Source: Taxawa tesnikishii (nom. ined.)
Taxonomy: Eukaryota; Ascomycota; Dothideomycetes; Dothideales
Assembly: GCA_030247885.1 (NCBI GenBank)
Contig: JAPDRO010000019.1
Location: 558,001-622,000, forward strand
Direction: 5' to 3'
DNA: 64,000 bases
The translations under genes and the position numbers were made by a program. Positions 1 to 64,000 of the stretch are shown in pieces. Below the pieces are notes generated by a model, which searched no databases, was not told the origin of the DNA, and was given only the letters and a program-made list of their open reading frames with translations. Each line of letters opens with the position of its first letter. Position 1 is the stretch's first letter.

Positions 1-3000
1 CAGACAGCTTGAGATCCTGCTGTCCCTTTCCTCGATCTGGGCCTGGAGGTCCTCGAGCTCGTCCTTTGTGCTCTGGAGGTGTGAGCGAGCTTCGCTCTCC
101 TTGCGCGTAGAGGCCGCGATCTTACGATCGCGCTCGCTGAGTTGGAGCGTCAGGTCTTCGGCTCGGATCTTGGCTTCCTTAAGCTGAGCGTGCAGGTCTT
201 TGCGCTCTTCCGCCATCGTCTTGTCCTGTCCGCGAGCGGCTTGCACATCCTGTTCCAGCACCTTGACCCTCTCCTCGAGGCGCGAGATCTCGGTCTGGGC
301 TTCGCGCAGCTTGGTCCGGAGTTCATTGCGTTCCCGTACCGGAGTGCCATTCTCCTTGGCTTTCCACGCGTTTTCGAGTTCAGCTTCGAGGCTCTCGATT
401 TGAGACCGCAGGGTCTCGCGTTCGATGTCCGCGTTGCGGAGCTTGAGGCGCAATTCGTTGCGTTCCCGGACCGGTGTGCCGTTCTCCTTGGCCCTTTGGG
501 CAGCGTCGAGGTCGTGCTCGAGCTCAATGACGCGCTTCTGGATCTTGGATTTCTCGGCTTGGGTCTCCTCGAGACTGGATTCCAGCACGAGAATCTCGTC
601 CTCGAGCGCTTCCTTGGCTTCAGCATGCTCATTCTCCATCTGTGCACTGGTGTGAGCAGCTTCGGTGCGAGCTCGTTCGAGCTGGTTGGCGCTCTCTTCT
701 CTTGCGACTTGCAGTTGCTTCTCGAGTGCGCGAACATCGGCCTCCTTCTCCTGCGCCAGCTTACGTAGCTTGGTCTGCAGTTCAAGGAGCTGGGCTTCTT
801 GGTCCTCAATGACCTTCCGGTTTTCCCTAACGTCTTCGTCCAGATGTCCCGCGAAGCTCTGGTCCTTCTCCGCACTCTTGAGTCGGTCCTGCAGTTGTTG
901 CACCTTCTTGTTCTGCGCCTCGACCTCCGTTTCCGCAGACTGTAGTTGCTTCTCCAGCTCGTCCAGCTCGGCCTCTTTTGCATCGACAATCTTCTGAGCC
1001 TCTTGCTGCAACTTGCGGATCTCATCTGCTTGCTGAGTGAGGAGGCGATCCTTCTTGCTCGGCGTCTCCACAGCGCTGACATGAGATTGCAGGCTCCGGA
1101 GCTCGCTGTTTTGCTGCTGGAGCTGGCGCTCTTTGCTCTGGAGCTCCTTCTCAAGAGACTCGATGCGGTCGGACCTCAAGCGCAGTTCTACGCTCTCACT
1201 GCCTTGAACACCCTTGAGCCTGCTCTGCAGGGAGCGGATCTCGATGTCCTTGCCGGCGATCAAATCGTCCTTCTCATCCAGCTGTGCAGTAGATTCAACG
1301 GTAGCAGAGCGGAGCTTCTGCTGCAAGTCGCGAATCTGATCCATTTGCTGCTGAAGCTGCTGAGTCTGTCTTGTCGAAGTTTCGTTGCTGTCCCGCTGAG
1401 CGATTTCAAGACGCTTCTGCAGATCTGAGACCTCATCTTTCCTTTCTTCCACGAGACGAGTCTTTTCCCGCAATTTTCCCTCCTTCTCTTGGATGATGTC
1501 ATCCTTTTCTTGCAGGCGTGCGTCCGTCTGCTGCGCTTCGGCGTCCCAACTACCGCGAGCGGTCTGCAGGCGTTCCTGCAGAGCGCGAAGTTCGCCTTCC
1601 TTTGCTCCAGCAGCCGGTCCTTGTCGCGAAGCTCAGTATCTTTCTGCCGTAGGCCCGCAGCGTTGGCGCTTTCGGTGGACTGCAGCTTCTTCTGCAGGCC
1701 CCTCATGTCTTCGTCAAGCTCCTCGATGACCTGCTCCCTCTCACGAAGCTGATTCTCCAAGTCGTCTAGGGTGCCGCGTAATTTGCGAGATGAGCGTTCC
1801 CGATCTTGGGTAGCTTGAACTTGGGCTTGGAGGTCAGAGTTGCCGGCTTCAGCGGAACGCAGCTTCTGCTCCAGCTCTTGTAGCTCCTGATCTTGCTCGT
1901 CAATCATCCGGTCCCTCTCCTGGAGTTGGTGTTCAAGCTCTTCCACGTCGCCACGCAGCTTCTGAGTCGAGCGCTCCAGATCGTGAGCTGACTGGATTTG
2001 CACTCTCAGGTCCGAATTGCCAGTCTCGGCGGACTGTAGCTCCTCTTGCAGCGCTCGCAGCTCCCGATCTTTCTCCAGAATCACCTGGTTCTTCTCTTGC
2101 AGTTGGTTTTCTAGGTCTTCCATGTTATTCCGCACCTGCGCCTTCATTTCCGAGTTTCCAGCTTCGGCCGAATGCAGCTTCTGTTGCAGCTCTCGCAACT
2201 CCTCGTCCTTCTCGTCGATGATCTGGCTCTTCTTCCGAAGCTGGTTTTCGAGGTGTTCAACATCACCGCGCAGCTTCCGAGTAGAGCGGTCCCGGTCCTG
2301 AGAAGTCTTGAGCTGTTCTTTGAGTTCCTGGATTTCGGCCTCGCGTTCGGCAAGCATACCGTGATCCTGATCGTGAGAAGATTTAACTTGCGCTTTGAGT
2401 TCCTCGATTTCAGCGTCGCGTTCGGCTAGGATGGCGTCTTTTCATCGAGCTCCTGTTCGAGAGCGCCAATATCTTCCTGCAATCCCGCAAGCTCTTGCTC
2501 TCCAGACTGCAAGGATTTGACCTTCTGCTGAAGCGCTTCGATTTCCTCATCTCGGGTATCCAGCTCCTGCTCTTTTGCGCGCACATCAGCTTGCAGGTCC
2601 GCGATCTCGTCACGCAACTCTCGCAGTCTGTCCTCCGACTGGTTTTGACCCTCTTGTTCGGCCACGTCGAGTCGTCGATGCAGGTTGTCGATCTCTTGTT
2701 CCCTCTCGTCGGCGACTTTCTGACTCTCTTCGGCAAGTGTCCGCAAGCGCTCCATCTCCTCTTTCACGATATCGTCGGTATGCCGCTTCTTCACCTTCTC
2801 AGCAAAGTCGCGCAGCTGCTGGCGGTACTGTTCAAGTTCCTGCTCTGCGCGCTGAAGTGCCTTGCGTTGTTGTTTCAGGTCTCGTGAAAGTGTTACATTT
2901 GTGATGTTGAGCTCGGTGTTCTGCTTGATCGTCTGTTGCTGGAATTCTGTGCCTGTCTTTTTGAGGTTCTCTTCCAGGTAGTGGATCTTGAGCTTGAGGT

Positions 3001-3658
3001 TGAAGTTCTCCTTCGTCATCTTGTCAAGTCGCTACATAGCCGTTATTACTCACTGCTCTCAAGATAACGTACTGTATCCAAAACTTACTGCTTCTTGTTC
3101 GCGCAAGGTCAGGACGTTTCCCTGATCCACGATGCCGTTTTCTCGCTGTGGTAGCGCAGGTATGGGAGTGCTCATAATACTGCTACTCGCGACTTGCTGT
3201 GGTGCGACTGGCGTCATCTCACCCGTCGAGCTTCGCGTGTCCTCGCCGTCTACGAATGTGTTCGTCTGGGGCAACTCCGATTCGTCTTCCGGTATTGCGC
3301 CAGTTTTCAGATATGCAGGGGTCCTCGGGGCACCATTAGCGTAGAAGGATGAAGTGTTCCCATTCTCCTTGTCGTCGAATGAATTGTGCGAGCGGAACCT
3401 GTTCGCTGCTGCGCTTTTGAGCAACGGCGTAAATTCGTTCTTAGAAGGGCCCGGATTTCTTCTGTCGAGAAGGGCATTGCGCGCTCTAGGAGTCTTGAAC
3501 ATGCCGCCTCTTTGCGATCGCATGTCTTGTAGGATGTCATTGTCGCGTCTCTTCGCAGCCGAGAAGGGCTGGACCATGGAGAATGATGTTTCGTGGGCAT
3601 TCTGCAGCGTGAAGTCGCCGCGTTCGCTGGCGCCTGGCGTGTCGGGATAAAACGCCAT
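1..3658 (-). CDS. CM1-domain coiled-coil MTOC/spindle-pole-body protein, ApsB/Mto1/Pcp1 type (partial)
   Basis: Exon 1 is 3658-3089 (190 codons, starting MAFYPDTPG), followed by a 57-bp GTAAGT...TAG intron (3032-3088) and exon 2 from 3031 off the left edge. The splice gives EARLDKMTKENFNLKLKIHY, the centrosomin-type CM1 motif by which this family recruits gamma-tubulin complexes to microtubule-organising centres. The first ~185 residues are low-complexity and Ser/Pro-rich. Everything after CM1 is heptad-rich Glu/Gln/Leu/Arg coiled coil with recurring L-R-G-D-V-E-x-L-E blocks. The frame shifts twice, near T runs at 2439-2442 and 1601-1603 (A runs on the coding strand); one missing base at each restores continuous coiled coil (for example DEKDAILAERDAEIEEL), so I read these as homopolymer errors. 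The C terminus is outside the window. Seen: motif and splice sites. Known: CM1 function. Inferred: which of ApsB, Mto1 or Pcp1 it is. Confidence 0.85.
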
Positions 3659-3973
3659 GGTCGAGCGGCGTGGAATTGCAGTATATCAAAACCAAAGCAT
3701 AACCTGCAATGTTAGTAAGAAAATGGGACGAACAGTTGCGCGCCGTATGTTGTTGACGATGAGATCGAAGTTGTTTACCCTCAACTCAATTCGGGAAAGC
3801 GTTGGCGGGAATCCGCATTAGCTTGTCCTTGGCTCGGATAAGCACATGCAGCCGAGAAAGTCTTCACTTTACTGCACTCTGGTCAAATCATTTAGCTACC
3901 GCATAAGGCGATTTTACAGCGGCTGAAATGCGCTCTCTGCATTCAGACAAGATCTATGATATACATGCTCATA
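3659..3973. other. Intergenic, upstream of CM1 gene
   Basis: This 315-bp spacer lies between the stop of mtf1 and the start of the CM1 coiled-coil gene, both on the minus strand. It should hold the promoter of the CM1 gene and the 3' UTR of mtf1. I see no reading frame or repeat in it. Confidence 0.6.
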
Positions 3974-5899
3974 TTATGATACAGCATTATAATTCCTCAC
4001 TCGCCTCATTACCAGCATCACTTCCCCGACCCCTTCCGTCTGCATCGACATCTCCACATCCGACGGCTTAAAGGGCCACTCAATGAACGCCCTCGCAAGC
4101 TGCAAATGCATCTCCCTTGTCAACATCTTGACCTGGACCTCCGTCGGATCAAGACGCCCACCCTTCAGAGGATCTGTAATCGCAGGCGCGAGCGGAAGCA
4201 AATCATGAGCCGCGTTCGGCGCGATCTTATCAAGCGCCGTCAACACGTTGTAGGACGGTCGCACGAAGAGCGAAGTCAGGAACTGACGTGCTGTGCGATT
4301 GCCCTCGGCTGAGGTGGTGATGTCGGAAGCGAGGTTCTCGGCGTACGGTTGCAGGTCGAGGAGGCAGAGCGGGTAGCGCGGGTAGAACTCGTCTTCCTGC
4401 GTGACAAGGGCTTCGTAGGGCCGGCGGTCATAGGCTAGGATTGGCGGGTCCATTTCCAGAGCTCGTTGCTCCTCTATGAACAGCTTCGTTGCGCCGCTTG
4501 TTGACACGTTGGTGATAACACTGTTGGTTTTTGTAGCCGTTGGCTGAAATTGACTAGACGGTCTTTGTATTCAGACCTCTCTTTGTCCGAAAGATTCGGA
4601 ACTTCTGTGGCGTATTGCTTTTCAACGTCTATCAGTTCCATTTGCAGATCTAGAATAGGACCGATGCGGTTGAGCGCATAAGGTGAGAACGCATGGGTAA
4701 AGGTGTTTGCTCCAAACCGGAATTTCGTCGGTATATCAATCATTGCAGCCCGTTTGCGTTTCGACAGTGCTTTCTCCAAAGCGTCAAGGCCGGATTCGAG
4801 GAACGAGATGCGCTCTGCAAGAGGAAGATCTGGTTGCTGTGGGGTGTAAATAGGTTCCTTTACAGGTATGGCCTTTCTTCGTTCTAATGCTGCCTTGTAG
4901 TCCTCGCTCTGCCGGTTGGTGGGCGGTTCTATCTTGTTCTGCTCCATTCGCTCGATTGTGCGTACCATGCTCTCCTCGTCAAGCCGAATATCTCGTTCTC
5001 TGAACTCTTTCGCCCTCCTGTCGTCGCCTATTGACCGTATCTTTTCTTGCGTAGCAACTTCGATCGGCTCCAGGGCATTGGATACTGCGGTGCTGAAGGC
5101 GGTTTTCACGGCCACGGTTCTGGGAACTATCGCAGATTTCGCTTCTTCTGGCTGCCACAACAGCATGCGTACAAGTCCGTGGGTATGGAAAAGTCCGTTC
5201 GTTTGAGATGCTTGTGCCATATGACCGAGAATCAGATTGGGCAAGTGTACATGGTTGCTGTACCGTCGCCAGTCCTTGTAAGTACGGTAAATGGAACCAG
5301 TGACAAGCAGACTGTTGTCCGGTTGCCTTAGGCGAGGATCATTCTCTCGGAGTGGTTCCCTCTCAGGCAACAACTCGCCATTGAAAATTTGCCTGTATGA
5401 CTCCCAGTACGACTTAGGATGTGCGCCTGAAAGTGTGGTGTACCGGAAACTCGAGTTCGGCTGTTCTAGTAGAGGTTTGACGAAGGCGTCATAGTATCTC
5501 TCATCGGGTTCCATAAGCAGATGCCGTCGGGGCCTGAGAAACTCGTTCAGCTTTTGCGACCAAAGGCATGCGCCAGGATGAATATCGATAATGTCGCAGC
5601 CTTTCAGGTGTTCTAAAGAGGGACCTATGTATTTAAGTATGTCATCTGTGCGCAAGCATGGTCAGTCACTGTTCGCCAGTGGATGCATTGATGAAGCAAT
5701 AATGGCTGTCAGGCCAGCGCGCAGACGTACCGCAAAGGTCAGGACTCACAATGTCTATCTGCTCCGGATACTTCTCAACCTGCTTGCGCACCTTGCCCGT
5801 AGTCGTCTTGGTGTTTCGCTTTTTTATTGGAAATGCTTTATCAAGAAGTCCAGTCAGAGGATATTTGCCAATCGGCGCAAATCGAGTCCCGGTCGCCAT
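3974..5899 (-). CDS. mtf1: Mitochondrial transcription factor 1 (rRNA adenine dimethylase-like fold)
   Basis: Exon 1 is 5899-5731 (MATGTRFAPIGKY), an 85-bp intron follows (5646-5730, GTACGT...CACAG), and exon 2 is 5645-3974. The protein resembles yeast Mtf1, the specificity factor that lets the mitochondrial RNA polymerase open promoters. Shared marks are DIIDIHPGACLWSQKL (yeast: LDLYPGVGIQSA), an LVRMLLWQP block (yeast KVKMLLWMP) and near the C terminus AFIEWPFKPSDVEM (yeast LFMEWPFKP). At about 613 residues it is much longer than the 341-residue yeast protein; the extra length is a charged middle section. Near a T run at 4528-4532 the frame shifts. One missing base there gives RLQKTNSVITNVSTSGATK and a total divisible by three, so it is probably a sequencing gap. 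An upstream in-frame ATG at 6130 exists but overlaps the cox20 promoter; 5899 is preferred. Confidence 0.85.
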
Positions 5900-6157
5900 G
5901 GCGGCGACGAGCGTCCAATATGTCAATACAGCGGTATGATTGCAGAGCGCAGGTGGACGAGCTAGAATGGTGATTAAATAGGATGGAACACTGCGGCGAA
6001 CTTCGGAGGTGAGATGCGAGATAAGATAAGATGCAACGTCGCAAATATACCGAGACCGACCACCTCCAATCGCGTATAGAGTTGGCCACTTTAATATAAC
6101 AACTGGTAAAGTCTCCAAGGTCTCCTCCATTCTACCTCCACTCTATATACATTCACA
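5900..6157. promoter_or_regulatory. Shared divergent promoter of mtf1 and cox20
   Basis: Only 258 bp separate the two start codons, which face away from each other. Both products serve mitochondrial respiration, so shared control is plausible but is inference. No binding site is claimed. Confidence 0.55.
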
Positions 6158-6825
6158 ATGGCCGACGACACAAGACAGCCTCCCTCCTCTATCGACGGCG
6201 ACCAACCCCTTCGGCCGGACAAGGCCTTCGGAGGCGAGCAATGGAACGATGCGACGCCTTCATACAAGCCGCCCGAGAACGCCAACCTCATGGCCGGTGG
6301 GACACAAAACACAGCTGGTGGTCAGGTGGTGGATGTCAGACTGACGGACGCCGCCAAAAGCATCAAAATGGAGGATTGGACGAAGTTTCCACGGAAGCCG
6401 TGCGTTAAGGATTCACTGATGACGGGCATTGTAAGCGGCGCCGCGGTGGGCGCGGGAAGAGCCATATGGAGAGGTACAGACGCGCTATAGACGACTTGAA
6501 TGGGCAGCTGAAGGGCGCGCTGACATATGCATCAGCGCCACTGATGGTCGCCTGTAATTGGGCTGTGGGTACTTTCTGTTTCGGGGCCTTCTCCATGTAC
6601 CAGTACTGCAACTACCAGCGGCAGGCGGAGAAAGAGGGCATGAAGCGAGCCATGGAGATCATCGACCGGAAAACACTCGAGCGGAGACAGAAGGAGGCCA
6701 GAATGGAGCGGATAAGGGAGGTCAGGCGGCAGAAGAAGGAAGAAGAAGATGCGGAGACGTTTGCTAGGTTGAAGGAGGAGAAGGAGAAGAAAGAGGACAC
6801 AAAGTCTTGGTGGAAGGTGTGGTGA
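6158..6825 (+). CDS. cox20: Cytochrome c oxidase assembly protein Cox20 (FAM36A family)
   Basis: Two exons, 6158-6473 and 6536-6825, with a 62-bp intron (GTACAG...TCAG), encode 201 residues. The family chaperones Cox2 in the mitochondrial inner membrane during complex IV assembly. Family marks are KPCVKDSLMTGIVSGAAVGAGRA (first membrane segment, residues ~80-105), then across the splice WRAPLMVACNWAVGTFCFG (second segment), YCNYQRQAEKEGMKRAMEII and a Lys/Glu-rich C-terminal helix. The N-terminal ~65 residues are Pro/Asp-rich and poorly conserved, as usual. The splice is strongly supported because it removes an in-frame stop and joins the two conserved halves. It is divergent from mtf1. Confidence 0.93.
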
Positions 6826-8745
6826 TACCCTTTTGGCGCATCACGGATTCGGAGTTCAATGGTCCAGACTAAGAAATCGGAGCTGAATGGCTATGGGGTG
6901 CTGGCCGGCTTCGAGTGTATTATAGTCCTCCCTGTACCACATCTCTATGATCACTGCTTGTGCTGTGCTGACCAAACGCATAGGAGGTTCTGGTTCAGAA
7001 CAGCGAATCTTGCTATCTTTCTTCACTGCGACAGTGATTAGTATCTGCCCGATGGCCTCTGTCCATTCTCGACAGTTGCTCAACGTGTGAGCTGGGCTAA
7101 GAATTCTGATGATATCTAGTCGCAATGTCCCCTCAACCCGGAAATGTCACCATGCGCCTGTAACGACACCACCATGGCAGCATAATCTCCTCTGTTGAAC
7201 CTTTCGCCCGTAACCCTGAGGAGCTGGCCGACGTCATCATCGCACTCGCAACAGAGCTCATGTGCGCCTGCAATCCTTCCTAAGTGGATCTCGAGGAGCC
7301 AGGATCACGGACGAGGTAGATCCAACCCAGGAGGCCTCCGCCGAGGACAAGCTTGCCCTAAGGCCCGGGAGAACTTCTCGGTGACGGTGACATTGACACG
7401 CTGGGCATGTGGCATGTGTTCCGAGTATCTCTGCTAAAACCGTGCTGCATGAAGTGACTTGCGGTCATGGACGATACCTTAAGCATGCCCTTGAATTTTT
7501 CCCCTTACTATGCCCTGGCAGGTCAAGCTACTGGACGGTGAGATGAAGATCAAGACAATCCCAGTATCGATACGAGCACATTCAGAGGGGAGGATTGAGG
7601 TGATATGCACAAAACGCCAGATTGACGAGTGGCGAGACCAATTGGACTTGGCCGATCGTTTTCTTCCTGCAGAGGAGTTTGCAACGCATCATCCGGCGTA
7701 TCAGATCCTCGACCAGCTCCGGTGCCTAGTCGATATCCAACATAGTGGACAGCATGGTGAGAGTTCCGACATGTTCTCTTCCGACACTCGTTCTCACTCG
7801 TATGGAACTATTACAATTCAGCAGCAATACTGTACCTGCCGTATCCATGATCTACATCCAATCAAAGAGTGTGTGTGCTGCTGCTGATCCTCTTGATGAG
7901 CCGCACGCATGGAATCAGAACATCTCACTGTATCTCGCTAGACACTCCATCCTCAGTGCTCTAACTGTATTGTGCTGTTCGATTGTCGTGGTTCTCCATG
8001 TGCGATGAATCAGTCGCACAGGTAACATCTGATGTGCCACGGAGTGGTGATCTCTCCGCCGGGCAATCAGTTCAACTTCTTCATAGGCACCTCAGCAGAC
8101 AATAGGACTCGACGATACATCACTGACCAGTGCGCTGAAAAGTGGTTTTGGTCACATGCATATGATACAAGTAGGCACGGAGGTTTCTGTTGCTGACCGT
8201 CTCGTTTAGCAGCCAGGATATTGACCTCGAGGACTGAGGAACATGCGACTCTCAGTGCACACGTGGCTCTTATCTGGATTTGGAACGACACTTTCCTGTC
8301 CTGTCCGATTTGACTGAGTTCTGCCGGTCAACAATGATGGATGTGCGACGGTTCCCTTGACCAACATGACTCTAAGGAGGTTGCTTATCTTGGTTGAGCT
8401 AGGCGCACGGATCGCCCCGCCTCCGGCTTTGTCCCTGCAGCGATCGTCATGCTTGATTGATGCGGCTGATTTACCCCGGCCGTTCCTCCATTGACTGATA
8501 GCATCACATGCGCTGCGCTTCCTGGGCACCGCCCCGTTGCCTGACATGTCCATCTCTCTCTCAACTCATCACGCGTCACCTCAGTCTGATCACCTCACTA
8601 TAGACAGTACTTCACAACACCTATCTTCACCATCACTGTCATACATTCATTGCGGACACGTTCATACCAGCTCTCTAGCAAAACACACTCCGACAAAGGC
8701 GTCCCATAGCTCACGGTCAAGACTTGACCAGCCTATCCAGTCGGT
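6826..8745. other. Long intergenic stretch, mostly no recognisable gene
   Basis: About 1.9 kb lies between cox20 and the RNase T2 gene. Apart from one doubtful 125-codon frame (listed separately) I see no conserved reading frame, RNA gene or repeat. The last ~200 bp before 8746 are rich in CTCA/CACC and look like a fungal promoter and leader. Confidence 0.5.
7510..7887 (+). CDS. Doubtful 125-residue hypothetical protein
   Basis: ATG at 7510 opens a 125-codon frame (MPWQVKLLDGEMKIKTIP) with protein-like composition over the first ~90 residues, then a Cys-rich tail ending CVCCC. I do not recognise any family, signal peptide or membrane segment. It could be the remnant of a gene, a terminal exon, or chance. 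It sits alone in a 1.9-kb gap. Confidence 0.2.
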   Translation: MPWQVKLLDGEMKIKTIPVSIRAHSEGRIEVICTKRQIDEWRDQLDLADRFLPAEEFATHHPAYQILDQLRCLVDIQHSGQHGESSDMFSSDTRSHSYGTITIQQQYCTCRIHDLHPIKECVCCC

Positions 8746-10099
8746 ATGACTTCAGCTCTTCAGTATGCGCCGTCAGAGGTACCCGACTTCTGGTCGAATC
8801 TTGCTCCCAAAGTGCCTTCGCTCCGCTCCATGCTCGTCTCCGGCTCTCAGGTCTTTCTAGGGGTGCAGCAGATCCTGAACCAGGCACCGTCATGCCCGAA
8901 TGCCCAGATAAGCTGCCAGAATACGTCAGTTGTGGAGGACCTATGCTGCTTCAACGCGCCGGGCGGCCAGATGCTGCAGACGCAGTTTTGGGATACTTCA
9001 CCACCTACGGGCCCGTCTGACGCTTGGACTATGCATGGATTGTGGTATGTGCCTTGATAACGATGCACTGTGTCATACGGTTAGGGGAATCTGAGGTTGA
9101 CAAAACACGTCTAGGCCAGACCACTGCGATGGTACCTTTGACCAATACTGCGACGACTCGCGCCACTACAAGAACATCACCGCTATCCTCTCCTCCTTCG
9201 GCGCATCCTCCCTCCTCGATATCATGACCACATACTGGAAAGACTTCCGCGGCGACGATGAGAACCTTTGGGCGCACGAGTGGAACAAACATGGCACCTG
9301 CGTCTCCACGCTCTCACCCTCCTGCTACCCTTCTTACAACCCCCAACAAGAAGTCCTCGACTACTTCCAATCCGCCGTCTCCCTCTACCAAACCCTGCCG
9401 AGCTACGAATGGCTTGCCGAAGCAGGCATCGTTCCCAGCAACACGGCCACATACACAAAAGCGCAGATCCAGGACGCGCTGGAATCGAAACACGGTAAGC
9501 CCGTCACAATCGGCTGCCGCGCTGGCAGGTTTGACGAGATCTGGTATCACTTCGACGTCAAGGGGAGCGTGCAGACGGGTCAGTTCATCGCTGCGGACCC
9601 CGATGGACCAAAGGGCAAGTGTCCCACGACGGGAATCAAGTACCTGCCCAAGCGCTCTTCCGGCTCTCCGACCTCGACCGCGAGGACTACCACGGCTGCG
9701 CCAACGCATACGAGTGTTCCCGGCACGCCCTTCAGCGGAAAGGGCTTCCTCCACGTTCGTACGAGCGGCTATGGCAAAGGCTGCATCATCGGGGCCGGTC
9801 AGTGGTACACCAGCGGGTCTTGTGCGACTTTCACAGCTACGCGGAGTGGTGACTCGGGCTTCACGTTAAGCTCGAGACGAGGCAGATGCGCGCTTAACAA
9901 GAAGGGGGCGCTGACGTGCGCGGCTTGGATCAGGGATCCTGTAGTCTTTGAGAACGATGATGGGGTGCTGTCGTTGGGTGGCAACTCGACGTTTTATGCT
10001 GATGGAATTCCCCATGGCAGGGCGAAGGGGAACGTGTTTGTAGCGGAGGAGGGACACGGGACTGAGTTGGAGATTGTGTGGAAGAGCACGAGTGGATAA
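8746..10099 (+). CDS. Ribonuclease T2-like (Rny1-type) with C-terminal extension
   Basis: Exons 8746-9044 and 9115-10099 are joined across a 70-bp intron (GTATGT...TCTAG), giving 427 residues. Both catalytic signatures of the acid T2 RNases are present: WTMHGLW (His97), split by the intron inside the Trp codon, and HEWNKHGTC (His154, Glu155, Lys158, His159). Paired cysteines in the catalytic half (SCPNAQISC, DLCCF, DHCDG, YCD) fit the family disulfides. After ~residue 275 a Ser/Thr-rich linker leads to a C-terminal domain (GKGFLHVRTSGYGKGCIIG) like that of fungal Rny1 proteins. These enzymes cut single-stranded RNA in the vacuole or outside the cell. From ATG 8746 no clean signal peptide is visible; a hydrophobic run begins near the internal Met29 (LVSGSQVFLGVQQIL), so the true start could be downstream or on an unseen exon. 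Confidence 0.9.
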
Positions 10100-10783
10100 G
10101 AACTGAGATGCGTGAGATATGTGGCGTCGTCTCTGAGTTATGTCGAGGCTAAGATCGCTTGGGACTCAATGTCGGGACAGTTAAGCGAAGTGAATGCGAA
10201 TAAAGTTGGTTGATGCCGATAGCGAATATATGTCCTGACTAAGCATGATAGATAAGATCCAAGCTTACTCTAAGATAGTGGCTAGCATACTAGATACTAG
10301 ACGACTACTCTTCTTAAATCACTATGCAAATCCTTCAGCGTTGAGCTACTCTATACTTAGTTGGCTAGTAATTGCTAGTGTTATTAGCATAAAGCATGTG
10401 GTAATGCCTCTAAGGGTAACATCTAGATTCGGAGTATTCCGAGGGGTTTGACGAGGAGGTCTTGGCGTGCAGCCAAAGTGAAGCCTAGGGCTGATGTAGC
10501 TTCAGTTATCTTCTCTTCCTTTCTCTTCCTTCCACGCATACAGATAGCCGACGAATATACTTAGACGCTGCGGACGCACGGTATGAAGAATTACGAATTA
10601 GGCTGAAGCAACGGTCACTGTTCCACTACTGGATACAGGCGTGCGAGGCCTCCCAGCCTAGCCGTCTCATGCAGCAAGGCTGTGAATGCACTTTACCGCG
10701 CTTGTAGTCACTCAATTCTAGACCCTTCTGTTGAGTCAAAACGGGGCTTCATCAGTTGAATTGCTAGGACATCTCTCGACATA
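10100..10783. other. Intergenic with an AT-rich, CTAG-rich patch
   Basis: This 684-bp spacer contains a patch at about 10230-10445 that is richer in A, T and the tetramer CTAG than its surroundings, similar in texture to the RIPped region after 36 kb. It may be a small decayed repeat. No reading frame is convincing. Confidence 0.45.
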
Positions 10784-12529
10784 ATGGCCCATCAGTTTAG
10801 TTACGAATCATTACAAGAACCCTCGCGCCAGCTTCGACTTCTTACCATCATTTCGGTCAATGGAGAGATAACATGCAGCCTGGAGACCTTTGGCCTGGAC
10901 GACGCGCCGGATTTCCAGGCTGTCTCCTACGCTTGGGGTACTGACACTACTACTACATCTTCGCTTGCCTGCAATGGCCAACGTCTCTTAGTCTCCGCAT
11001 CTTCATGGTGGCATCCGCTGCCTGCAAGTAACACAATATCCTGCCAAACTATGGATTGATGCAATATGCATCAATCAAGCGGACCATCACGAGAAGGCTT
11101 CCCAGGTTGCTGTTATGGGCCAGATCTACAGGAAAGCAAGCACTGTATTGGTCTGGCTTGGCGAGGCTGCCGATGATAGCGACATATTGATGGATCACAT
11201 TCCTACACTGGGCCCTTTGCTTCAACAGATCCCACGCAGTTCATCGGGGATGGATTTCGAGGAAGTTGAACCACTGTTGGAACTGTTACCCGTACCGGAT
11301 CACCCTGTATGGAAGGCTCTCGTGGCGTTTTCCTCTCGCGCCTGATTTTCACGGTTATGGGTTGTGCAAGAGGTTGCTTTGGCTCGAGCCATCATCATGG
11401 TATGCGGCGAACGCAACACGACATATGAAGACCTTGTTTAACTTTTCTCCGCGTGGCAGAGCATGGACGTCCGTTGCCGCGGTCTCATCATTGAAGGGTT
11501 TGATTTGACGGATTTTAGGGACAATGTTCAGGGGTTCTGCCGCACCAACAAACTCAGAGAAGAGCACGCCCAGATGGACTTGCTAAACCTACTCCTAACA
11601 GCTTCGCCCAAGGGAGCAAAGGAACCGGTTGATCACGTGTACGGTCTCATGGAACTGATGCACGACGAACATAAGAGAGGAATCACCATTGACTACTCGA
11701 ACGCTGCTAAATCACAATACTGGAAACTCTACGCCTACGTAACCCAAATCGCTATGCGCTACGTTGGTCTCAAAGTGCTACATGCTGTTTTGACTCCAAA
11801 CCGGCCATCCCAACTTCCGTCGTGGTGTCTGAATTTCAACCTCGAGCCGCCTGGCTATTTCATCCATTTCCACATGGAGTATTTCAGGGCAGGCTTTGCC
11901 AAGGAGCCGGACCTGACGTACATAGAGCCAAAGGTCAGGTTCTCCGCTGACCTCTCCCTGGAGGCAACCGACTGGTCCGTAGGAACCGTGGATGAAATCG
12001 TCCCATTGCAAGTGCAGTCTATCAAGGCGGCAGGAGGTAGACGCATTAAAAGTTATCTCTCTGCAAGGATCAAAATGTCGCAACGTATTTCTCAGAGCTC
12101 AAGAAAAAATCAGCGAGCAGCGTCCATGCAGTATGCACGAACACTGGTAGCCGGGAATGACCGGTGTATGCGGATATCCGAGCTCGATTACGAGGCACTT
12201 TATCAAAGAATTCTACGCGTGGCGAGAAAAACTGTGCCGCAAGCGGAGTTGATTATGAATTCTTGAGGACTTTGTGTTTCGCGTGGGCAGGACGTTCCTT
12301 CTTTAGCACTGACGACGGACGCATCGGTCTCGCTCCGGTTAGCAGTAGGCCTGACGACATCATCTGCATATTTCCAGAAACTAGAACACCATTCATACTG
12401 CGTAAACACGACAAGCACGATGGAAGCTACGCGGTGCTCGGTGACGCCTATATCGATGGTATAATGCATGGTGAGTTTCTGGAGGGGAAAGACTTGCAAG
12501 GCGATCTCGAATGGTTTACTTTGAGATGA
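10784..12529 (+). pseudogene. HET-domain protein, interrupted
   Basis: ATG 10784 opens a frame with the N-terminal HET hallmarks: FQAVSYAWGTD near residue 45, then WIDAICINQADHHEKASQV, MGQIYRKASTVLVWLGE and LWVVQEVALAR. Past that come a mid-region with DHVYGLMELM and the usual C-terminal block ending DDIICIFPETRTPFILRK and YVHGIMHGE-like DAYIDGIMHGEFLEG. HET proteins act in heterokaryon incompatibility and related self/non-self responses. The gene is spread over about four or five frame changes. Because several essential genes in this window show missing homopolymer bases, some of these breaks may be assembly errors, so 'pseudogene' is provisional. It lies alone between the RNase T2 and enoyl-CoA hydratase genes, on the same strand. 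Confidence 0.8.
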
Positions 12530-12869
12530 CCGGTCACTTCGTTCAAACATCGTTGATGTGCATTATTTAATTCAATACATGATACCATCTTGCCCATACA
12601 CCAGACTTGAAGAAAGTGCCATCGTTCTTTCTCGCGAAGGGCTCGAGCGTCCTGGCCAACTGTTGCCAATCCTCAGCGGTTATATATCGCTTCCGTCAAT
12701 TTTCATGAGAGGCAAAGGCACAAACAGGAATTGAGCCCGAGAAAACCGTACAATGGTATTACTAAAGTAGTGTTCGATCTTGAATAGGAAATAAACTGAG
12801 TTCACGTGTCATGGTTTCTCCGGAGCTTTCCCCGCATTCCGTCTCACTCCACTCACATCAACTCCAACC
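12530..12869. other. Intergenic, promoter side of enoyl-CoA hydratase gene
   Basis: A 340-bp spacer. The last 60 bp are pyrimidine-rich with CACTCAC-type repeats before ATG 12870, typical of a fungal leader. Nothing else is recognisable. Confidence 0.5.
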
Positions 12870-13843
12870 ATGCCTTCACCACCACGCCCGAGTATAGTCC
12901 TGCGCATCGCCAGACCTCATGCCAGGCATGCATACAGCACTGCCGCTCCGGCGATCAAGATCACTTCAGTTCCTGCGCCGCATGCAGGCAGCATCAAAAT
13001 TCTGTCCTTGAACCGGCCTAAAACGCGCAATGCCATCTCGAGGCAGTTACTGGCCGAGCTGAGCCACGCAGTCGAGTCCATCCACGCAGAAGGCGAGAGC
13101 GGGCCCACTCGAGCTCTCATCCTGGCCAGCGAGAGCGAGAGCGCGTTCTGCGCCGGGGCAGACCTGAAGGAGCGTCTGACCTTCACACCAGAGGAGTACG
13201 TGTTTGATCCACTCACCCCTCTCCCGAAAACGCAGTACGGTCCAATCGACGGCAACCTAACGGTCAAAACAGGACCCAAAACTTCCTCACCGCCCTCCGA
13301 AGCACCTTCACCCGCCTCTCACACCTCCCGATCCCAACTCTCTCCGCCATCTCCAGCACCGCCTTCGGCGGCGGCCTCGAGCTCGCCCTGACCACGCACT
13401 TCCGCGTCTTCGCCTCGACAGCCATCGTCGGCCTGCCTGAAACTCGTCTCGCGATCATCCCCGGCGCGGGCGGGACCTATCGACTCCCCGCTCTGATCGG
13501 GCTCTCGCGCGCTCGTGATATGATCCTGACCGGAAGACGCGTCAGCGGGCCTGAGGCGTACTTTCTAGGCTTGTGTGATCGGCTGGTTGAGGTTGTGGAT
13601 GAGGAGGCGCAGCAGGAGGGCGTGGCGAGGAAGAAGGTGCTCGATGCGGCCGTGCAGTTGGCGAGGGATATCTGCGAAGGCGGGCCGATTGCGATCCGCG
13701 CGGCGATGGAGGCTGTGGAGAGGTGTGCGGAGGGCGAGGCGGCGGAAAATAGGGCGTATGAGAGGGTTTTGGTGACGGAGGATCGGGTGGAGGCGTTGAA
13801 GGCATTCGGAGAGAAGAGGAAGCCGGCTTTCAAGGGGCGCTGA
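12870..13843 (+). CDS. Mitochondrial enoyl-CoA hydratase/isomerase (AUH-like)
   Basis: Exons 12870-13195 and 13273-13843 flank a 77-bp intron (GTACGT...AACAG) and encode 298 residues of the crotonase superfamily. The N terminus (MPSPPRPSIVLRIARPHARH) is Arg-rich without acids, as in a mitochondrial presequence. Crotonase marks are ILSLNRPKTRNAISRQLL, the oxyanion-hole segment SAFCAGADLKER, then STAFGGGLELALTTHFRVF and the catalytic-Glu region LPETRLAIIPGAGGTYRLP. The AGADLKER/GGGLELAL pattern is closest to AUH-type methylglutaconyl-CoA hydratases of leucine breakdown, but a plain fatty-acid enoyl-CoA hydratase cannot be excluded. The splice restores the conserved core and makes the total length a multiple of three. 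Confidence 0.9.
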
Positions 13844-14479
13844 GCGCTGATGGCAATTCGGTTCCGCACTGGACAGGACTGTTTGAGAGGCATGCTATAG
13901 GGGAAGACTTGTCATATTAAAGTACGTCAATATCGAAGGACTAAGTGAATGAACATAATGCCGTAAGCAACATTGACAAAATATCTGTCTACCGCTTTTC
14001 TCACGCTTTGCGGCCTGATGGGCTACCGTATTGGTCGAGCATCGTTGCACACATAGGAACAGTGCTGCTGCCTTGCCATAAACGCCGAGACAGATGAGCA
14101 GGGGTACTCGAGGAGGAAGCAGACGACAACCCACAAGACATCGCGTCAGCTACCCTCCCAAACACTGATAGCCATATAGAGCACAAATCTGATGAAAAAT
14201 CAGGAGATCAGGAACAGATTCTCTGTCGTCTCCATCCTACTCTCACTGGTGGGAGATCTAGCGGATTTGAGTTGAGTTTATTCGGGGTTTCGCTTTTGTT
14301 GGAAAGGAGGAGAGATCTTGGGTGGCGATGGCAATGCTCGTCAACCCCGATATGACATGGCAGATAGCGGTGCTGTTCGACCGGCAGATTAACCAGGGCC
14401 CATCTTTCGTGCGTCTCTTCCACTCGCCCTCCTGTCTTCATGCCTTCCTCCATTCTGCTTGCCCTTCCTGCGCGATCGA
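13844..14479. other. Convergent intergenic region
   Basis: This 636-bp region lies between the 3' ends of the enoyl-CoA hydratase gene (plus) and the DUF155 gene (minus), so it should hold two 3' UTRs. I see no reading frame, hairpin array or repeat in it. Confidence 0.5.
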
Positions 14480-15835
14480 CTACCTCCTCGGCAACGCTTC
14501 CGTACTCCCTTCCTCCAGCACCTCACTCTTCTCCATCCAGATCCGCCTGAGCTCGAACAAGACTTCAACACTGATCAGGAAAATGATCAGCCATTCGAGC
14601 CCCGTGCTGTGTTTCTCGCTCAACCGCTCCCTGAGCACACTCGCAATCTCGCTCGCGTAGTCCATGCGCTCGTTCAGAACCTTGATCCTCACCCCCACGT
14701 CTAGCGCCCTTCCCACTTCATCGTAGTACGCGCTCAGCCCCAAGCTGCTCGGTGAGTCCCAGAACAGGTCCGGGAGGCTGTCGGTCAGTTCGCTGTAGAG
14801 ATTCAACTGCGCGCGGATGGACAAGAGCTCTCCTGTCTTCCGCAGGATGAAAGAGCGCGTGAAGTTGACCCGTTGCCCGCGTGATAGGATTGTCGGTATT
14901 GATTTCGTGGAGGTGAAGTATGAGTCTAGCAGGTTTTCGAGGACGGCGAGTTTGGTGCTCCGCGCGAGGCCGGAGGAGAAGGCAATTTTGGCTAGCACTG
15001 TGTCGACATCTCTCGACTGCGGACTTGAGACCTCGGATTCGGCAGGATCGAAGGATGAGGGCGAGGTGCCTAGGATGATGGTATCACCGATGATTTCAGA
15101 CGAGTCTTTGGTTTGGTCTTCCAGATAGTCCAGGTCTTCGACCTCCATTTTGTCGAGATGAGGATTTTCGGCTGCGGGATGCAGGATCAAGCTCACCATG
15201 GCGCGCTGCAGGCGCTCCGGTACATTCCAGGTCACAATGGTCCCAGAAGGGAAAACGAAGATATCTCCTGCGCCCTGTGGCTTTTCCGTGCCGGTCTCTG
15301 GATCCGTGGCAACGTAGTTGGGCGTCTGGACGTGCACAACTTGTGGGTATAGTCCAGTGTGGAATGGGTCGATCTCATACCCGGCCTTTTTCAGCTGTTG
15401 TCGCGCGATCGGAATGTTGTATTGCTCCGCTACGCAGTATGCAGTCACTTCCTTGGTGTCGGCCTCTGGGTCCACAAACCGCCTCTTTCCAGATCCTTTG
15501 ATGAAACCATCTCTTGATCTCTGCGCCGCTACTGCGACTCTCCGTAGCGAGCTGGGCGCTTGTGTTCTGGATGTCTTCCGCTTCGTGGGTTTCTTGTTCG
15601 TCTGTTGTGCTACCACGGCTTCGCTGTTCTGGTCATCATGCTTCTGTCGACGTGGTGCCTTTGACGAGAAGAAGTTCTTGGGCGTCTTTCTGTACTTGGA
15701 GCTGGTACTGACGAGATAGTGACCGGGAGGTAGGAAGCTCGGTTGCCGTGGAGGACAGCTGCGGACGGTGATCAGACCCCTGCGCGCGATGCCGCCGACG
15801 ACATGGTGCTGCAGGCGGAGTCCTCCTGTCGCCAT
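14480..15835 (-). CDS. DUF155 / RMND1-type mitochondrial membrane protein
   Basis: A single exon of 451 residues. I start it at ATG 15835 (MATGGLRLQHHVVGG) because this opens an Arg-rich, acid-poor N terminus like a mitochondrial presequence; an in-frame ATG at 15955 would add 40 residues that do not look like one. The C-terminal half carries the DUF155 pattern: GDIFVFPSGTIVTWNVPE, RSFILRKTGELLSIRAQLNL, then DLFWD, and finally RVKVLNE-like RIKVLNERMDYASEI and LSEKHSTGLEWLIIFLISVE, where one membrane helix sits before a short tail. Relatives are human RMND1 and the yeast mitochondrial protein encoded by YDR282C, linked to the mitochondrial translation machinery of the inner membrane. It is divergent from vps41 with 251 bp between starts. 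Confidence 0.85.
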   Translation of the reverse strand: MATGGLRLQHHVVGGIARRGLITVRSCPPRQPSFLPPGHYLVSTSSKYRKTPKNFFSSKAPRRQKHDDQNSEAVVAQQTNKKPTKRKTSRTQAPSSLRRVAVAAQRSRDGFIKGSGKRRFVDPEADTKEVTAYCVAEQYNIPIARQQLKKAGYEIDPFHTGLYPQVVHVQTPNYVATDPETGTEKPQGAGDIFVFPSGTIVTWNVPERLQRAMVSLILHPAAENPHLDKMEVEDLDYLEDQTKDSSEIIGDTIILGTSPSSFDPAESEVSSPQSRDVDTVLAKIAFSSGLARSTKLAVLENLLDSYFTSTKSIPTILSRGQRVNFTRSFILRKTGELLSIRAQLNLYSELTDSLPDLFWDSPSSLGLSAYYDEVGRALDVGVRIKVLNERMDYASEIASVLRERLSEKHSTGLEWLIIFLISVEVLFELRRIWMEKSEVLEEGSTEALPRR

Positions 15836-16086
15836 TGGCCTGCGATGCCGTGGCTGTAAAGATGTATTGTGTTCATTGTGTTGTCTGTATCGAGTCTTAG
15901 CAGAGTCACAGAGAGGAACTGATCGCATCTCCCCACGCCATCTTGGCTGGGGCACAGATCGGCTTCATCCACGATCTCCATTGGCGTCGTCATTGTATGT
16001 GACACGGAACACGACATGTATGCACTGCACCTGCTCACGACATAACAACACACCGGCTTTTTCTACTCGATGCCTGCAGGTGCAGA
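15836..16086. promoter_or_regulatory. Divergent promoter between DUF155 gene and vps41
   Basis: The two start codons face away from each other across 251 bp, so both promoters must lie here or within the flanking leaders. No specific motif is claimed. Confidence 0.45.
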
Positions 16087-19000
16087 ATGTCTGCAGACCA
16101 AGAGGCGAAGGAGAAGGACGACGAGCTCGAAGACGACGAGCGCAATCAATCCCGGAGCACATCCCACCATGAGCTTACAACACGCGACTCCGACGACGAC
16201 CACCTTGTCGACGAGGAAGAGGAGGAGGAAGATGAGCCCAGGCTCAAATACACAAAGCTGACCGCCAGCTTGGCGAGTGTCTACCGGAATGGGGATGCTA
16301 CAAGCACCTTTTTGGTCGGCGGAGACAAGATGGTACGGGGCTGGAGAGAATATGGTCCGGTCCATGCTAAGAATTGTTTGAACAGGTTACAGGCACACAC
16401 AATGGCAACATAGTGAGTATGGGATACCATCGCCCCGTGGCTCTCCTGACCAAGCGCAGCATGTCTTGTCAATACCGTCGCTACAGACACTACGCGTCTA
16501 CCGCGCGCATACAGCCTCAATCACCGCCATATCAATCTCACCAGTTCCTCCTCCTCCGATTGCTGCAAGGACCGATGGCACAGGTCGGACAGTATCCGAC
16601 TCACAGCCCTTACTCAAACCACCGGTAACCCCAGCGAGCGCGACAAGTTCCCCGCGAACACCCAGACAGCAAGCGCCAGTACCCCCACCCCTTCTAATCA
16701 AATATACATCGCTTCCGCATCAATCGACGGTCACGTCTGTGTATCCTCGCTTGTTGATCCCAAGGATGTCATGCTCCGCAACTTTGCACGCCCAGTACAG
16801 GCAGTTGCGCTTTCGCCGGACTTCAAGAATGACCGAACCTACCTTTCTGGAGGGCTAGCAGGTAACTTGATCCTTACGGTCGGTGGCAAATCGGGCGTAA
16901 GCGCCGATGCAAACACAAACAGCGCGGCTGCAGCGGCCTCAGGGTGGTTGGGGGCAATAGGGTTGGGCTCGAATACCGGCAAGGACACGATCCTCCACTC
17001 TGGAGAAGGCAGCATCACCACTATCAAGTGGTCAAATTCCGGCAAGTTCGTCGTCTGGGTCAACGAGCAAGGCGTCAAGATTATGCGCTCCCACCTGAAG
17101 CTGGAGAGTGTAGATGCGGACTCTGCCTGGAAGCGTATCGCGCATGTAGACAGGCCGAACCGCAAGGGTTGGGAAGATATGGCGGGTGTGTGGAAAGGTC
17201 GCGCGGAATGGATCAGCGACAGGAATCTCGAGTCAGACGAGGAAGATACTGTATTATCTAACGGAAACAGCGCAGACACGCCGAAAGAAGGAAGCTTGCA
17301 CAGTAAACGAGGACCTCCGGAAAAGTTGGTCGTTGGCTGGGGGATACGGCGTGGGTCTTGCACGTGCATCCGGGTGGCGCTGGAGTCGGCAAGCATGTTG
17401 GTGAACGGTCGGTTGGCAGCGCCGACATTGTGCATAAGTAAGTCGAGGAGACTTATTTGCAAACCAGGAACATGCTAACAACTTGCGCAGACTGCAATTT
17501 CATGATTGCGTGGTTTCTGGATTATCGCTTTATACCCCTTCATTACTTGCTATTCTTGCATATCGAACGCGCGACGACGAAGACAATCCGATACCTTCTT
17601 CTGTGCAACACACCCCACGGAAAGGTAGGCATCATCGACAGACTGGACTCCCACCTGAGCTTCGCTTGATCAACGTTGTTTCGGGCGAAGAGGTTGACGT
17701 GGATGACCTCGAAAGGATCAGCCGGTACGAGAGCCTTTCAGCGGGAGATTACCACCTGGGAACCATTTATATTCCCACTCCCGAACATGTGACGCCGGCC
17801 GAAAGGAACGCTTTCGAGGAGTTTGGTACCAGACTTTGGGACGCTACGATGAATTCGACGCGGATCTTCAGTTCTGGCGCGAGCATGCTGAGCGCGCCGG
17901 GTAGCGGAGAGAACGGCCGGACGTCAGTTGCTTCACCCAGGGGATCTGTGGCACACGCTAGGGTGTCGACGCCGTCCAGTCGGACGTCTGAAGCGAATCC
18001 ATCCGTGGCGTGCGCCGGACTCAAGATGTTCATCCACAGCCCGTATGACTGTGTGCTCGCGATCAAGCGAGACCTATCTGACCATCTGTCCTGGTTGTTG
18101 GATCACCACAAATACGGAGCAGCGTGGGAACTGATCAATGACCATCCAACCATCGTCGCCCCGTCCAACGACAAGCGATCTGTGACCTCCTCCCCGGTAT
18201 CGACTCCGTCAAAAACAAAAGGAAGTCTTGCAGATTTCTTCGCAGACGACACGGAATCCCAAACCACGTTATCCGGTAACCGAGCGCAGAACTCGGCTGT
18301 TGAAAAGGAGAAACGCAGGATAGGCGACTTGTGGCTACAGCAACTGGTTGCAGCAAACGACTGGACACAAGCAGGTAAAATAGCAGGTAGAGTTCTGGGT
18401 ACCTCATCGAGATGGGAGCATTGGATCCTGGCATTCGCGCATGCGGATCGTTTCGACGAGATCACACCATACATTCCCAGTACGGAGCTCAAGCCTGCGT
18501 TGCCATCGTTCGTCTACGAGGTCGTGCTCGGCCACTACATCAGCGTGGACAGACCGCGATTCAAGGAACTACTCGACCAATGGGATCCGGAACTGTTCGA
18601 CATCAACAGCGTCACTGCTGCCATCGAGGATAAGCTCGAATCACAAGACGTCACCGAAGCTACTGTCGAAGGCGGCGAACGAGGCAGAGACTGGCGCATC
18701 TTGTTGGACGGACTGGCCAAACTCTACCTTGCAGCTGGACGCGCCCGAGACGCACTCAGATGCTATATCCGTTTGCACTCTGCAGACGCCGCGATGGATT
18801 TGATCAAAGACTATAACCTCGCAGATGCCATCTCAGATGATATTCCCGGTCTGGTGACGTTACGCATATCCAAGGAACAACTCACCTCTGCGCTTCCCAG
18901 CGAGCTAGAAGAAGGATCTTTGGAGCCTGTCCGTCTACTCGTCGATGAAGCATATCGTGGTACAGTAAGCCCGATTACTGTGGTTGACCAGCTCGAGAAG

Positions 19001-20104
19001 AAGGGCAAGGCATACCAACCCTTCCTTTTCTACTACTTCCGTTCGCTATGGCACGGCCAAGGCCTTTCCGTCAAGTCCAAACCGGACCGTCATGGCTACA
19101 ATCGCCAAGCAGCCGAAGGCCAAGCTATTGTCGAACAGTTTGGCGATCTGGCCGTACAACTGTTCGCGGAGTACGATCGTGAGCTTCTGATGACATTCCT
19201 GCGTTCTTCGACCTCGTATACATACGAGACGGCCTCCCGTATCTGCGAAGAACGCCATTATATACCCGAACTCGTTTATTTACTGGGCAAGATCGGCCAG
19301 ACGAAACGCGCTCTCTTCCTCATTATCGGTCAGCTGGGCGATGTCTCCCAGGCCATTGCATTTGCAAAGGAAAACCCGGATCTGTGGGACGATTTGCTCG
19401 ATTACGCTATGGACAAGCCTTCTTTCATCCGCGGGCTCCTGGCGGAAGTGGGCACGAGTATCGATCCCATCAACCTAGTGAGGAGAATTCCGGATGGACT
19501 GGAGATTGAAGGCTTGAGAGAAGGAATCGGAAAGATGATCAGGGAGTACGAGATCCAGTACAGTATTTCCGAGGGTGTGGCCAAAGTCTTGAGGGGAGAG
19601 GTGGCGATGGGGATGGATTCATTAAGGGCGGGACAAAAGAAGGCGATCAAGTTTGAAGTCTTGAAGGAGTCACCGGATGCAGTGGAGGTCAGAGTTGACC
19701 CCGTTGCCAGCGGAGTCGAGGAAGTGGAGAAATTGGGTGTTGGGAAGAAGATGGACGTCTCGGAGTATAGGCCTGGACATTGTGTGCAGTGCGGGGACTT
19801 GTTCGTGGAAGATGGTGAGTCGCAGAACCCACCCTTGGAGCTCTTGAACGGAATGCTAACGCGCAGGGCAGAGAAGGACACGCTCATCGGTTTCGCTTGC
19901 GGCCATGTTTTCCATCTCACATGCCTGTTAGATAATCACAGCGATGCGGACGCTGGAGTAATTCAGACGTTGCAGGATCAGGCCGTTGCGGATGAAGGAC
20001 CCGGCGTTAGGAGTGTTAAGTCAAAGGTCGATCACGCGTGGGCTATCAAGAACGTCCTCAAGGGAGGATGCCCGGTTTGCGTGGACCCGGAGAAGGTGGC
20101 TTGA
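16087..20104 (+). CDS. vps41: Vacuolar protein sorting protein Vps41 (HOPS subunit)
   Basis: Exons by eye: 16087-16332, 16386-16412, 16460-17437, 17491-19814 and 19872-20104, with introns of 53, 47, 53 and 57 bp. Order: acidic N terminus; EPRLKYTKLTASLASVYRNG and GTHNGNIHVLSIPSLQTLRV opening a WD-like propeller; a long alpha-solenoid/CHCR part from ~residue 600; a C-terminal RING-H2 (CVQCGDLF, FACGHVFHLTCLLDNH, GGCPVCVDP). Vps41 bridges Rab7/Ypt7 membranes for vacuole fusion and AP-3 docking. Two homopolymer runs (C at 16682-16691 and G at 17339-17343) each lack one base; with both restored the exons total 3810 nt, exactly 1270 codons, and the frame gives IYIASASIDGHVCVSSLVDP and VLHVHPGG. 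The last intron is a multiple of three and can be misread as coding. The start MSADQEAKEKDD fits the acidic N terminus usual for the family. Confidence 0.92.
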
Positions 20105-21600
20105 GGGGACGGGATTAAAGCTCGGGGTGGCATTGCATTGACATTGTATATGCTGGGATATCTTATGGACATTCGGTGGTTGCTCTTCTGTACGGTAACG
20201 TTCAGTTCTGGTCTGGCAGCGAGGGTGAGCGCATCCAATCTCGAAGGGGTTGTTAAGGGTTGGATTGGCGAGTGCCTCAGCTTCGTAGATATGGTAGAAC
20301 TTCACAGCCAGACAATACTCTTACGCCTCGATGAGGACAGGAAGCACCGCTTGGCAGATTACTAAGCGTCGCGATCTCGCTGAACTGACCGTGCATCTCT
20401 ATCCATGTTACGACAACGTACAAGACTGACACATCTCCTCGCGAACATGCATAGTGCAGCGTCAGTAGCTGCTCTGCACCCCTTCTGCGATCCCGAGACC
20501 TTTGGTGCTCACCCGCTGCATGCGTGGTGACCGACTGATGCGCGCTGCGCGACACACTGCTGGCTGATCGTTGCGTACAGACGCGGTGATAACACCAACG
20601 ACCAGCACCACTGCAGCAGTGATTCGTGGAGAATTGCTCAGTCACTAAACTTACAGAGATGATACGGGTAAAAGAAAACGATATGCATCTGGACGCGTCG
20701 ACGGGTGACGAGGATCGCGAAGTCGGTCTGTTGGCCGCAAACGCAGGATTGATGGAGGAAATCAAGCGGTGAGTGGGTAAAGGAGATCAGTGGACCGGAT
20801 GTCGTGTCTTGTTCCTCGTTTCTTACCGCAGCGCGCCAGCCGTGTGGGAATATCAGCCAGTGCCAGCGTTGCTGGTATGGCAGCGCAGGGGGCAAGGGGT
20901 CAAACGAAGCTTTTCACCTGAAAGCTTGTCTCAACTTCTGCCCGGCGTGCCTCGACCCTGCTCCACGTGCTGGCCTGCCTGAGGGATTTATCTCCCACAT
21001 TACGGTCAGCGTCCATGTTTAGCCAATACGTTGAAAATGGCAAAATGCAGATTGGATGCTCGAAAATCCCGCAAACTAACCCCCACACGAAACGGCTGGA
21101 GGCATGTGCTCACGGTAAGGGCCAGACACTCATAGTCTTTTAAACAGTAAATGGCTCATAACAATTCACCTGCTGTGCGACATTTCCTACGCCGCTACGC
21201 CATACTGTTCTGGTATGCGGATGCGGCTGCAGGGTCATTGTGTAAGATGTACAGGTGGCGATGTGTGATCTTGCTGCGCTACACGATGGTTTTGCGCATT
21301 ACGAGATGACAGTGTCCACTTTTCTCCTTTCACTTCGAGTACATAAGGATATGGTGGCCGGGCACACAGTGTGAACGATCAACTTACGACGTCTCTCTTC
21401 TGACGTATTACATTCCTCGCCCCTGAACAGCCAGCTCGCTCTGTCTTCCGTAGATCTACTATCCCTTCAACTTCACATTGCGCCCCTTTTTTTCTTCTTC
21501 TAGTTGATACGTTTTCGAGACGCCCCTGTCAAAGACTCATCCCTTGCCTACGAAACCATCTGCCCGAACGACAAGATCACCTTCAGGAGACGCATCTTCC
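20105..21600. other. Long intergenic / 5' region of the P-type ATPase gene
   Basis: About 1.5 kb without a convincing reading frame. The last ~120 bp before ATG 21601 are pyrimidine-rich, with a T-rich tract followed by CTTCTTCTAG that could be a leader or a 5' UTR splice acceptor. The unusual length suggests a regulated promoter for the ion pump, which is inference. Confidence 0.45.
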
Positions 21601-24600
21601 ATGACGACGTCCCCGTCAATGGAGAAAGGCGGACTGGAGGACGATGAGACCTCACCACAGTTCGATGTCGAGCGTCAAGAGAACCGGCAACGCATCCAGT
21701 TCGAACCTGATGACCGTCCTGAGCGCTCAGCAACCCGCCTTGGTCGGCGCCACTCCCGTGCCCAGAGTGTCGACTCCATCAGCAGTGTACGAAGCAGAGC
21801 CCAATCAACTTCCGTTGCAGCAGGGATTCCCATCGAGTTCAGAACGATCTCATTCCAGGTAGCCAATTCCCAGACACTCGCCGCCGATCAGAAGGAGGCT
21901 CGCAAGCCCATGAAGAAAAGCAAGAAGATCAAGGCTCAGAAGAAGACCGAGAAGGCACAGGACAAGAGACAGCAGGACGCCGATCACTTTGAGAAACTCG
22001 AATACCACACCTTGGACCGCGCCGGCGTCTACACGAACCTAGACAGCGCTGACCAAGGACTGTCATCAACGGAGGCTGCCGCTCGCCTCGCAAGAGATGG
22101 AAAGAACGCTTTGCCTCACCGACGGGAGAACTACCTCAAGAAGTTGCTGGAGTACGTCTTCGGTGGCTTCTGTTCGGTTCTGTGGGTCGGCGTCATCATC
22201 TTCTTCATATGTTGGAGACCACTTGGTGATCCAGATCCTGCTGCATACAATCTTGGACTTGCTATCCTGGTTCTTATCGTCATCTTTCTCCAAGCGTGCT
22301 TCTCCGCCTTCCAAGACTGGTCGACGGGCCGCACAATGAACGCCATCCTGGACTTGCTGCCAGCCGAAGCGGTGGCTATCAGAGATGGAAACGCTATCAA
22401 AGTCCCATCGACCGATCTCGTCGTAGGAGATGTTGTCAAGATTAGTATCGGCAACAAGACACCTGCGGACATCCGTCTCCTCAGCACCTCTGGAGACGTT
22501 CGCTTCGACCGAAGCATGCTCACTGGCGAAAGCGATGAGATCGAGGGCGCTGTCGACGCGACAGACAAGAACTTTCTTGAAACCCGTAACATTGCTCTCA
22601 TGGGTACACTTGTTACCAATGGCTCTGCCACCGGAATTGTTGTTCTTACCGGTGGCAACACTTGCATGGGTCGCATCTCAAGCGCCATGTCAGGCGTCAA
22701 GCAGGAGGCTACCCTTATTCAGAAGGAGATCAACCGCTTCGTCAAGATCATCGTTTGCCTCACTGTTGTCCTGGCTTTGGCCATTCTCTTTACCTGGGTC
22801 GGGTGGCTACGCGTAGACCATTTCGCTTTCATGAACACTGCGGCCATGCTTGATGATGGTAAACTGTCCACCTTACGCGTCTTTCCAATACGGTGCTAAC
22901 TCATACCTACAGTCATGGGTTGTGTCGTTGCCTTCATCCCAGAGGGTATGCCTGTAGCTGTCGCCCTTACTCTCATGATGATCGCCCGTCGCATGAAGAA
23001 CAGCAACATCCTGCCCAAAGGTCTGTCCACAGTGGAGACCCTCGGCTGTGTCAATGTCATCTGTTCCGACAAAACCGGTACCCTTACGGAGAACAAAATG
23101 GTCGTCACCACTGTCGGCTTCGTCGATGAGCAATTCGTCGCCAGTGAAGCCTTTGCTGAGCTGGAGAAGAAGTCGATTCGGCCCCTTGCCGAGCTCCACC
23201 GCGCCGCCGTCCTGTGTAACGATGCCAGCTTCGACCCATTGTCGATGGACCGTCCAGTCATGGACCGTGAGGTGCAGGGTAACGCTACCGATGGCGCCGT
23301 TCTGAAGTTCGGCGAGGCAGCTCAGACCAATGCAACTCGCGACCTTCCGGATGCACACCCGCGGAAGTATCAGATCCCATTCAACTCCAAGAACAAGTGG
23401 ATGCTCACCTTGCATGACGACATTGATGACACTAAACCCTCCACGCCGGATGCCCCGACTTATCTTCTCTATGCCAAAGGTGCTCCCGATGTTTTGCTGC
23501 CGAAATGCACTTCCTACTGGTCGGCAAAATCCAACGTTGTTTTGCCTCTCGATGTTGACGCAAGGGCGCAATTCAGCTCTTTGCAAGAGCGTCTTTCCAG
23601 GAACGCCGAACGTGTGATCCTCCTCTGTGAGCGTCACTATCGCGCTCAAGAAGTCCTCGGTACCAACGCCTTCGGTGATGAGATACTCGAAGCTGGTCTG
23701 GCAGATTTGACTATCATCGGTGTGTTTGGTATCACTGATCCTCCTCGAAAGGAGACTGCTCCAACTGTGGCCTCCTGTCGTCGCGCCGGTGCACGCTTCT
23801 TCATGGTCACTGGTGATTTCGGCTTGACCGGCGCAGCTATTGCACGCAACGTGGGCATCTTCACTCATGCTGGGGAACCGGACACGTACGAAACGATCGC
23901 AGAGGGGCGACCTTCAAGAACGACAGCGAGAAGTCCGCCCGGCTGAACGAGAGCTTGCTGTTGGAAGGCCCGTCCATTTCCAGGCTTACGGATGAGGATT
24001 GGGACATTGTCTGCAGCTATGAGGAGATCGTCTTCGCTCGTACTACCCCGAACAGAAACTTCGCATCGTCAACGAGTTCAAAGCGCGCGACAACGTGGTC
24101 GCAGTGACTGGAGATGGGGTGAACGATGCGCCTGCGCTGAGGGCAGCAGATGTTGGCATTGCCATTGCAGCGGGCTCAGATGTTGCACTCGAAGCCTCGG
24201 ACCTCGTCCTGCTCGACAAGTTCGACTCCATCGTTGACGCGATCCGCCTCGGCCGCCTCGTCTTCCAGAATCTGCAAAAGGTCATCGCCTACCTGCTCCC
24301 CGCAGGCAGCTGGTCCGAGATCTGGCCGGTGCTGATGAACGTCTTCTTCGGGGTCCCGCTGCCTCTCAGCTCCTTCCTCATGATCATCATCTGCGTCTTC
24401 ACGGACCTCTTCCTCTCCCTCTCCCTCATCATGGAAAAGGAAGAATTCGACCTCCTCAGCCTCCCGCCCCGCAACCATAAGAAAGACCACCTCATCAACC
24501 TCAAGATCTACGCCCAGTCCTACCTCTTCATCGGCGTCATGGAAACCGTCTGCGCGCACGCGATGTTCTTCCTCTACATGTGGCGCCACGCCCGCATTCC

Positions 24601-25021
24601 TATTGGCGACCTCTTCTTCGCCTTCGAGAGCTACAGCGCCGGCTTCCACGGCTACACCCAGGACGAGCTCGCCCACTTCAACAACGTCGGCCAGGGCGTC
24701 TACTTCGTCACCCTCGTCATCATGCAGTGGGGCAACCTCCTCAGTATTCGGAACAAACGTATGAGCATCCTCCAGGCTGATCCCTTCCGTGCCAAACGCC
24801 GCAACCCTTGGCTCCTCGGTGGCATTGTCATGTCCTTCGCTATCGCCATCTTCGTCACCATGGAACCCGGCCTCCAGAGCATCTTCGGTACTGCCACAGT
24901 GCCGATCGAGTTCTGGCTAATCCCATTGCCGCTGGCGCTTGGTGTTTTAATCTTTGATGAGATCAGAAAGTTGCTTGTTAGGCAGTTCCCCGGCGGTCCG
25001 CTGGCGAAGATCGCGTGGTAA
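21601..25021 (+). CDS. P-type ATPase, fungal Na+/K+-ATPase-like (type IIC) alpha subunit
   Basis: Exon 1 is 21601-22858, a 54-bp intron follows (GTAAAC...CTACAG), and exon 2 is 22913-25021; about 1122 residues. Start chosen at ATG 21601 (MTTSPSMEKGG). Parts: a ~170-residue basic N-terminal cytosolic tail; helices 1-2 (EYVFGGFCSVLWVGV, NLGLAILVLIVIFLQ); actuator loop with SMLTGESDE; helix 4 with VVAFIPEGMPVAVAL; phosphorylation site ICSDKTGTLTENK (Asp472); nucleotide-binding KGAPDVLL; hinge VTGDGVNDAPALR; six C-terminal helices including LPLSSFLMIIICVFTDLF. The C-terminal half aligns in order with animal Na,K-ATPase alpha (IAYLLPAGSWSEIWP versus IAYTLTSNIPEITP). Two runs, G at 23904-23907 and C at 24046-24049, each lack one base; restoring both gives exactly 1123 codons. 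The pump probably exports Na+ or imports K+ at the plasma membrane. Confidence 0.9.
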
Positions 25022-26258
25022 GACCATAAAGCGCGAACATGGCATATTGGGAACAAGCACCTCGGAGAGGTCGGAAAGAGTCATGTATGTATGAAAAGTC
25101 ATATGCCCGTACATACCCAGAAGATGTTGTGGAGGCTTCGGCGGTCTTCGACTAGGGAGAAGTTAGCAGGGTGGCTAAATTGCGTTTACTACAAGAGATT
25201 CACTCACTGTGAACCCCACCGCCGTTCCCATCAAAGTGCATTGACTCGTGGACAGTAGTCGTCGCCCGCTCCAGTTCTTTGGGATCTCGGGACATGGTCG
25301 TGGACGCTCCATCGAGGGTGCAGTCTGGGCCATACCACCGCTCTACCGCGTCGAGCCGACAGCGAAACCAGTCTTTGGTCACGCGCCACCCTTGCCTGTT
25401 GTGAAAGAACGCAGGACAGACGTTGACAAAGTTCTCTCCACGGACGACGAAGGCTTCCGCTCACTTGATACAGTAAGCTTGAGGAGTTGGAAGACGGGGT
25501 ATGCGACGGCTGAGGGGAATCCATGTCTACGACCAAGAGAAAGATCTTTCTAGACATGTGCCTGCATTGAGGCTTTTAGCTTAGACTATTGTCTTTGCAA
25601 CTTGCATTTTGGAGCTTTGTTGTTGACGTGTTGGTTGCAAAGGCTGTCAGGTTCCCCTGTTAGGAAGAAAATGTGTGTGATTTCCTCATCAGCGCGTGGC
25701 TATTCAGCAAATCACTCTGAACGATGGCCGGAGTTAGTTATGGATAACGGTGTGTCTTGCGGCTAAACGGCGTTGACTTTTGGTCACAGCCGCAATGCTG
25801 CTGCATCGTGATAGTACCCTCGTATATATAAGCCAGGAAGTGCGCTGTAGGCTCCTGTAAGCGTACAGAGGCTGCAGTATCGCAATTCAAGACTCGTTTT
25901 CACAGGTTGAATGTGAGAAAGCAAGTTGGCAGGCCGGACAAGCCTCCGAAGCTTTTTCAAGCCGTGCTTGTACGGTGGACGAAACCCTCCATCTCTTCCA
26001 ACCCCGCCTGGACGAACGAATGACTCGCGTGTGAAAGTGGGATAGCGGGACAGTGGGATGCCAAGGTACGTCATCGCGACGAGGTACGCGGCAAGTTTGG
26101 CCTGGAACCTGACAATCAGGTTTCCCACTTGAAGCTTGAGCTTCTAGGAACCTGCTATTTAAAACCTCTCTTGGTCTGTTCTGGTCTTCCGATCTACCAT
26201 CAAACACGCTATCTTCACACATCCAATCCAATTTACCAACCCAAACAAACCAACCACA
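25022..26258. other. Intergenic, no recognised gene
   Basis: A 1.24-kb spacer. Open frames of about 100 codons at 25248-25553 (plus) and 25784-26231 (minus) show no family resemblance and overlap frames on the other strand, so I leave them uncalled. The last 60 bp (repeated CCAAC/CCAAAC) look like the leader of the next gene. Confidence 0.45.
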
Positions 26259-26627
26259 ATGTCCGCACCAGCAGGAGACGCAAACACCGGTGCCGCCGGC
26301 GCTACCAAGGAGGACTACGGTGACAAGGGTGAGTCCCTCTAGGCCTAGGGGTGTCGAGCAGCTACAAGGAAATGGTTCACCAACAACGTATTGAAGGTAT
26401 CGACGCCCTTGAGAAGAAGGCCGGACAGGACCCCAGCAAGCTGCGCCAGGTCAATGAGAAAGTGGTCCGTACTACCCCTCCTCCCTTCCTGCTCACATCC
26501 CTTCCTTGGCTTAAAGTCAAGAAGAGCAGTCACGGAGCTGACATGGTTGGGTACACAGACCGACTCCGCCCGCGGCATGTTCGAGAAGGCCACCGGCAAG
26601 AACGTGCCCGACAAGGTCTCCAATTAG
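26259..26627 (+). CDS. Conserved small fungal protein, 68 residues
   Basis: Three tiny exons, 26259-26328, 26397-26464 and 26559-26627, with introns of 68 and 94 bp, give exactly 69 codons. The product runs MSAPAGDANTGAAGATKEDY, then GDKGIDALEKKAGQDPSK, NEKV and TDSARGMFEKATGKNVPDK, ending VSN. It is hydrophilic with no signal peptide or membrane segment. The C-terminal TDxARGxFEKATGKxVPDKxSN pattern recurs in small uncharacterised ascomycete proteins as I remember them; I know of no assigned function. The second donor is either GTCCGT at 26465 (preferred, gives NEKVTD) or GTGGTC at 26462. Because no exon exceeds 24 codons, an automated caller could easily miss it. Confidence 0.75.
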
Positions 26628-27051
26628 AGATGAGGATGCTTGCATGTTCATGACCCCTTCGGCTTATGATATTGTAATGATGGAATGATATCTGTAAAGA
26701 ATCCGTGCAATCATCGAACGTTGCAATGCTCCTGCCAAATCCAGACTCATGACGTGACTGAAGTTTCCTTGACAGTATTTGCGAAGCTTGTACAGCACGC
26801 ATCTATTCACTCTGATTGTGGTTTGTTATGATCTACGCTTATATCTTCTCAATCAGAGCTCACTGGTTGGTTGTGTCAGTTCATGTCTAAGCCACCCGAG
26901 TGTCAGCAACACCAGCGATGTCTGCGTCCCCGTCCCAGTCTGTACATTTCGTTCGTCTGCTTTCTCTTGGTCTTCCTGTACAGAACACTCATGTAGTACG
27001 TTGCCTGGTCGAGCCTCTTCCCACACCTCTATTGCTGCAAACTCCGAACCT
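26628..27051. other. Intergenic between small-protein gene and HET gene
   Basis: A 424-bp spacer. A frame in phase with the following HET gene is open from about 26779 but lacks an ATG with a plausible N terminus before 27052, so it is treated as leader. Confidence 0.45.
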
Positions 27052-29011
27052 ATGGCGTCCCAAACGGCACCTTCTCAGTCTCCGCTCCCGGAGAGCATCT
27101 CTGCTGATACCGACGCTCCTCTCGTTGATTTTCAGCCTTCGCCCTCGATGCAAGGTGTGGAGCCATGGAAACCGCTGTCTGGGCCTCGACACTTCCGCAT
27201 ACTACAGATCTTTCCAGGAGAGGTTGACACTCGTCTTGAATGCGAGCTCTGGGAAGGGGACCTTGATGATTTCCCATTAGACGGGAAGGCCAAGTTCGAG
27301 GCTCTTTCGTACGCTTGGGGCGATCCTACCCCGCGCAACACAATCACATGCAGCGGCAAGAACATCATAATTGCCGATAGTCTTTACGCAGCTCTTCAAA
27401 ACTTCCGGCTCAACAAAGATTATAGATGGTTGTGGGCAGATGCGATCTGCATTGACCAAGACAATATGGAGGAAAAGAACGTTCAAGTACGCCTCATGCG
27501 GCAAATATATCGACGTGCGCATACTGTCATATGGCTTGGCGAAAACGATCCGGATGTTTTATGTCCGGGTTTCGACAACATGGTACAACGAGAAGGTTCA
27601 AAGTATTGCAATAAAACCATCCGCACAACACGTCGCCTTCACGACCTTTTCAGCACTGACGGAACACTGAGCCCTCTGGCTCGATCACTGCTACATATTA
27701 GCCGGAGACCTTGGTTTTCGCGACTGTGGGTGCGACAGGAGGTTATCCTGGCTGTTGATTGTACTTGCTACGTTGGCAAGCTCCACGTCAAGTTCTATCA
27801 TCTTAACAGACTCTTTCAGGCTTTGTTCGCGTACGCTACCCACGAATACGCAACCAACCAGGCTCCTTACCACGAATACGGCGTGCATAGATTGCCAGGT
27901 GCTTGTATACCAGAATCGCATCTATCGAACAACAAGCTGCCGCGTCGTGACCTTTGTGCATTCAGACACAACCTAAAATCAAAGTGCACCGATATTCGAG
28001 ACCACGTCTATGGCATTGTCGGTCTTTTTGATGCACCTGAGAAGTACAACATAGATTACAGCCTGACCTTTGACCAAGTCTGCACGCGATTTGCTATACA
28101 CTGCGTTGTCCACTACAAAGATCTGGTCGTGTTTGAATCAGTCCGTTGGCAAAAGAACAGGACCCAGAAAACAGCGTCTTCACGAAGGCTAAGCCTTCAT
28201 GGGCTCCGCATTTCCAAAACAACTTCCGCGACGCGGGCATGATAAACCCAGCGGTAAATGACCCTCCGTACCACACGAACACGAACGCGGCTGGGGCAGT
28301 GGCCAATGTGGAAGATATAGACGACCATTCCATTCGCCTCCAAGGACACGTTGTGGACAGAATTGTCTCATTGGCCGAGACCAGGATGCCGGGCCACGAT
28401 ACCAGAGCAGGGAAGAAGATCGTAAGCGAAGCCGTGTTGAGCTGGGAGTCTTGGTTCCTGGATGTCCTGCACGATGTCACATCTGAACTACTTGCGGAAC
28501 TGTTTATGGACACTATTTTACAAGGCAGTTGGTGGGTCTTTGACTATGGTCTTCCGACGAAGCTCAAAGGAAAAATCACAAAGGGCGCCGATTTCACAAC
28601 GTACGTAGTCGAAAGCACCGATCTTACAACGGACATGCGTCTACGCCTAGCCGCTCCCTGGTATGAGAGGTACTGTAATGGTCGCTTTGCTCAGCATCTG
28701 GTGCCCGACCCAGAATTCACTCCAGAAGAACGGGATCAGCTTGCGGACGTCTTTGCAGTAGAATCCGCTCACAGAGTGCTTCCAAGAGGATGTATACTAC
28801 ACAAAAAGGTTTCATCGGAACCGGCTTTCCAAACATCAGGGTGGGCGATATGGTCTGCCTTCTCTACGGCGGCAGAGTTCCATTCGTGCTACGACCAGTG
28901 CCCGATACCGACAAGTTCCACTTGATTGGAGAAACTTACGTTCACGGACTCATGCATGGCGAAGCACTGGATATGCCTGGCCTGGAGAAGCGAGTGTTCA
29001 CAATCATCTGA
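27052..29011 (+). pseudogene. Second HET-domain protein, interrupted
   Basis: ATG 27052 (MASQTAPSQSPLPESIS) starts an N-terminal HET domain: FEALSYAWGDPTPRN, then WLWADAICIDQDNMEEKNVQ, LMRQIYRRAHTVIWLGEND and PWFSRLWVRQEVILA. A middle segment with DIRDHVYGIVGLF and NIDYSLTF follows, and the C-terminal block VGDMVCLLYGGRVPFVLRP with ETYVHGLMHGEA closes it. Role as for other HET proteins: self/non-self recognition. It differs from the HET gene at 10.8 kb outside the core motifs, so it is not a recent duplicate. About two frame changes interrupt it. Given the homopolymer errors elsewhere it may be intact in the organism. Confidence 0.82.
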
Positions 29012-30501
29012 CACCCACAAATGGCCCAAATGTAATCGCGCCGCCTACAGCGAGGCTCAGCGAACTCCTCATTAAGAGCACTATATTACCTGCCCACCCG
29101 GTTCGGCGGGGATCTGCGTACACCACGGCAAAGCCCAATACTGTTCTGTCTCCAACAAGTAACCCGGACCTTCACGCCATCCTCCTGGAACACTTCCATC
29201 CTCCCATCCTTTAACTACCTTCACGTTCACCTGCCCCAGCCGTAGCATTGCACGGGCTATCCAATTCCCTCTCCGAGCCCGGCAAATGGACTTGGTACTC
29301 GTGCGGACTGTTCCAAAGCTTCAACTCATCGCATTCTTCCTGGTGCTCCACCAACTCGTCGTTAGCATCGCGCAGGTATGCGGTAGTCGCCTCCCTCAAT
29401 ACTCGACCCTAGCGCAGTCTTCCTGCTTTCTCCGGAGAAACACATGTACTGGCGTGACCGAGGAATCTAGGGGAAAACCCGTCGGACGTCCTGGGTTCTG
29501 CTTCGCCGTCGGAAAGCATTCTGCCGGTTGATGCCATGTCTGATCTGAGATTGTCGATGATGCTCTCAAGGGCCGTGATCTGTCACCGGGTCTCCGTGGT
29601 TCCGGTCTTGTCCGCGAGAAGACGGTTGGTGAGCCGTGCGACCGCATGGCTGGGTGAGATCGAGACTTTTAGACTGGGGTATATCTGAATTTTTGAAGGT
29701 GTCGGCAAAAGGCAGAAGGGCAGCCATGCAACGGGGAAACGATTGAGACATGCTGGGGTAGGGAGCAGGTGTATGTTGCTGCAGGCGGACTGTGTGCGTA
29801 GTATCCTTTCCCGACGGTTCAGATATGTTAATTCTGACACTGTTTAGATCCTGCAAGGTACAAGGTGGTGACTGTTTTTGTTCGCGTCAAATGGGCAAAC
29901 AGCAACTTCTAGCACAGTGAGAGGCACGACCTAACATCGGGAACTGGATGGTCCCAGCAAGCTGTTTGGTTCATCTACAGACGTTCGCGGGGTTGAAGCG
30001 ATAGACTACATCCTCCACGTGCTACTGATCGCGGATGGAGAGGCACAGAGGCCGTCGTAGACGAAGAAGCGATGTGCGGGAGGTGCTGTCGCAGCAAGGC
30101 AGCGGTATAGCGAATCTGGCTGTCTGCAGAGGAAGGGGAAGTACTGTAGATAGGATGGCTGGTCGGTCGTCTAAGATGGCGGGTCTGTCGTGTCAGATGG
30201 GGACTTCGGCTAGTTTTACGTGACGCGAGGGACGGGAACGCGTATTGGCGGCTCTTGGCACTCCTGCCCCGCGATGATGTCGATCGTTTACTACTCTCCC
30301 TGCCCGTCCTGCGTCTTGCCCGTCCTGGACTGGACTAGGAACATATGCGCCAATAAATCACACACTCATCCCAAGACAAAGACACTGCTGCCGCCCGCCC
30401 CTATACCGCAATCGCACTCTGCTTGTCGCCAACGGCATGACATACTGAACTTGATCCGCAGAATCCCACCCTCTCCCTCACCCTCACCCTCACCCATAAT
30501 C
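29012..30501. other. Intergenic, no recognised gene
   Basis: About 1.5 kb. Frames of 60-100 codons on both strands around 29,210-29,860 overlap one another and show no family features. The last 100 bp before 30502 carry CCCTCACCCT-type repeats just upstream of the sds23 start. Confidence 0.45.
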
Positions 30502-32214
30502 ATGGAACAACACCACCCCTCCTCCCCGCCGCTCAATCCCTCGACCTCGCCGCGCAACCTCCAACTGCCCAACCTCCAAAATCTCAAGTTCACGCCTTCT
30601 GGCACTCCTCTCACATCTCCAATGAAGGAGACTCGCACGCCAGGCTCGTCAAGCCCCTCCATCTCTCACCGCTCCTCGTTTGCCGACAACTTGCGCGGAA
30701 TTCCACCCTCCCCGCGTGCTCAGCGTAACCCCTCCTTCTCCCAACAAGCCCTTCAGGACCTGATCAACAATCCCCTGTTGCGCGCAACGATGGCGCAGAG
30801 GATGCAAAATTCATGGGAAGAGATTGGCGTACCATCACTGTTGGAGAGATCATTGCTGCCGAGGAAGTGAGGTTCGTCGAGGTGGATACAAGCGTCGAGG
30901 ATGCGACCAAGGTAAGACGAACTGCTGTCTGTTGAACTTCGCTCCTGACGTGTGTGTAGCTACTGGTCAACTCTGGCGCTCCAAACGTCATCCTCATACG
31001 CGAACATAAGAACACCCGCACAGCAATCGGCACTTTTGACTACGACGACCTCAATGCCTACCTCCTTCTCGTGACCGGGCTCGCATACCCCGCTGACACA
31101 GATCAAGCAGAGGTGGAGAGTATTCTTAGCAGAGCGCGCAACAACCAATCAATCCCTTTGAAGGACATCAAGGGCCTTCTCGGCCGCAAGGAACCGCCAG
31201 CGTTCCTCGAGCACAAAGACACCCTTACCAAGACGGTGGAAATCTTCGGGTCGGGGTTCCACAGGATCATCGTGCGGGAAGTGGGGTCGCCAGATGTCGT
31301 GGGCGTTCTGAGTCAATTGAGATTGGTGCGCTTCTTCTGGCAGAACATGACGAGCTTCAGGGCAGTAGGAGAACTGTACCAGCGCTCCTTGAAAGAACTG
31401 GATATCGGCAGTCACACCGTCATCTCCATCAAGTTAGTTCAATGCCGGCCCTGTTCGGTACGCAAGCTGACCTCTCCCTCTAGCGGCGACAAACCACTTA
31501 AGGAGGCCTTACTACTCATGCACAACGAAGGTGTGACCTCCCTTCCGGTCTTGGATAATCACAAGAATGTGATTGGCAACATCTCACACGTGGATGTCAA
31601 GGTACGTAGAGCTGATTGTGCCAGGCTTCGGCTTGTTAATACCGACTTTAGCTTCTCACTACCACGTCTTCCATCCCTCTGCTCGACTCGAGCTGCATTC
31701 ATTTCATCTCCGTTATCCTTTCCGAGCGTGGCATGAATGACGGCAAAGATTCCTTCCCGTCTTCCATGTCACTCCTTTCAACACCCTCGCGCACACCGTC
31801 GCGAAACTCGTCGCTACCCGCTCTCACCGCATGTGGATCGTCGATGCGCCTTCTCCTGCCTCTTCCGTGCCTCCATCCCCAGGCATGCCGCCCATGAATC
31901 CCGCATCCATGGTCCAACACGCCACCCTCCCTGGCCCGGCTCAGCCGACGTCTGGGCCACCGTACACGCCTGCTAACCCTCCGGCCAATATCAGTGCTGC
32001 AAGTCTTCCCGGTACTACGCTGAGTGGTAGACTCAGCGGCGTGATCAGCTTGACCGACGTGCTCAACCTCTATGCCAGAGCGACGGGGCTCAGCCCACAG
32101 GATCCGAATGAGACAAGGCAGAGACGCCGGAGGAGCAGCTCTGCGTCTGTAAGGCATAGTCTGGATTCCGTCAGGAGCGTCGAGCTGGGTAGAAGCGGCA
32201 GTCAGCGGCGGTAG
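30502..32214 (+). CDS. sds23: Sds23/Moc1-type CBS-domain protein
   Basis: Four exons, 30502-30911, 30960-31432, 31484-31601 and 31652-32214, with introns of 48, 51 and 50 bp. Start at ATG 30502 ([14 protein letters not shown]) follows the usual Ser/Pro-rich N terminus; [15 protein letters not shown] opens the conserved part. CBS repeats then read [52 protein letters not shown] and [20 protein letters not shown], followed by [10 protein letters not shown] and [18 protein letters not shown]. Sds23 restrains PP2A-type phosphatases and is needed for cell-cycle control and growth on low glucose. C runs at 30772-30775 and 31756-31758 each lack a base; with both restored the exons total 1566 nt (522 codons). 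It is convergent with the dehydrogenase gene. Confidence 0.9.
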
Positions 32215-32491
32215 GCATTGTGCGCTGCACTTCGCTGATTGACATGATCGACGGTCGGTGGAGACGACAATGGGAGAGTGCATAGAGGACTGATTTCCTG
32301 GAGAGGTCCATGAACGTGAGTTTGGAATGCAGATGCACGTAGCGTGGCGTTACGGGGGACATGGTAGGGCGCTGTTGAGACCCGGTCTTCTTTTTCGTGG
32401 AAAGTATCATAGAGATGTGTACCATGACACGACTAGCAAAAACACATATCATTCAGGGAGGCGTACGCATCCGCTCCACCCCGTTTCGGGC

Positions 32492-33377
32492 TCAAAACTG
32501 CACTCCTGTACACAACGCGCCATCCACGACCAAGTTCGTCCCAGAGACGAAACTCGCCTTGTCGCTCGCGAGGAACGCGACTGCATTCGCCACTTCCTCC
32601 GGCTTACCCATCCTGCCCATCGGGTTCTTCGCATGCTGCTCCGCAAACAGCTTCGGGTTCGCCGTCTCGATGCCGCCCCAGACGCCATCCTCGATGTAGA
32701 TGTTGCCTGGGGAGACGGTGTTGGCTCTGACGCCCTTGGGCGCCAGTGTGTGCGCGAGCGAGGCCATGTAGTGGATCAGCGCGGCTTTGAAGGGACCGTA
32801 GGGCGAGGGAGCCGTGAAGTCGACGTCCCGGCCGGAGACGGAGGAGATGGCGATGATGTTCCCTTTCCGCGCTTCCAGGGAGGGCAAGGCGGCGTTGACG
32901 AGGGTGACGGTGGCCAGCATGTCGACGTCGAAGGCGTTGCGCCAGGCGGAGGCGTCGTTGGAGATGGCGAGCGCGGATACGTTGGAGACCACCACGTCAA
33001 CGCCGCCGGAGTGGGCTATTCCGGAAACCCAGTTCTTTAGTTGCTCGGTGTTGGAGACGTCGACGACTTCGCCACGCGAGCGGGAGTCCGGGTACGCGGA
33101 CGCGAGGGCCTTGTTGGCGGCGTCGATTTCGTCCTGTTTGCGCGCGCAGAAGTGCACGTGTGCGCCTTCTGCCAGTCTGCGTGGTTTCTCTGTTTTCAGC
33201 GGGGAAAGTGAAGTGGTATGTAACGCGGGATATACGTACAAGGTCTCCACGATCACGCGGCCGATGCCTTTCGTGCCGCCTGTCGGACAGTCAGTGACTC
33301 CTTGCCGTGTTGTGCGGACTTTGCTGGAATGACCCACCGGTCACTATGACCACTTTGTCCTTGAGACCAAGCTGCAT
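32492..33377 (-). CDS. Short-chain dehydrogenase/reductase
   Basis: Three exons on the minus strand, 33377-33338, 33279-33240 and 33176-32492, with introns of 58 and 63 bp, encode 254 residues, the usual size of a classical SDR. The first intron falls inside the nucleotide-binding motif: MQLGLKDKVVIVTG is joined to GTKGIGRVIVE, giving TGGTKGIG. Further marks are VHFCARK after beta 2, VDVVVSNVSALA in place of the usual NNAG, catalytic Ser in IIAISSVSG, and YGPFK as the YxxxK pair, then VRANTVSPGNIY and FVSGTNLVVDGAL at the C terminus. The substrate cannot be told; RxxK after the second strand hints at NADP preference. An uninterrupted frame on the opposite strand (32327-33040) is its shadow. 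Confidence 0.92.
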
Positions 33378-34125
33378 CTTTGACCTTTGTCTTCCGGCTA
33401 CGATACGTTGTATGTGATACAGTGGTATGTCTCTTGTTCTATTCTTCGATGACTCGAGGAGAACAAAGTGATTGCAACTAGACCTCTAACAACAACAACA
33501 ACACCTTCCACAGGAATGATAGATCTAAAGGACTCCGACGTATAGCCCAGTTTCGCGGAAGCCCTTATCTGCAAAAGGAAGGCGGATCGACTTATTGCGA
33601 TGTCGGGCCTTTTGCCCGGACAGCTGTACTCGTGTCTTCTTCCTCCATAACCATTTCCAACAACAACATCGATATTCCCCAAGTTCCCAGCCGCGAAGCG
33701 GCAAGCATTTCAAAAGCGAGAAAGAAAATCATGAACCTCCACTCTCGGTAGGAGAAGATGGCGTTGGCAATCGCGTGTTTTGTAGGGACGGACCAGCCAC
33801 TACCGACTCAGCCGCAGCCTTAGCGAGCTGACTGCATTCGCTGTCAGCATCTAAAAATGGGTATCCTCCCAGGACTTGAACTTCTCGGAAGCAGAGACGT
33901 CCAATGAATGGTGAGACTGTCAGACATTCTGGACGCGCCACGCTATGTGAAACTGGCAAAAGTACATGGACCTCCTTCGTCACAAGCCTAAGTCTGTTTC
34001 CAGTCCTTTTTGTTTTCGTCTATTCTACTAGAGCCTAGAGTATATCTTGCGCGTTGCTCCGCGAGTTTGTTCTGTTGATCTACGTATCTATGAGTACTTT
34101 GCCTTTCGCTCTTCATCCACACAAG
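33378..34125. other. Divergent intergenic region
   Basis: This 748-bp stretch lies between the starts of the dehydrogenase (minus) and the membrane-protein gene (plus), so it should hold both promoters. It includes a short CAACAA run near 33,490. I see no gene in it. Confidence 0.5.
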
Positions 34126-35076
34126 ATGGCGGCGTCTTCCTATTACCATGGCAACATGGACATGAGTAGAGAGCATCTGGTGCCACACCCTCAAAACACC
34201 GCGTACCCTCTCAAGTCCATGCCAGGAGCGAGTGCATATTCCCTCGGTCCTCAGCCCTCACCAGCAAAGTATGAATACAGTTACGTACCAGGACCGGACG
34301 AGCATTTGGCAGTTGTCGAAGCATCAGACTCGGTACGTTCATCTACGAGTAGGTCCAAGGTTATGATACTGATGCTTCTCAGCGGCTGAAGTACCGCATC
34401 CGGGTCCTGAAGCTGACCGCTCGTGCGCTGGCGGCCATACTTTCCCTTTGCACTTTCGTGCCCCTGCTCATGACGCTCATCAAGTTCTTCGCGACCAAAG
34501 ACGTCGTCAGAGGCGTCAACGGGCAGTCGCGGACAGCATGGGCGCACGACACGATCACCTGGTACACGTACATGTACTTTGCCATCGCGACCATTTCGCT
34601 CGTGCTCAATTCAGCAATCATGATCGCCTATATGCGTGGCATCAGGCACGCGAATCGCGCTGCCAGCGTGGCGAGCATTTGGAGCACGGCTGTGTTGATC
34701 GGGCACATTACCGTGTGGGCCGTCAGCAGCGCGCTGTATCGGTATGGAAAGGAGCCCAAAGATGGCAAGTTTAGGGATCTCTGGGGGTGGACGTGCAGTC
34801 CGGCGGCGCAGAAGATCCAGGAGATCTTCAAGGATCAGATCAACTTCGATCAATACTGCAATGTGCAGGTGAGCAGCTCGTCAAAGGTATTTTAGATGAT
34901 GGGGGTTGCTGACGATTGAGCAGTCGTTTTCGTGGTATACGGGATTGGCGCAGGTTGGAGTAGCGGTTCTCTCCGCACTCGTTTATTTCTTGGCGATTCG
35001 TCGGGTGAAGTCGAAGAAGGCGGTACAGAGGACGAGCACGAGAGCTTTGGACGCAGCGGAGCCAATGCGACGATGA
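34126..35076 (+). CDS. Uncharacterised four-helix membrane protein
   Basis: Exons 34126-34332, 34383-34868 and 34924-35076, with introns of 50 and 55 bp, give 281 residues. A ~75-residue Tyr/Pro/Ser-rich cytosolic N terminus (MAASSYYHGNMDMSR) precedes RLKYRIRVLKL and four hydrophobic segments: AAILSLCTFVPLLMTLI, YMYFAIATISLVLNSAIMI, SIWSTAVLIGHITVWAV and, in the last exon, LAQVGVAVLSALVYFLAI. A loop CSPAAQKIQEIF...YCNVQ may hold a disulfide. Topology and size resemble MARVEL-like fungal membrane proteins, but I do not recognise a specific family. It ends RRVKSKKAVQRTSTR, a basic tail. All introns are phase 0. Confidence 0.8.
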
Positions 35077-35222
35077 TGGAAAGACCAAGACCGAGACCGA
35101 GGTTCACAACGGGCAGGCACAGCAGGAAGAAGGATACCACAAGCGAGCTTTTGCTGCTTACTTTGATCACTCGCTCCCCTTTTGCAGGTCGCTGCCACGA
35201 GGCATGAGGAACGGAAAGGGTG

Positions 35223-35247
35223 GGTAGGCAGGCAGGCAGGCAGGCAG
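35223..35247. repeat. (GGCA)n microsatellite
   Basis: About five tandem GGCA units downstream of the membrane-protein gene. A short (TA)n tract follows at about 35,380-35,400. Apart from these, 35,077-35,420 holds nothing recognisable. Confidence 0.8.
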
Positions 35248-35420
35248 TGCTGGAGGTAACGGGACAGAGAGCGCAGTTCGAGGGCCACGGACGGATGGCC
35301 CTGACGACGAAGCATTGCAATGCATCGTATGGTATCATTCTTGTGCTGGGCCAGACGCGGTCAAGAAGAATCTGATGTTTATATATATATATGTACATAT
35401 ATTCACATAACGTGTTTTAT

Positions 35421-36937
35421 CACCGAGCGGTCCACCATCACCGAGCGGTCCGCCCTCACCAACATCGCGACTATTATAGACCATTGCCTCCGCACCATAA
35501 CACTGTACAAAAACATACTCTAGTCTACAGTACTATTTAGAAGCATCGCTATTATCTGGATCTACTATTTCTGTAGTGCAGGTGCGCGTGTTGTGGCTAG
35601 TCTTGCCGCAATGTCCGCAGTGCCTCTGCGTGCGTACCCTCTTCGCAGGCTGGGTAGTACCCTCGTTACCGCCATCGTCCTTATTAGCCATTAAATCCTG
35701 TACGTTACCTACTGTGAGACTCTCCTCTGTCTGAATATACTTTCTTTTGCGACTGCGCTACTCTATCAACGCCTTAATCGACTTCCGAAGACTTGCGATT
35801 TCCCTTGTCTGCAACTCTGATCTATGACCCATAATTGCCATGCCTTTGGCAAGCGAATCTATAGCCTGCAGAAGAGGCGAGATAGGCGAATCCCTATGTA
35901 GTCGCATGCGCTCGCGGACTAGCGTTGTTTACGCCTCCATCTCCTTTAGATTGGCTAGTGTTTTAGACTCCCACGGGGTAACCTCTAATAGTGCAAGTGT
36001 CGGCGTGCGAAGCACTACGTTAAGCTTCGATAGTACTCGCTCTAGGTTATAGGGAACTAAACTAGCGCCTCTAAAGCTTACCTAGATATTATCCTTTATA
36101 ATCGCCTTATTAAAAGTAATATAAAAGGCTAGTAAGAAGGCTTCTTTCTTAACTTACGTAGTAAAGTACTATAACTAGTTATTAATCTCCGCGTTATATA
36201 CTCGCTTTAAGGAGGTAAAATAGCCTATATTAAGTAGCTATAATAAGTATAATAAGTATAAGAATATATAAAGAATAATAATCTTTTATTCTTTATAGTA
36301 GTTATAAAAGTCGTAACTATTATAGCTTTTATAACTATCTATAATTAGTAGGTAATATATACTTACTTAACGCGCCTTTATATACGCGTTAAAGTACTTT
36401 AACTACTTTAAAGTAAGCTTATTTATTATCTAGCTATTAGCGTTAGTTTTAAGTATTTAGTTATAAGGTAAATCTACGTACTAGCTTAATATAAGGACTT
36501 TACTATTAAAGATAACGAAAGGTAAGATAGCTTACTTAGTAGTATAAATACCTTAAATAATTATAACTTATTCCTAGTTACTTAGTTATACCTTTTTAAA
36601 ATTACTTCGTTTCTTAAAGCTTATAAAGACTATTTAAGCGTTAATTATACTTATTATAAAGTCTATCTTATTAAAGTTATATATATCTTCGTCTAAGATA
36701 TTATACTTTTTCTTTATCTTTTAACTAGCTTAAATTAAGGCGTTATAATACGTACGTCTTCGTTTAAGGCTTACTAATAATTATATAAACGACTACGTTA
36801 AAGCTTAACTTTCTTAGTATACGTTTTAAACTTATTTACTTAGTACTTACTAATAGGCTCTTTATTATACGTAGCTAGTAAATTATTAGCTATTTCTTTT
36901 ACTATAGTTCTTATAGCGCTTATTCCTTATAAGTTTA
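35421..36937 (-). mobile_element. pogo/Fot1-like Tc1-mariner DNA transposon remnant, truncated by insertion
   Basis: On the minus strand the last ~170 codons, ending at the stop 35533-35535, read as the C terminus of a fungal pogo-type DDE transposase: VVLRTPTLALLEVTPWESKT, PLLQAIDSLAKGMAIMGHRS and the zinc knuckle CGHCGKTSHNTRTC. From about 36,060 upward the same strand is almost pure AT yet still echoes the family (DEDIYNFNKIDF, YLLQPLDIGYF, ANNLLATYNKEPISK). It is cut at 36,938, before the N-terminal DNA-binding part. Two in-frame stops lie in the cleaner part. The C-rich tandem pair of ATCACCGAGCGGTCC at 35,420-35,455 may be the terminal repeat region. It is a dead plain DNA transposon and the oldest layer of the nest. 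Confidence 0.75.
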
Positions 36938-37883
36938 CGTTATAAAATCCCGGATTATAGTATTAGTAGTAATACTACTAATACTACTTATACTAATAAT
37001 ATTACTTATACTAGACGTTATAGTACTTACTACGTATACTAGTATATATAGTAATTACTATATATACTAATAATTCTAGTATATACTAGTATATTTAGCT
37101 TATCTTACTAAGCGAATCGTTAGGCGAATTATACTTTAACTTAGTACTACGTATATTTCTATAAGCTCCGAGTAATAACCTTATTTAAAGCGATTTAATA
37201 ATACGTACTAACTCGTCTATATAAACCGATTCGTCTATTTATATTAAGTTAGTTATATATATTAACTCGTCGATATCTATCGAGTTAGTAATATACTACT
37301 ATTAAGTTACTTAAACTAACTAAGTTATACGTTTTAACTTACTAGTATATATTAACTTATTAGCTTACCTCGACTTACTAATATACGTTAGTCTTTCCCG
37401 ACGTAAAATATATAGTATATATAGATTCTAGTAATATATAACGTTAGTACGAGAGCGTAGCCTAGTATATTTATTCTATAATATTTACTTATTTATTAAC
37501 TTTATCCTTACCTTTACTTTAACTTTCTTCTTCTTAAGCTAGGGATCTAGTAACTACTTCCAAATTACTTTAAAACTATCCTTATTAAACGGGCGATTAT
37601 TCTTACCTTATAATATAAGTATAAGTCTATTAGCCTTAGCGTAAATATTATATAACTATAAGTACTAGCCTCGTAGTAGTCCTAGTATATCTAACGTCCT
37701 TTTTTAACTCTTACTTATAAAGCGCCTTTATAAGTAAAGGTTACTACCTCTAGCGTATACTCTAACTACTCTCTAGTTTACTATTATCCTTAAGTATTTA
37801 TAAATAGTTACGTAATAGATAATAGTAAAAAGATAGTAAACTACTTAATAATTACTATACTATACTTTCTACTACGTTAAACT
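36938..37883. mobile_element. Left end of the outer (older, heavily RIPped) Plavaka/CACTA-like transposon
   Basis: The sequence matches 37,884-38,829 base for base in order, but almost every difference is C-to-T or G-to-A. The terminal repeat reads CGTTATAAAATCCCGG against CGTCACGAAATCCCGG in the inner copy. It breaks off at 37,883, where the inner copy begins, and resumes at 52,228. No reading frame survives. Confidence 0.88.
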
Positions 37884-37918
37884 CGTCACGAAATCCCGGA
37901 TCGTAGTATCGGTGGTAA
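37884..37918 (+). repeat. Left terminal inverted repeat of the inner transposon
   Basis: Begins CGTCACGAAATCCCGGATCG and pairs with 52193-52227 on the other strand over about 35 bp with four mismatches, all transitions. Confidence 0.9.
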
Positions 37919-38010
37919 TACCACCGATACCACTCGTACCAATGATACCACCTATACTAGACGTTATGGTACTTACCACGCATACTGGTATGCATGGCAA
38001 TCACTATATG
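37915..38010. repeat. Left subterminal TACCAC repeats
   Basis: Several TACCAC/GTGGTA copies are packed here, including GGTGGTA-A-TACCACC, an inverted repeat with 7-bp arms. In CACTA elements such subterminal repeats are the transposase-binding sites; that role is inferred. Confidence 0.65.
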
Positions 38011-38806
38011 TACCGATAATTCTAGTATATACTAGTACATCTAGCTTATCTCGCCAGGCGAGTCGTCAGGCGAATCGCGCTTCGACTCGGTACTACGTAT
38101 GTCTCCGCAAGCTCCAAGTAATAACCTTATCTAGAGCGATTCAATAACACGTACCGACTCGTCCATGCAAACCGATTCGTCTATCTATATCGAGTCGGTC
38201 ATATGTATCGACTCGTCGATATCCGTTGAGTCGGTGATACGCCACTATTAGGTTACCTAAACTAACCAAGTTGCACGTTCCGACTCGCTAGTATATACTA
38301 GCTTATTAGCTTACCTCGACTCGCTAATATACGTTAGCCTTCCCCGACGTGGAATACATGGCATACATAGATTCTAGCAATGTGCAACGTCGGTACGAGA
38401 GCGTAGCCTAGTACATTTGTTCTACGGTATCTACCTATCCATTAACTCCATCCTTACCTTCACCTTGGCCCTCTTCTTCTTGAGCTGGGGATCTAGTAAC
38501 TGCTTCCGAATCGCTTTGAAACTGTCCTCATCAAACGGGCGATCATCCTTGCCTTATAGTGTAGGCACAAGTCCATCGGCCTCAGCGTAGATACCATACA
38601 ACCACAAGTGCTAGCCTCGTGGTGGTCCTAGTATGTCCAACGTCCTTTTTCAACCCTTGCCCATGAAGCGCCTTTGCGAGTGAAGGTTGCTGCCTCTAGC
38701 GTGCACTCCGACTGCCCTCCAGTTTGCTGTTGTCCTTGAGTATCTGCAGACAGCTGCGCAACGGATGATGGTAGGGAAGATAGCGAACTACTTGATGATC
38801 GCCGTA

Positions 38807-39970
38807 CTATGCTTCCTGCCGCGTCAGACTGTCGTTCGGGGGACGCTCCGCCCTAAGCGGGCTCCGGAACCCTTGCTCCTGCGGTAGCTTTGACTGCGTT
38901 GCCGTGTCCCGACTCGTTAGGTCATCGTCCGACTCTACATCGTCCGACTCGCGGGGCATGGCGTAGTCTATAGCAGCTCTGTAGCTAGATTTCGATGGAG
39001 AAGACGGCTGTCCCTTGCGAAGACTGGCTTTGTTCAGATCTTCGCCGCTGTCAATTTCCTCACTGTTCGAGCTCTCCTCAGAAGTCAGTCCAGCAAGTGT
39101 ATTTGCCCATTTCTGCATGTCCGTCACGTCAACGAATTTGTCCATGTATGGGTCCTTCTTAAGGGTCGCTAGCACGGCTTCGGTAAGGCGGCTCTGGATT
39201 AGCTCCTGACGTTCTGAACATTGGGTTGACTAGGTCCTCTACTTCTCCTCGAACAGTTCTACCGCCTCGTTCGAGTCGAAGTCCGGATATATCGGCTCGC
39301 CAGTCTTATCGGATCTGCACGTTCCAGTAGCCCAGCTGTTGAGGAATGACTGCAAAGTAGCACAGACCGACACTATAAGGAAGGGCGACAGTGGTCGAAA
39401 TAACTTAGCCGTTAACGGATGGACACTAGCTCGGCCTACTCCAAAGTATGCGGACCGGATGCTCTCCATTATCAAATGGCTAGTATACCTCTTGGCCTAC
39501 GTTCGAATCAGCTTCTAGTATCTAGCGAAGAACAACGTTAGTACACTTTTCCTGTCCTTGCACTCGAACAAGGCGTTCGGTATATGCTTACGGGCCTATT
39601 TCTTCCTGAATGCGACGCTGCGATGCCGCGAGCAGACTAGCCTTTCGAGTGTGGCCTTGATTGAAGCGGTAGCAGTGCTCCTACTCTTGCGAACGGCTTC
39701 GCGAAGCTAGTGTACGCTTAGTATTATACCTGTTCCGTCGGTCTTTCAATGTCTTACCTTAAATCTCATGCCTTCATGCATGGTTACTAGAATGCTCTGT
39801 AGAGGGTTAGTCTTTAGCTTTTCGTCTCGGACTCCCGCCTACTCGCCCTCGGCCATCTCGAGAAGTATAGCTTCCGCTTGTAAGGTAGGAAACATTGACT
39901 GTTCGCAGTGTCCGTTGTGCGTGCGAGCGATGAGTCGTATACGCACTTCCGAGTATATCTCGCGCTAGTC
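38807..39970 (-). pseudogene. DUF6532-like gene inside the inner transposon
   Basis: On the minus strand an exon with EIYSEVRIRLIARTHNGHCE, MFPTLQAEAILLEMAEGE and ILVTMHEGMRFK is joined across a 51-bp GTAAGA...CTAG intron (39707-39757) to LREAVRKSRSTATASIKATL. Then come HLIMESIRSAYFGVG, LFRPLSPFLIVSVCATLQSF and LNSWATGTCRSDKT, the pattern of the fungal DUF6532 domain (Pro-x-x-LALVATxIxxxLxxWxTG). An acidic Ser-rich tail ends at 38807. In-frame TAGs sit where CAG is likely (RKK-ARKHI, ARY-KLIRT, IRT-AKRYT). DUF6532 has no known function. It shares the element with the transposase. The first exon is not resolved; it may extend to about 40.4 kb. Confidence 0.55.
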
Positions 39971-40329
39971 TAGTGGCATTACTTATCCTTTCCCTATGTT
40001 CACGCTATAGTGTCCTGGTTAGTCTAGTATACTACTATCTTGCGAGCCACTCGCTCGGCCGCCGGATTGTAAAGAACCAATGTCGATTGCGTCGACGCCG
40101 GCGCCTGTTATGCCTACGTCTCGTTTTCTTTTTCGACTAGAAGGCATTTCCTTAGAGAACGTAAGTAATAGCGCTGCCGCCGATAGCATACCTACTTACC
40201 TCCTCCCATACTGCCCCGGAAAGACTAGGGACATACGACCGGCCTCCGCTTCTGTTAGTACTATTAGGCGTAATGTTAGCGTACGTTCGTTAAACACGTA
40301 GTCGCTTATTATGTGTCCTGAACTCTCCT

Positions 40330-41160
40330 AGTGCCATGCTACTAAGATATCGTACTCGTATACTAGCGGGATAGTAGCATATAGACGTAGAGTACTACTT
40401 GCTCTCTTGGTGTCAGTCTGGAGTGATAGTAGTAGATGTAGTATAAGCTTTCATCGAACTAGGCGCGTACGGATTTGAGTTGAGTCTAGTGGTTTCAGCG
40501 TGCTAACCGACGTAAGGGAACGTCATCTTTCGCAAGGAATCGTTAGCTAACGCGATATCGTGCAAAGTCTAGTTCGCGGGATGTAGCCGAGCTAACTAGC
40601 GTTCATTTGGAGTAAGCCTGGCAGCTAACTCGCTATGCTATTGTTCGATATGCGAAGTAGTTCTCCCTGCTAGCAGGAAGCTAAGCATAGATGTCGGGGC
40701 CTAAGTCTTTGGCAATGTCCGACGATCCTAGCCCTCTAGGCACTAGGGTGTTTAACACCGCCGATCGTGTTAACGTTAATGTAAGCCGAGCTTCGAGACA
40801 CTATATAGCGAGTAGTGTTACTTGACGGAAGAGACCCGACAGACTTGTATCTAATTAGTTGGCTGTCTACTCAGTCGACTCGGAAATTGGTGGGGACCCC
40901 GCCCCTGTCCGACTCGGAACGTGAATCGTGGAGATCGCCGACTCGGGACGCGAGTCGCCCATATCGTCGAATCGCCGCGGACGATTCGGCAATCTCTTAC
41001 GAGTTTGCGCATCTACAGCGGGCGGCGACGCACCGAAGGACTTAAGTCTCTTGCCTTTGATCCCTTACCCGCATGCTTTGCTATATCCTCTAAGCCTCGA
41101 CGGCGCTCCCAGTCAGAATAGTGTACTTTCATGCAAACCATTCGCATAGACACTCTCTTC
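40330..41160. other. Inner transposon, no resolved gene
   Basis: Rich in CGACTCG and CTAG motifs. Short frames on the plus strand (40815-41149) overlap each other and show no family features. It may hold the promoter or first exons of the DUF6532-like gene. Confidence 0.35.
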
Positions 41161-42600
41161 TTCGTACAATACCCCTCGTCTATGCGCTTCACTTAATCAC
41201 TCGACGCGACTCGGTGGGGACGGGCAGTAGTTTGACAATATGCCTACGTAGTAGCCTCGCGTAGTTACGGATCCTGTCGTTGTCCAATCTATTAGGATTG
41301 ATCTTCTTGTCGGTTCTAGTATTCGGTTTGTCTAGATGGTCTTGCACGCGTCTCTTGAATCGTGCCTCTTACAGCCCGGCGAGCTCCTCCGTGTAGGCTT
41401 CTCTAATGCCGTCTCCGTTAACGGTCCATGGCTTCTTTGCGGCCGTCTCTAGTTGGAATGCGCGACAGCTTGCTTAGTGTTACTACTCGAGAATAAGCGA
41501 GAGGAAGGCGTCGACGAGCCGATGACTTTTATAGACCGGCTAGATATATAGGCCGTTCATGGCTCTAGACATTCTGACGCAGTCGGTACTAGTGGCATAA
41601 TAAAGAAAGTCAGAAGTTACCCTGAGAGCGTCTTGTGTACTAAGACTGCCTTCCATTGCCGCTCGTTGTCTATCGAAGGGCGGTCTCCAATCTAGTCATT
41701 GTCCCATCCGAGGAGATCGGCCTCGCGTTGGAAACCATGGTCGGATTCTAGTATCGATATGAACATGTCCCAGTCTAGATCTTCTATCGTAATCGCGCTC
41801 GAAGAAGTACTACACGGCCAACCGCGCGCTAGTTCGCAAGGTCGACAAAGCGCTTTAAAAGTGCCGTCCCTTCGCACAACCGACATCATTCCTTGCCACG
41901 TCTCATGTTTTGTGGTTGCCATGGAGGTTTGGGGAGCACTGGCGGATAGATGGGTGTCGTCTAGTAAGTAGTGTTTCGGCTGCGCATCTTTCTCTCCGTT
42001 TACGCACTCTGTATCCTTGCTCTTAGGGAGTCCTTTGCGCCGTCGTCGGAAGTTCGTGCTTACACAGTATACCAGGTCCCGAAAGAGTGCTTGACCCTTC
42101 TCCGTCCGCATGATCTCAACCGTATCTGGGAAGCGACTTTGGGTCCACTTAGACGCAAAGATGCACGTAAACATCTCCTTGTGTATGGCGTTCTTTTTGG
42201 AAATCGAGTAGAATGTCTGCCCAAGCAAGCCTCTTTGTGTAATCTCGTGTTCTACGCGTGCATAGAATTCTTTGTAGCCATCGTCATCTAGACCGAGACC
42301 CTCTCGAAGACTACCGTATCTAGGTTGACTATCTGGCGACTAAGTAGATATAGGTTTAGTGATTCGTGTTATTATTGTCGTCCGAGTCGTCTTACTTGGG
42401 GTAGCCGGTCTGTCTGAGTTGGTGCCATGTTGACTGACGGTAGAAGATCGCAGTTGTGTCTTGTTGAAAAACGAGGTGGACATTGGTACGGTATAGTTGG
42501 ATCTGTTGATCGTACGGCCTCGTTATGCCGATATATTGTGTAAGGTGTAGTAGCTTGATGCGAAGGGTTGCCGTCATGTATACTACTATATTCGGCCTAG
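41161..42600 (-). pseudogene. Unrecognised conserved-looking gene inside the inner transposon
   Basis: The clearest part is an open stretch at 41692-42300 on the minus strand (DDDGYKEFYARVEHEITQRG, then ISKKNAIHKEMFTCIFASKW, FRDLVYCVSTNFRRRRKGLP and ITIEDLDWDMFISILESDHG). Upstream, 42392-42577 reads LRIKLLHLTQYIGITRPYDQ and FYRQSTWHQLRQTGYP, with a likely TAG-for-CAG between. Composition is that of a soluble, basic protein; I recognise no domain. It is retained in parallel, RIPped, in the outer copy (55,080-55,990). It could be a transposition accessory factor, but that is only position-based inference. Confidence 0.4.
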
Positions 42601-44114
42601 ATCTTAATATTCTAGGTTATTGTCGTGCGTATATGTCCTTATACTCATTACCTCGAGTTAATAGGACTACGCTTACGTCGTGCACGGGTTAACCGAGGTC
42701 GCTTGTATATATACCCTTGGAAAAGCGACGTCGGCTCATCGCGCTTCTCCTTGTCATCGAAAAGAACACTCTATAAATGCAATGACCTCGTTTAATGTTG
42801 GCTTCGACAATGGCAATGTTTGGGCGTATGGTTCGTACAATCACTCTCCTCTACTTGTATGTAACATCTCTATCGCTAGATGCGCTAAACCGCAGTAGAT
42901 CCGAACGGCCGGCTGTTCACATCAACCATAGCTTGTATACTTACTTCCGTTGTCGTCGTATGCGAGCTTGTAACACTAATAATCCTCGCCAGGCTAGGCC
43001 TACCTCTAGGATCGATGGCCGAGGTATGGGGACTTCTTATTAGCCGGGGACGTTCTCTCCGTTAAGGCGACTATAATGGCGCGTCAATGGTCTAGTTTGG
43101 ACGGCCGCATGGCGAGATGTTGTCTTCAGTTTGAGGAAGCATCTCCATGTAGGCATATGCGCCTAATACACCGATCAGAACGTTTGTTGCTGTTTCCCTA
43201 TCTCTTTGTCATAAAGCCTACATGTTAGCTAATAGCGTGATTGTGGTGGCACATCATCTATATCGGTCTCTTTGTGCTCGCCACGTCATGTATCGGGTTG
43301 CATAGTTTGGCGCGTTCTCAGTGCAGTAGACGGCGCATGTTTAGTGGATTAAGTCGACGAGTCGGTGCCACTACGTGTAAATCGCCTTTCGAATCGCCTT
43401 TGTCCCTTGCATTCATGTGCTGCCACGTGCAGACCCGCCTCACATGATACGAGTGCATAGGGCAGATAGGAAAGCGATTCGCGAGCAACGAGTCGAATAG
43501 CGATTCGTTTCTGCTACTGGCCTTTTAACCTACTAGTGAACCGAGTTTGCTCTATGTTTGCATACAGGTACCCTATTAGTCCGATTGCACTCATCGTTTA
43601 TCTTATTTACAAATACACACACATACACACACTAATAATCTTTCTTACGTTTACTGCCTCTTTCATCCACTACTATATAGAGCTTTCCTCCTTTGCTACG
43701 TTCTTCTCCTAATCACAAATCACTACGTCTAGCTATATCGGTTACGTGCAGCACTAGTAATATAGTAACTCGTCACTCTGCGCATCAACTGTACGTTTCT
43801 CGGCGATCTACCAACTGTCTCGCCTTACACTCCGTCTAAACCTCCTCCGACTGTCGCTTGCGCGTCACCTTACGCGCCGCAAGGCTTCTACCAAAGCTCT
43901 TCATCTACGCTACCATCGGGAAATACTGCCGTTCTAAGATCCTTCACTTAGTTAGTTTAGCTACACACTTAGTACTCGCGTACGTTGTTCGCTCTTTAGG
44001 CTATCAATCTGGGACTAACAACCGACATCTCTAGATTACTTACTCCACCAACCCTCTCATCCATCGGCCCTACCGCTTCGACTGCTCCTTCCTCTATTCC
44101 ATGTTCTAGTCATC
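42601..44114. other. Inner transposon, central non-coding stretch between divergent genes
   Basis: About 1.5 kb between the unknown minus-strand gene and the plus-strand helicase gene, probably containing both promoters. A CA-rich microsatellite lies at about 43,612-43,632. No convincing frame. Confidence 0.4.
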
Positions 44115-47100
44115 ATGGCGGCCTATTCCGGAGTGTTCAACGTATCCGACGACATAACCTGGACGGAAGATAGCATCATAACATGGTTGCGTACCAAAAT
44201 AGGCGAGAGGTCCGACTCGTTCTTTAGGACGTTCTTCAACTGGAACGCAGATGACTTCCGCGCCGCGGCAACCACTACTATAGACAAATGCAGGAGTGCC
44301 GGTATAGACATGGAAGCCCCCGCCTCGGTGACAAGAAACTCTGGATCGAGCAACGCTTTAAAGCCGAGAGCTTAATGATAAATGACCCCGCCGACACATT
44401 CAAATATTACGGCGGAACGCAACCGCAATAGTTTACTAAGAGAGTGCTTCGTGGTCCAAACCGCACCGCGGAAGTTCTGGTAGACGTGAAAGGGAGCGTA
44501 CTCCAGGCGTGGATTGCAAAGGCATGGGGAGCCCGGAAGAAAGGAAACAAAGGTTTAACACCTACTCGCTCTACGCTACGGTCCCAGACTCGGTCGAGGA
44601 GCCCTATAGCAACATCGTCGTCTAGCCACCGCAACCGCAGCCCTCTCAGGTCACGTTTGTCGAGTTCAAGCCTTGGAGCCGATGACTTCGCAAACCTCAA
44701 CTTCGGTCTGTTACGCCCCGGTAATGAAGACGCGATGGATGTTGACGACCTACCGTTCGTGGTGCACACGCTACATGAAATGCCTCTCATCATTATAGTT
44801 ATCGAGCAAACCAGGCCGCATCTCCGCATTGACCGGAATGCCTATTATGGTCAGACTAGTGCGTTCCTTACACTAGATGGAGCTACTTAGTGGGACACGT
44901 TTACTGAGTTTCTGGGCACGTCGGGCCATGAGGATTGGCCAGTGTTTTAGTTCAATCCATGGGCTAGACATATACACTCTCGAGTCGATAACAGGTTCAA
45001 GCTTAGTACTATAGTGATGCAACTCTGGAAATTCTGGCGTGGAAGGAGCAGTGCTATCTAGCTCTTTCTCGCTCCCAACGAGGACACTGTCTAGCTTGTA
45101 CCCTACGAAGAGAAAGGTAAAGTCATTACGCTATCCTAAGTGGTATACTACTGACATGTCAATAGTTAAGACGCGCTTAGCTAACAACGTTCATGATGTA
45201 GTCATTTAGACTCTAGAAGAGCAACTCACGGAGGACGATTTGGTCCAATAGCGACTAGCGAATGAGGACGCTCAGCGGCTCGCGGATGAGGAAGCTCAGC
45301 GACTCGCGGATGAGGAAGCCCGGCGACTCGCGGATGAGGAAGCTTAGCAACTCGCGGATGAGGAAGCTTAGCGACTCGCGGATGAGGAAGCTTAGCGACT
45401 CGCGGATGAGGAAGCTTAGCAATTCGCCGATGAGGAAGCTTAGCGCGGCGATAAAGAACGCGATGTTGAAGAGACCGGATGGCCGTGGATGATTCCTGCC
45501 ACATTAGACGACGACATTGAGGTTACCGAAAGCCCTACCGCACCCTCTATCGATCTCAGTAGATACAACTACTCGAAGAATGAGGCACTATCGTCCGCGA
45601 AGCTGCGCCCTGAGATACGAGAGGGTTCAACCGAAGAAGCCTTAGCGAAGGTAACAGATCTAAAACAAATCGACGTCGATACCTGGAACGCTGTATGCAG
45701 GTTTTTCGGCCATGACCCCACTAACATACATCCAAGATCCGGCGTGTTCTTCCCGGGATAGAAGCGTAGTGCTAAGCTTCTGTTATACCAATTCTATACG
45801 GTTGGATGGCTTCTAAAGAGGCTACTACAGGGATCTGAATGCGTCTTTATTAGACACTCTATAGGCATAGGCAAGACAGCTATCGTCCTTGCACTCTTGA
45901 AGCTTCTAGCGAAGGTAGCTAAAGATGGAGCGGTAGGTGTCGCGCATCTATTGGATTCTAGCTTCTATCTGAATCCTAACGCGCTCACTCAAGTCGATGG
46001 ACCATTACGACGTACCCAATTAGGACCTATGCTAGTGATTACTCCTACCTACCTGTCATCCAACTGGGTCAACGAATGGCGCAAGTTTTCTACAGTTATC
46101 TTAGAGAAATCTACTGGAGTCAAGATGATTCTAATGTTACTAGTCGGCCTGTTAACTAACAGGGCTATAGAATCCGAATTCAAGGATTGCTATAGGCTTG
46201 ACGATGTGGTCAGGCCTGAAGACCTGCCGCCTCGAGAGTAGCTAGTAGCCACTTACGGATCAGAGGAAGATGTACCTACAACGATCACAGCCAAAATTCT
46301 GCTGGAACCTAATGCGTCACATAAACCTGAGCCGTGGCAATCGGAATGGTGTATGCTTACTACCCAGGCAATTGCGGTATCAAAACTCGCGGTTAAAGTA
46401 CTAGGAGACTCAAACGTCCACGGAGAAATCTACGCCCGTTGGAGTGTCGTCGCATTCGACGAGTACCATACGAACTGCAACCCTAATTCGTCTGTTTGGT
46501 CCAAGTTGGCGTACCTTCCTAGCGATCCGAATTTCATTTTCATAAGCGGAACTCCGTTTCCGCCGACGCTTGCTTTGGTCCCTCCTCTTCTCGCTACTTA
46601 CGCTCGCTACTATGAACCAAAGTCCGGAACAAAGTTTATAACCATCGCGGCGAGCAAATGGACCCCGAGCAACGCACGCACTACGAATCTACCGTTTCGA
46701 CCGAACCTTGCCCAAGCAAAGCAACGCGCTTTGTCTCGAACCGGCTTTATACCAATCGCTCAAAGTGTAGCGATTATCGACAAGGCTTGGAACAAGAAGA
46801 ACAAACTCTCCGATGCGATCGCCAAATCGGCACAGGATAAAGAGGACGAAGAGGACGAAGAGGGACGCAACAGTGATAACGAGCAGGATGCCCCCGGATA
46901 GTGTCCGCGTCGAGCTGACACTAGAGTTGCAACGTGCGATACAAGTCGTAGCGAAGGGCGCTGAAAAGTACATGATCTGCTTCCCTACGGAGCTTTGATA
47001 GTAGGTCGATCCAAATTCCGAGGGCTAACTAGCACTAGACTTCCTACCGCATGCCATATGGGATTAGTATTTTGACATCGACGAGAAGTTCCGTCGCGAC

Positions 47101-47872
47101 GGCCTAGGGGACGAATGGTTGCAATCGGTAAAGGAAGTCTAGACGAAGACTAACAAACACTCTAAAGCTCAGACGGAGTGGCTGTTCTTCTAGATTATTC
47201 GCAAATTTCGCATCTGGACGGTATTCCCTTGTCTGTACACTCTGATGGAGAACGACGATGAGATGAAGGCCGAGCTAAACAAAATGGACCGTGACGACGC
47301 GGCAAGGATTCTAAAGGGCGCACGGAATTCTACGTTATGGAGCCATATACACGAGATCGATCAACTCCCTCCGATGATGGCATTAAAGGACATAATCGCG
47401 CAAATACGTGGTCAACTCAACTTCTTTAAGAGGCCACGAAAGATCATCATTGCGGCTTTTGTACCATTCAACGTTATAGTGGTCTATATGGTAAGTAGTT
47501 ACTACTTACACGTACTAACAAACCGCTAATACTATCGTAGTACCTACTTTGGCTAGTAGGGCGGCCAAACTACACGGCAATTAACGATGAGAAGGACATC
47601 GCACTTGTCGCTTCATGGAACAGTCAAACCGAGCGTGACGAGTAGATTGCTAACTTCAAGACTACGACCCCTAGCTACAAAGAATAGCCTGGCATCATGG
47701 TCGCCTTAGCGACACAGATCGCGGCGGGCCTGTCCCTCGACCCAGCGGACGTGGTGATTATCGTCGATCCCGAGTTTGACATGGCAAAGGTTGAGCAGGT
47801 TATGGCTAGAGTGAGACGTATGAGGCTCACGCAAAGGCTCCCTACACTGAAGGGTTTCGTCTAATATGCAGT
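44115..47872 (+). pseudogene. SNF2-like helicase gene inside the inner transposon
   Basis: ATG 44115 (MAAYSGVFNVSDDITWTEDS) opens an N-terminal part, then a Ser/Arg-rich linker, an LADEEAQR tandem repeat (45,258-45,449) and a helicase core: HSIGIGKTAIVLALLK (Walker A) near 45,860, MLVITPTYLSSNWVNEWRKF, SVVAFDEYHTNCNPNSS (DExH) and FIFISGTPFPP. The second lobe near 47,700 reads MVALATQIAAGLSLDPADVV, then IIVDPEFDMAKVEQVMARVR, matching SNF2 motifs V-VI (AGGxGLNL, DxxWNPxxxxQAxxRxxR). One intron is likely around 47,491-47,541. TAG stops recur. Such helicases remodel chromatin or move along DNA; in a transposon it could aid excision or expression in heterochromatin, which is speculation. Confidence 0.6.
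45258..45449 (+). repeat. 24-bp tandem repeat, eight units
   Basis: Eight direct units of the type GCGGATGAGGAAGCTCAGCG plus ACTC, encoding LADEEAQR repeats. Units 1 and 2 keep CAG at the Gln codon, unit 3 has CGG, units 4-8 have TAG. The array shows the CAG-to-TAG change inside one locus. Confidence 0.9.
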
Positions 47873-48479
47873 GCTCCATGGTGTAACCTTTAGGATTGGA
47901 TGTGTAAGCGCCAGAATTCAGCCACTCATATCCGCGATTAGGTACACCGTGTGGCCGGACAGACTGGCCATGGTGGCAATTGAACAGGTACCTGGAGCGC
48001 AGATAGTACTTGGAAGAAGACATTGCGGAATAGCACGGAGGATCCCTTATGTCTAGCGACACGATTCGCTAGGTCTCATGCTTGGTTTTGCTTCTTTCTC
48101 TGCGATTATGAAGGTAGATAGACACAATGTCATTAGCTTTCTCATGCCCTTTACTCCGTCCGCGACATGTTGTAGTTCTTACTACGAACTATGAGTCGTT
48201 CATGATTCGAGAGTTATCAAACGAGTCGCAAGGCGACTTACATACTTGTAGTGTTCCTTTAGGGGTATAGGGACAGGACGTGGGAAGAGATAATCTAGGG
48301 TAGATCTAGACGCGCCGAATTGCAACACGAATCGCAACACGAATCGGCAAAAGACGAATCGGCGGAAGGCGAATCGGAAGATCTGATCTAATCTAATCGA
48401 GCGCCCGGGCGTCTGGGGTTAACCCTCTTCGGCTTATATATATGCGACTTTAACACGATAGTAGACATACACTGCCACC
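47873..48479. other. Inner transposon, spacer before the transposase
   Basis: About 600 bp holding the helicase 3' end and the transposase promoter, with a TATATATA box 35-45 bp before ATG 48480 and repeated CGAATCG motifs at 48,320-48,390. Confidence 0.5.
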
Positions 48480-51400
48480 ATGGTCCGACCGTATGCCTGC
48501 AGTGCATGTGGACGCGTGTGTAAACAATCGTACGGCCTACGGATGCACATCGCTACGTGCAGGGCACGCCATTCGTATAACCCCGACACGCAACTGTTAG
48601 CATAGAGGATACTACTCGTCCACTGACAACCGATATATCAACCGACATCACGGACGGAGAAACGGCTGCACTACAAATTGAAGATACACCGCAGCTACAG
48701 TTCAATCATATCAACGAAGGCTATAGTATACAAAACGTAACCGGCGCAACCGCAGACGATAGTGAGTTCGAAGAACTACTAGACGTTTTTCAAGACGTCG
48801 CCTACAACCTACCAACCGCGGAAGAGGAGGATGACCCATATAGAGACATACTACAGAGTTCTGCACTAGAGGACGAACGAGACAGCATTGGAACCGGCGG
48901 CTCTATAGCTTACGGTAGTAAGGGTAGACTGTCGTCGTCTACCTCGCGTATAGAAGGTGAAACGAGGACGTTTAAAGAAGTTACAGGGAGAGCGGCAGGT
49001 AGAGGAGTAAATAGGTAAGTGGTATTGCATATCAACACCGTTTCTCTAGGTTCTGACACAAACACATATGTACGCCTCCCGTATTTGCGGACCCGGAACG
49101 ACTCGCCGGCTTTACTAGCGATGCGGATGTTGCGTTCGCGAACTGGCTACACTAGGAAAACATATCCAAAAACGCAATCACTCGCCTAATGCGTAAACTA
49201 AGGCTACATGCGATCACGCAACACTTTAGCTAGCGTTCGGCGGCCGAACTCGAAGAGAAGATAGCTACAATGGGAAGAGGAAGAAACGTCGCACAATGGA
49301 ACATCCGGCCTTTTACGCTACCTTCGACGAACATATCACAGGGGACTAAAAGATACTACTTTCGATACAGACGAGTCGAAGACGCGATTCGGTTCTTCCT
49401 AGGGCATCCTAGTTTTAGTAACGACCTCCAATTCTCTCCTTACCAGATATGGACAGGCGATAGAAACGCGCGCAGGGTATACAACAAGATGGCTTCGGCT
49501 AATTGGTAGTGGGACACTCAAGAGTAGCTTGGCCGTGATGATGCCACAATTATACCGTTGATCGTATCCACCGACAAGACACAGGTGACGAACCATTAGG
49601 GAGACTAATTAGCTCATCTAGTGTACCTCACTATAGGCAACCTCATAGCGGATGTACGGAACTCTAACCAAAGGCCTGGATCTATGCTTCTTGCTTTGAT
49701 CCCGATAGTAAAAGAGAAGGACGCTACTACTCGAGCTCGTGTATTCCATGATTGTCTTAAGGTCCTGTTCGACCCTATTAAGGAGATCCTATACAATGGT
49801 AGCAGAGAGCTACCGTGCAGTGACGGATGGACGCGTCAGTGCTTCCCCATTCTCGCTGCAATGACTCTAGACTACGAAGAGCAAGCCCGGGTAATAGGGG
49901 TTAAGAGTGGTCGACAATGTACTATATGTAGCATACGTCCAGGTGATCGAGAGGACCTCGAAGCGTGGGCTCCCTGGAGGACATATGAGGAGACTCAACA
50001 GCAAATCAGTTACCAACGGATGAACCCTACCGACCGCGACCGAGAGGACTGGGTACACGATATCGACTCGTTCGCTTTCGGCCATCCATGGGTGAACATA
50101 CACGCAACAATGATGGTTGATATCCTATACCAGCTGCTTAAGGGCGTGCTTAATCACGTACGGCAATGGTTGATTGCCCTACTAGAGGACTTGCTTCCTA
50201 AAAGGCACGGCAAAATATACAAGGCGGCAATCGAAGAAGCTAGACAGCGCGGAATACGATTTCGAGGCAAGATACTACTAAAGGACTTCGTCGCAGATCT
50301 CATCGACAGGCGTTTTGCGGCAGTCTCGCCGTACCGCGGCTTACGTGTATTCGAGCAGTTATCAAGTAGAAGACAGATGACAGGGAAAGAGCTTAAGAGC
50401 ATCCTACGACAGCTACTGCCAGTATTTACCCCATTCTTGGAGGAGGCTAGAGCTACGGAGGCAATCCTATTTATACGCGCGGTCGTCGACTTTGTCTTAC
50501 TCTCGCTCTATCATAGTTATGACGACGACACCCTCCGCTACATGACGTTAGCGCTGTTTCGTATGAACTAACACAAGGAGATATTCCGAAGGTATCGGCC
50601 TAATACAATAGAAGACACGGAAGGCCATTTCAACTTCCCTAAATGGCATGTAATGACACACTATACGGACATGATTAGACGACTCGGATTAGCGCTAGGA
50701 CTCGATATAGGCCACGGTGAGCATAACCACGTAACGTTCGTCAAGTAGGGGTACAAGCGTACTAACAGGAAGGAGGGCTGGGAGGATCAGCTTACTATGT
50801 GGAACGATCGTAGTCTAAGCATGGCTGCCGAATTCGACATCGGACCGTACCTACGTAACCTTACTACAGCGGAGAAGATAGAAGAAGCAGATGAACCGGT
50901 AAGGCCAACCGAGGCAGTCAATGTGAAGCGTTATTTTGGGTGGCCGCCGACGGCGCGACTAAAACCACACGTAGCGCGGGAGAAATGGCGGCAAGTCAAC
51001 GAAGTGCAAATGCTCCTTGGGCCCACAGCCGGTGTCGTCTTTCGACAAGCGTTGGCCGTGTTCGTACGCGAATCGAGATCACCGGAAGCCGGTGCCACCT
51101 AAGCCAGCATATACGATCCTGATCGGTTGGAGGAAGACGACTCGTGGATATTGCCGTATTGGGTACAGTTTCACCCCTCATTGCGGTGTAGAAAAGCTAC
51201 TGGTAAAGATCCTGATGATCCCGATAGCACTGAACATGATATAGTCAGGTGCGCGCCGAACTGGCAAAACATCAATGGCAACGCAAGACATGATTGGATA
51301 TGGGTATAGGAGTACGCAACGGTCACCTCCGAGTCGTGCGACAATTCGGCAAACACTATATCCCAAGTAGCGTTCGACGGACGTCTGCCAGCGCGCTTGC

Positions 51401-51810
51401 AGCTCATCGTTACTATAGAAGACAGGCAGCGCGACAAAAATGGCAACATGACCACGCGGAGATACACAGGTGCGTTGGTCGATCTATATGCACCTAAGAA
51501 CCCACACGGCCGCGCAGATGCCGTACATGGGATGACTGTCATCAAGCCGATGCCACTACCACCTCGGAGAGGCTTACGACGCTTGGGTGGACGAAGAATA
51601 TATCCCTTGACCGGTATTTACTATAGTATCCACGTAGTATCTACGTTAGCACTATGGAACGACAAGAGCGGTGAAATGTATATTAATAATACTGCCGATT
51701 GGGAGACGTACAATTTCCTATGGAACGCGGACTGGGAGGAGGAGGCAGCTCGAATAGCCGTCGACTCGAGGAACGCCCGCATAAGAGCGGCGAAGGTTGT
51801 GACACACTAA
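48480..51810 (+). pseudogene. Plavaka-like (CACTA superfamily) transposase with N-terminal zinc finger
   Basis: ATG 48480 follows a TATATATA box (48,434-48,446). The N terminus MVRPYACSACGRVCKQSYGL, then RMHIATC, is a C2HC finger like that starting Plavaka transposases. Later blocks are PFTLPSTNISQGTKRYYFRY, MLLALIPIVKEKDATTRARV, ELPCSDGWTRQCFPILAAMT and DYEEQARVIGVKSGRQCTIC, then HPWVNIHATMMVDILYQLLK and GHFNFPKWHVMTHYTDMIRR. These match the order expected of Plavaka transposases (RxFHDxxxxxxxPIK, CxDGxxRxCFPxLA, DYEEQ, CTxC). The longest intact piece is 49,621-50,571. TAG stops split it elsewhere. A likely intron begins at 49,015. The enzyme would bind the TIRs and catalyse excision and insertion. 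Confidence 0.7.
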
Positions 51811-52104
51811 AGAGCTAAACACTACTCATAAGCAAGATGACCTTAGTATCTGCCGAATCGTTAACTCGCTCGCCAAACGAATCGCAAGGGTAGCGACTCG
51901 CGCGGTCTTATATACGGCTCGTATATTAGACGACTCGCGTACAGTAGGGAGATAGTAGGCTATAGTTAGGTTAGTAGCCGATTCGGTCAACGATTCGGTC
52001 AACGATTCGTAGACTAGGCGATGAATAGGTCTATAGGAAGAGAGTTATCGATTCGCTTTGCACAAAGTTATTATAACAATGTTTCTCGTAGTATAGTATA
52101 GTCT

Positions 52105-52192
52105 CGCATAACGTGGTATATATTTGTATAACGTGGTAAGCGTGGTAAGCGTGGTATACCTGGTATATACGGTACGATTATTCGTACTACGC
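52105..52192. repeat. Right subterminal GTGGTA repeats
   Basis: Repeated GTGGTA/GTGGTAAGC copies (AACGTGGTATATA, AACGTGGTAAGCGTGGTAAG) mirror the TACCAC cluster at the left end in inverted orientation. Confidence 0.7.
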
Positions 52193-52227
52193 TTACCACT
52201 AATACCGCGATCCGGGATTTCGTGACG
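52193..52227 (-). repeat. Right terminal inverted repeat of the inner transposon
   Basis: Ends CGATCCGGGATTTCGTGACG, the exact complement of the first 20 bases at 37,884. It is followed directly by the CT target duplication. Confidence 0.9.
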
Positions 52228-55200
52228 CTATCGTTTAGAAAGACGCTTTACCTTAAGTAAGCTCTAGAACTCTTACTCTTATAGTAGCTTTAATTACGTT
52301 ACTATATCCCGACTCGTTAAGTTATTGTTCGACTTTATATTATTCGACTTATAAAGTATAGCGTAGTTTATAGTAACTCTATAACTAGATTTTAATAAAA
52401 AGATAATTATCCCTTATAAAGACTAGCTTTATTTAGATCTTTACTACTATTAATTTTCTTACTATTTAAGCTCTCCTTAAAAGTTAGTCTAGTAAGTATA
52501 TTTACCTATTTCTATATATCTATTACGTTAACAAATTTATTTATATATAGGTCCTTCTTAAGAGTTGCTAGTATAGCTTTAGTAAGGTAACTCTAAATTA
52601 GCTCTTAATATTTTAAATATTAGGTTAACTAGGTCCTCTACTTTTCCTCGAATAGTTTTATTACTTCGTTCGAGTTAAAGTCTAGATATATTAGCTTACT
52701 AGTCTTATTAGATTTATATATTTTAGTAGCCTAACTATTAAGGAATAACTATAAAGTAACATAGACTAATACTATAAGGAAGGGTAATAATAGTCGAAAT
52801 AACTTAGCTATTAATAAATAGATACTAACTTAGCTTACTCTAAAGTATATAGACTAGATACTCTTTATTATTAAATAGCTAGTATACCTCTTAGCCTACG
52901 TTCGAATTAGCTTTTAGTATCTAGCGAAAAATAACGTTAATATACTTTTCTTATCCTTATACTTAAATAAGGCGTTTAGTATATACTTACGAGCTTATTT
53001 CTTCCTAAATACGACGCTATAATACTACGAGTAAACTAGCCTTTCGAGTATAGCCTTAATTAAAGTAGTAGTAGTATTCCTACTCTTATAAATAGCTTCG
53101 CGAAGCTAGTATACGCTTAGTATTATACTTATTCCGTTAGTCTTTTAATATCTTACCTTAAATCTTATACCTTTATATATAGTTACTAAAATACTTTATA
53201 GAGAGTTAGTCTTTAACTTTTCGTCTTAGACTCTCGCCTACTTGCCCTCGGCTATCTCGAGAAGTATAGCTTCTACTTATAAGGTAGGAAATATTAACTA
53301 TTTATAGTATTCGTTATATGTATAAGTAATAAGTTATATACGTACTTCCGAGTATATTTCGCGCTAGTCTAGTAGTATTACTTATCCTTTTTCTATGTTT
53401 ACGCTATAGTATTCTAGTTAGTTTAGTATACTACTATCTTATAAGCTACTTACTTAGCCGCTAGATTATAAAGAACTAATATTAATTACGTCGACGCTAG
53501 CGCCTATTATACTTACGTCTCGTTTTCTTTTTTAACTAAAAGGTATTTCCTTAGAGAACGTAAGTAATAGCGCTACTACTAATAGTATACTTACTTACTT
53601 CCTCTTATATTACCTCGGAAAGACTAGGGATATACGACTAGCCTCCGCTTCTATTAGTACTATTAGGCGTAATATTAGCGTACGTTTATTAAATACGTAG
53701 TTACTTATTATATGTCCTAAACTCTCCTAGTACTATACTACTAAGATATCGTACTTATATACTAGTAAGATAGTAATATATAAACGTAGAGTACTACTTA
53801 CTCTCTTAATATTAGTCTAAAGTAATAGTAGTAAATATAGTATAGGCTTTTATTAAACTAGGCGCGTACGGATTTAAGTTAAGTCTAGTAGTTTTAGCGT
53901 ACTAACTAACGTAAGGGAACGTTATCTTTTATAAGGAATTATTAGCTAACGCGATATTATATAAAGTCTAGTTCGTAGGATATAGTTAAGCTAACTAGCG
54001 TTTATTTAAAGTAAGCTTAGTAGCTAACTTACTATACTATTATTCGATATATAAAGTAGTTTTCCCTACTAGTAGGAAGCTAAGTATAAATATTAGGGCT
54101 TAAGTCTTTAGTAATATCCGACGATTTTAGCCCTCTAGGTACTAGGGTATTTAATACTACTAATTATATTAACGTTAATATAAGCTAAGCTTCGAGATAC
54201 TATATAGCGAGTAGTATTACTTAACGGAAGAGACTTAATAGACTTATATCTAATTAGTTAGCTATCTACTTAGTCGACTCGGAAATTAATAAGAACTCTA
54301 CTCTTATTTAACTTAAAACGTAAATCGTAGAGATTACTAACTTAGGACGTAAGTTACTTATATCGTCGAATTACTACGAACGATTTAGTAATCTCTTACG
54401 AGTTTACGTATCTATAGCGGGTAGTAATATACTAAAGGACTTAAGTCTCTTACCTTTAATTCCTTACTTATATACTTTACTATATCCTCTAAGTCTCGAT
54501 AGCGCTCTTAGTTAAAATAGTATACTTTTATATAAACTATTTATATAGATATTCTCTTCTTTATATAATACTTCCTTGTTTATATGCTTTACTTAATTAC
54601 TCGATATAACTCGGTAGAAACAAGTAGTAGTTTAATAATATACTTACGTAGTAGCCTCGCGTAGTTATAGATCCTATTATTATTTAATTTATTAGGATTA
54701 ATCTTCTTATTAGTTCTAGTATTTAGTTTATTTAAATAGTCTTATACGCGTCTCTTAAATCGTACCTCTTATAGCCCGGCGAGCTCCTCTATATAGACTT
54801 CTTTAATACTATTTCCGTTAATAGTTTATAGCTTCTTTATAGTTATTTCTAGTTAAAATACGCGACGGCTTACTTAGTATTACTACTCGAGAATAAGCGA
54901 AAGAAAGGCGTCGATAAGCTAATAACTTTTATAGACTAGCTAGATATATAGGCCGTTTATAGCTCTAGATATTCTAACGTAGTTAGTACTAGTAGTATAA
55001 TAAAGAAAGTTAAAAGTTACTTCGAGAGCGTCTTATATACTAAGACTACCTTCTATTACTACTCGTTATTTATCGAAGGGTAATCTCTAATCTAGTTATT
55101 ATCTTATCCGAGGAGATTAGCCTCGCGTTAAAAACTATAGTCGGATTTTAGTATCGATATAAATATATCCTAGTTTAAATCTTCTATTATAATTACGCTC

Positions 55201-57586
55201 GAAGAAGTATTATATAACTAACTACGCGCTAGTTCGTAAGGTTAATAAAGCGCTTTAAAAGTACTATCCCTTCGTATAACTAATATTATTCCTTACTACG
55301 TCTTATGTTTTATAGTTACTATAGAGGTTTAGGGAGTACTAGCGAATAGATAGGTATCGTCTAGTAAGTAGTATTTTAGCTACGTATCTTTCTCTCCGTT
55401 TACGTACTTTATATCCTTACTCTTAAGGAGTCCTTTACGCTATTATTAAAAGTTTATACTTATATAGTATACTAGGTCTCGAAAGAGTACTTAACCCTTC
55501 TTCGTCTATATAATCTTAACTATATTTAGGAAGCGACTTTAAGTCTACTTAGACGTAAAGATATATATAAATATCTCCTTATATATAGCGTTCTTTTTAG
55601 AAATCGAGCGGAATATTTACTTAAGTAAGCCTCTTTATATAATCTCGTATTTTATACGTATATAGAATTCTTTATAGTTATCGTTATTTAGACTAAGACT
55701 CTCTCGAAGACTACTATATTTAAGTTAACTATCTAGTAACTAAGTAGATATAAGTTTAGTAATTCGTATTATTATTATTATCCGAGTCGTCTTACTTAGG
55801 GTAGCTAGTCTATTCGAGTTAGTACTATATTAACTAATAGTAAAAGATTATAGTTATATCTTATTAAAAAACGAGGTAAATATTAGTATAATATAATTAG
55901 ATCTATTAATTATACGGCCTCGTTATACTAATATATTATATAAGGTATAGTAGCTTAATATAAAGAGTTACTATTATATATACTATTATATTTAGCCTAG
56001 ATCTTAATATTTTAGGTTATTATCGTACGTATATATCCTTATACTTATTACCTCGAGTTAATAGGACTACGCTTACGTTATATACGAGTTAACTAAGGTC
56101 GCTTATATATATACCCTTAGAAAAGCGACGTCGACTTATTGCGCTTTTCCTTATTATCGAAAAGAATACTTTATAAATATAATAACTTCGTTTAATATTA
56201 ACTTCGATAATAGTAATATTTAGGCGTATAGTTCGTATAATTACTTTCTTCTACTTATATATAATATCTCTATCGCTAAATACGCTAAACTATAGTAGAT
56301 CCGAACGGCTAGTTATTTATATTAACTATAGCTTATATACTTACTTCCGTTATCGTCGTATACGAGCTTATAATACTAATAATCCTCGCTAGGCTAGGCC
56401 TACCTCTAGGATCGATAGCCGAGGTATAGGGACTTCTTATTAGTCGGGGACGTTCTCTCTATTAAGGCGACTATAATAGCGCGTTAATAGTCTAGTTTAG
56501 ACGGCTATATAGTAAGATATTATCTTTAGTTTAAGGAAGTATTTCTATATAAGTATATACGCTTAATATACTAATTAGAACGTTTATTACTATTTCCTTA
56601 TTTCTTTATTATAAAGCCTATATATTAGCTAATAACGTAATTATAGTAGTATATTATCTATATTAGTCTCTTTATACTTGCTACGTTATATATCGAGTTA
56701 TATAGTTTAGCGCGTTTTTAATATAGTAGATAGCGTATATTTAGTAAATTAAGTCGACGAGTTAGTACTACTACGTATAAATTACCTTTCGAATCGCCTT
56801 TATTCCTTATATTTATATACTACTACGTATAGACTCGCCTTATATAATACGAGTATATAAGGTAAATAGGAAAGCGATTTATAAGTAATAAGTCGAATAG
56901 TAATTCGTTTCTACTACTAGCCTTTTAACTTACTAGTAAACCGAGTTTACTTTATGTTTATATATAGGTACTCTATTAGTCCGATTATACTTATCGTTTA
57001 TCTCATTTATAAATATACATATATATATATATTAATAATCTTTCTTACGTTTACTACCTCTTTTATTTACTACTATATAAAACTTTCCTCCTTTATTACG
57101 TTCTTCTCTTAATTACAAATTACTACGTTTAGTTATATTAGTTACGTATAGTACTAGTAATATAGTAACTCGTTACTTTGCGTATTAACTATACGTTTCT
57201 TAGCGATTTACTAACTATCTCGCCTTATACTTTATTTAAACTTCCTTTAACTATTACTTACGCGTTACCTTACGCGCTATAAGGCTTTTATTAAAGCTCT
57301 TTATTTACGCTACTATTGGGAAATACTACCGTTTTAAGATCCTTTACTTAGTTAGTTTAGCTATATACTTAGTACTCGCATACGTTATTCGCTCTTTAAG
57401 CTATTAATCTAGGACTAATAATCGATATCTTTAAATTACTTACTTTACTAACCCTCTTATCTATTAGTCCTACTACTTCGACTACTCCTTCCTCTATTTT
57501 ATATTCTAGTTATTATAGCGGCCTATTTTAGAGTATTTAATATATCTAATAATATAACCTAGATAGAAGATAGTATTATAATATAG
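52228..57586. mobile_element. Outer transposon copy, middle part, heavily RIPped and truncated
   Basis: Collinear with 38,828-44,185 of the inner copy at a constant offset of about 13,400 bp, with nearly all differences C-to-T or G-to-A; no reading frame survives. For example inner CCGACTCGTTAGGTCATCGT becomes CCGACTCGTTAAGTTATTGT. It stops at 57,586, just inside the helicase-gene equivalent, where an LTR begins. The remaining ~8 kb and right terminal repeat should lie beyond the retroelements, outside the window. Confidence 0.88.
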
Positions 57587-57813
57587 TGTGGTGGGGAGAA
57601 CCCTATGTTGGGTTAGGTCAAGACTGCAGAAGGCAGCTACGCAAGTAGTAATGGAGACAGCAGTTAGTAAGACATAAGACAAGAACAAGACGTAGAAAGA
57701 ACAGTTGTTGATTGAATGAGTGACTATCTTGTGTGCGGACTAAATAAGTAGGAATCAAAGGTAGCTTCCACGTGACTAACAACCCATGACTATCCAGCGG
57801 CTACCCTACCACA
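57587..57813 (-). repeat. LTR (3' LTR of a retroelement on the minus strand)
   Basis: A 227-bp block that, on the minus strand, begins TGTGGTAGGGTAGCC and ends CTCCCCACCACA (TG...CA ends with a short inverted TGTGGT/ACCACA). Immediately before it on that strand lies a purine tract ending AAGGGGAAGGGAGGTA, as a polypurine tract should. It interrupts the outer DNA transposon. Its partner LTR is not in view, so age by LTR divergence cannot be judged; lack of RIP suggests it is younger than the outer copy's decay. Confidence 0.75.
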
Positions 57814-57985
57814 TACCTCCCTTCCCCTTGAGTGCTCGTCCCCTAAGCACTATACAGACCGTACTCATTACATGTCTCTAGGAGTCATGTAATCCACCTG
57901 TCCATTAGGGAAAGACGAGGGCAGAAACTGGCGAGGGTAGCATGGACAACCACTCTAGTCAAGATGAGCGGCTGAGATGAGACTC

Positions 57986-59245
57986 CTAGTCGGTGTCTAT
58001 GTCAGAAGCTCCACCGCGAGGGCTTTCACTAGAATCATTCTCGTTAGAAATGTTCATCGCCGATCCTTCTCCTTCACCTTTACCGCCAGTATCCTTTCCG
58101 GAACTCTCTTCCGAACTGACAGACTCTACTAGCTCATCATCCGAAGAGACCTTACCGTATCCTTGCTTGTAGCGATCGTAGGACTTCATTGGATAGTACC
58201 GAGCCTCGGCGTCCATAGTTGCACGGAAGCAAACACGGAACTTGCGTGCGGCGTCAGCGTGACACTTATCGATGAACTTCTTTCGCTTTTCATCATCGGT
58301 ACCGAAAAGGATGGCGCGCTCGGTCAAGGTACGAGGGTCCGCCCACGTAGTGCGCCCTACGATTGCTTGGGACACTGCGCTGTCCATGATACAGGGGACG
58401 GCTGTTGGAAAAGCGTACGCAATCGTGCCGTACATCTGAGGATGTCCAGAAGGCGTAGATGGAGGTGAGGTAAGCTTCAGGTGACTAAGGGCAAGAGCAG
58501 TCCAGTCATTAGCTCCAGCATTGATTTCCAGAGTGCTGAGGTCCTCTTTGACAGCCATGTACCATGGGAATACTGTCACCCTCTTCTCAACTAGTCCTCC
58601 GTTGGAACCGTGAAGGAGGTGTGGCAGGGTAATACGTGCCTCTCCGGCTTTGCAAGGGACTTCCTCCTACTGCAGGCCATACTTCTCTTCATCCTCCTTG
58701 CTCCAGATCTTGTTGTCGATGCGAATGACGGCTCCGCTAGAGGTCTTGTCACTACTACGCTCCTGTACGTCATGCTACCATTCTTCAAAATGCTGGTGAA
58801 TGCCTTTGATCAAGACCGTATAGTTGTCCTTCGTCTCATCCACTAGGGACATGGTTCCTTGGATCATGTTGGCACCGTCACTAGCTAGAAGACAGTCCGG
58901 ATGGTTGTCTAGGTGACGGAATTCGGTCTTGCTAGCTCCAGTCGCGTACTTGCAGTAGTATGGGTAGGAAACCAACTGTTGATTGTGATCGGGCCGCAGG
59001 CACACGTAGGCTAGATAGTACAGCACATCTTGACGGATAACTTGCTGGGCACAGCTATAATAGGCGTTGCGTAACCAGCCTTGATCGGATTGACTAGTAG
59101 GAAGACGAAGATGGTGCTTGTATATAGCAAGCTCTTCTAGCATGTCCTTCATAAGGTCCTCTTTGAACAGCCAGTCGAACACATTGATGTTGACGGTACT
59201 ATCCTTCTGAAACTGGTCATAGGCACCTGGAAAAACAGACTCCAT
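57986..59245 (-). pseudogene. Dioxygenase-like accessory frame of the LTR element, broken
   Basis: Reads in about three pieces. The first piece (58,775-59,245, 156 residues, starting MESVFPGAYDQFQ) contains FRHLDNHP, whose His111-x-Asp113 recalls the iron-binding pair of Fe(II)/2-oxoglutarate oxygenases. The last piece (57,986-58,579) ends in an acidic Ser/Gly tail. Similar frames recur, as far as I remember, as repetitive hypothetical proteins in ascomycete genomes. The enzyme assignment is a guess from one motif. Confidence 0.4.
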
Positions 59246-59287
59246 GACGGCTCTGTAATCGTATTTTTTAGCTGGAGGAACATGGTG

Positions 59288-60655
59288 CTAATATCTATAG
59301 AGACCGCGAGCATCAGAAGTGCGGGCCGGCCTGCGAGACTTGTAGAATTGATTCATGGTCTTAGGGTCAGTTCTGAGCTTGGAAGCTTTGCCAGATAAGA
59401 AATCTCTCATGCGCATGATCAGCTGCTCCCTACTAAGGGCTCTAATATGGTATCCAGCTTTCTGGTAGAGTCGGAAAAGGTGTACCCTGCAGAACACTTC
59501 GTCGTCCTTATCAATGGCACGTAGCACCTTCTTCATCAAGTTGGCAATATCAGGATCCAACATCTTGCTCGGGAGTTGATCGATCTCCCTCCAAAGAGCT
59601 TTGTATCCCCTGCTAATCTGGCAACTATAGCCGCTTCTCTTCTTTGGAGCCGTTTCCTCTGTGTCCTCCTTATGTCGCTCTTCCTCCTCCTCCGGATCAG
59701 ACAGGACAGGATCCTCAGGCATCTCATCGTCGTTTGCATTCTTGCGGAGATTATTACCGAGGTCGCGAGTGTTCCATCTGCCGGGATCGTTGTGCAGATC
59801 GGCAAGAGCATCCAGATCCTGGTCAAGAGGCACACTAGCCATCGTCCTGCGCCTACGTTCCTCTACTTCCTCCTCTTCAATCTTACGTCTCACTCCTTCT
59901 GGAAGTGATGAAAGGGGAGAGCTCTCTGGTGCAGGCATATTCGTATCGTCGACATCTATAGGTAGGGTTTGGGCGCGGCCGCTGTATGACAGTTCAGTAT
60001 TGGCGACTTCATGAACTTCTCCTTGCTCGTTGACGGTATATCCCAGTGTAGTTAGGTACTCGTGTTCTCCTTGATCAAGCGGCAGACATCTCTTAGGGTG
60101 CTCTTCAATGTTTTCCAAGTCCCTAGGCTGGAATAGCTGACCCTTCTTGGAACCTCTGCCTCCAGTGCGGTTGCGATGCATGTACCCACGAAGGAACGCG
60201 TAAACTACCTGCTCCATAGTAAACCCCTTTCTGGCTAGCCGTCTCATCCTAAAGAGGATTGTGCTACTAAGGTTGAACTGAAAGATGTTCGCATCTCCCG
60301 TAATCTGCCATAGGCTGTAGAGAGTTCTCCTAGCTTCTGCTTGCTCGTCTCTTCTATCGAGAAGAAGTCTTTCCGATCGGATAGCGTCCCCGAAGTCTTC
60401 CTGGAAGTTTGGTCTGAAGGTTATTCTTCTCCTACGGCAGTCCCACAGTAGTAGGGACTGGTATTCACTTAGTCTTTCTTCTTCCTGGGAGATTTTGTTG
60501 CTTAAGTCGAGGGCTGCGTAGTAGTATTCGTCGTCATCGCTGATCCTCTTCACTTCTTCAAATGCTCGGTGGAATGACTCGGAAATTGGAACGACAGGGT
60601 TGTTGGCTTCAGTAGTGCTAATAACCTGACCGCCAGGTGGGTTGGGTTGTGACAT
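59288..60655 (-). CDS. 455-residue hypothetical protein of the LTR element
   Basis: An uninterrupted frame starting MSQPNPPGGQVISTTEANNP. It has a helical N-terminal part rich in Glu/Arg, a Pro/Ser-rich middle, an acidic region (SDPEEEEERHKED) and a basic C-terminal part ending SRRPARTSDARGLYRY. No zinc knuckle, protease or membrane segment is visible, so I cannot call it gag with confidence. A TATAAA-like box lies about 150 bp upstream on the same strand. It precedes the dioxygenase-like frame with a 42-bp gap, suggesting they travel together. Confidence 0.5.
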   Translation of the reverse strand: MSQPNPPGGQVISTTEANNPVVPISESFHRAFEEVKRISDDDEYYYAALDLSNKISQEEERLSEYQSLLLWDCRRRRITFRPNFQEDFGDAIRSERLLLDRRDEQAEARRTLYSLWQITGDANIFQFNLSSTILFRMRRLARKGFTMEQVVYAFLRGYMHRNRTGGRGSKKGQLFQPRDLENIEEHPKRCLPLDQGEHEYLTTLGYTVNEQGEVHEVANTELSYSGRAQTLPIDVDDTNMPAPESSPLSSLPEGVRRKIEEEEVEERRRRTMASVPLDQDLDALADLHNDPGRWNTRDLGNNLRKNANDDEMPEDPVLSDPEEEEERHKEDTEETAPKKRSGYSCQISRGYKALWREIDQLPSKMLDPDIANLMKKVLRAIDKDDEVFCRVHLFRLYQKAGYHIRALSREQLIMRMRDFLSGKASKLRTDPKTMNQFYKSRRPARTSDARGLYRY

Positions 60656-60700
60656 GGTGAGTCGCAGGTGTAGTCAGACTTCAGTAAATATGTAGTAAGG

Positions 60701-61286
60701 AAATGCTGTCTTCTAGTAGGTTTCTGAGGTGTCCGCAACTGCCGTACTTGCGAATCGTGGCAGCGTTGTTGGTAGTAGCTTTGGGGCGTGGTTTCTAAAG
60801 GATTTATAGTCCAGCATGTGAATTTGGATGTTTGTCACGTGTTTTGCTTCCTTAAAGGGAAACACGGCTAATATCCGGAGATTTCGGTTCTGGAAGTGTC
60901 CTTCCTTTCACTTCTTTCTTGTTACCCCTTGTCACCACCATCACTTAATCCTTTCAACCTGCAGTATGAAAGGAACATCTTTTCACACAAACACAAACTT
61001 CTTATCCTGCGAGCTTTGCGCTTCTGTTTGGTAATAGGATGAGACTACTGTCTTGGGCAAACAGACAAAGGCCTTATTACGAAAGGGGAATGTGAGAATG
61101 GCAGAGAAATAGATGACAAAAGAGATTATCAAGAGAGTTGACAAAGGAAATTATCTAAAGAAATGAATGGAAAGATTGTCAAAACAATATGGAAACACAC
61201 CTCCCTTCCTTCATGAGTCTGTCCCCAGACTCAAGTTTTTATATGGCTCCCGGAGCTATGTAAAACCTAGCCTGCCAGCTGGCTAG
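60701..61286 (-). repeat. 3' end of a Ty3/Gypsy element with probable LTR
   Basis: Just downstream (minus strand) of the integrase frame comes a purine tract ending GAAGGAAGGGAGG at about 61,198-61,215, then TGTGTTTCC, which looks like the start of a second, unrelated LTR running left. The LTR's far end is not resolved. This tract parallels the one at 57,814, so two different retroelement 3' ends are present. Confidence 0.45.
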
Positions 61287-64000
61287 CTACTCCATGTAAT
61301 CCTCGTACTGCGATGGATCGAATCCTCGCGGCACGCTGACGATCACCTTTGGGCCTGTATCTCTAATGTCTGCAGGCAATTCGTCCTCCAGTTCCTCGTC
61401 CTGCAAATTGATTTCTGATCCTTTATCCTCAGGTGAAGGCATGCCGCCTTTAGCAGCTACCAACCGATCTTGTAGCCGTTCAGGCGTGGTTGGGAGGATA
61501 GGCCGGATCCATGGTTTTAGCCGATTTCGGGTATAAGTCCCTTTCATTTCAATACTATCCAAGGTTTCCAGTACGTAGGTACCTGTAGGGGTAACGCTTT
61601 TGATCCTGGAAGGACCGTACCATCGAAACAGCAGCTTGTCTCTCCGGATTTTCTTGCGTTTCGTGTCATGGATGAGGACTTCCTGTCCGACGTTCAGCTG
61701 TTCGAACGTAGCATTCTTCCGATTGTTGAATTCCTCTGCGTTCTGCTCCCGCATTCGCTGTTGGTATAGTAGTACATCCTCCAGGACTTCATCCCAGCGT
61801 GCTAACTATTGTGCGCGCATAGCCACCAAATCCGTGGTAGTTTTGACAGTGCTCCAGTCCAGTACCTGCCATGATGGGAATTCCAGTTCGATCGGAAGAA
61901 CGACATCTCTTCCATACAGGATCCATGCTGGAGACATGTTAATGGATCGCCTCAGCGTAATCCGGTCTGCCTACAAGGTTTCCGGTAACCGTACGTCCCA
62001 GGGCTTACTGAACCCGGAAGTAAGCTTTGACAAGCAGTTAACAAGGTTCGGATGTCCGCGTTCCACTAATCCATTGCCTTCAGGATAATAAGCGGAGGTG
62101 ACAATCTTCCGAATTCCATACTGTGCAGCCAACGCAGATACATAGCCGAAGTTCTCAGGTCCTCCGTCGCTGATTAGTTTGGCGAAGCACCCATGTCTAC
62201 AGATGACGTCCTCGTAAAGGAATCTTGCAACGGCCTGGCTATCAGGCTTGCGTAATGCTCTGGCCTCTGGCCACCCTGACACTAATTCTCTGGCGACAAC
62301 GAGGTATTCCTTGCCACCAGACGCGGGCATAGAGACAATATCCACTGACCATGCTTCTCCAAGGACTTGCTAGTAAACCGGATGCAATTCCTCTACATCC
62401 CTGCGGTTAGCACGCATCTGGCACTCTGGGCAGCCCGCGCAGTATCTGGAAACATCTTTGAAGGCATTGTTCCACCAGTAACGGTCAGCGACCTTTCTGT
62501 AAGTAGCCTCTCGTCCTCGGTGGCCACTTTCATCATGCAGGCTTTGAATAATCTTTCGCCTCTGATCCTCGCTGTCAATTACCCGCCGTAGTGGCATGTT
62601 CCTGGCATTTCTCCGGAATAGATGCTGACCGCGGACCAGATAGTTGAGCGCCTCTTTCTTGAATGCGTGAAATTCCTTGAGATCCATGGCCGCAGGCTTT
62701 TTCAAAGTCGTGAGGTATTCCGCTATTCTCTGAGATTTCTCCGAGTAACCTTCTACCAACGACATTCCAACAGCGGCCGCTGTGGTTGTGGGGTACATTT
62801 CAACACCCCCGTCAACTGTAACAGTGCACACAGAAGTAGTGAACAGATCTGCGTCGATGACCACGTCAATGTCTTGCTCGTTTAGCATATCATCGTCATC
62901 CGAAGGATGGCGAGGTCTCCGAGACAGCGCATCTGCAGTAGTGTGTTTGGTACCAGGCACATGTCGAACCTCGAATGTGAATAGTCGTATCCAGGCTACC
63001 CATCGGGCCATAACGGAACCAGGAAGATCTGAGGACGATTTGTTGAGCTGCGCCACTAGCGTTTTGGCATCAATTTCCAAGATGAAGAATACGCCATATA
63101 GATACGAGCGTACTTTCTTCAGGGCCTTAAGTACTCCTCTGCATTCGCGTTTTCCAGCATCGTAGCCGGATTCCGTAGTCGTCCAGAGGCCGCTTTCGTA
63201 TCGTACCGGATGCCGTCTCTTCTTATTGTCTCTAGCCAACTGCATCAGGATGGCTCCCCATCCGCGAAGGCTAGAATCTACGGCTAGAATGATGGATCCT
63301 GCTCCTTCAGTATAATTAATGGACTTCAGTGCTGGAGCATCAGTAAGCTTCGCCTTTAGCAGCTTAACTGCCTGTCTGGCTGGTTCTCCGAAGGAAAACA
63401 CTACGTCTTTCCGCATGAGTTCGTACAGTGGTGCTGCCACATGTGCAAAGTTTTCCACCTAGAGACGATAGTATGAGCTCAAGCCAAGGAATGCCCGAAC
63501 ATTTGTAACATTCTCAAACCTATCCTATTCCAAGATCTTGATGACCTTGGCAGTATCTGGATGTCTGCCTTCTGAGTCGCAGACATAGCTAACGATCTTG
63601 ATTCCGGACATGCAGAATTGGGATTTTCCTCCGGCAATGGTACAGCCAGCACGTTCCAGATCCGTAAGAACACCATCTAGCCAATAGATGTGCTTCAGAA
63701 CGTATTTCCGGATACTAGGTACTGCTTTTGCGTCTCCTTCTTTGTCAACCGGGCCTTTGACACTAATGTCATCTAGAAATGGCAATGCTACGTGCGGAAT
63801 GTGCGCTTCCAGGATTTTGGTGATGATTCTCACGAACTGCGCCACTGAGTTGGTGGCTCCTTGGGGTAGCGTCGTTTGTCTTAGCAGTCCTAGAGGAGTC
63901 ATGAATCCTGTCATGTCTCTGCATTCCGTAGCAAGTTCCATCTGATCGTATCCAGAGAAGAGGTCGATGAGGGACGTTATTGCGAGTCCTGCAAATTGCT
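61287..64000 (-). mobile_element. Ty3/Gypsy retroelement, pol region, runs off the right edge
   Basis: Minus strand, domain order reverse transcriptase, RNase H, integrase, which defines Ty3/Gypsy. RT is at the right edge (LPFLDDISVKG, the xxDD box), RNase H at 62,900-63,350 (LAVDSSLRGWGAIL, then KHTTADALSRRP), the zinc-binding integrase N terminus near 62,400-62,550 (HDESGHRG, CAGCPECQMR), the integrase core at 61,970-62,345 (DIVSMPASGGKEYL, LISDGGPENFG, YYPEGNGLVERG) and a C-terminal tail to 61,287. Gag and the 5' LTR lie outside. Reads in about four pieces, so broken. Little RIP, so younger than the outer transposon's decay. Confidence 0.85.

Follow-up and report, generated by a model that had tools for sequence, protein, structure and literature searches.

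The 64,000-bp stretch analysed here (the window; G000:C11:558001-622000) belongs to the 29.37-Mb, 34-contig genome of Taxawa tesnikishii (nom. ined.), described as a black micro-colonial fungus of desert soil crusts (Dothideales, Dothideomycetes; PMC11195213). It contains a 14,344-bp element (37884..52227) bounded by terminal inverted repeats (TIRs) and carrying four genes, termed A to D (Table 1). The element interrupts a second, outer copy of the same family, which is itself interrupted by an LTR-type element.

Table 1. Features of the element and its surroundings, in window coordinates
Feature	Position	Strand	Remarks
Outer copy, left end	36938..37883	+	same family, heavily RIPped; adjoins inner copy
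Left TIR, 20 bp	37884..37903	+	preceded by CT (37882-37883)
Left GTGGTA/TACCAC cluster	37912..37979	.	subterminal, 5 copies; candidate binding sites
Gene A	38807..40189	-	DUF6532-domain protein; ~427 aa in C2, 3 exons placed by hand
Gene B	41557..42483	-	~308 aa, single exon; open frame 321 aa in C2
Gene C	44115..47864	+	SNF2-type helicase/ATPase, both RecA lobes, N-terminal extension; exons placed by hand
24-bp tandem repeat (ADEEAQRL)	45225-45464		inside gene C, before ATPase
Gene D	48480..51810	+	Plavaka transposase; C2HC finger at N-terminus, followed by a single long exon, open for 917 aa in C2
Gene D, RAG1/Transib-like DDE catalytic core	49114..50859	+	residues 20-601 of 917-aa frame
Gene D, C-terminal BAH-like domain (tentative)	50893..51675	+	residues 613-873
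Right GTGGTA/TACCAC cluster	52113..52199	.	subterminal, 5 copies; candidate binding sites
Right TIR, 20 bp	52208..52227	-	followed by CT (52228-52229)
Outer copy, middle part	52228..57587	+	genes A, B, start of C; sequence match 52242-57587
LTR-type element	57588-64000, on to 68759		11,172 bp, inside outer copy
Outer copy, remainder	68760-76762		beyond window; resumes after LTR element

By direct reading, the two TIR 20-mers are identical and inverted, with CT on each outer side, confirming the perfect repeats and CT target duplication of the first-pass annotation. The exact 20-mer occurs seven times in the genome, at both ends of the C2, window and C30 copies (14,345, 14,344 and 14,414 bp) and at one end of a copy on C1, whose other end is altered by one base; the reversed pattern, used as a control, does not occur. 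All seven 20-mers lie at the ends of ~14.3-kb copies, so the possibility that this exact TIR also bounds a shorter element with the transposase alone is rejected. Nor does the helicase come from a neighbouring element: it lies between the ends in every near-full-length copy examined. Equal 2-bp flanks were seen for eight of nine two-ended copies (TA in five, CT, AA and TT in one each), with a one-base boundary shift needed in two of the nine; the exception is the C30 copy (AC/GC). The subterminal GTGGTA clusters noted earlier are likewise real. GTGGTA/TACCAC occurs 10 times in the outer 200+200 bp versus 3 times in the 13,944-bp interior, and counts never exceeded 2 in 5000 random interior pairs or 4 in 5000 shuffled ends.

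The four genes and their relatives

Pfam domains were searched with hand-spliced or single-exon gene models from the sister copy on C2, in which the frames are open. All four genes carry stops in the window copy; in the parts searched, RIP has left 10 in-frame stops in gene D, 3 in gene B and 2 in gene A, and gene C has 2 in-frame stops.

Gene D matches the Plavaka transposase family (PF18759; E=3.1e-73, 247 bits, cut-off 26.3), and the match persists in the window copy with stops read as X (4.4e-45). This was the only Pfam family matched by the frame, which shows no affiliation to Academ or Kolobok transposases. Its core has the RAG1-like catalytic fold characteristic of the CMCT clade, and the residues D272, C288-x2-C291, H531-x3-H535 and E555 follow the Plavaka pattern D-D-C(2)C-H(3-4)H-E, with the first catalytic D (SDKT) assigned by eye. 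Among the aligned sequences, H531, H535 and E555 are invariant, and D272 and C288 are found in at least 90%. The N-terminal finger reads C-x2-C-x12-H-x4-C and falls below the cut-off of all Pfam zinc fingers (best, Zn_SUZ12 E=2.1e-4 and zf-C2H2 E=5.7e-4). The product is indeed a C2HC-finger, Plavaka-like transposase. Its best protein match is H2203_005167 of T. tesnikishii itself (93% identical over 74% of the query). The best 120 of 139 relatives include proteins of two other Dothideomycetes, Polychaeton citri (58% over 68%) and Meristemomyces frigidus (50% over 53%), unnamed proteins that align across almost the full length with up to 54% identity, and many basidiomycete proteins with identities near 30%. 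A scan of viral contigs found no relatives, and the structure model had no match in a viral library at E<=0.001.

Gene C encodes ~1,150 residues or more (hand-spliced C2 frame, 1,152 aa; open frame of the main exon, 627 aa). SNF2-rel_dom (E=2.2e-10) and Helicase_C (E=1.8e-5) both exceed their cut-offs, and GMGKT, DEYH, SGTP and QVMARVRRM can be read directly; we take these to be the Walker A, DExH and lobe-2 SNF2 motifs, in agreement with the initial description of a helicase with an SNF2 C-lobe. Weak sequence matches link the protein to CHD1L, DDM1 and Fft3, and a protein search with the helicase returned matches to the ADEEAQRL repeat only. Alignment of the C30 copy breaks at this repeat, and that copy is 70 bp longer overall; the repeat copy number may vary. 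Over 71 query residues, the pre-ATPase segment shares 44% identity with a 155-aa open frame in GC-normal DNA (G000:C23:54791-55255), a relict or domesticated piece.

Gene A matches DUF6532 (PF20149; E=1.7e-9, 38.3 bits, cut-off 24), as had been surmised; its last exon is open for 229 aa in C2. A genome search with PF20149 gave two matches, both within these elements, although RIPped or intron-split genes can escape such a search. Gene B, listed earlier as unrecognised, has no Pfam match. Among 546 scored candidates it has two relatives, both metagenomic (42% and 44% identical), and all three proteins have the block WQGM.S..R.DG..KALCRPCEL. No relatives were found in viral contigs, and a fold search with a poor model (pLDDT 54) gave nothing below E=0.05.

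Copies, RIP and persistence of the gene set

A BLAST search with the C2 copy identified seven contiguous near-full-length copies (C2, window, C30, C1, C24:19466, C6:36.8k and C12:6.5k), two with one deletion each (C24:144k and C1:127k) and, as the tenth, the interrupted outer copy. Nine of the ten keep both ends, and C9 holds further gene matches. The outer copy is complete across its interruptions and carries all four genes, which extends the earlier report of the DUF6532 and unknown genes there. Could independent, nested elements mimic a single element? The locus is truly nested, with an inner copy, an outer copy and an LTR element. However, the seven contiguous copies, six of them outside this locus, have a common 14.3 kb between the same ends, which rules out chance nesting for all practical purposes. 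The LTR-type element itself has 226-bp LTRs that are 99.6% identical and an apparent 5-bp duplication, and its in-window part is free of RIP by composition.

RIP produces transitions only. The window and C2 copies differ at 351 positions; in the direction from C2 to the window copy, 349 of these changes are C>T or G>A, and 314 fall at CpA/TpG. Ratios of RIP-type to reverse to transversion changes relative to C2 are 349:2:0 for the window copy, 384:2:0 for C30, 1768:1:2 for C1, 2022:2:1 for C24, 3726:0:1 for C6 and 3775:4:3 for C12. Copies of this family (family 1) differ by up to ~26%, nearly all of it RIP-type, with 1 to 7 transversions per copy (seven copies, the outer included). Judged by these counts, the family-1 copies are one recent burst. 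At the locus, very heavily RIPped outer-copy flanks surround the mildly RIPped inner copy: in window 36001-37883 and 52228-57587, CpA/TpG is almost gone (index ~0.01-0.16 per kb) and GC is ~0.26-0.31.

These observations bear on two points of the first-pass annotation. Its four-gene unit stands with respect to order and ends, with the correction that all four genes carry RIP stops. It also took the agreement of the outer copy as the ground for calling the helicase and DUF6532 genes standing cargo, and this argument fails. Little but RIP-type change separates the family-1 copies (349/351 for the window, 3726/3727 for C6), so a comparison of the inner copy with the outer one is unable to demonstrate long residence. 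That these genes are standing parts is better supported by the A-B-C-D order in a diverged family 2 and by a third group in which genes B, C and D recur.

Matches in the genome number at least 56 for the transposase, 41 for the helicase, 22 for gene B and 19 for gene A. The genes run A(-) B(-) C(+) D(+), directly or mirrored, at 14 loci (two each on C1 and C24; one each on C2, C6, C9, C10, C12, C18, C22 and C30; and the inner and outer loci on C11, the latter counted by joining two clusters across the LTR insertion). Family 2 (C10, C18 and C22) has all four genes in this order, and its helicase keeps the N-terminal extension (E=2e-10 to 4e-15); its right TIR was looked for and not found. Raw protein identity of the family-2 transposase is 43-47%, which overstates its divergence, as RIP alone lowers family-1 copies to 52-57%. 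Upper bounds that allow for RIP, relative to C2, are 80-81% for D, 66-68% for B, 59-62% for A and 53-54% for C; in controls, shuffled pairing gave 17-18% and two RIPped family-1 copies gave 100%. For the third, more distant group, the bounds are 61% for D and 48% for C. At the one third-group locus read (C29), B, C and D occur together. Gene B there scores 25.6 bits with a model from three un-RIPped sequences, whereas 20 triplet shuffles yielded no more than 3.5 bits, and scores were lower in reversed DNA and in other RIPped DNA. The two helicase lobes reach 30.8 and 66.0 bits, and reversed DNA gave no match of similar strength; gene A does not rise above controls. The set is thus fixed in order and orientation in two diverged families, with three of the four genes at a locus of a third group. 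When matches were merged, 28 of 34 transposase loci had a same-strand helicase match no more than 9 kb upstream, and in 20 of these the spacing was 3504-3680 bp. The 34 loci are copies of a few families; one helicase match serves two adjacent transposases (C10:497k and 501k), and six loci have none.

A codon-position test is powerless within family 1, with so few transversions per copy, and was therefore repeated between families, where transversions cannot be the work of RIP. Counts at positions 1/2/3 for C10, C18 and C22 were 78/68/206, 77/67/204 and 78/69/207 for D; 29/28/69, 29/29/67 and 28/28/67 for B; 156/140/211, 138/122/187 and 139/130/187 for C; and 54/54/72, 52/52/76 and 41/46/64 for A. 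Chi-square tests gave P values of ~1e-22 (D), 2e-6 to 1e-5 (B), 3e-4 to 2e-3 (C) and 0.04 to 0.17 (A); the three loci share one history and hence are not independent tests, and protein-guided alignment somewhat favours the third-position pattern. Unaligned codon pairs gave 432/458/450. From these counts, we read genes D and B as under protein-level constraint; gene C probably is, and for gene A the test leaves the matter undecided.

Relation to known transposons

Plavaka transposons were originally described by Iyer et al. 2014 (as cited in PMC8290104). PlavakaA and PlavakaB of Kojima 2025 (PMC12730594) have in common with our element the transposase family, the D-D-C(2)C-H(3-4)H-E signature and 2-bp target duplications, and some Plavaka families also carry an extra gene (TET/JBP). 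The 20-bp TIRs and equal 2-bp flanks fit the TIRs and 2–3 bp duplications of the group. The termini, CGTCACG..CGTGACG, agree with neither PlavakaA (TGT..ACA) nor PlavakaB (CATCA..TGATG), and the fixed set of SNF2, DUF6532 and gene B sets the element apart from both; in the main text of PMC12730594, SNF2 and DUF6532 are absent and 'helicase' concerns Helitrons only. EnSpm/CACTA elements have 5'-CAC..GTG-3' termini and 3-bp duplications, unlike the CGT..ACG and 2 bp seen here. Relative to the CMCT clade more broadly (EnSpm/CACTA, Transib, RAG1), the element has other termini, other accessory proteins and possibly a BAH-like tail.

AcademH and KolobokH are likewise fungal DDE transposons with a helicase (PMC10799480, PMC10045372, PMC9587614). 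By their descriptions, as far as these were available, they belong to other transposase superfamilies, KolobokH having RecQ and AcademH a 9–10 bp duplication. Giant Plavaka repeats of Amoebidium (PMC11244446) are also large multigene units beside a Plavaka transposase, but they reach 50 kb and contain tandem gene clusters and tyrosine recombinases, with no SNF2/DUF6532 set seen in the accessible text. No link to SNF2 was seen in the portion of the Plavaka literature covered, the original Plavaka and AcademH descriptions lying outside it, and no such element was seen in the portion of the transposon literature covered on SNF2, helicase or BAH. One paper names DUF6532 and Plavaka together in a list of Pfam domains. 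The conserved gene set suggests that some PF20149 proteins may be transposon proteins.

The element is real and well bounded and belongs to a known class, its conserved set of four genes being unusual, and the initial assignment as a Plavaka-type TIR transposon with four genes and a 2-bp duplication in an ascomycete holds. In our reading, RIP has inactivated the copy in the window, which belongs to a 14.3-kb Plavaka-clade (CMCT/RAG1-like) DNA transposon that is otherwise autonomous (probability roughly 0.8). The identity of the element and its core set of genes, taken jointly, are very likely correct.

Possible roles of the accessory proteins

On the usual view, a eukaryotic cut-and-paste transposon requires hardly more than its transposase, and the host provides access to chromatin. 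In the mechanism we propose, the transposase would pair the element ends at the TIRs and GTGGTA repeats, using either its own finger or one of the proteins A and B, and its RAG1-like DDE core would cut and re-insert the element. If the BAH-like tail is real, its targets would be nucleosomes or histones carrying modifications. The part of the SNF2 ATPase would be to move nucleosomes along the DNA or off it, or else to rearrange the synaptic or strand-transfer complex, allowing the 14-kb element to be excised and inserted within chromatin. Proteins A and B would most likely serve as end-binding, regulatory or complex-assembly factors. On balance, we favour a role for the helicase in the element's own transposition; that the SNF2 ATPase acts specifically at a chromatin step is a possibility we hold with some reserve. 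More speculatively, a Dothideomycete Plavaka lineage may have its own chromatin machinery: a RAG1-like transposase that includes a nucleosome reader of BAH type would work with a dedicated SNF2 remodeller and the two accessory proteins as one self-contained transposition complex, together since before the families diverged. On that reading, and leaving the AcademH helicase aside, no DDE transposon with an SNF2 remodeller among its core parts may have been described before. With such a conserved set in hand, the question of whether a transposon brings its own chromatin remodeller is directly testable.

The helicase, DUF6532 protein and gene B could instead be cargo in the strict sense, host genes that an ancestral Plavaka element picked up in a single event and has carried passively. 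Large multigene Plavaka-associated repeats do occur in Amoebidium (PMC11244446), TET/JBP genes have been captured by fungal DNA transposons (PMC12730594), the accessory proteins evolve more quickly than the transposase, and there is little sign of constraint on gene A. However, order, strand and spacing are kept across diverged families, and in B and C the changes that are independent of RIP fall preferentially at third codon positions. The nearest non-element SNF2 match, probably a host gene, is only 35% identical over 100 aa, and the DUF6532 matches, with the reservation given above, are confined to these elements. We consider passive carriage quite improbable; 'core component' probably fits all three genes better than 'cargo', least surely the DUF6532 gene. 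Recurrence of the set in diverged relatives looks like a built-in, multi-part machine rather than random cargo.

A different role for the same genes would be to counter silencing or regulate the element, for example with the SNF2 protein and BAH-like tail opposing heterochromatin or RIP, and with no part in cutting and joining. The resemblance of the SNF2 protein to CHD1L, DDM1 and Fft3 and the heavy RIP of the host genome are in line with this idea, and anti-silencing has been proposed for TET/JBP genes on fungal transposons (Kojima 2025, PMC12730594). Yet the C2 copy (G000:C2:247317-261661) has the sole stop-free transposase among the at least 56 matches, so any protection is poor. The observations fit a direct role in transposition as well as this one, which we regard as the less likely of the two. 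G000:C10:456k-506k is a dense nest of several RIPped copies, from at least two families. Copies that differ almost only by RIP-type changes provide a clean natural record of RIP.
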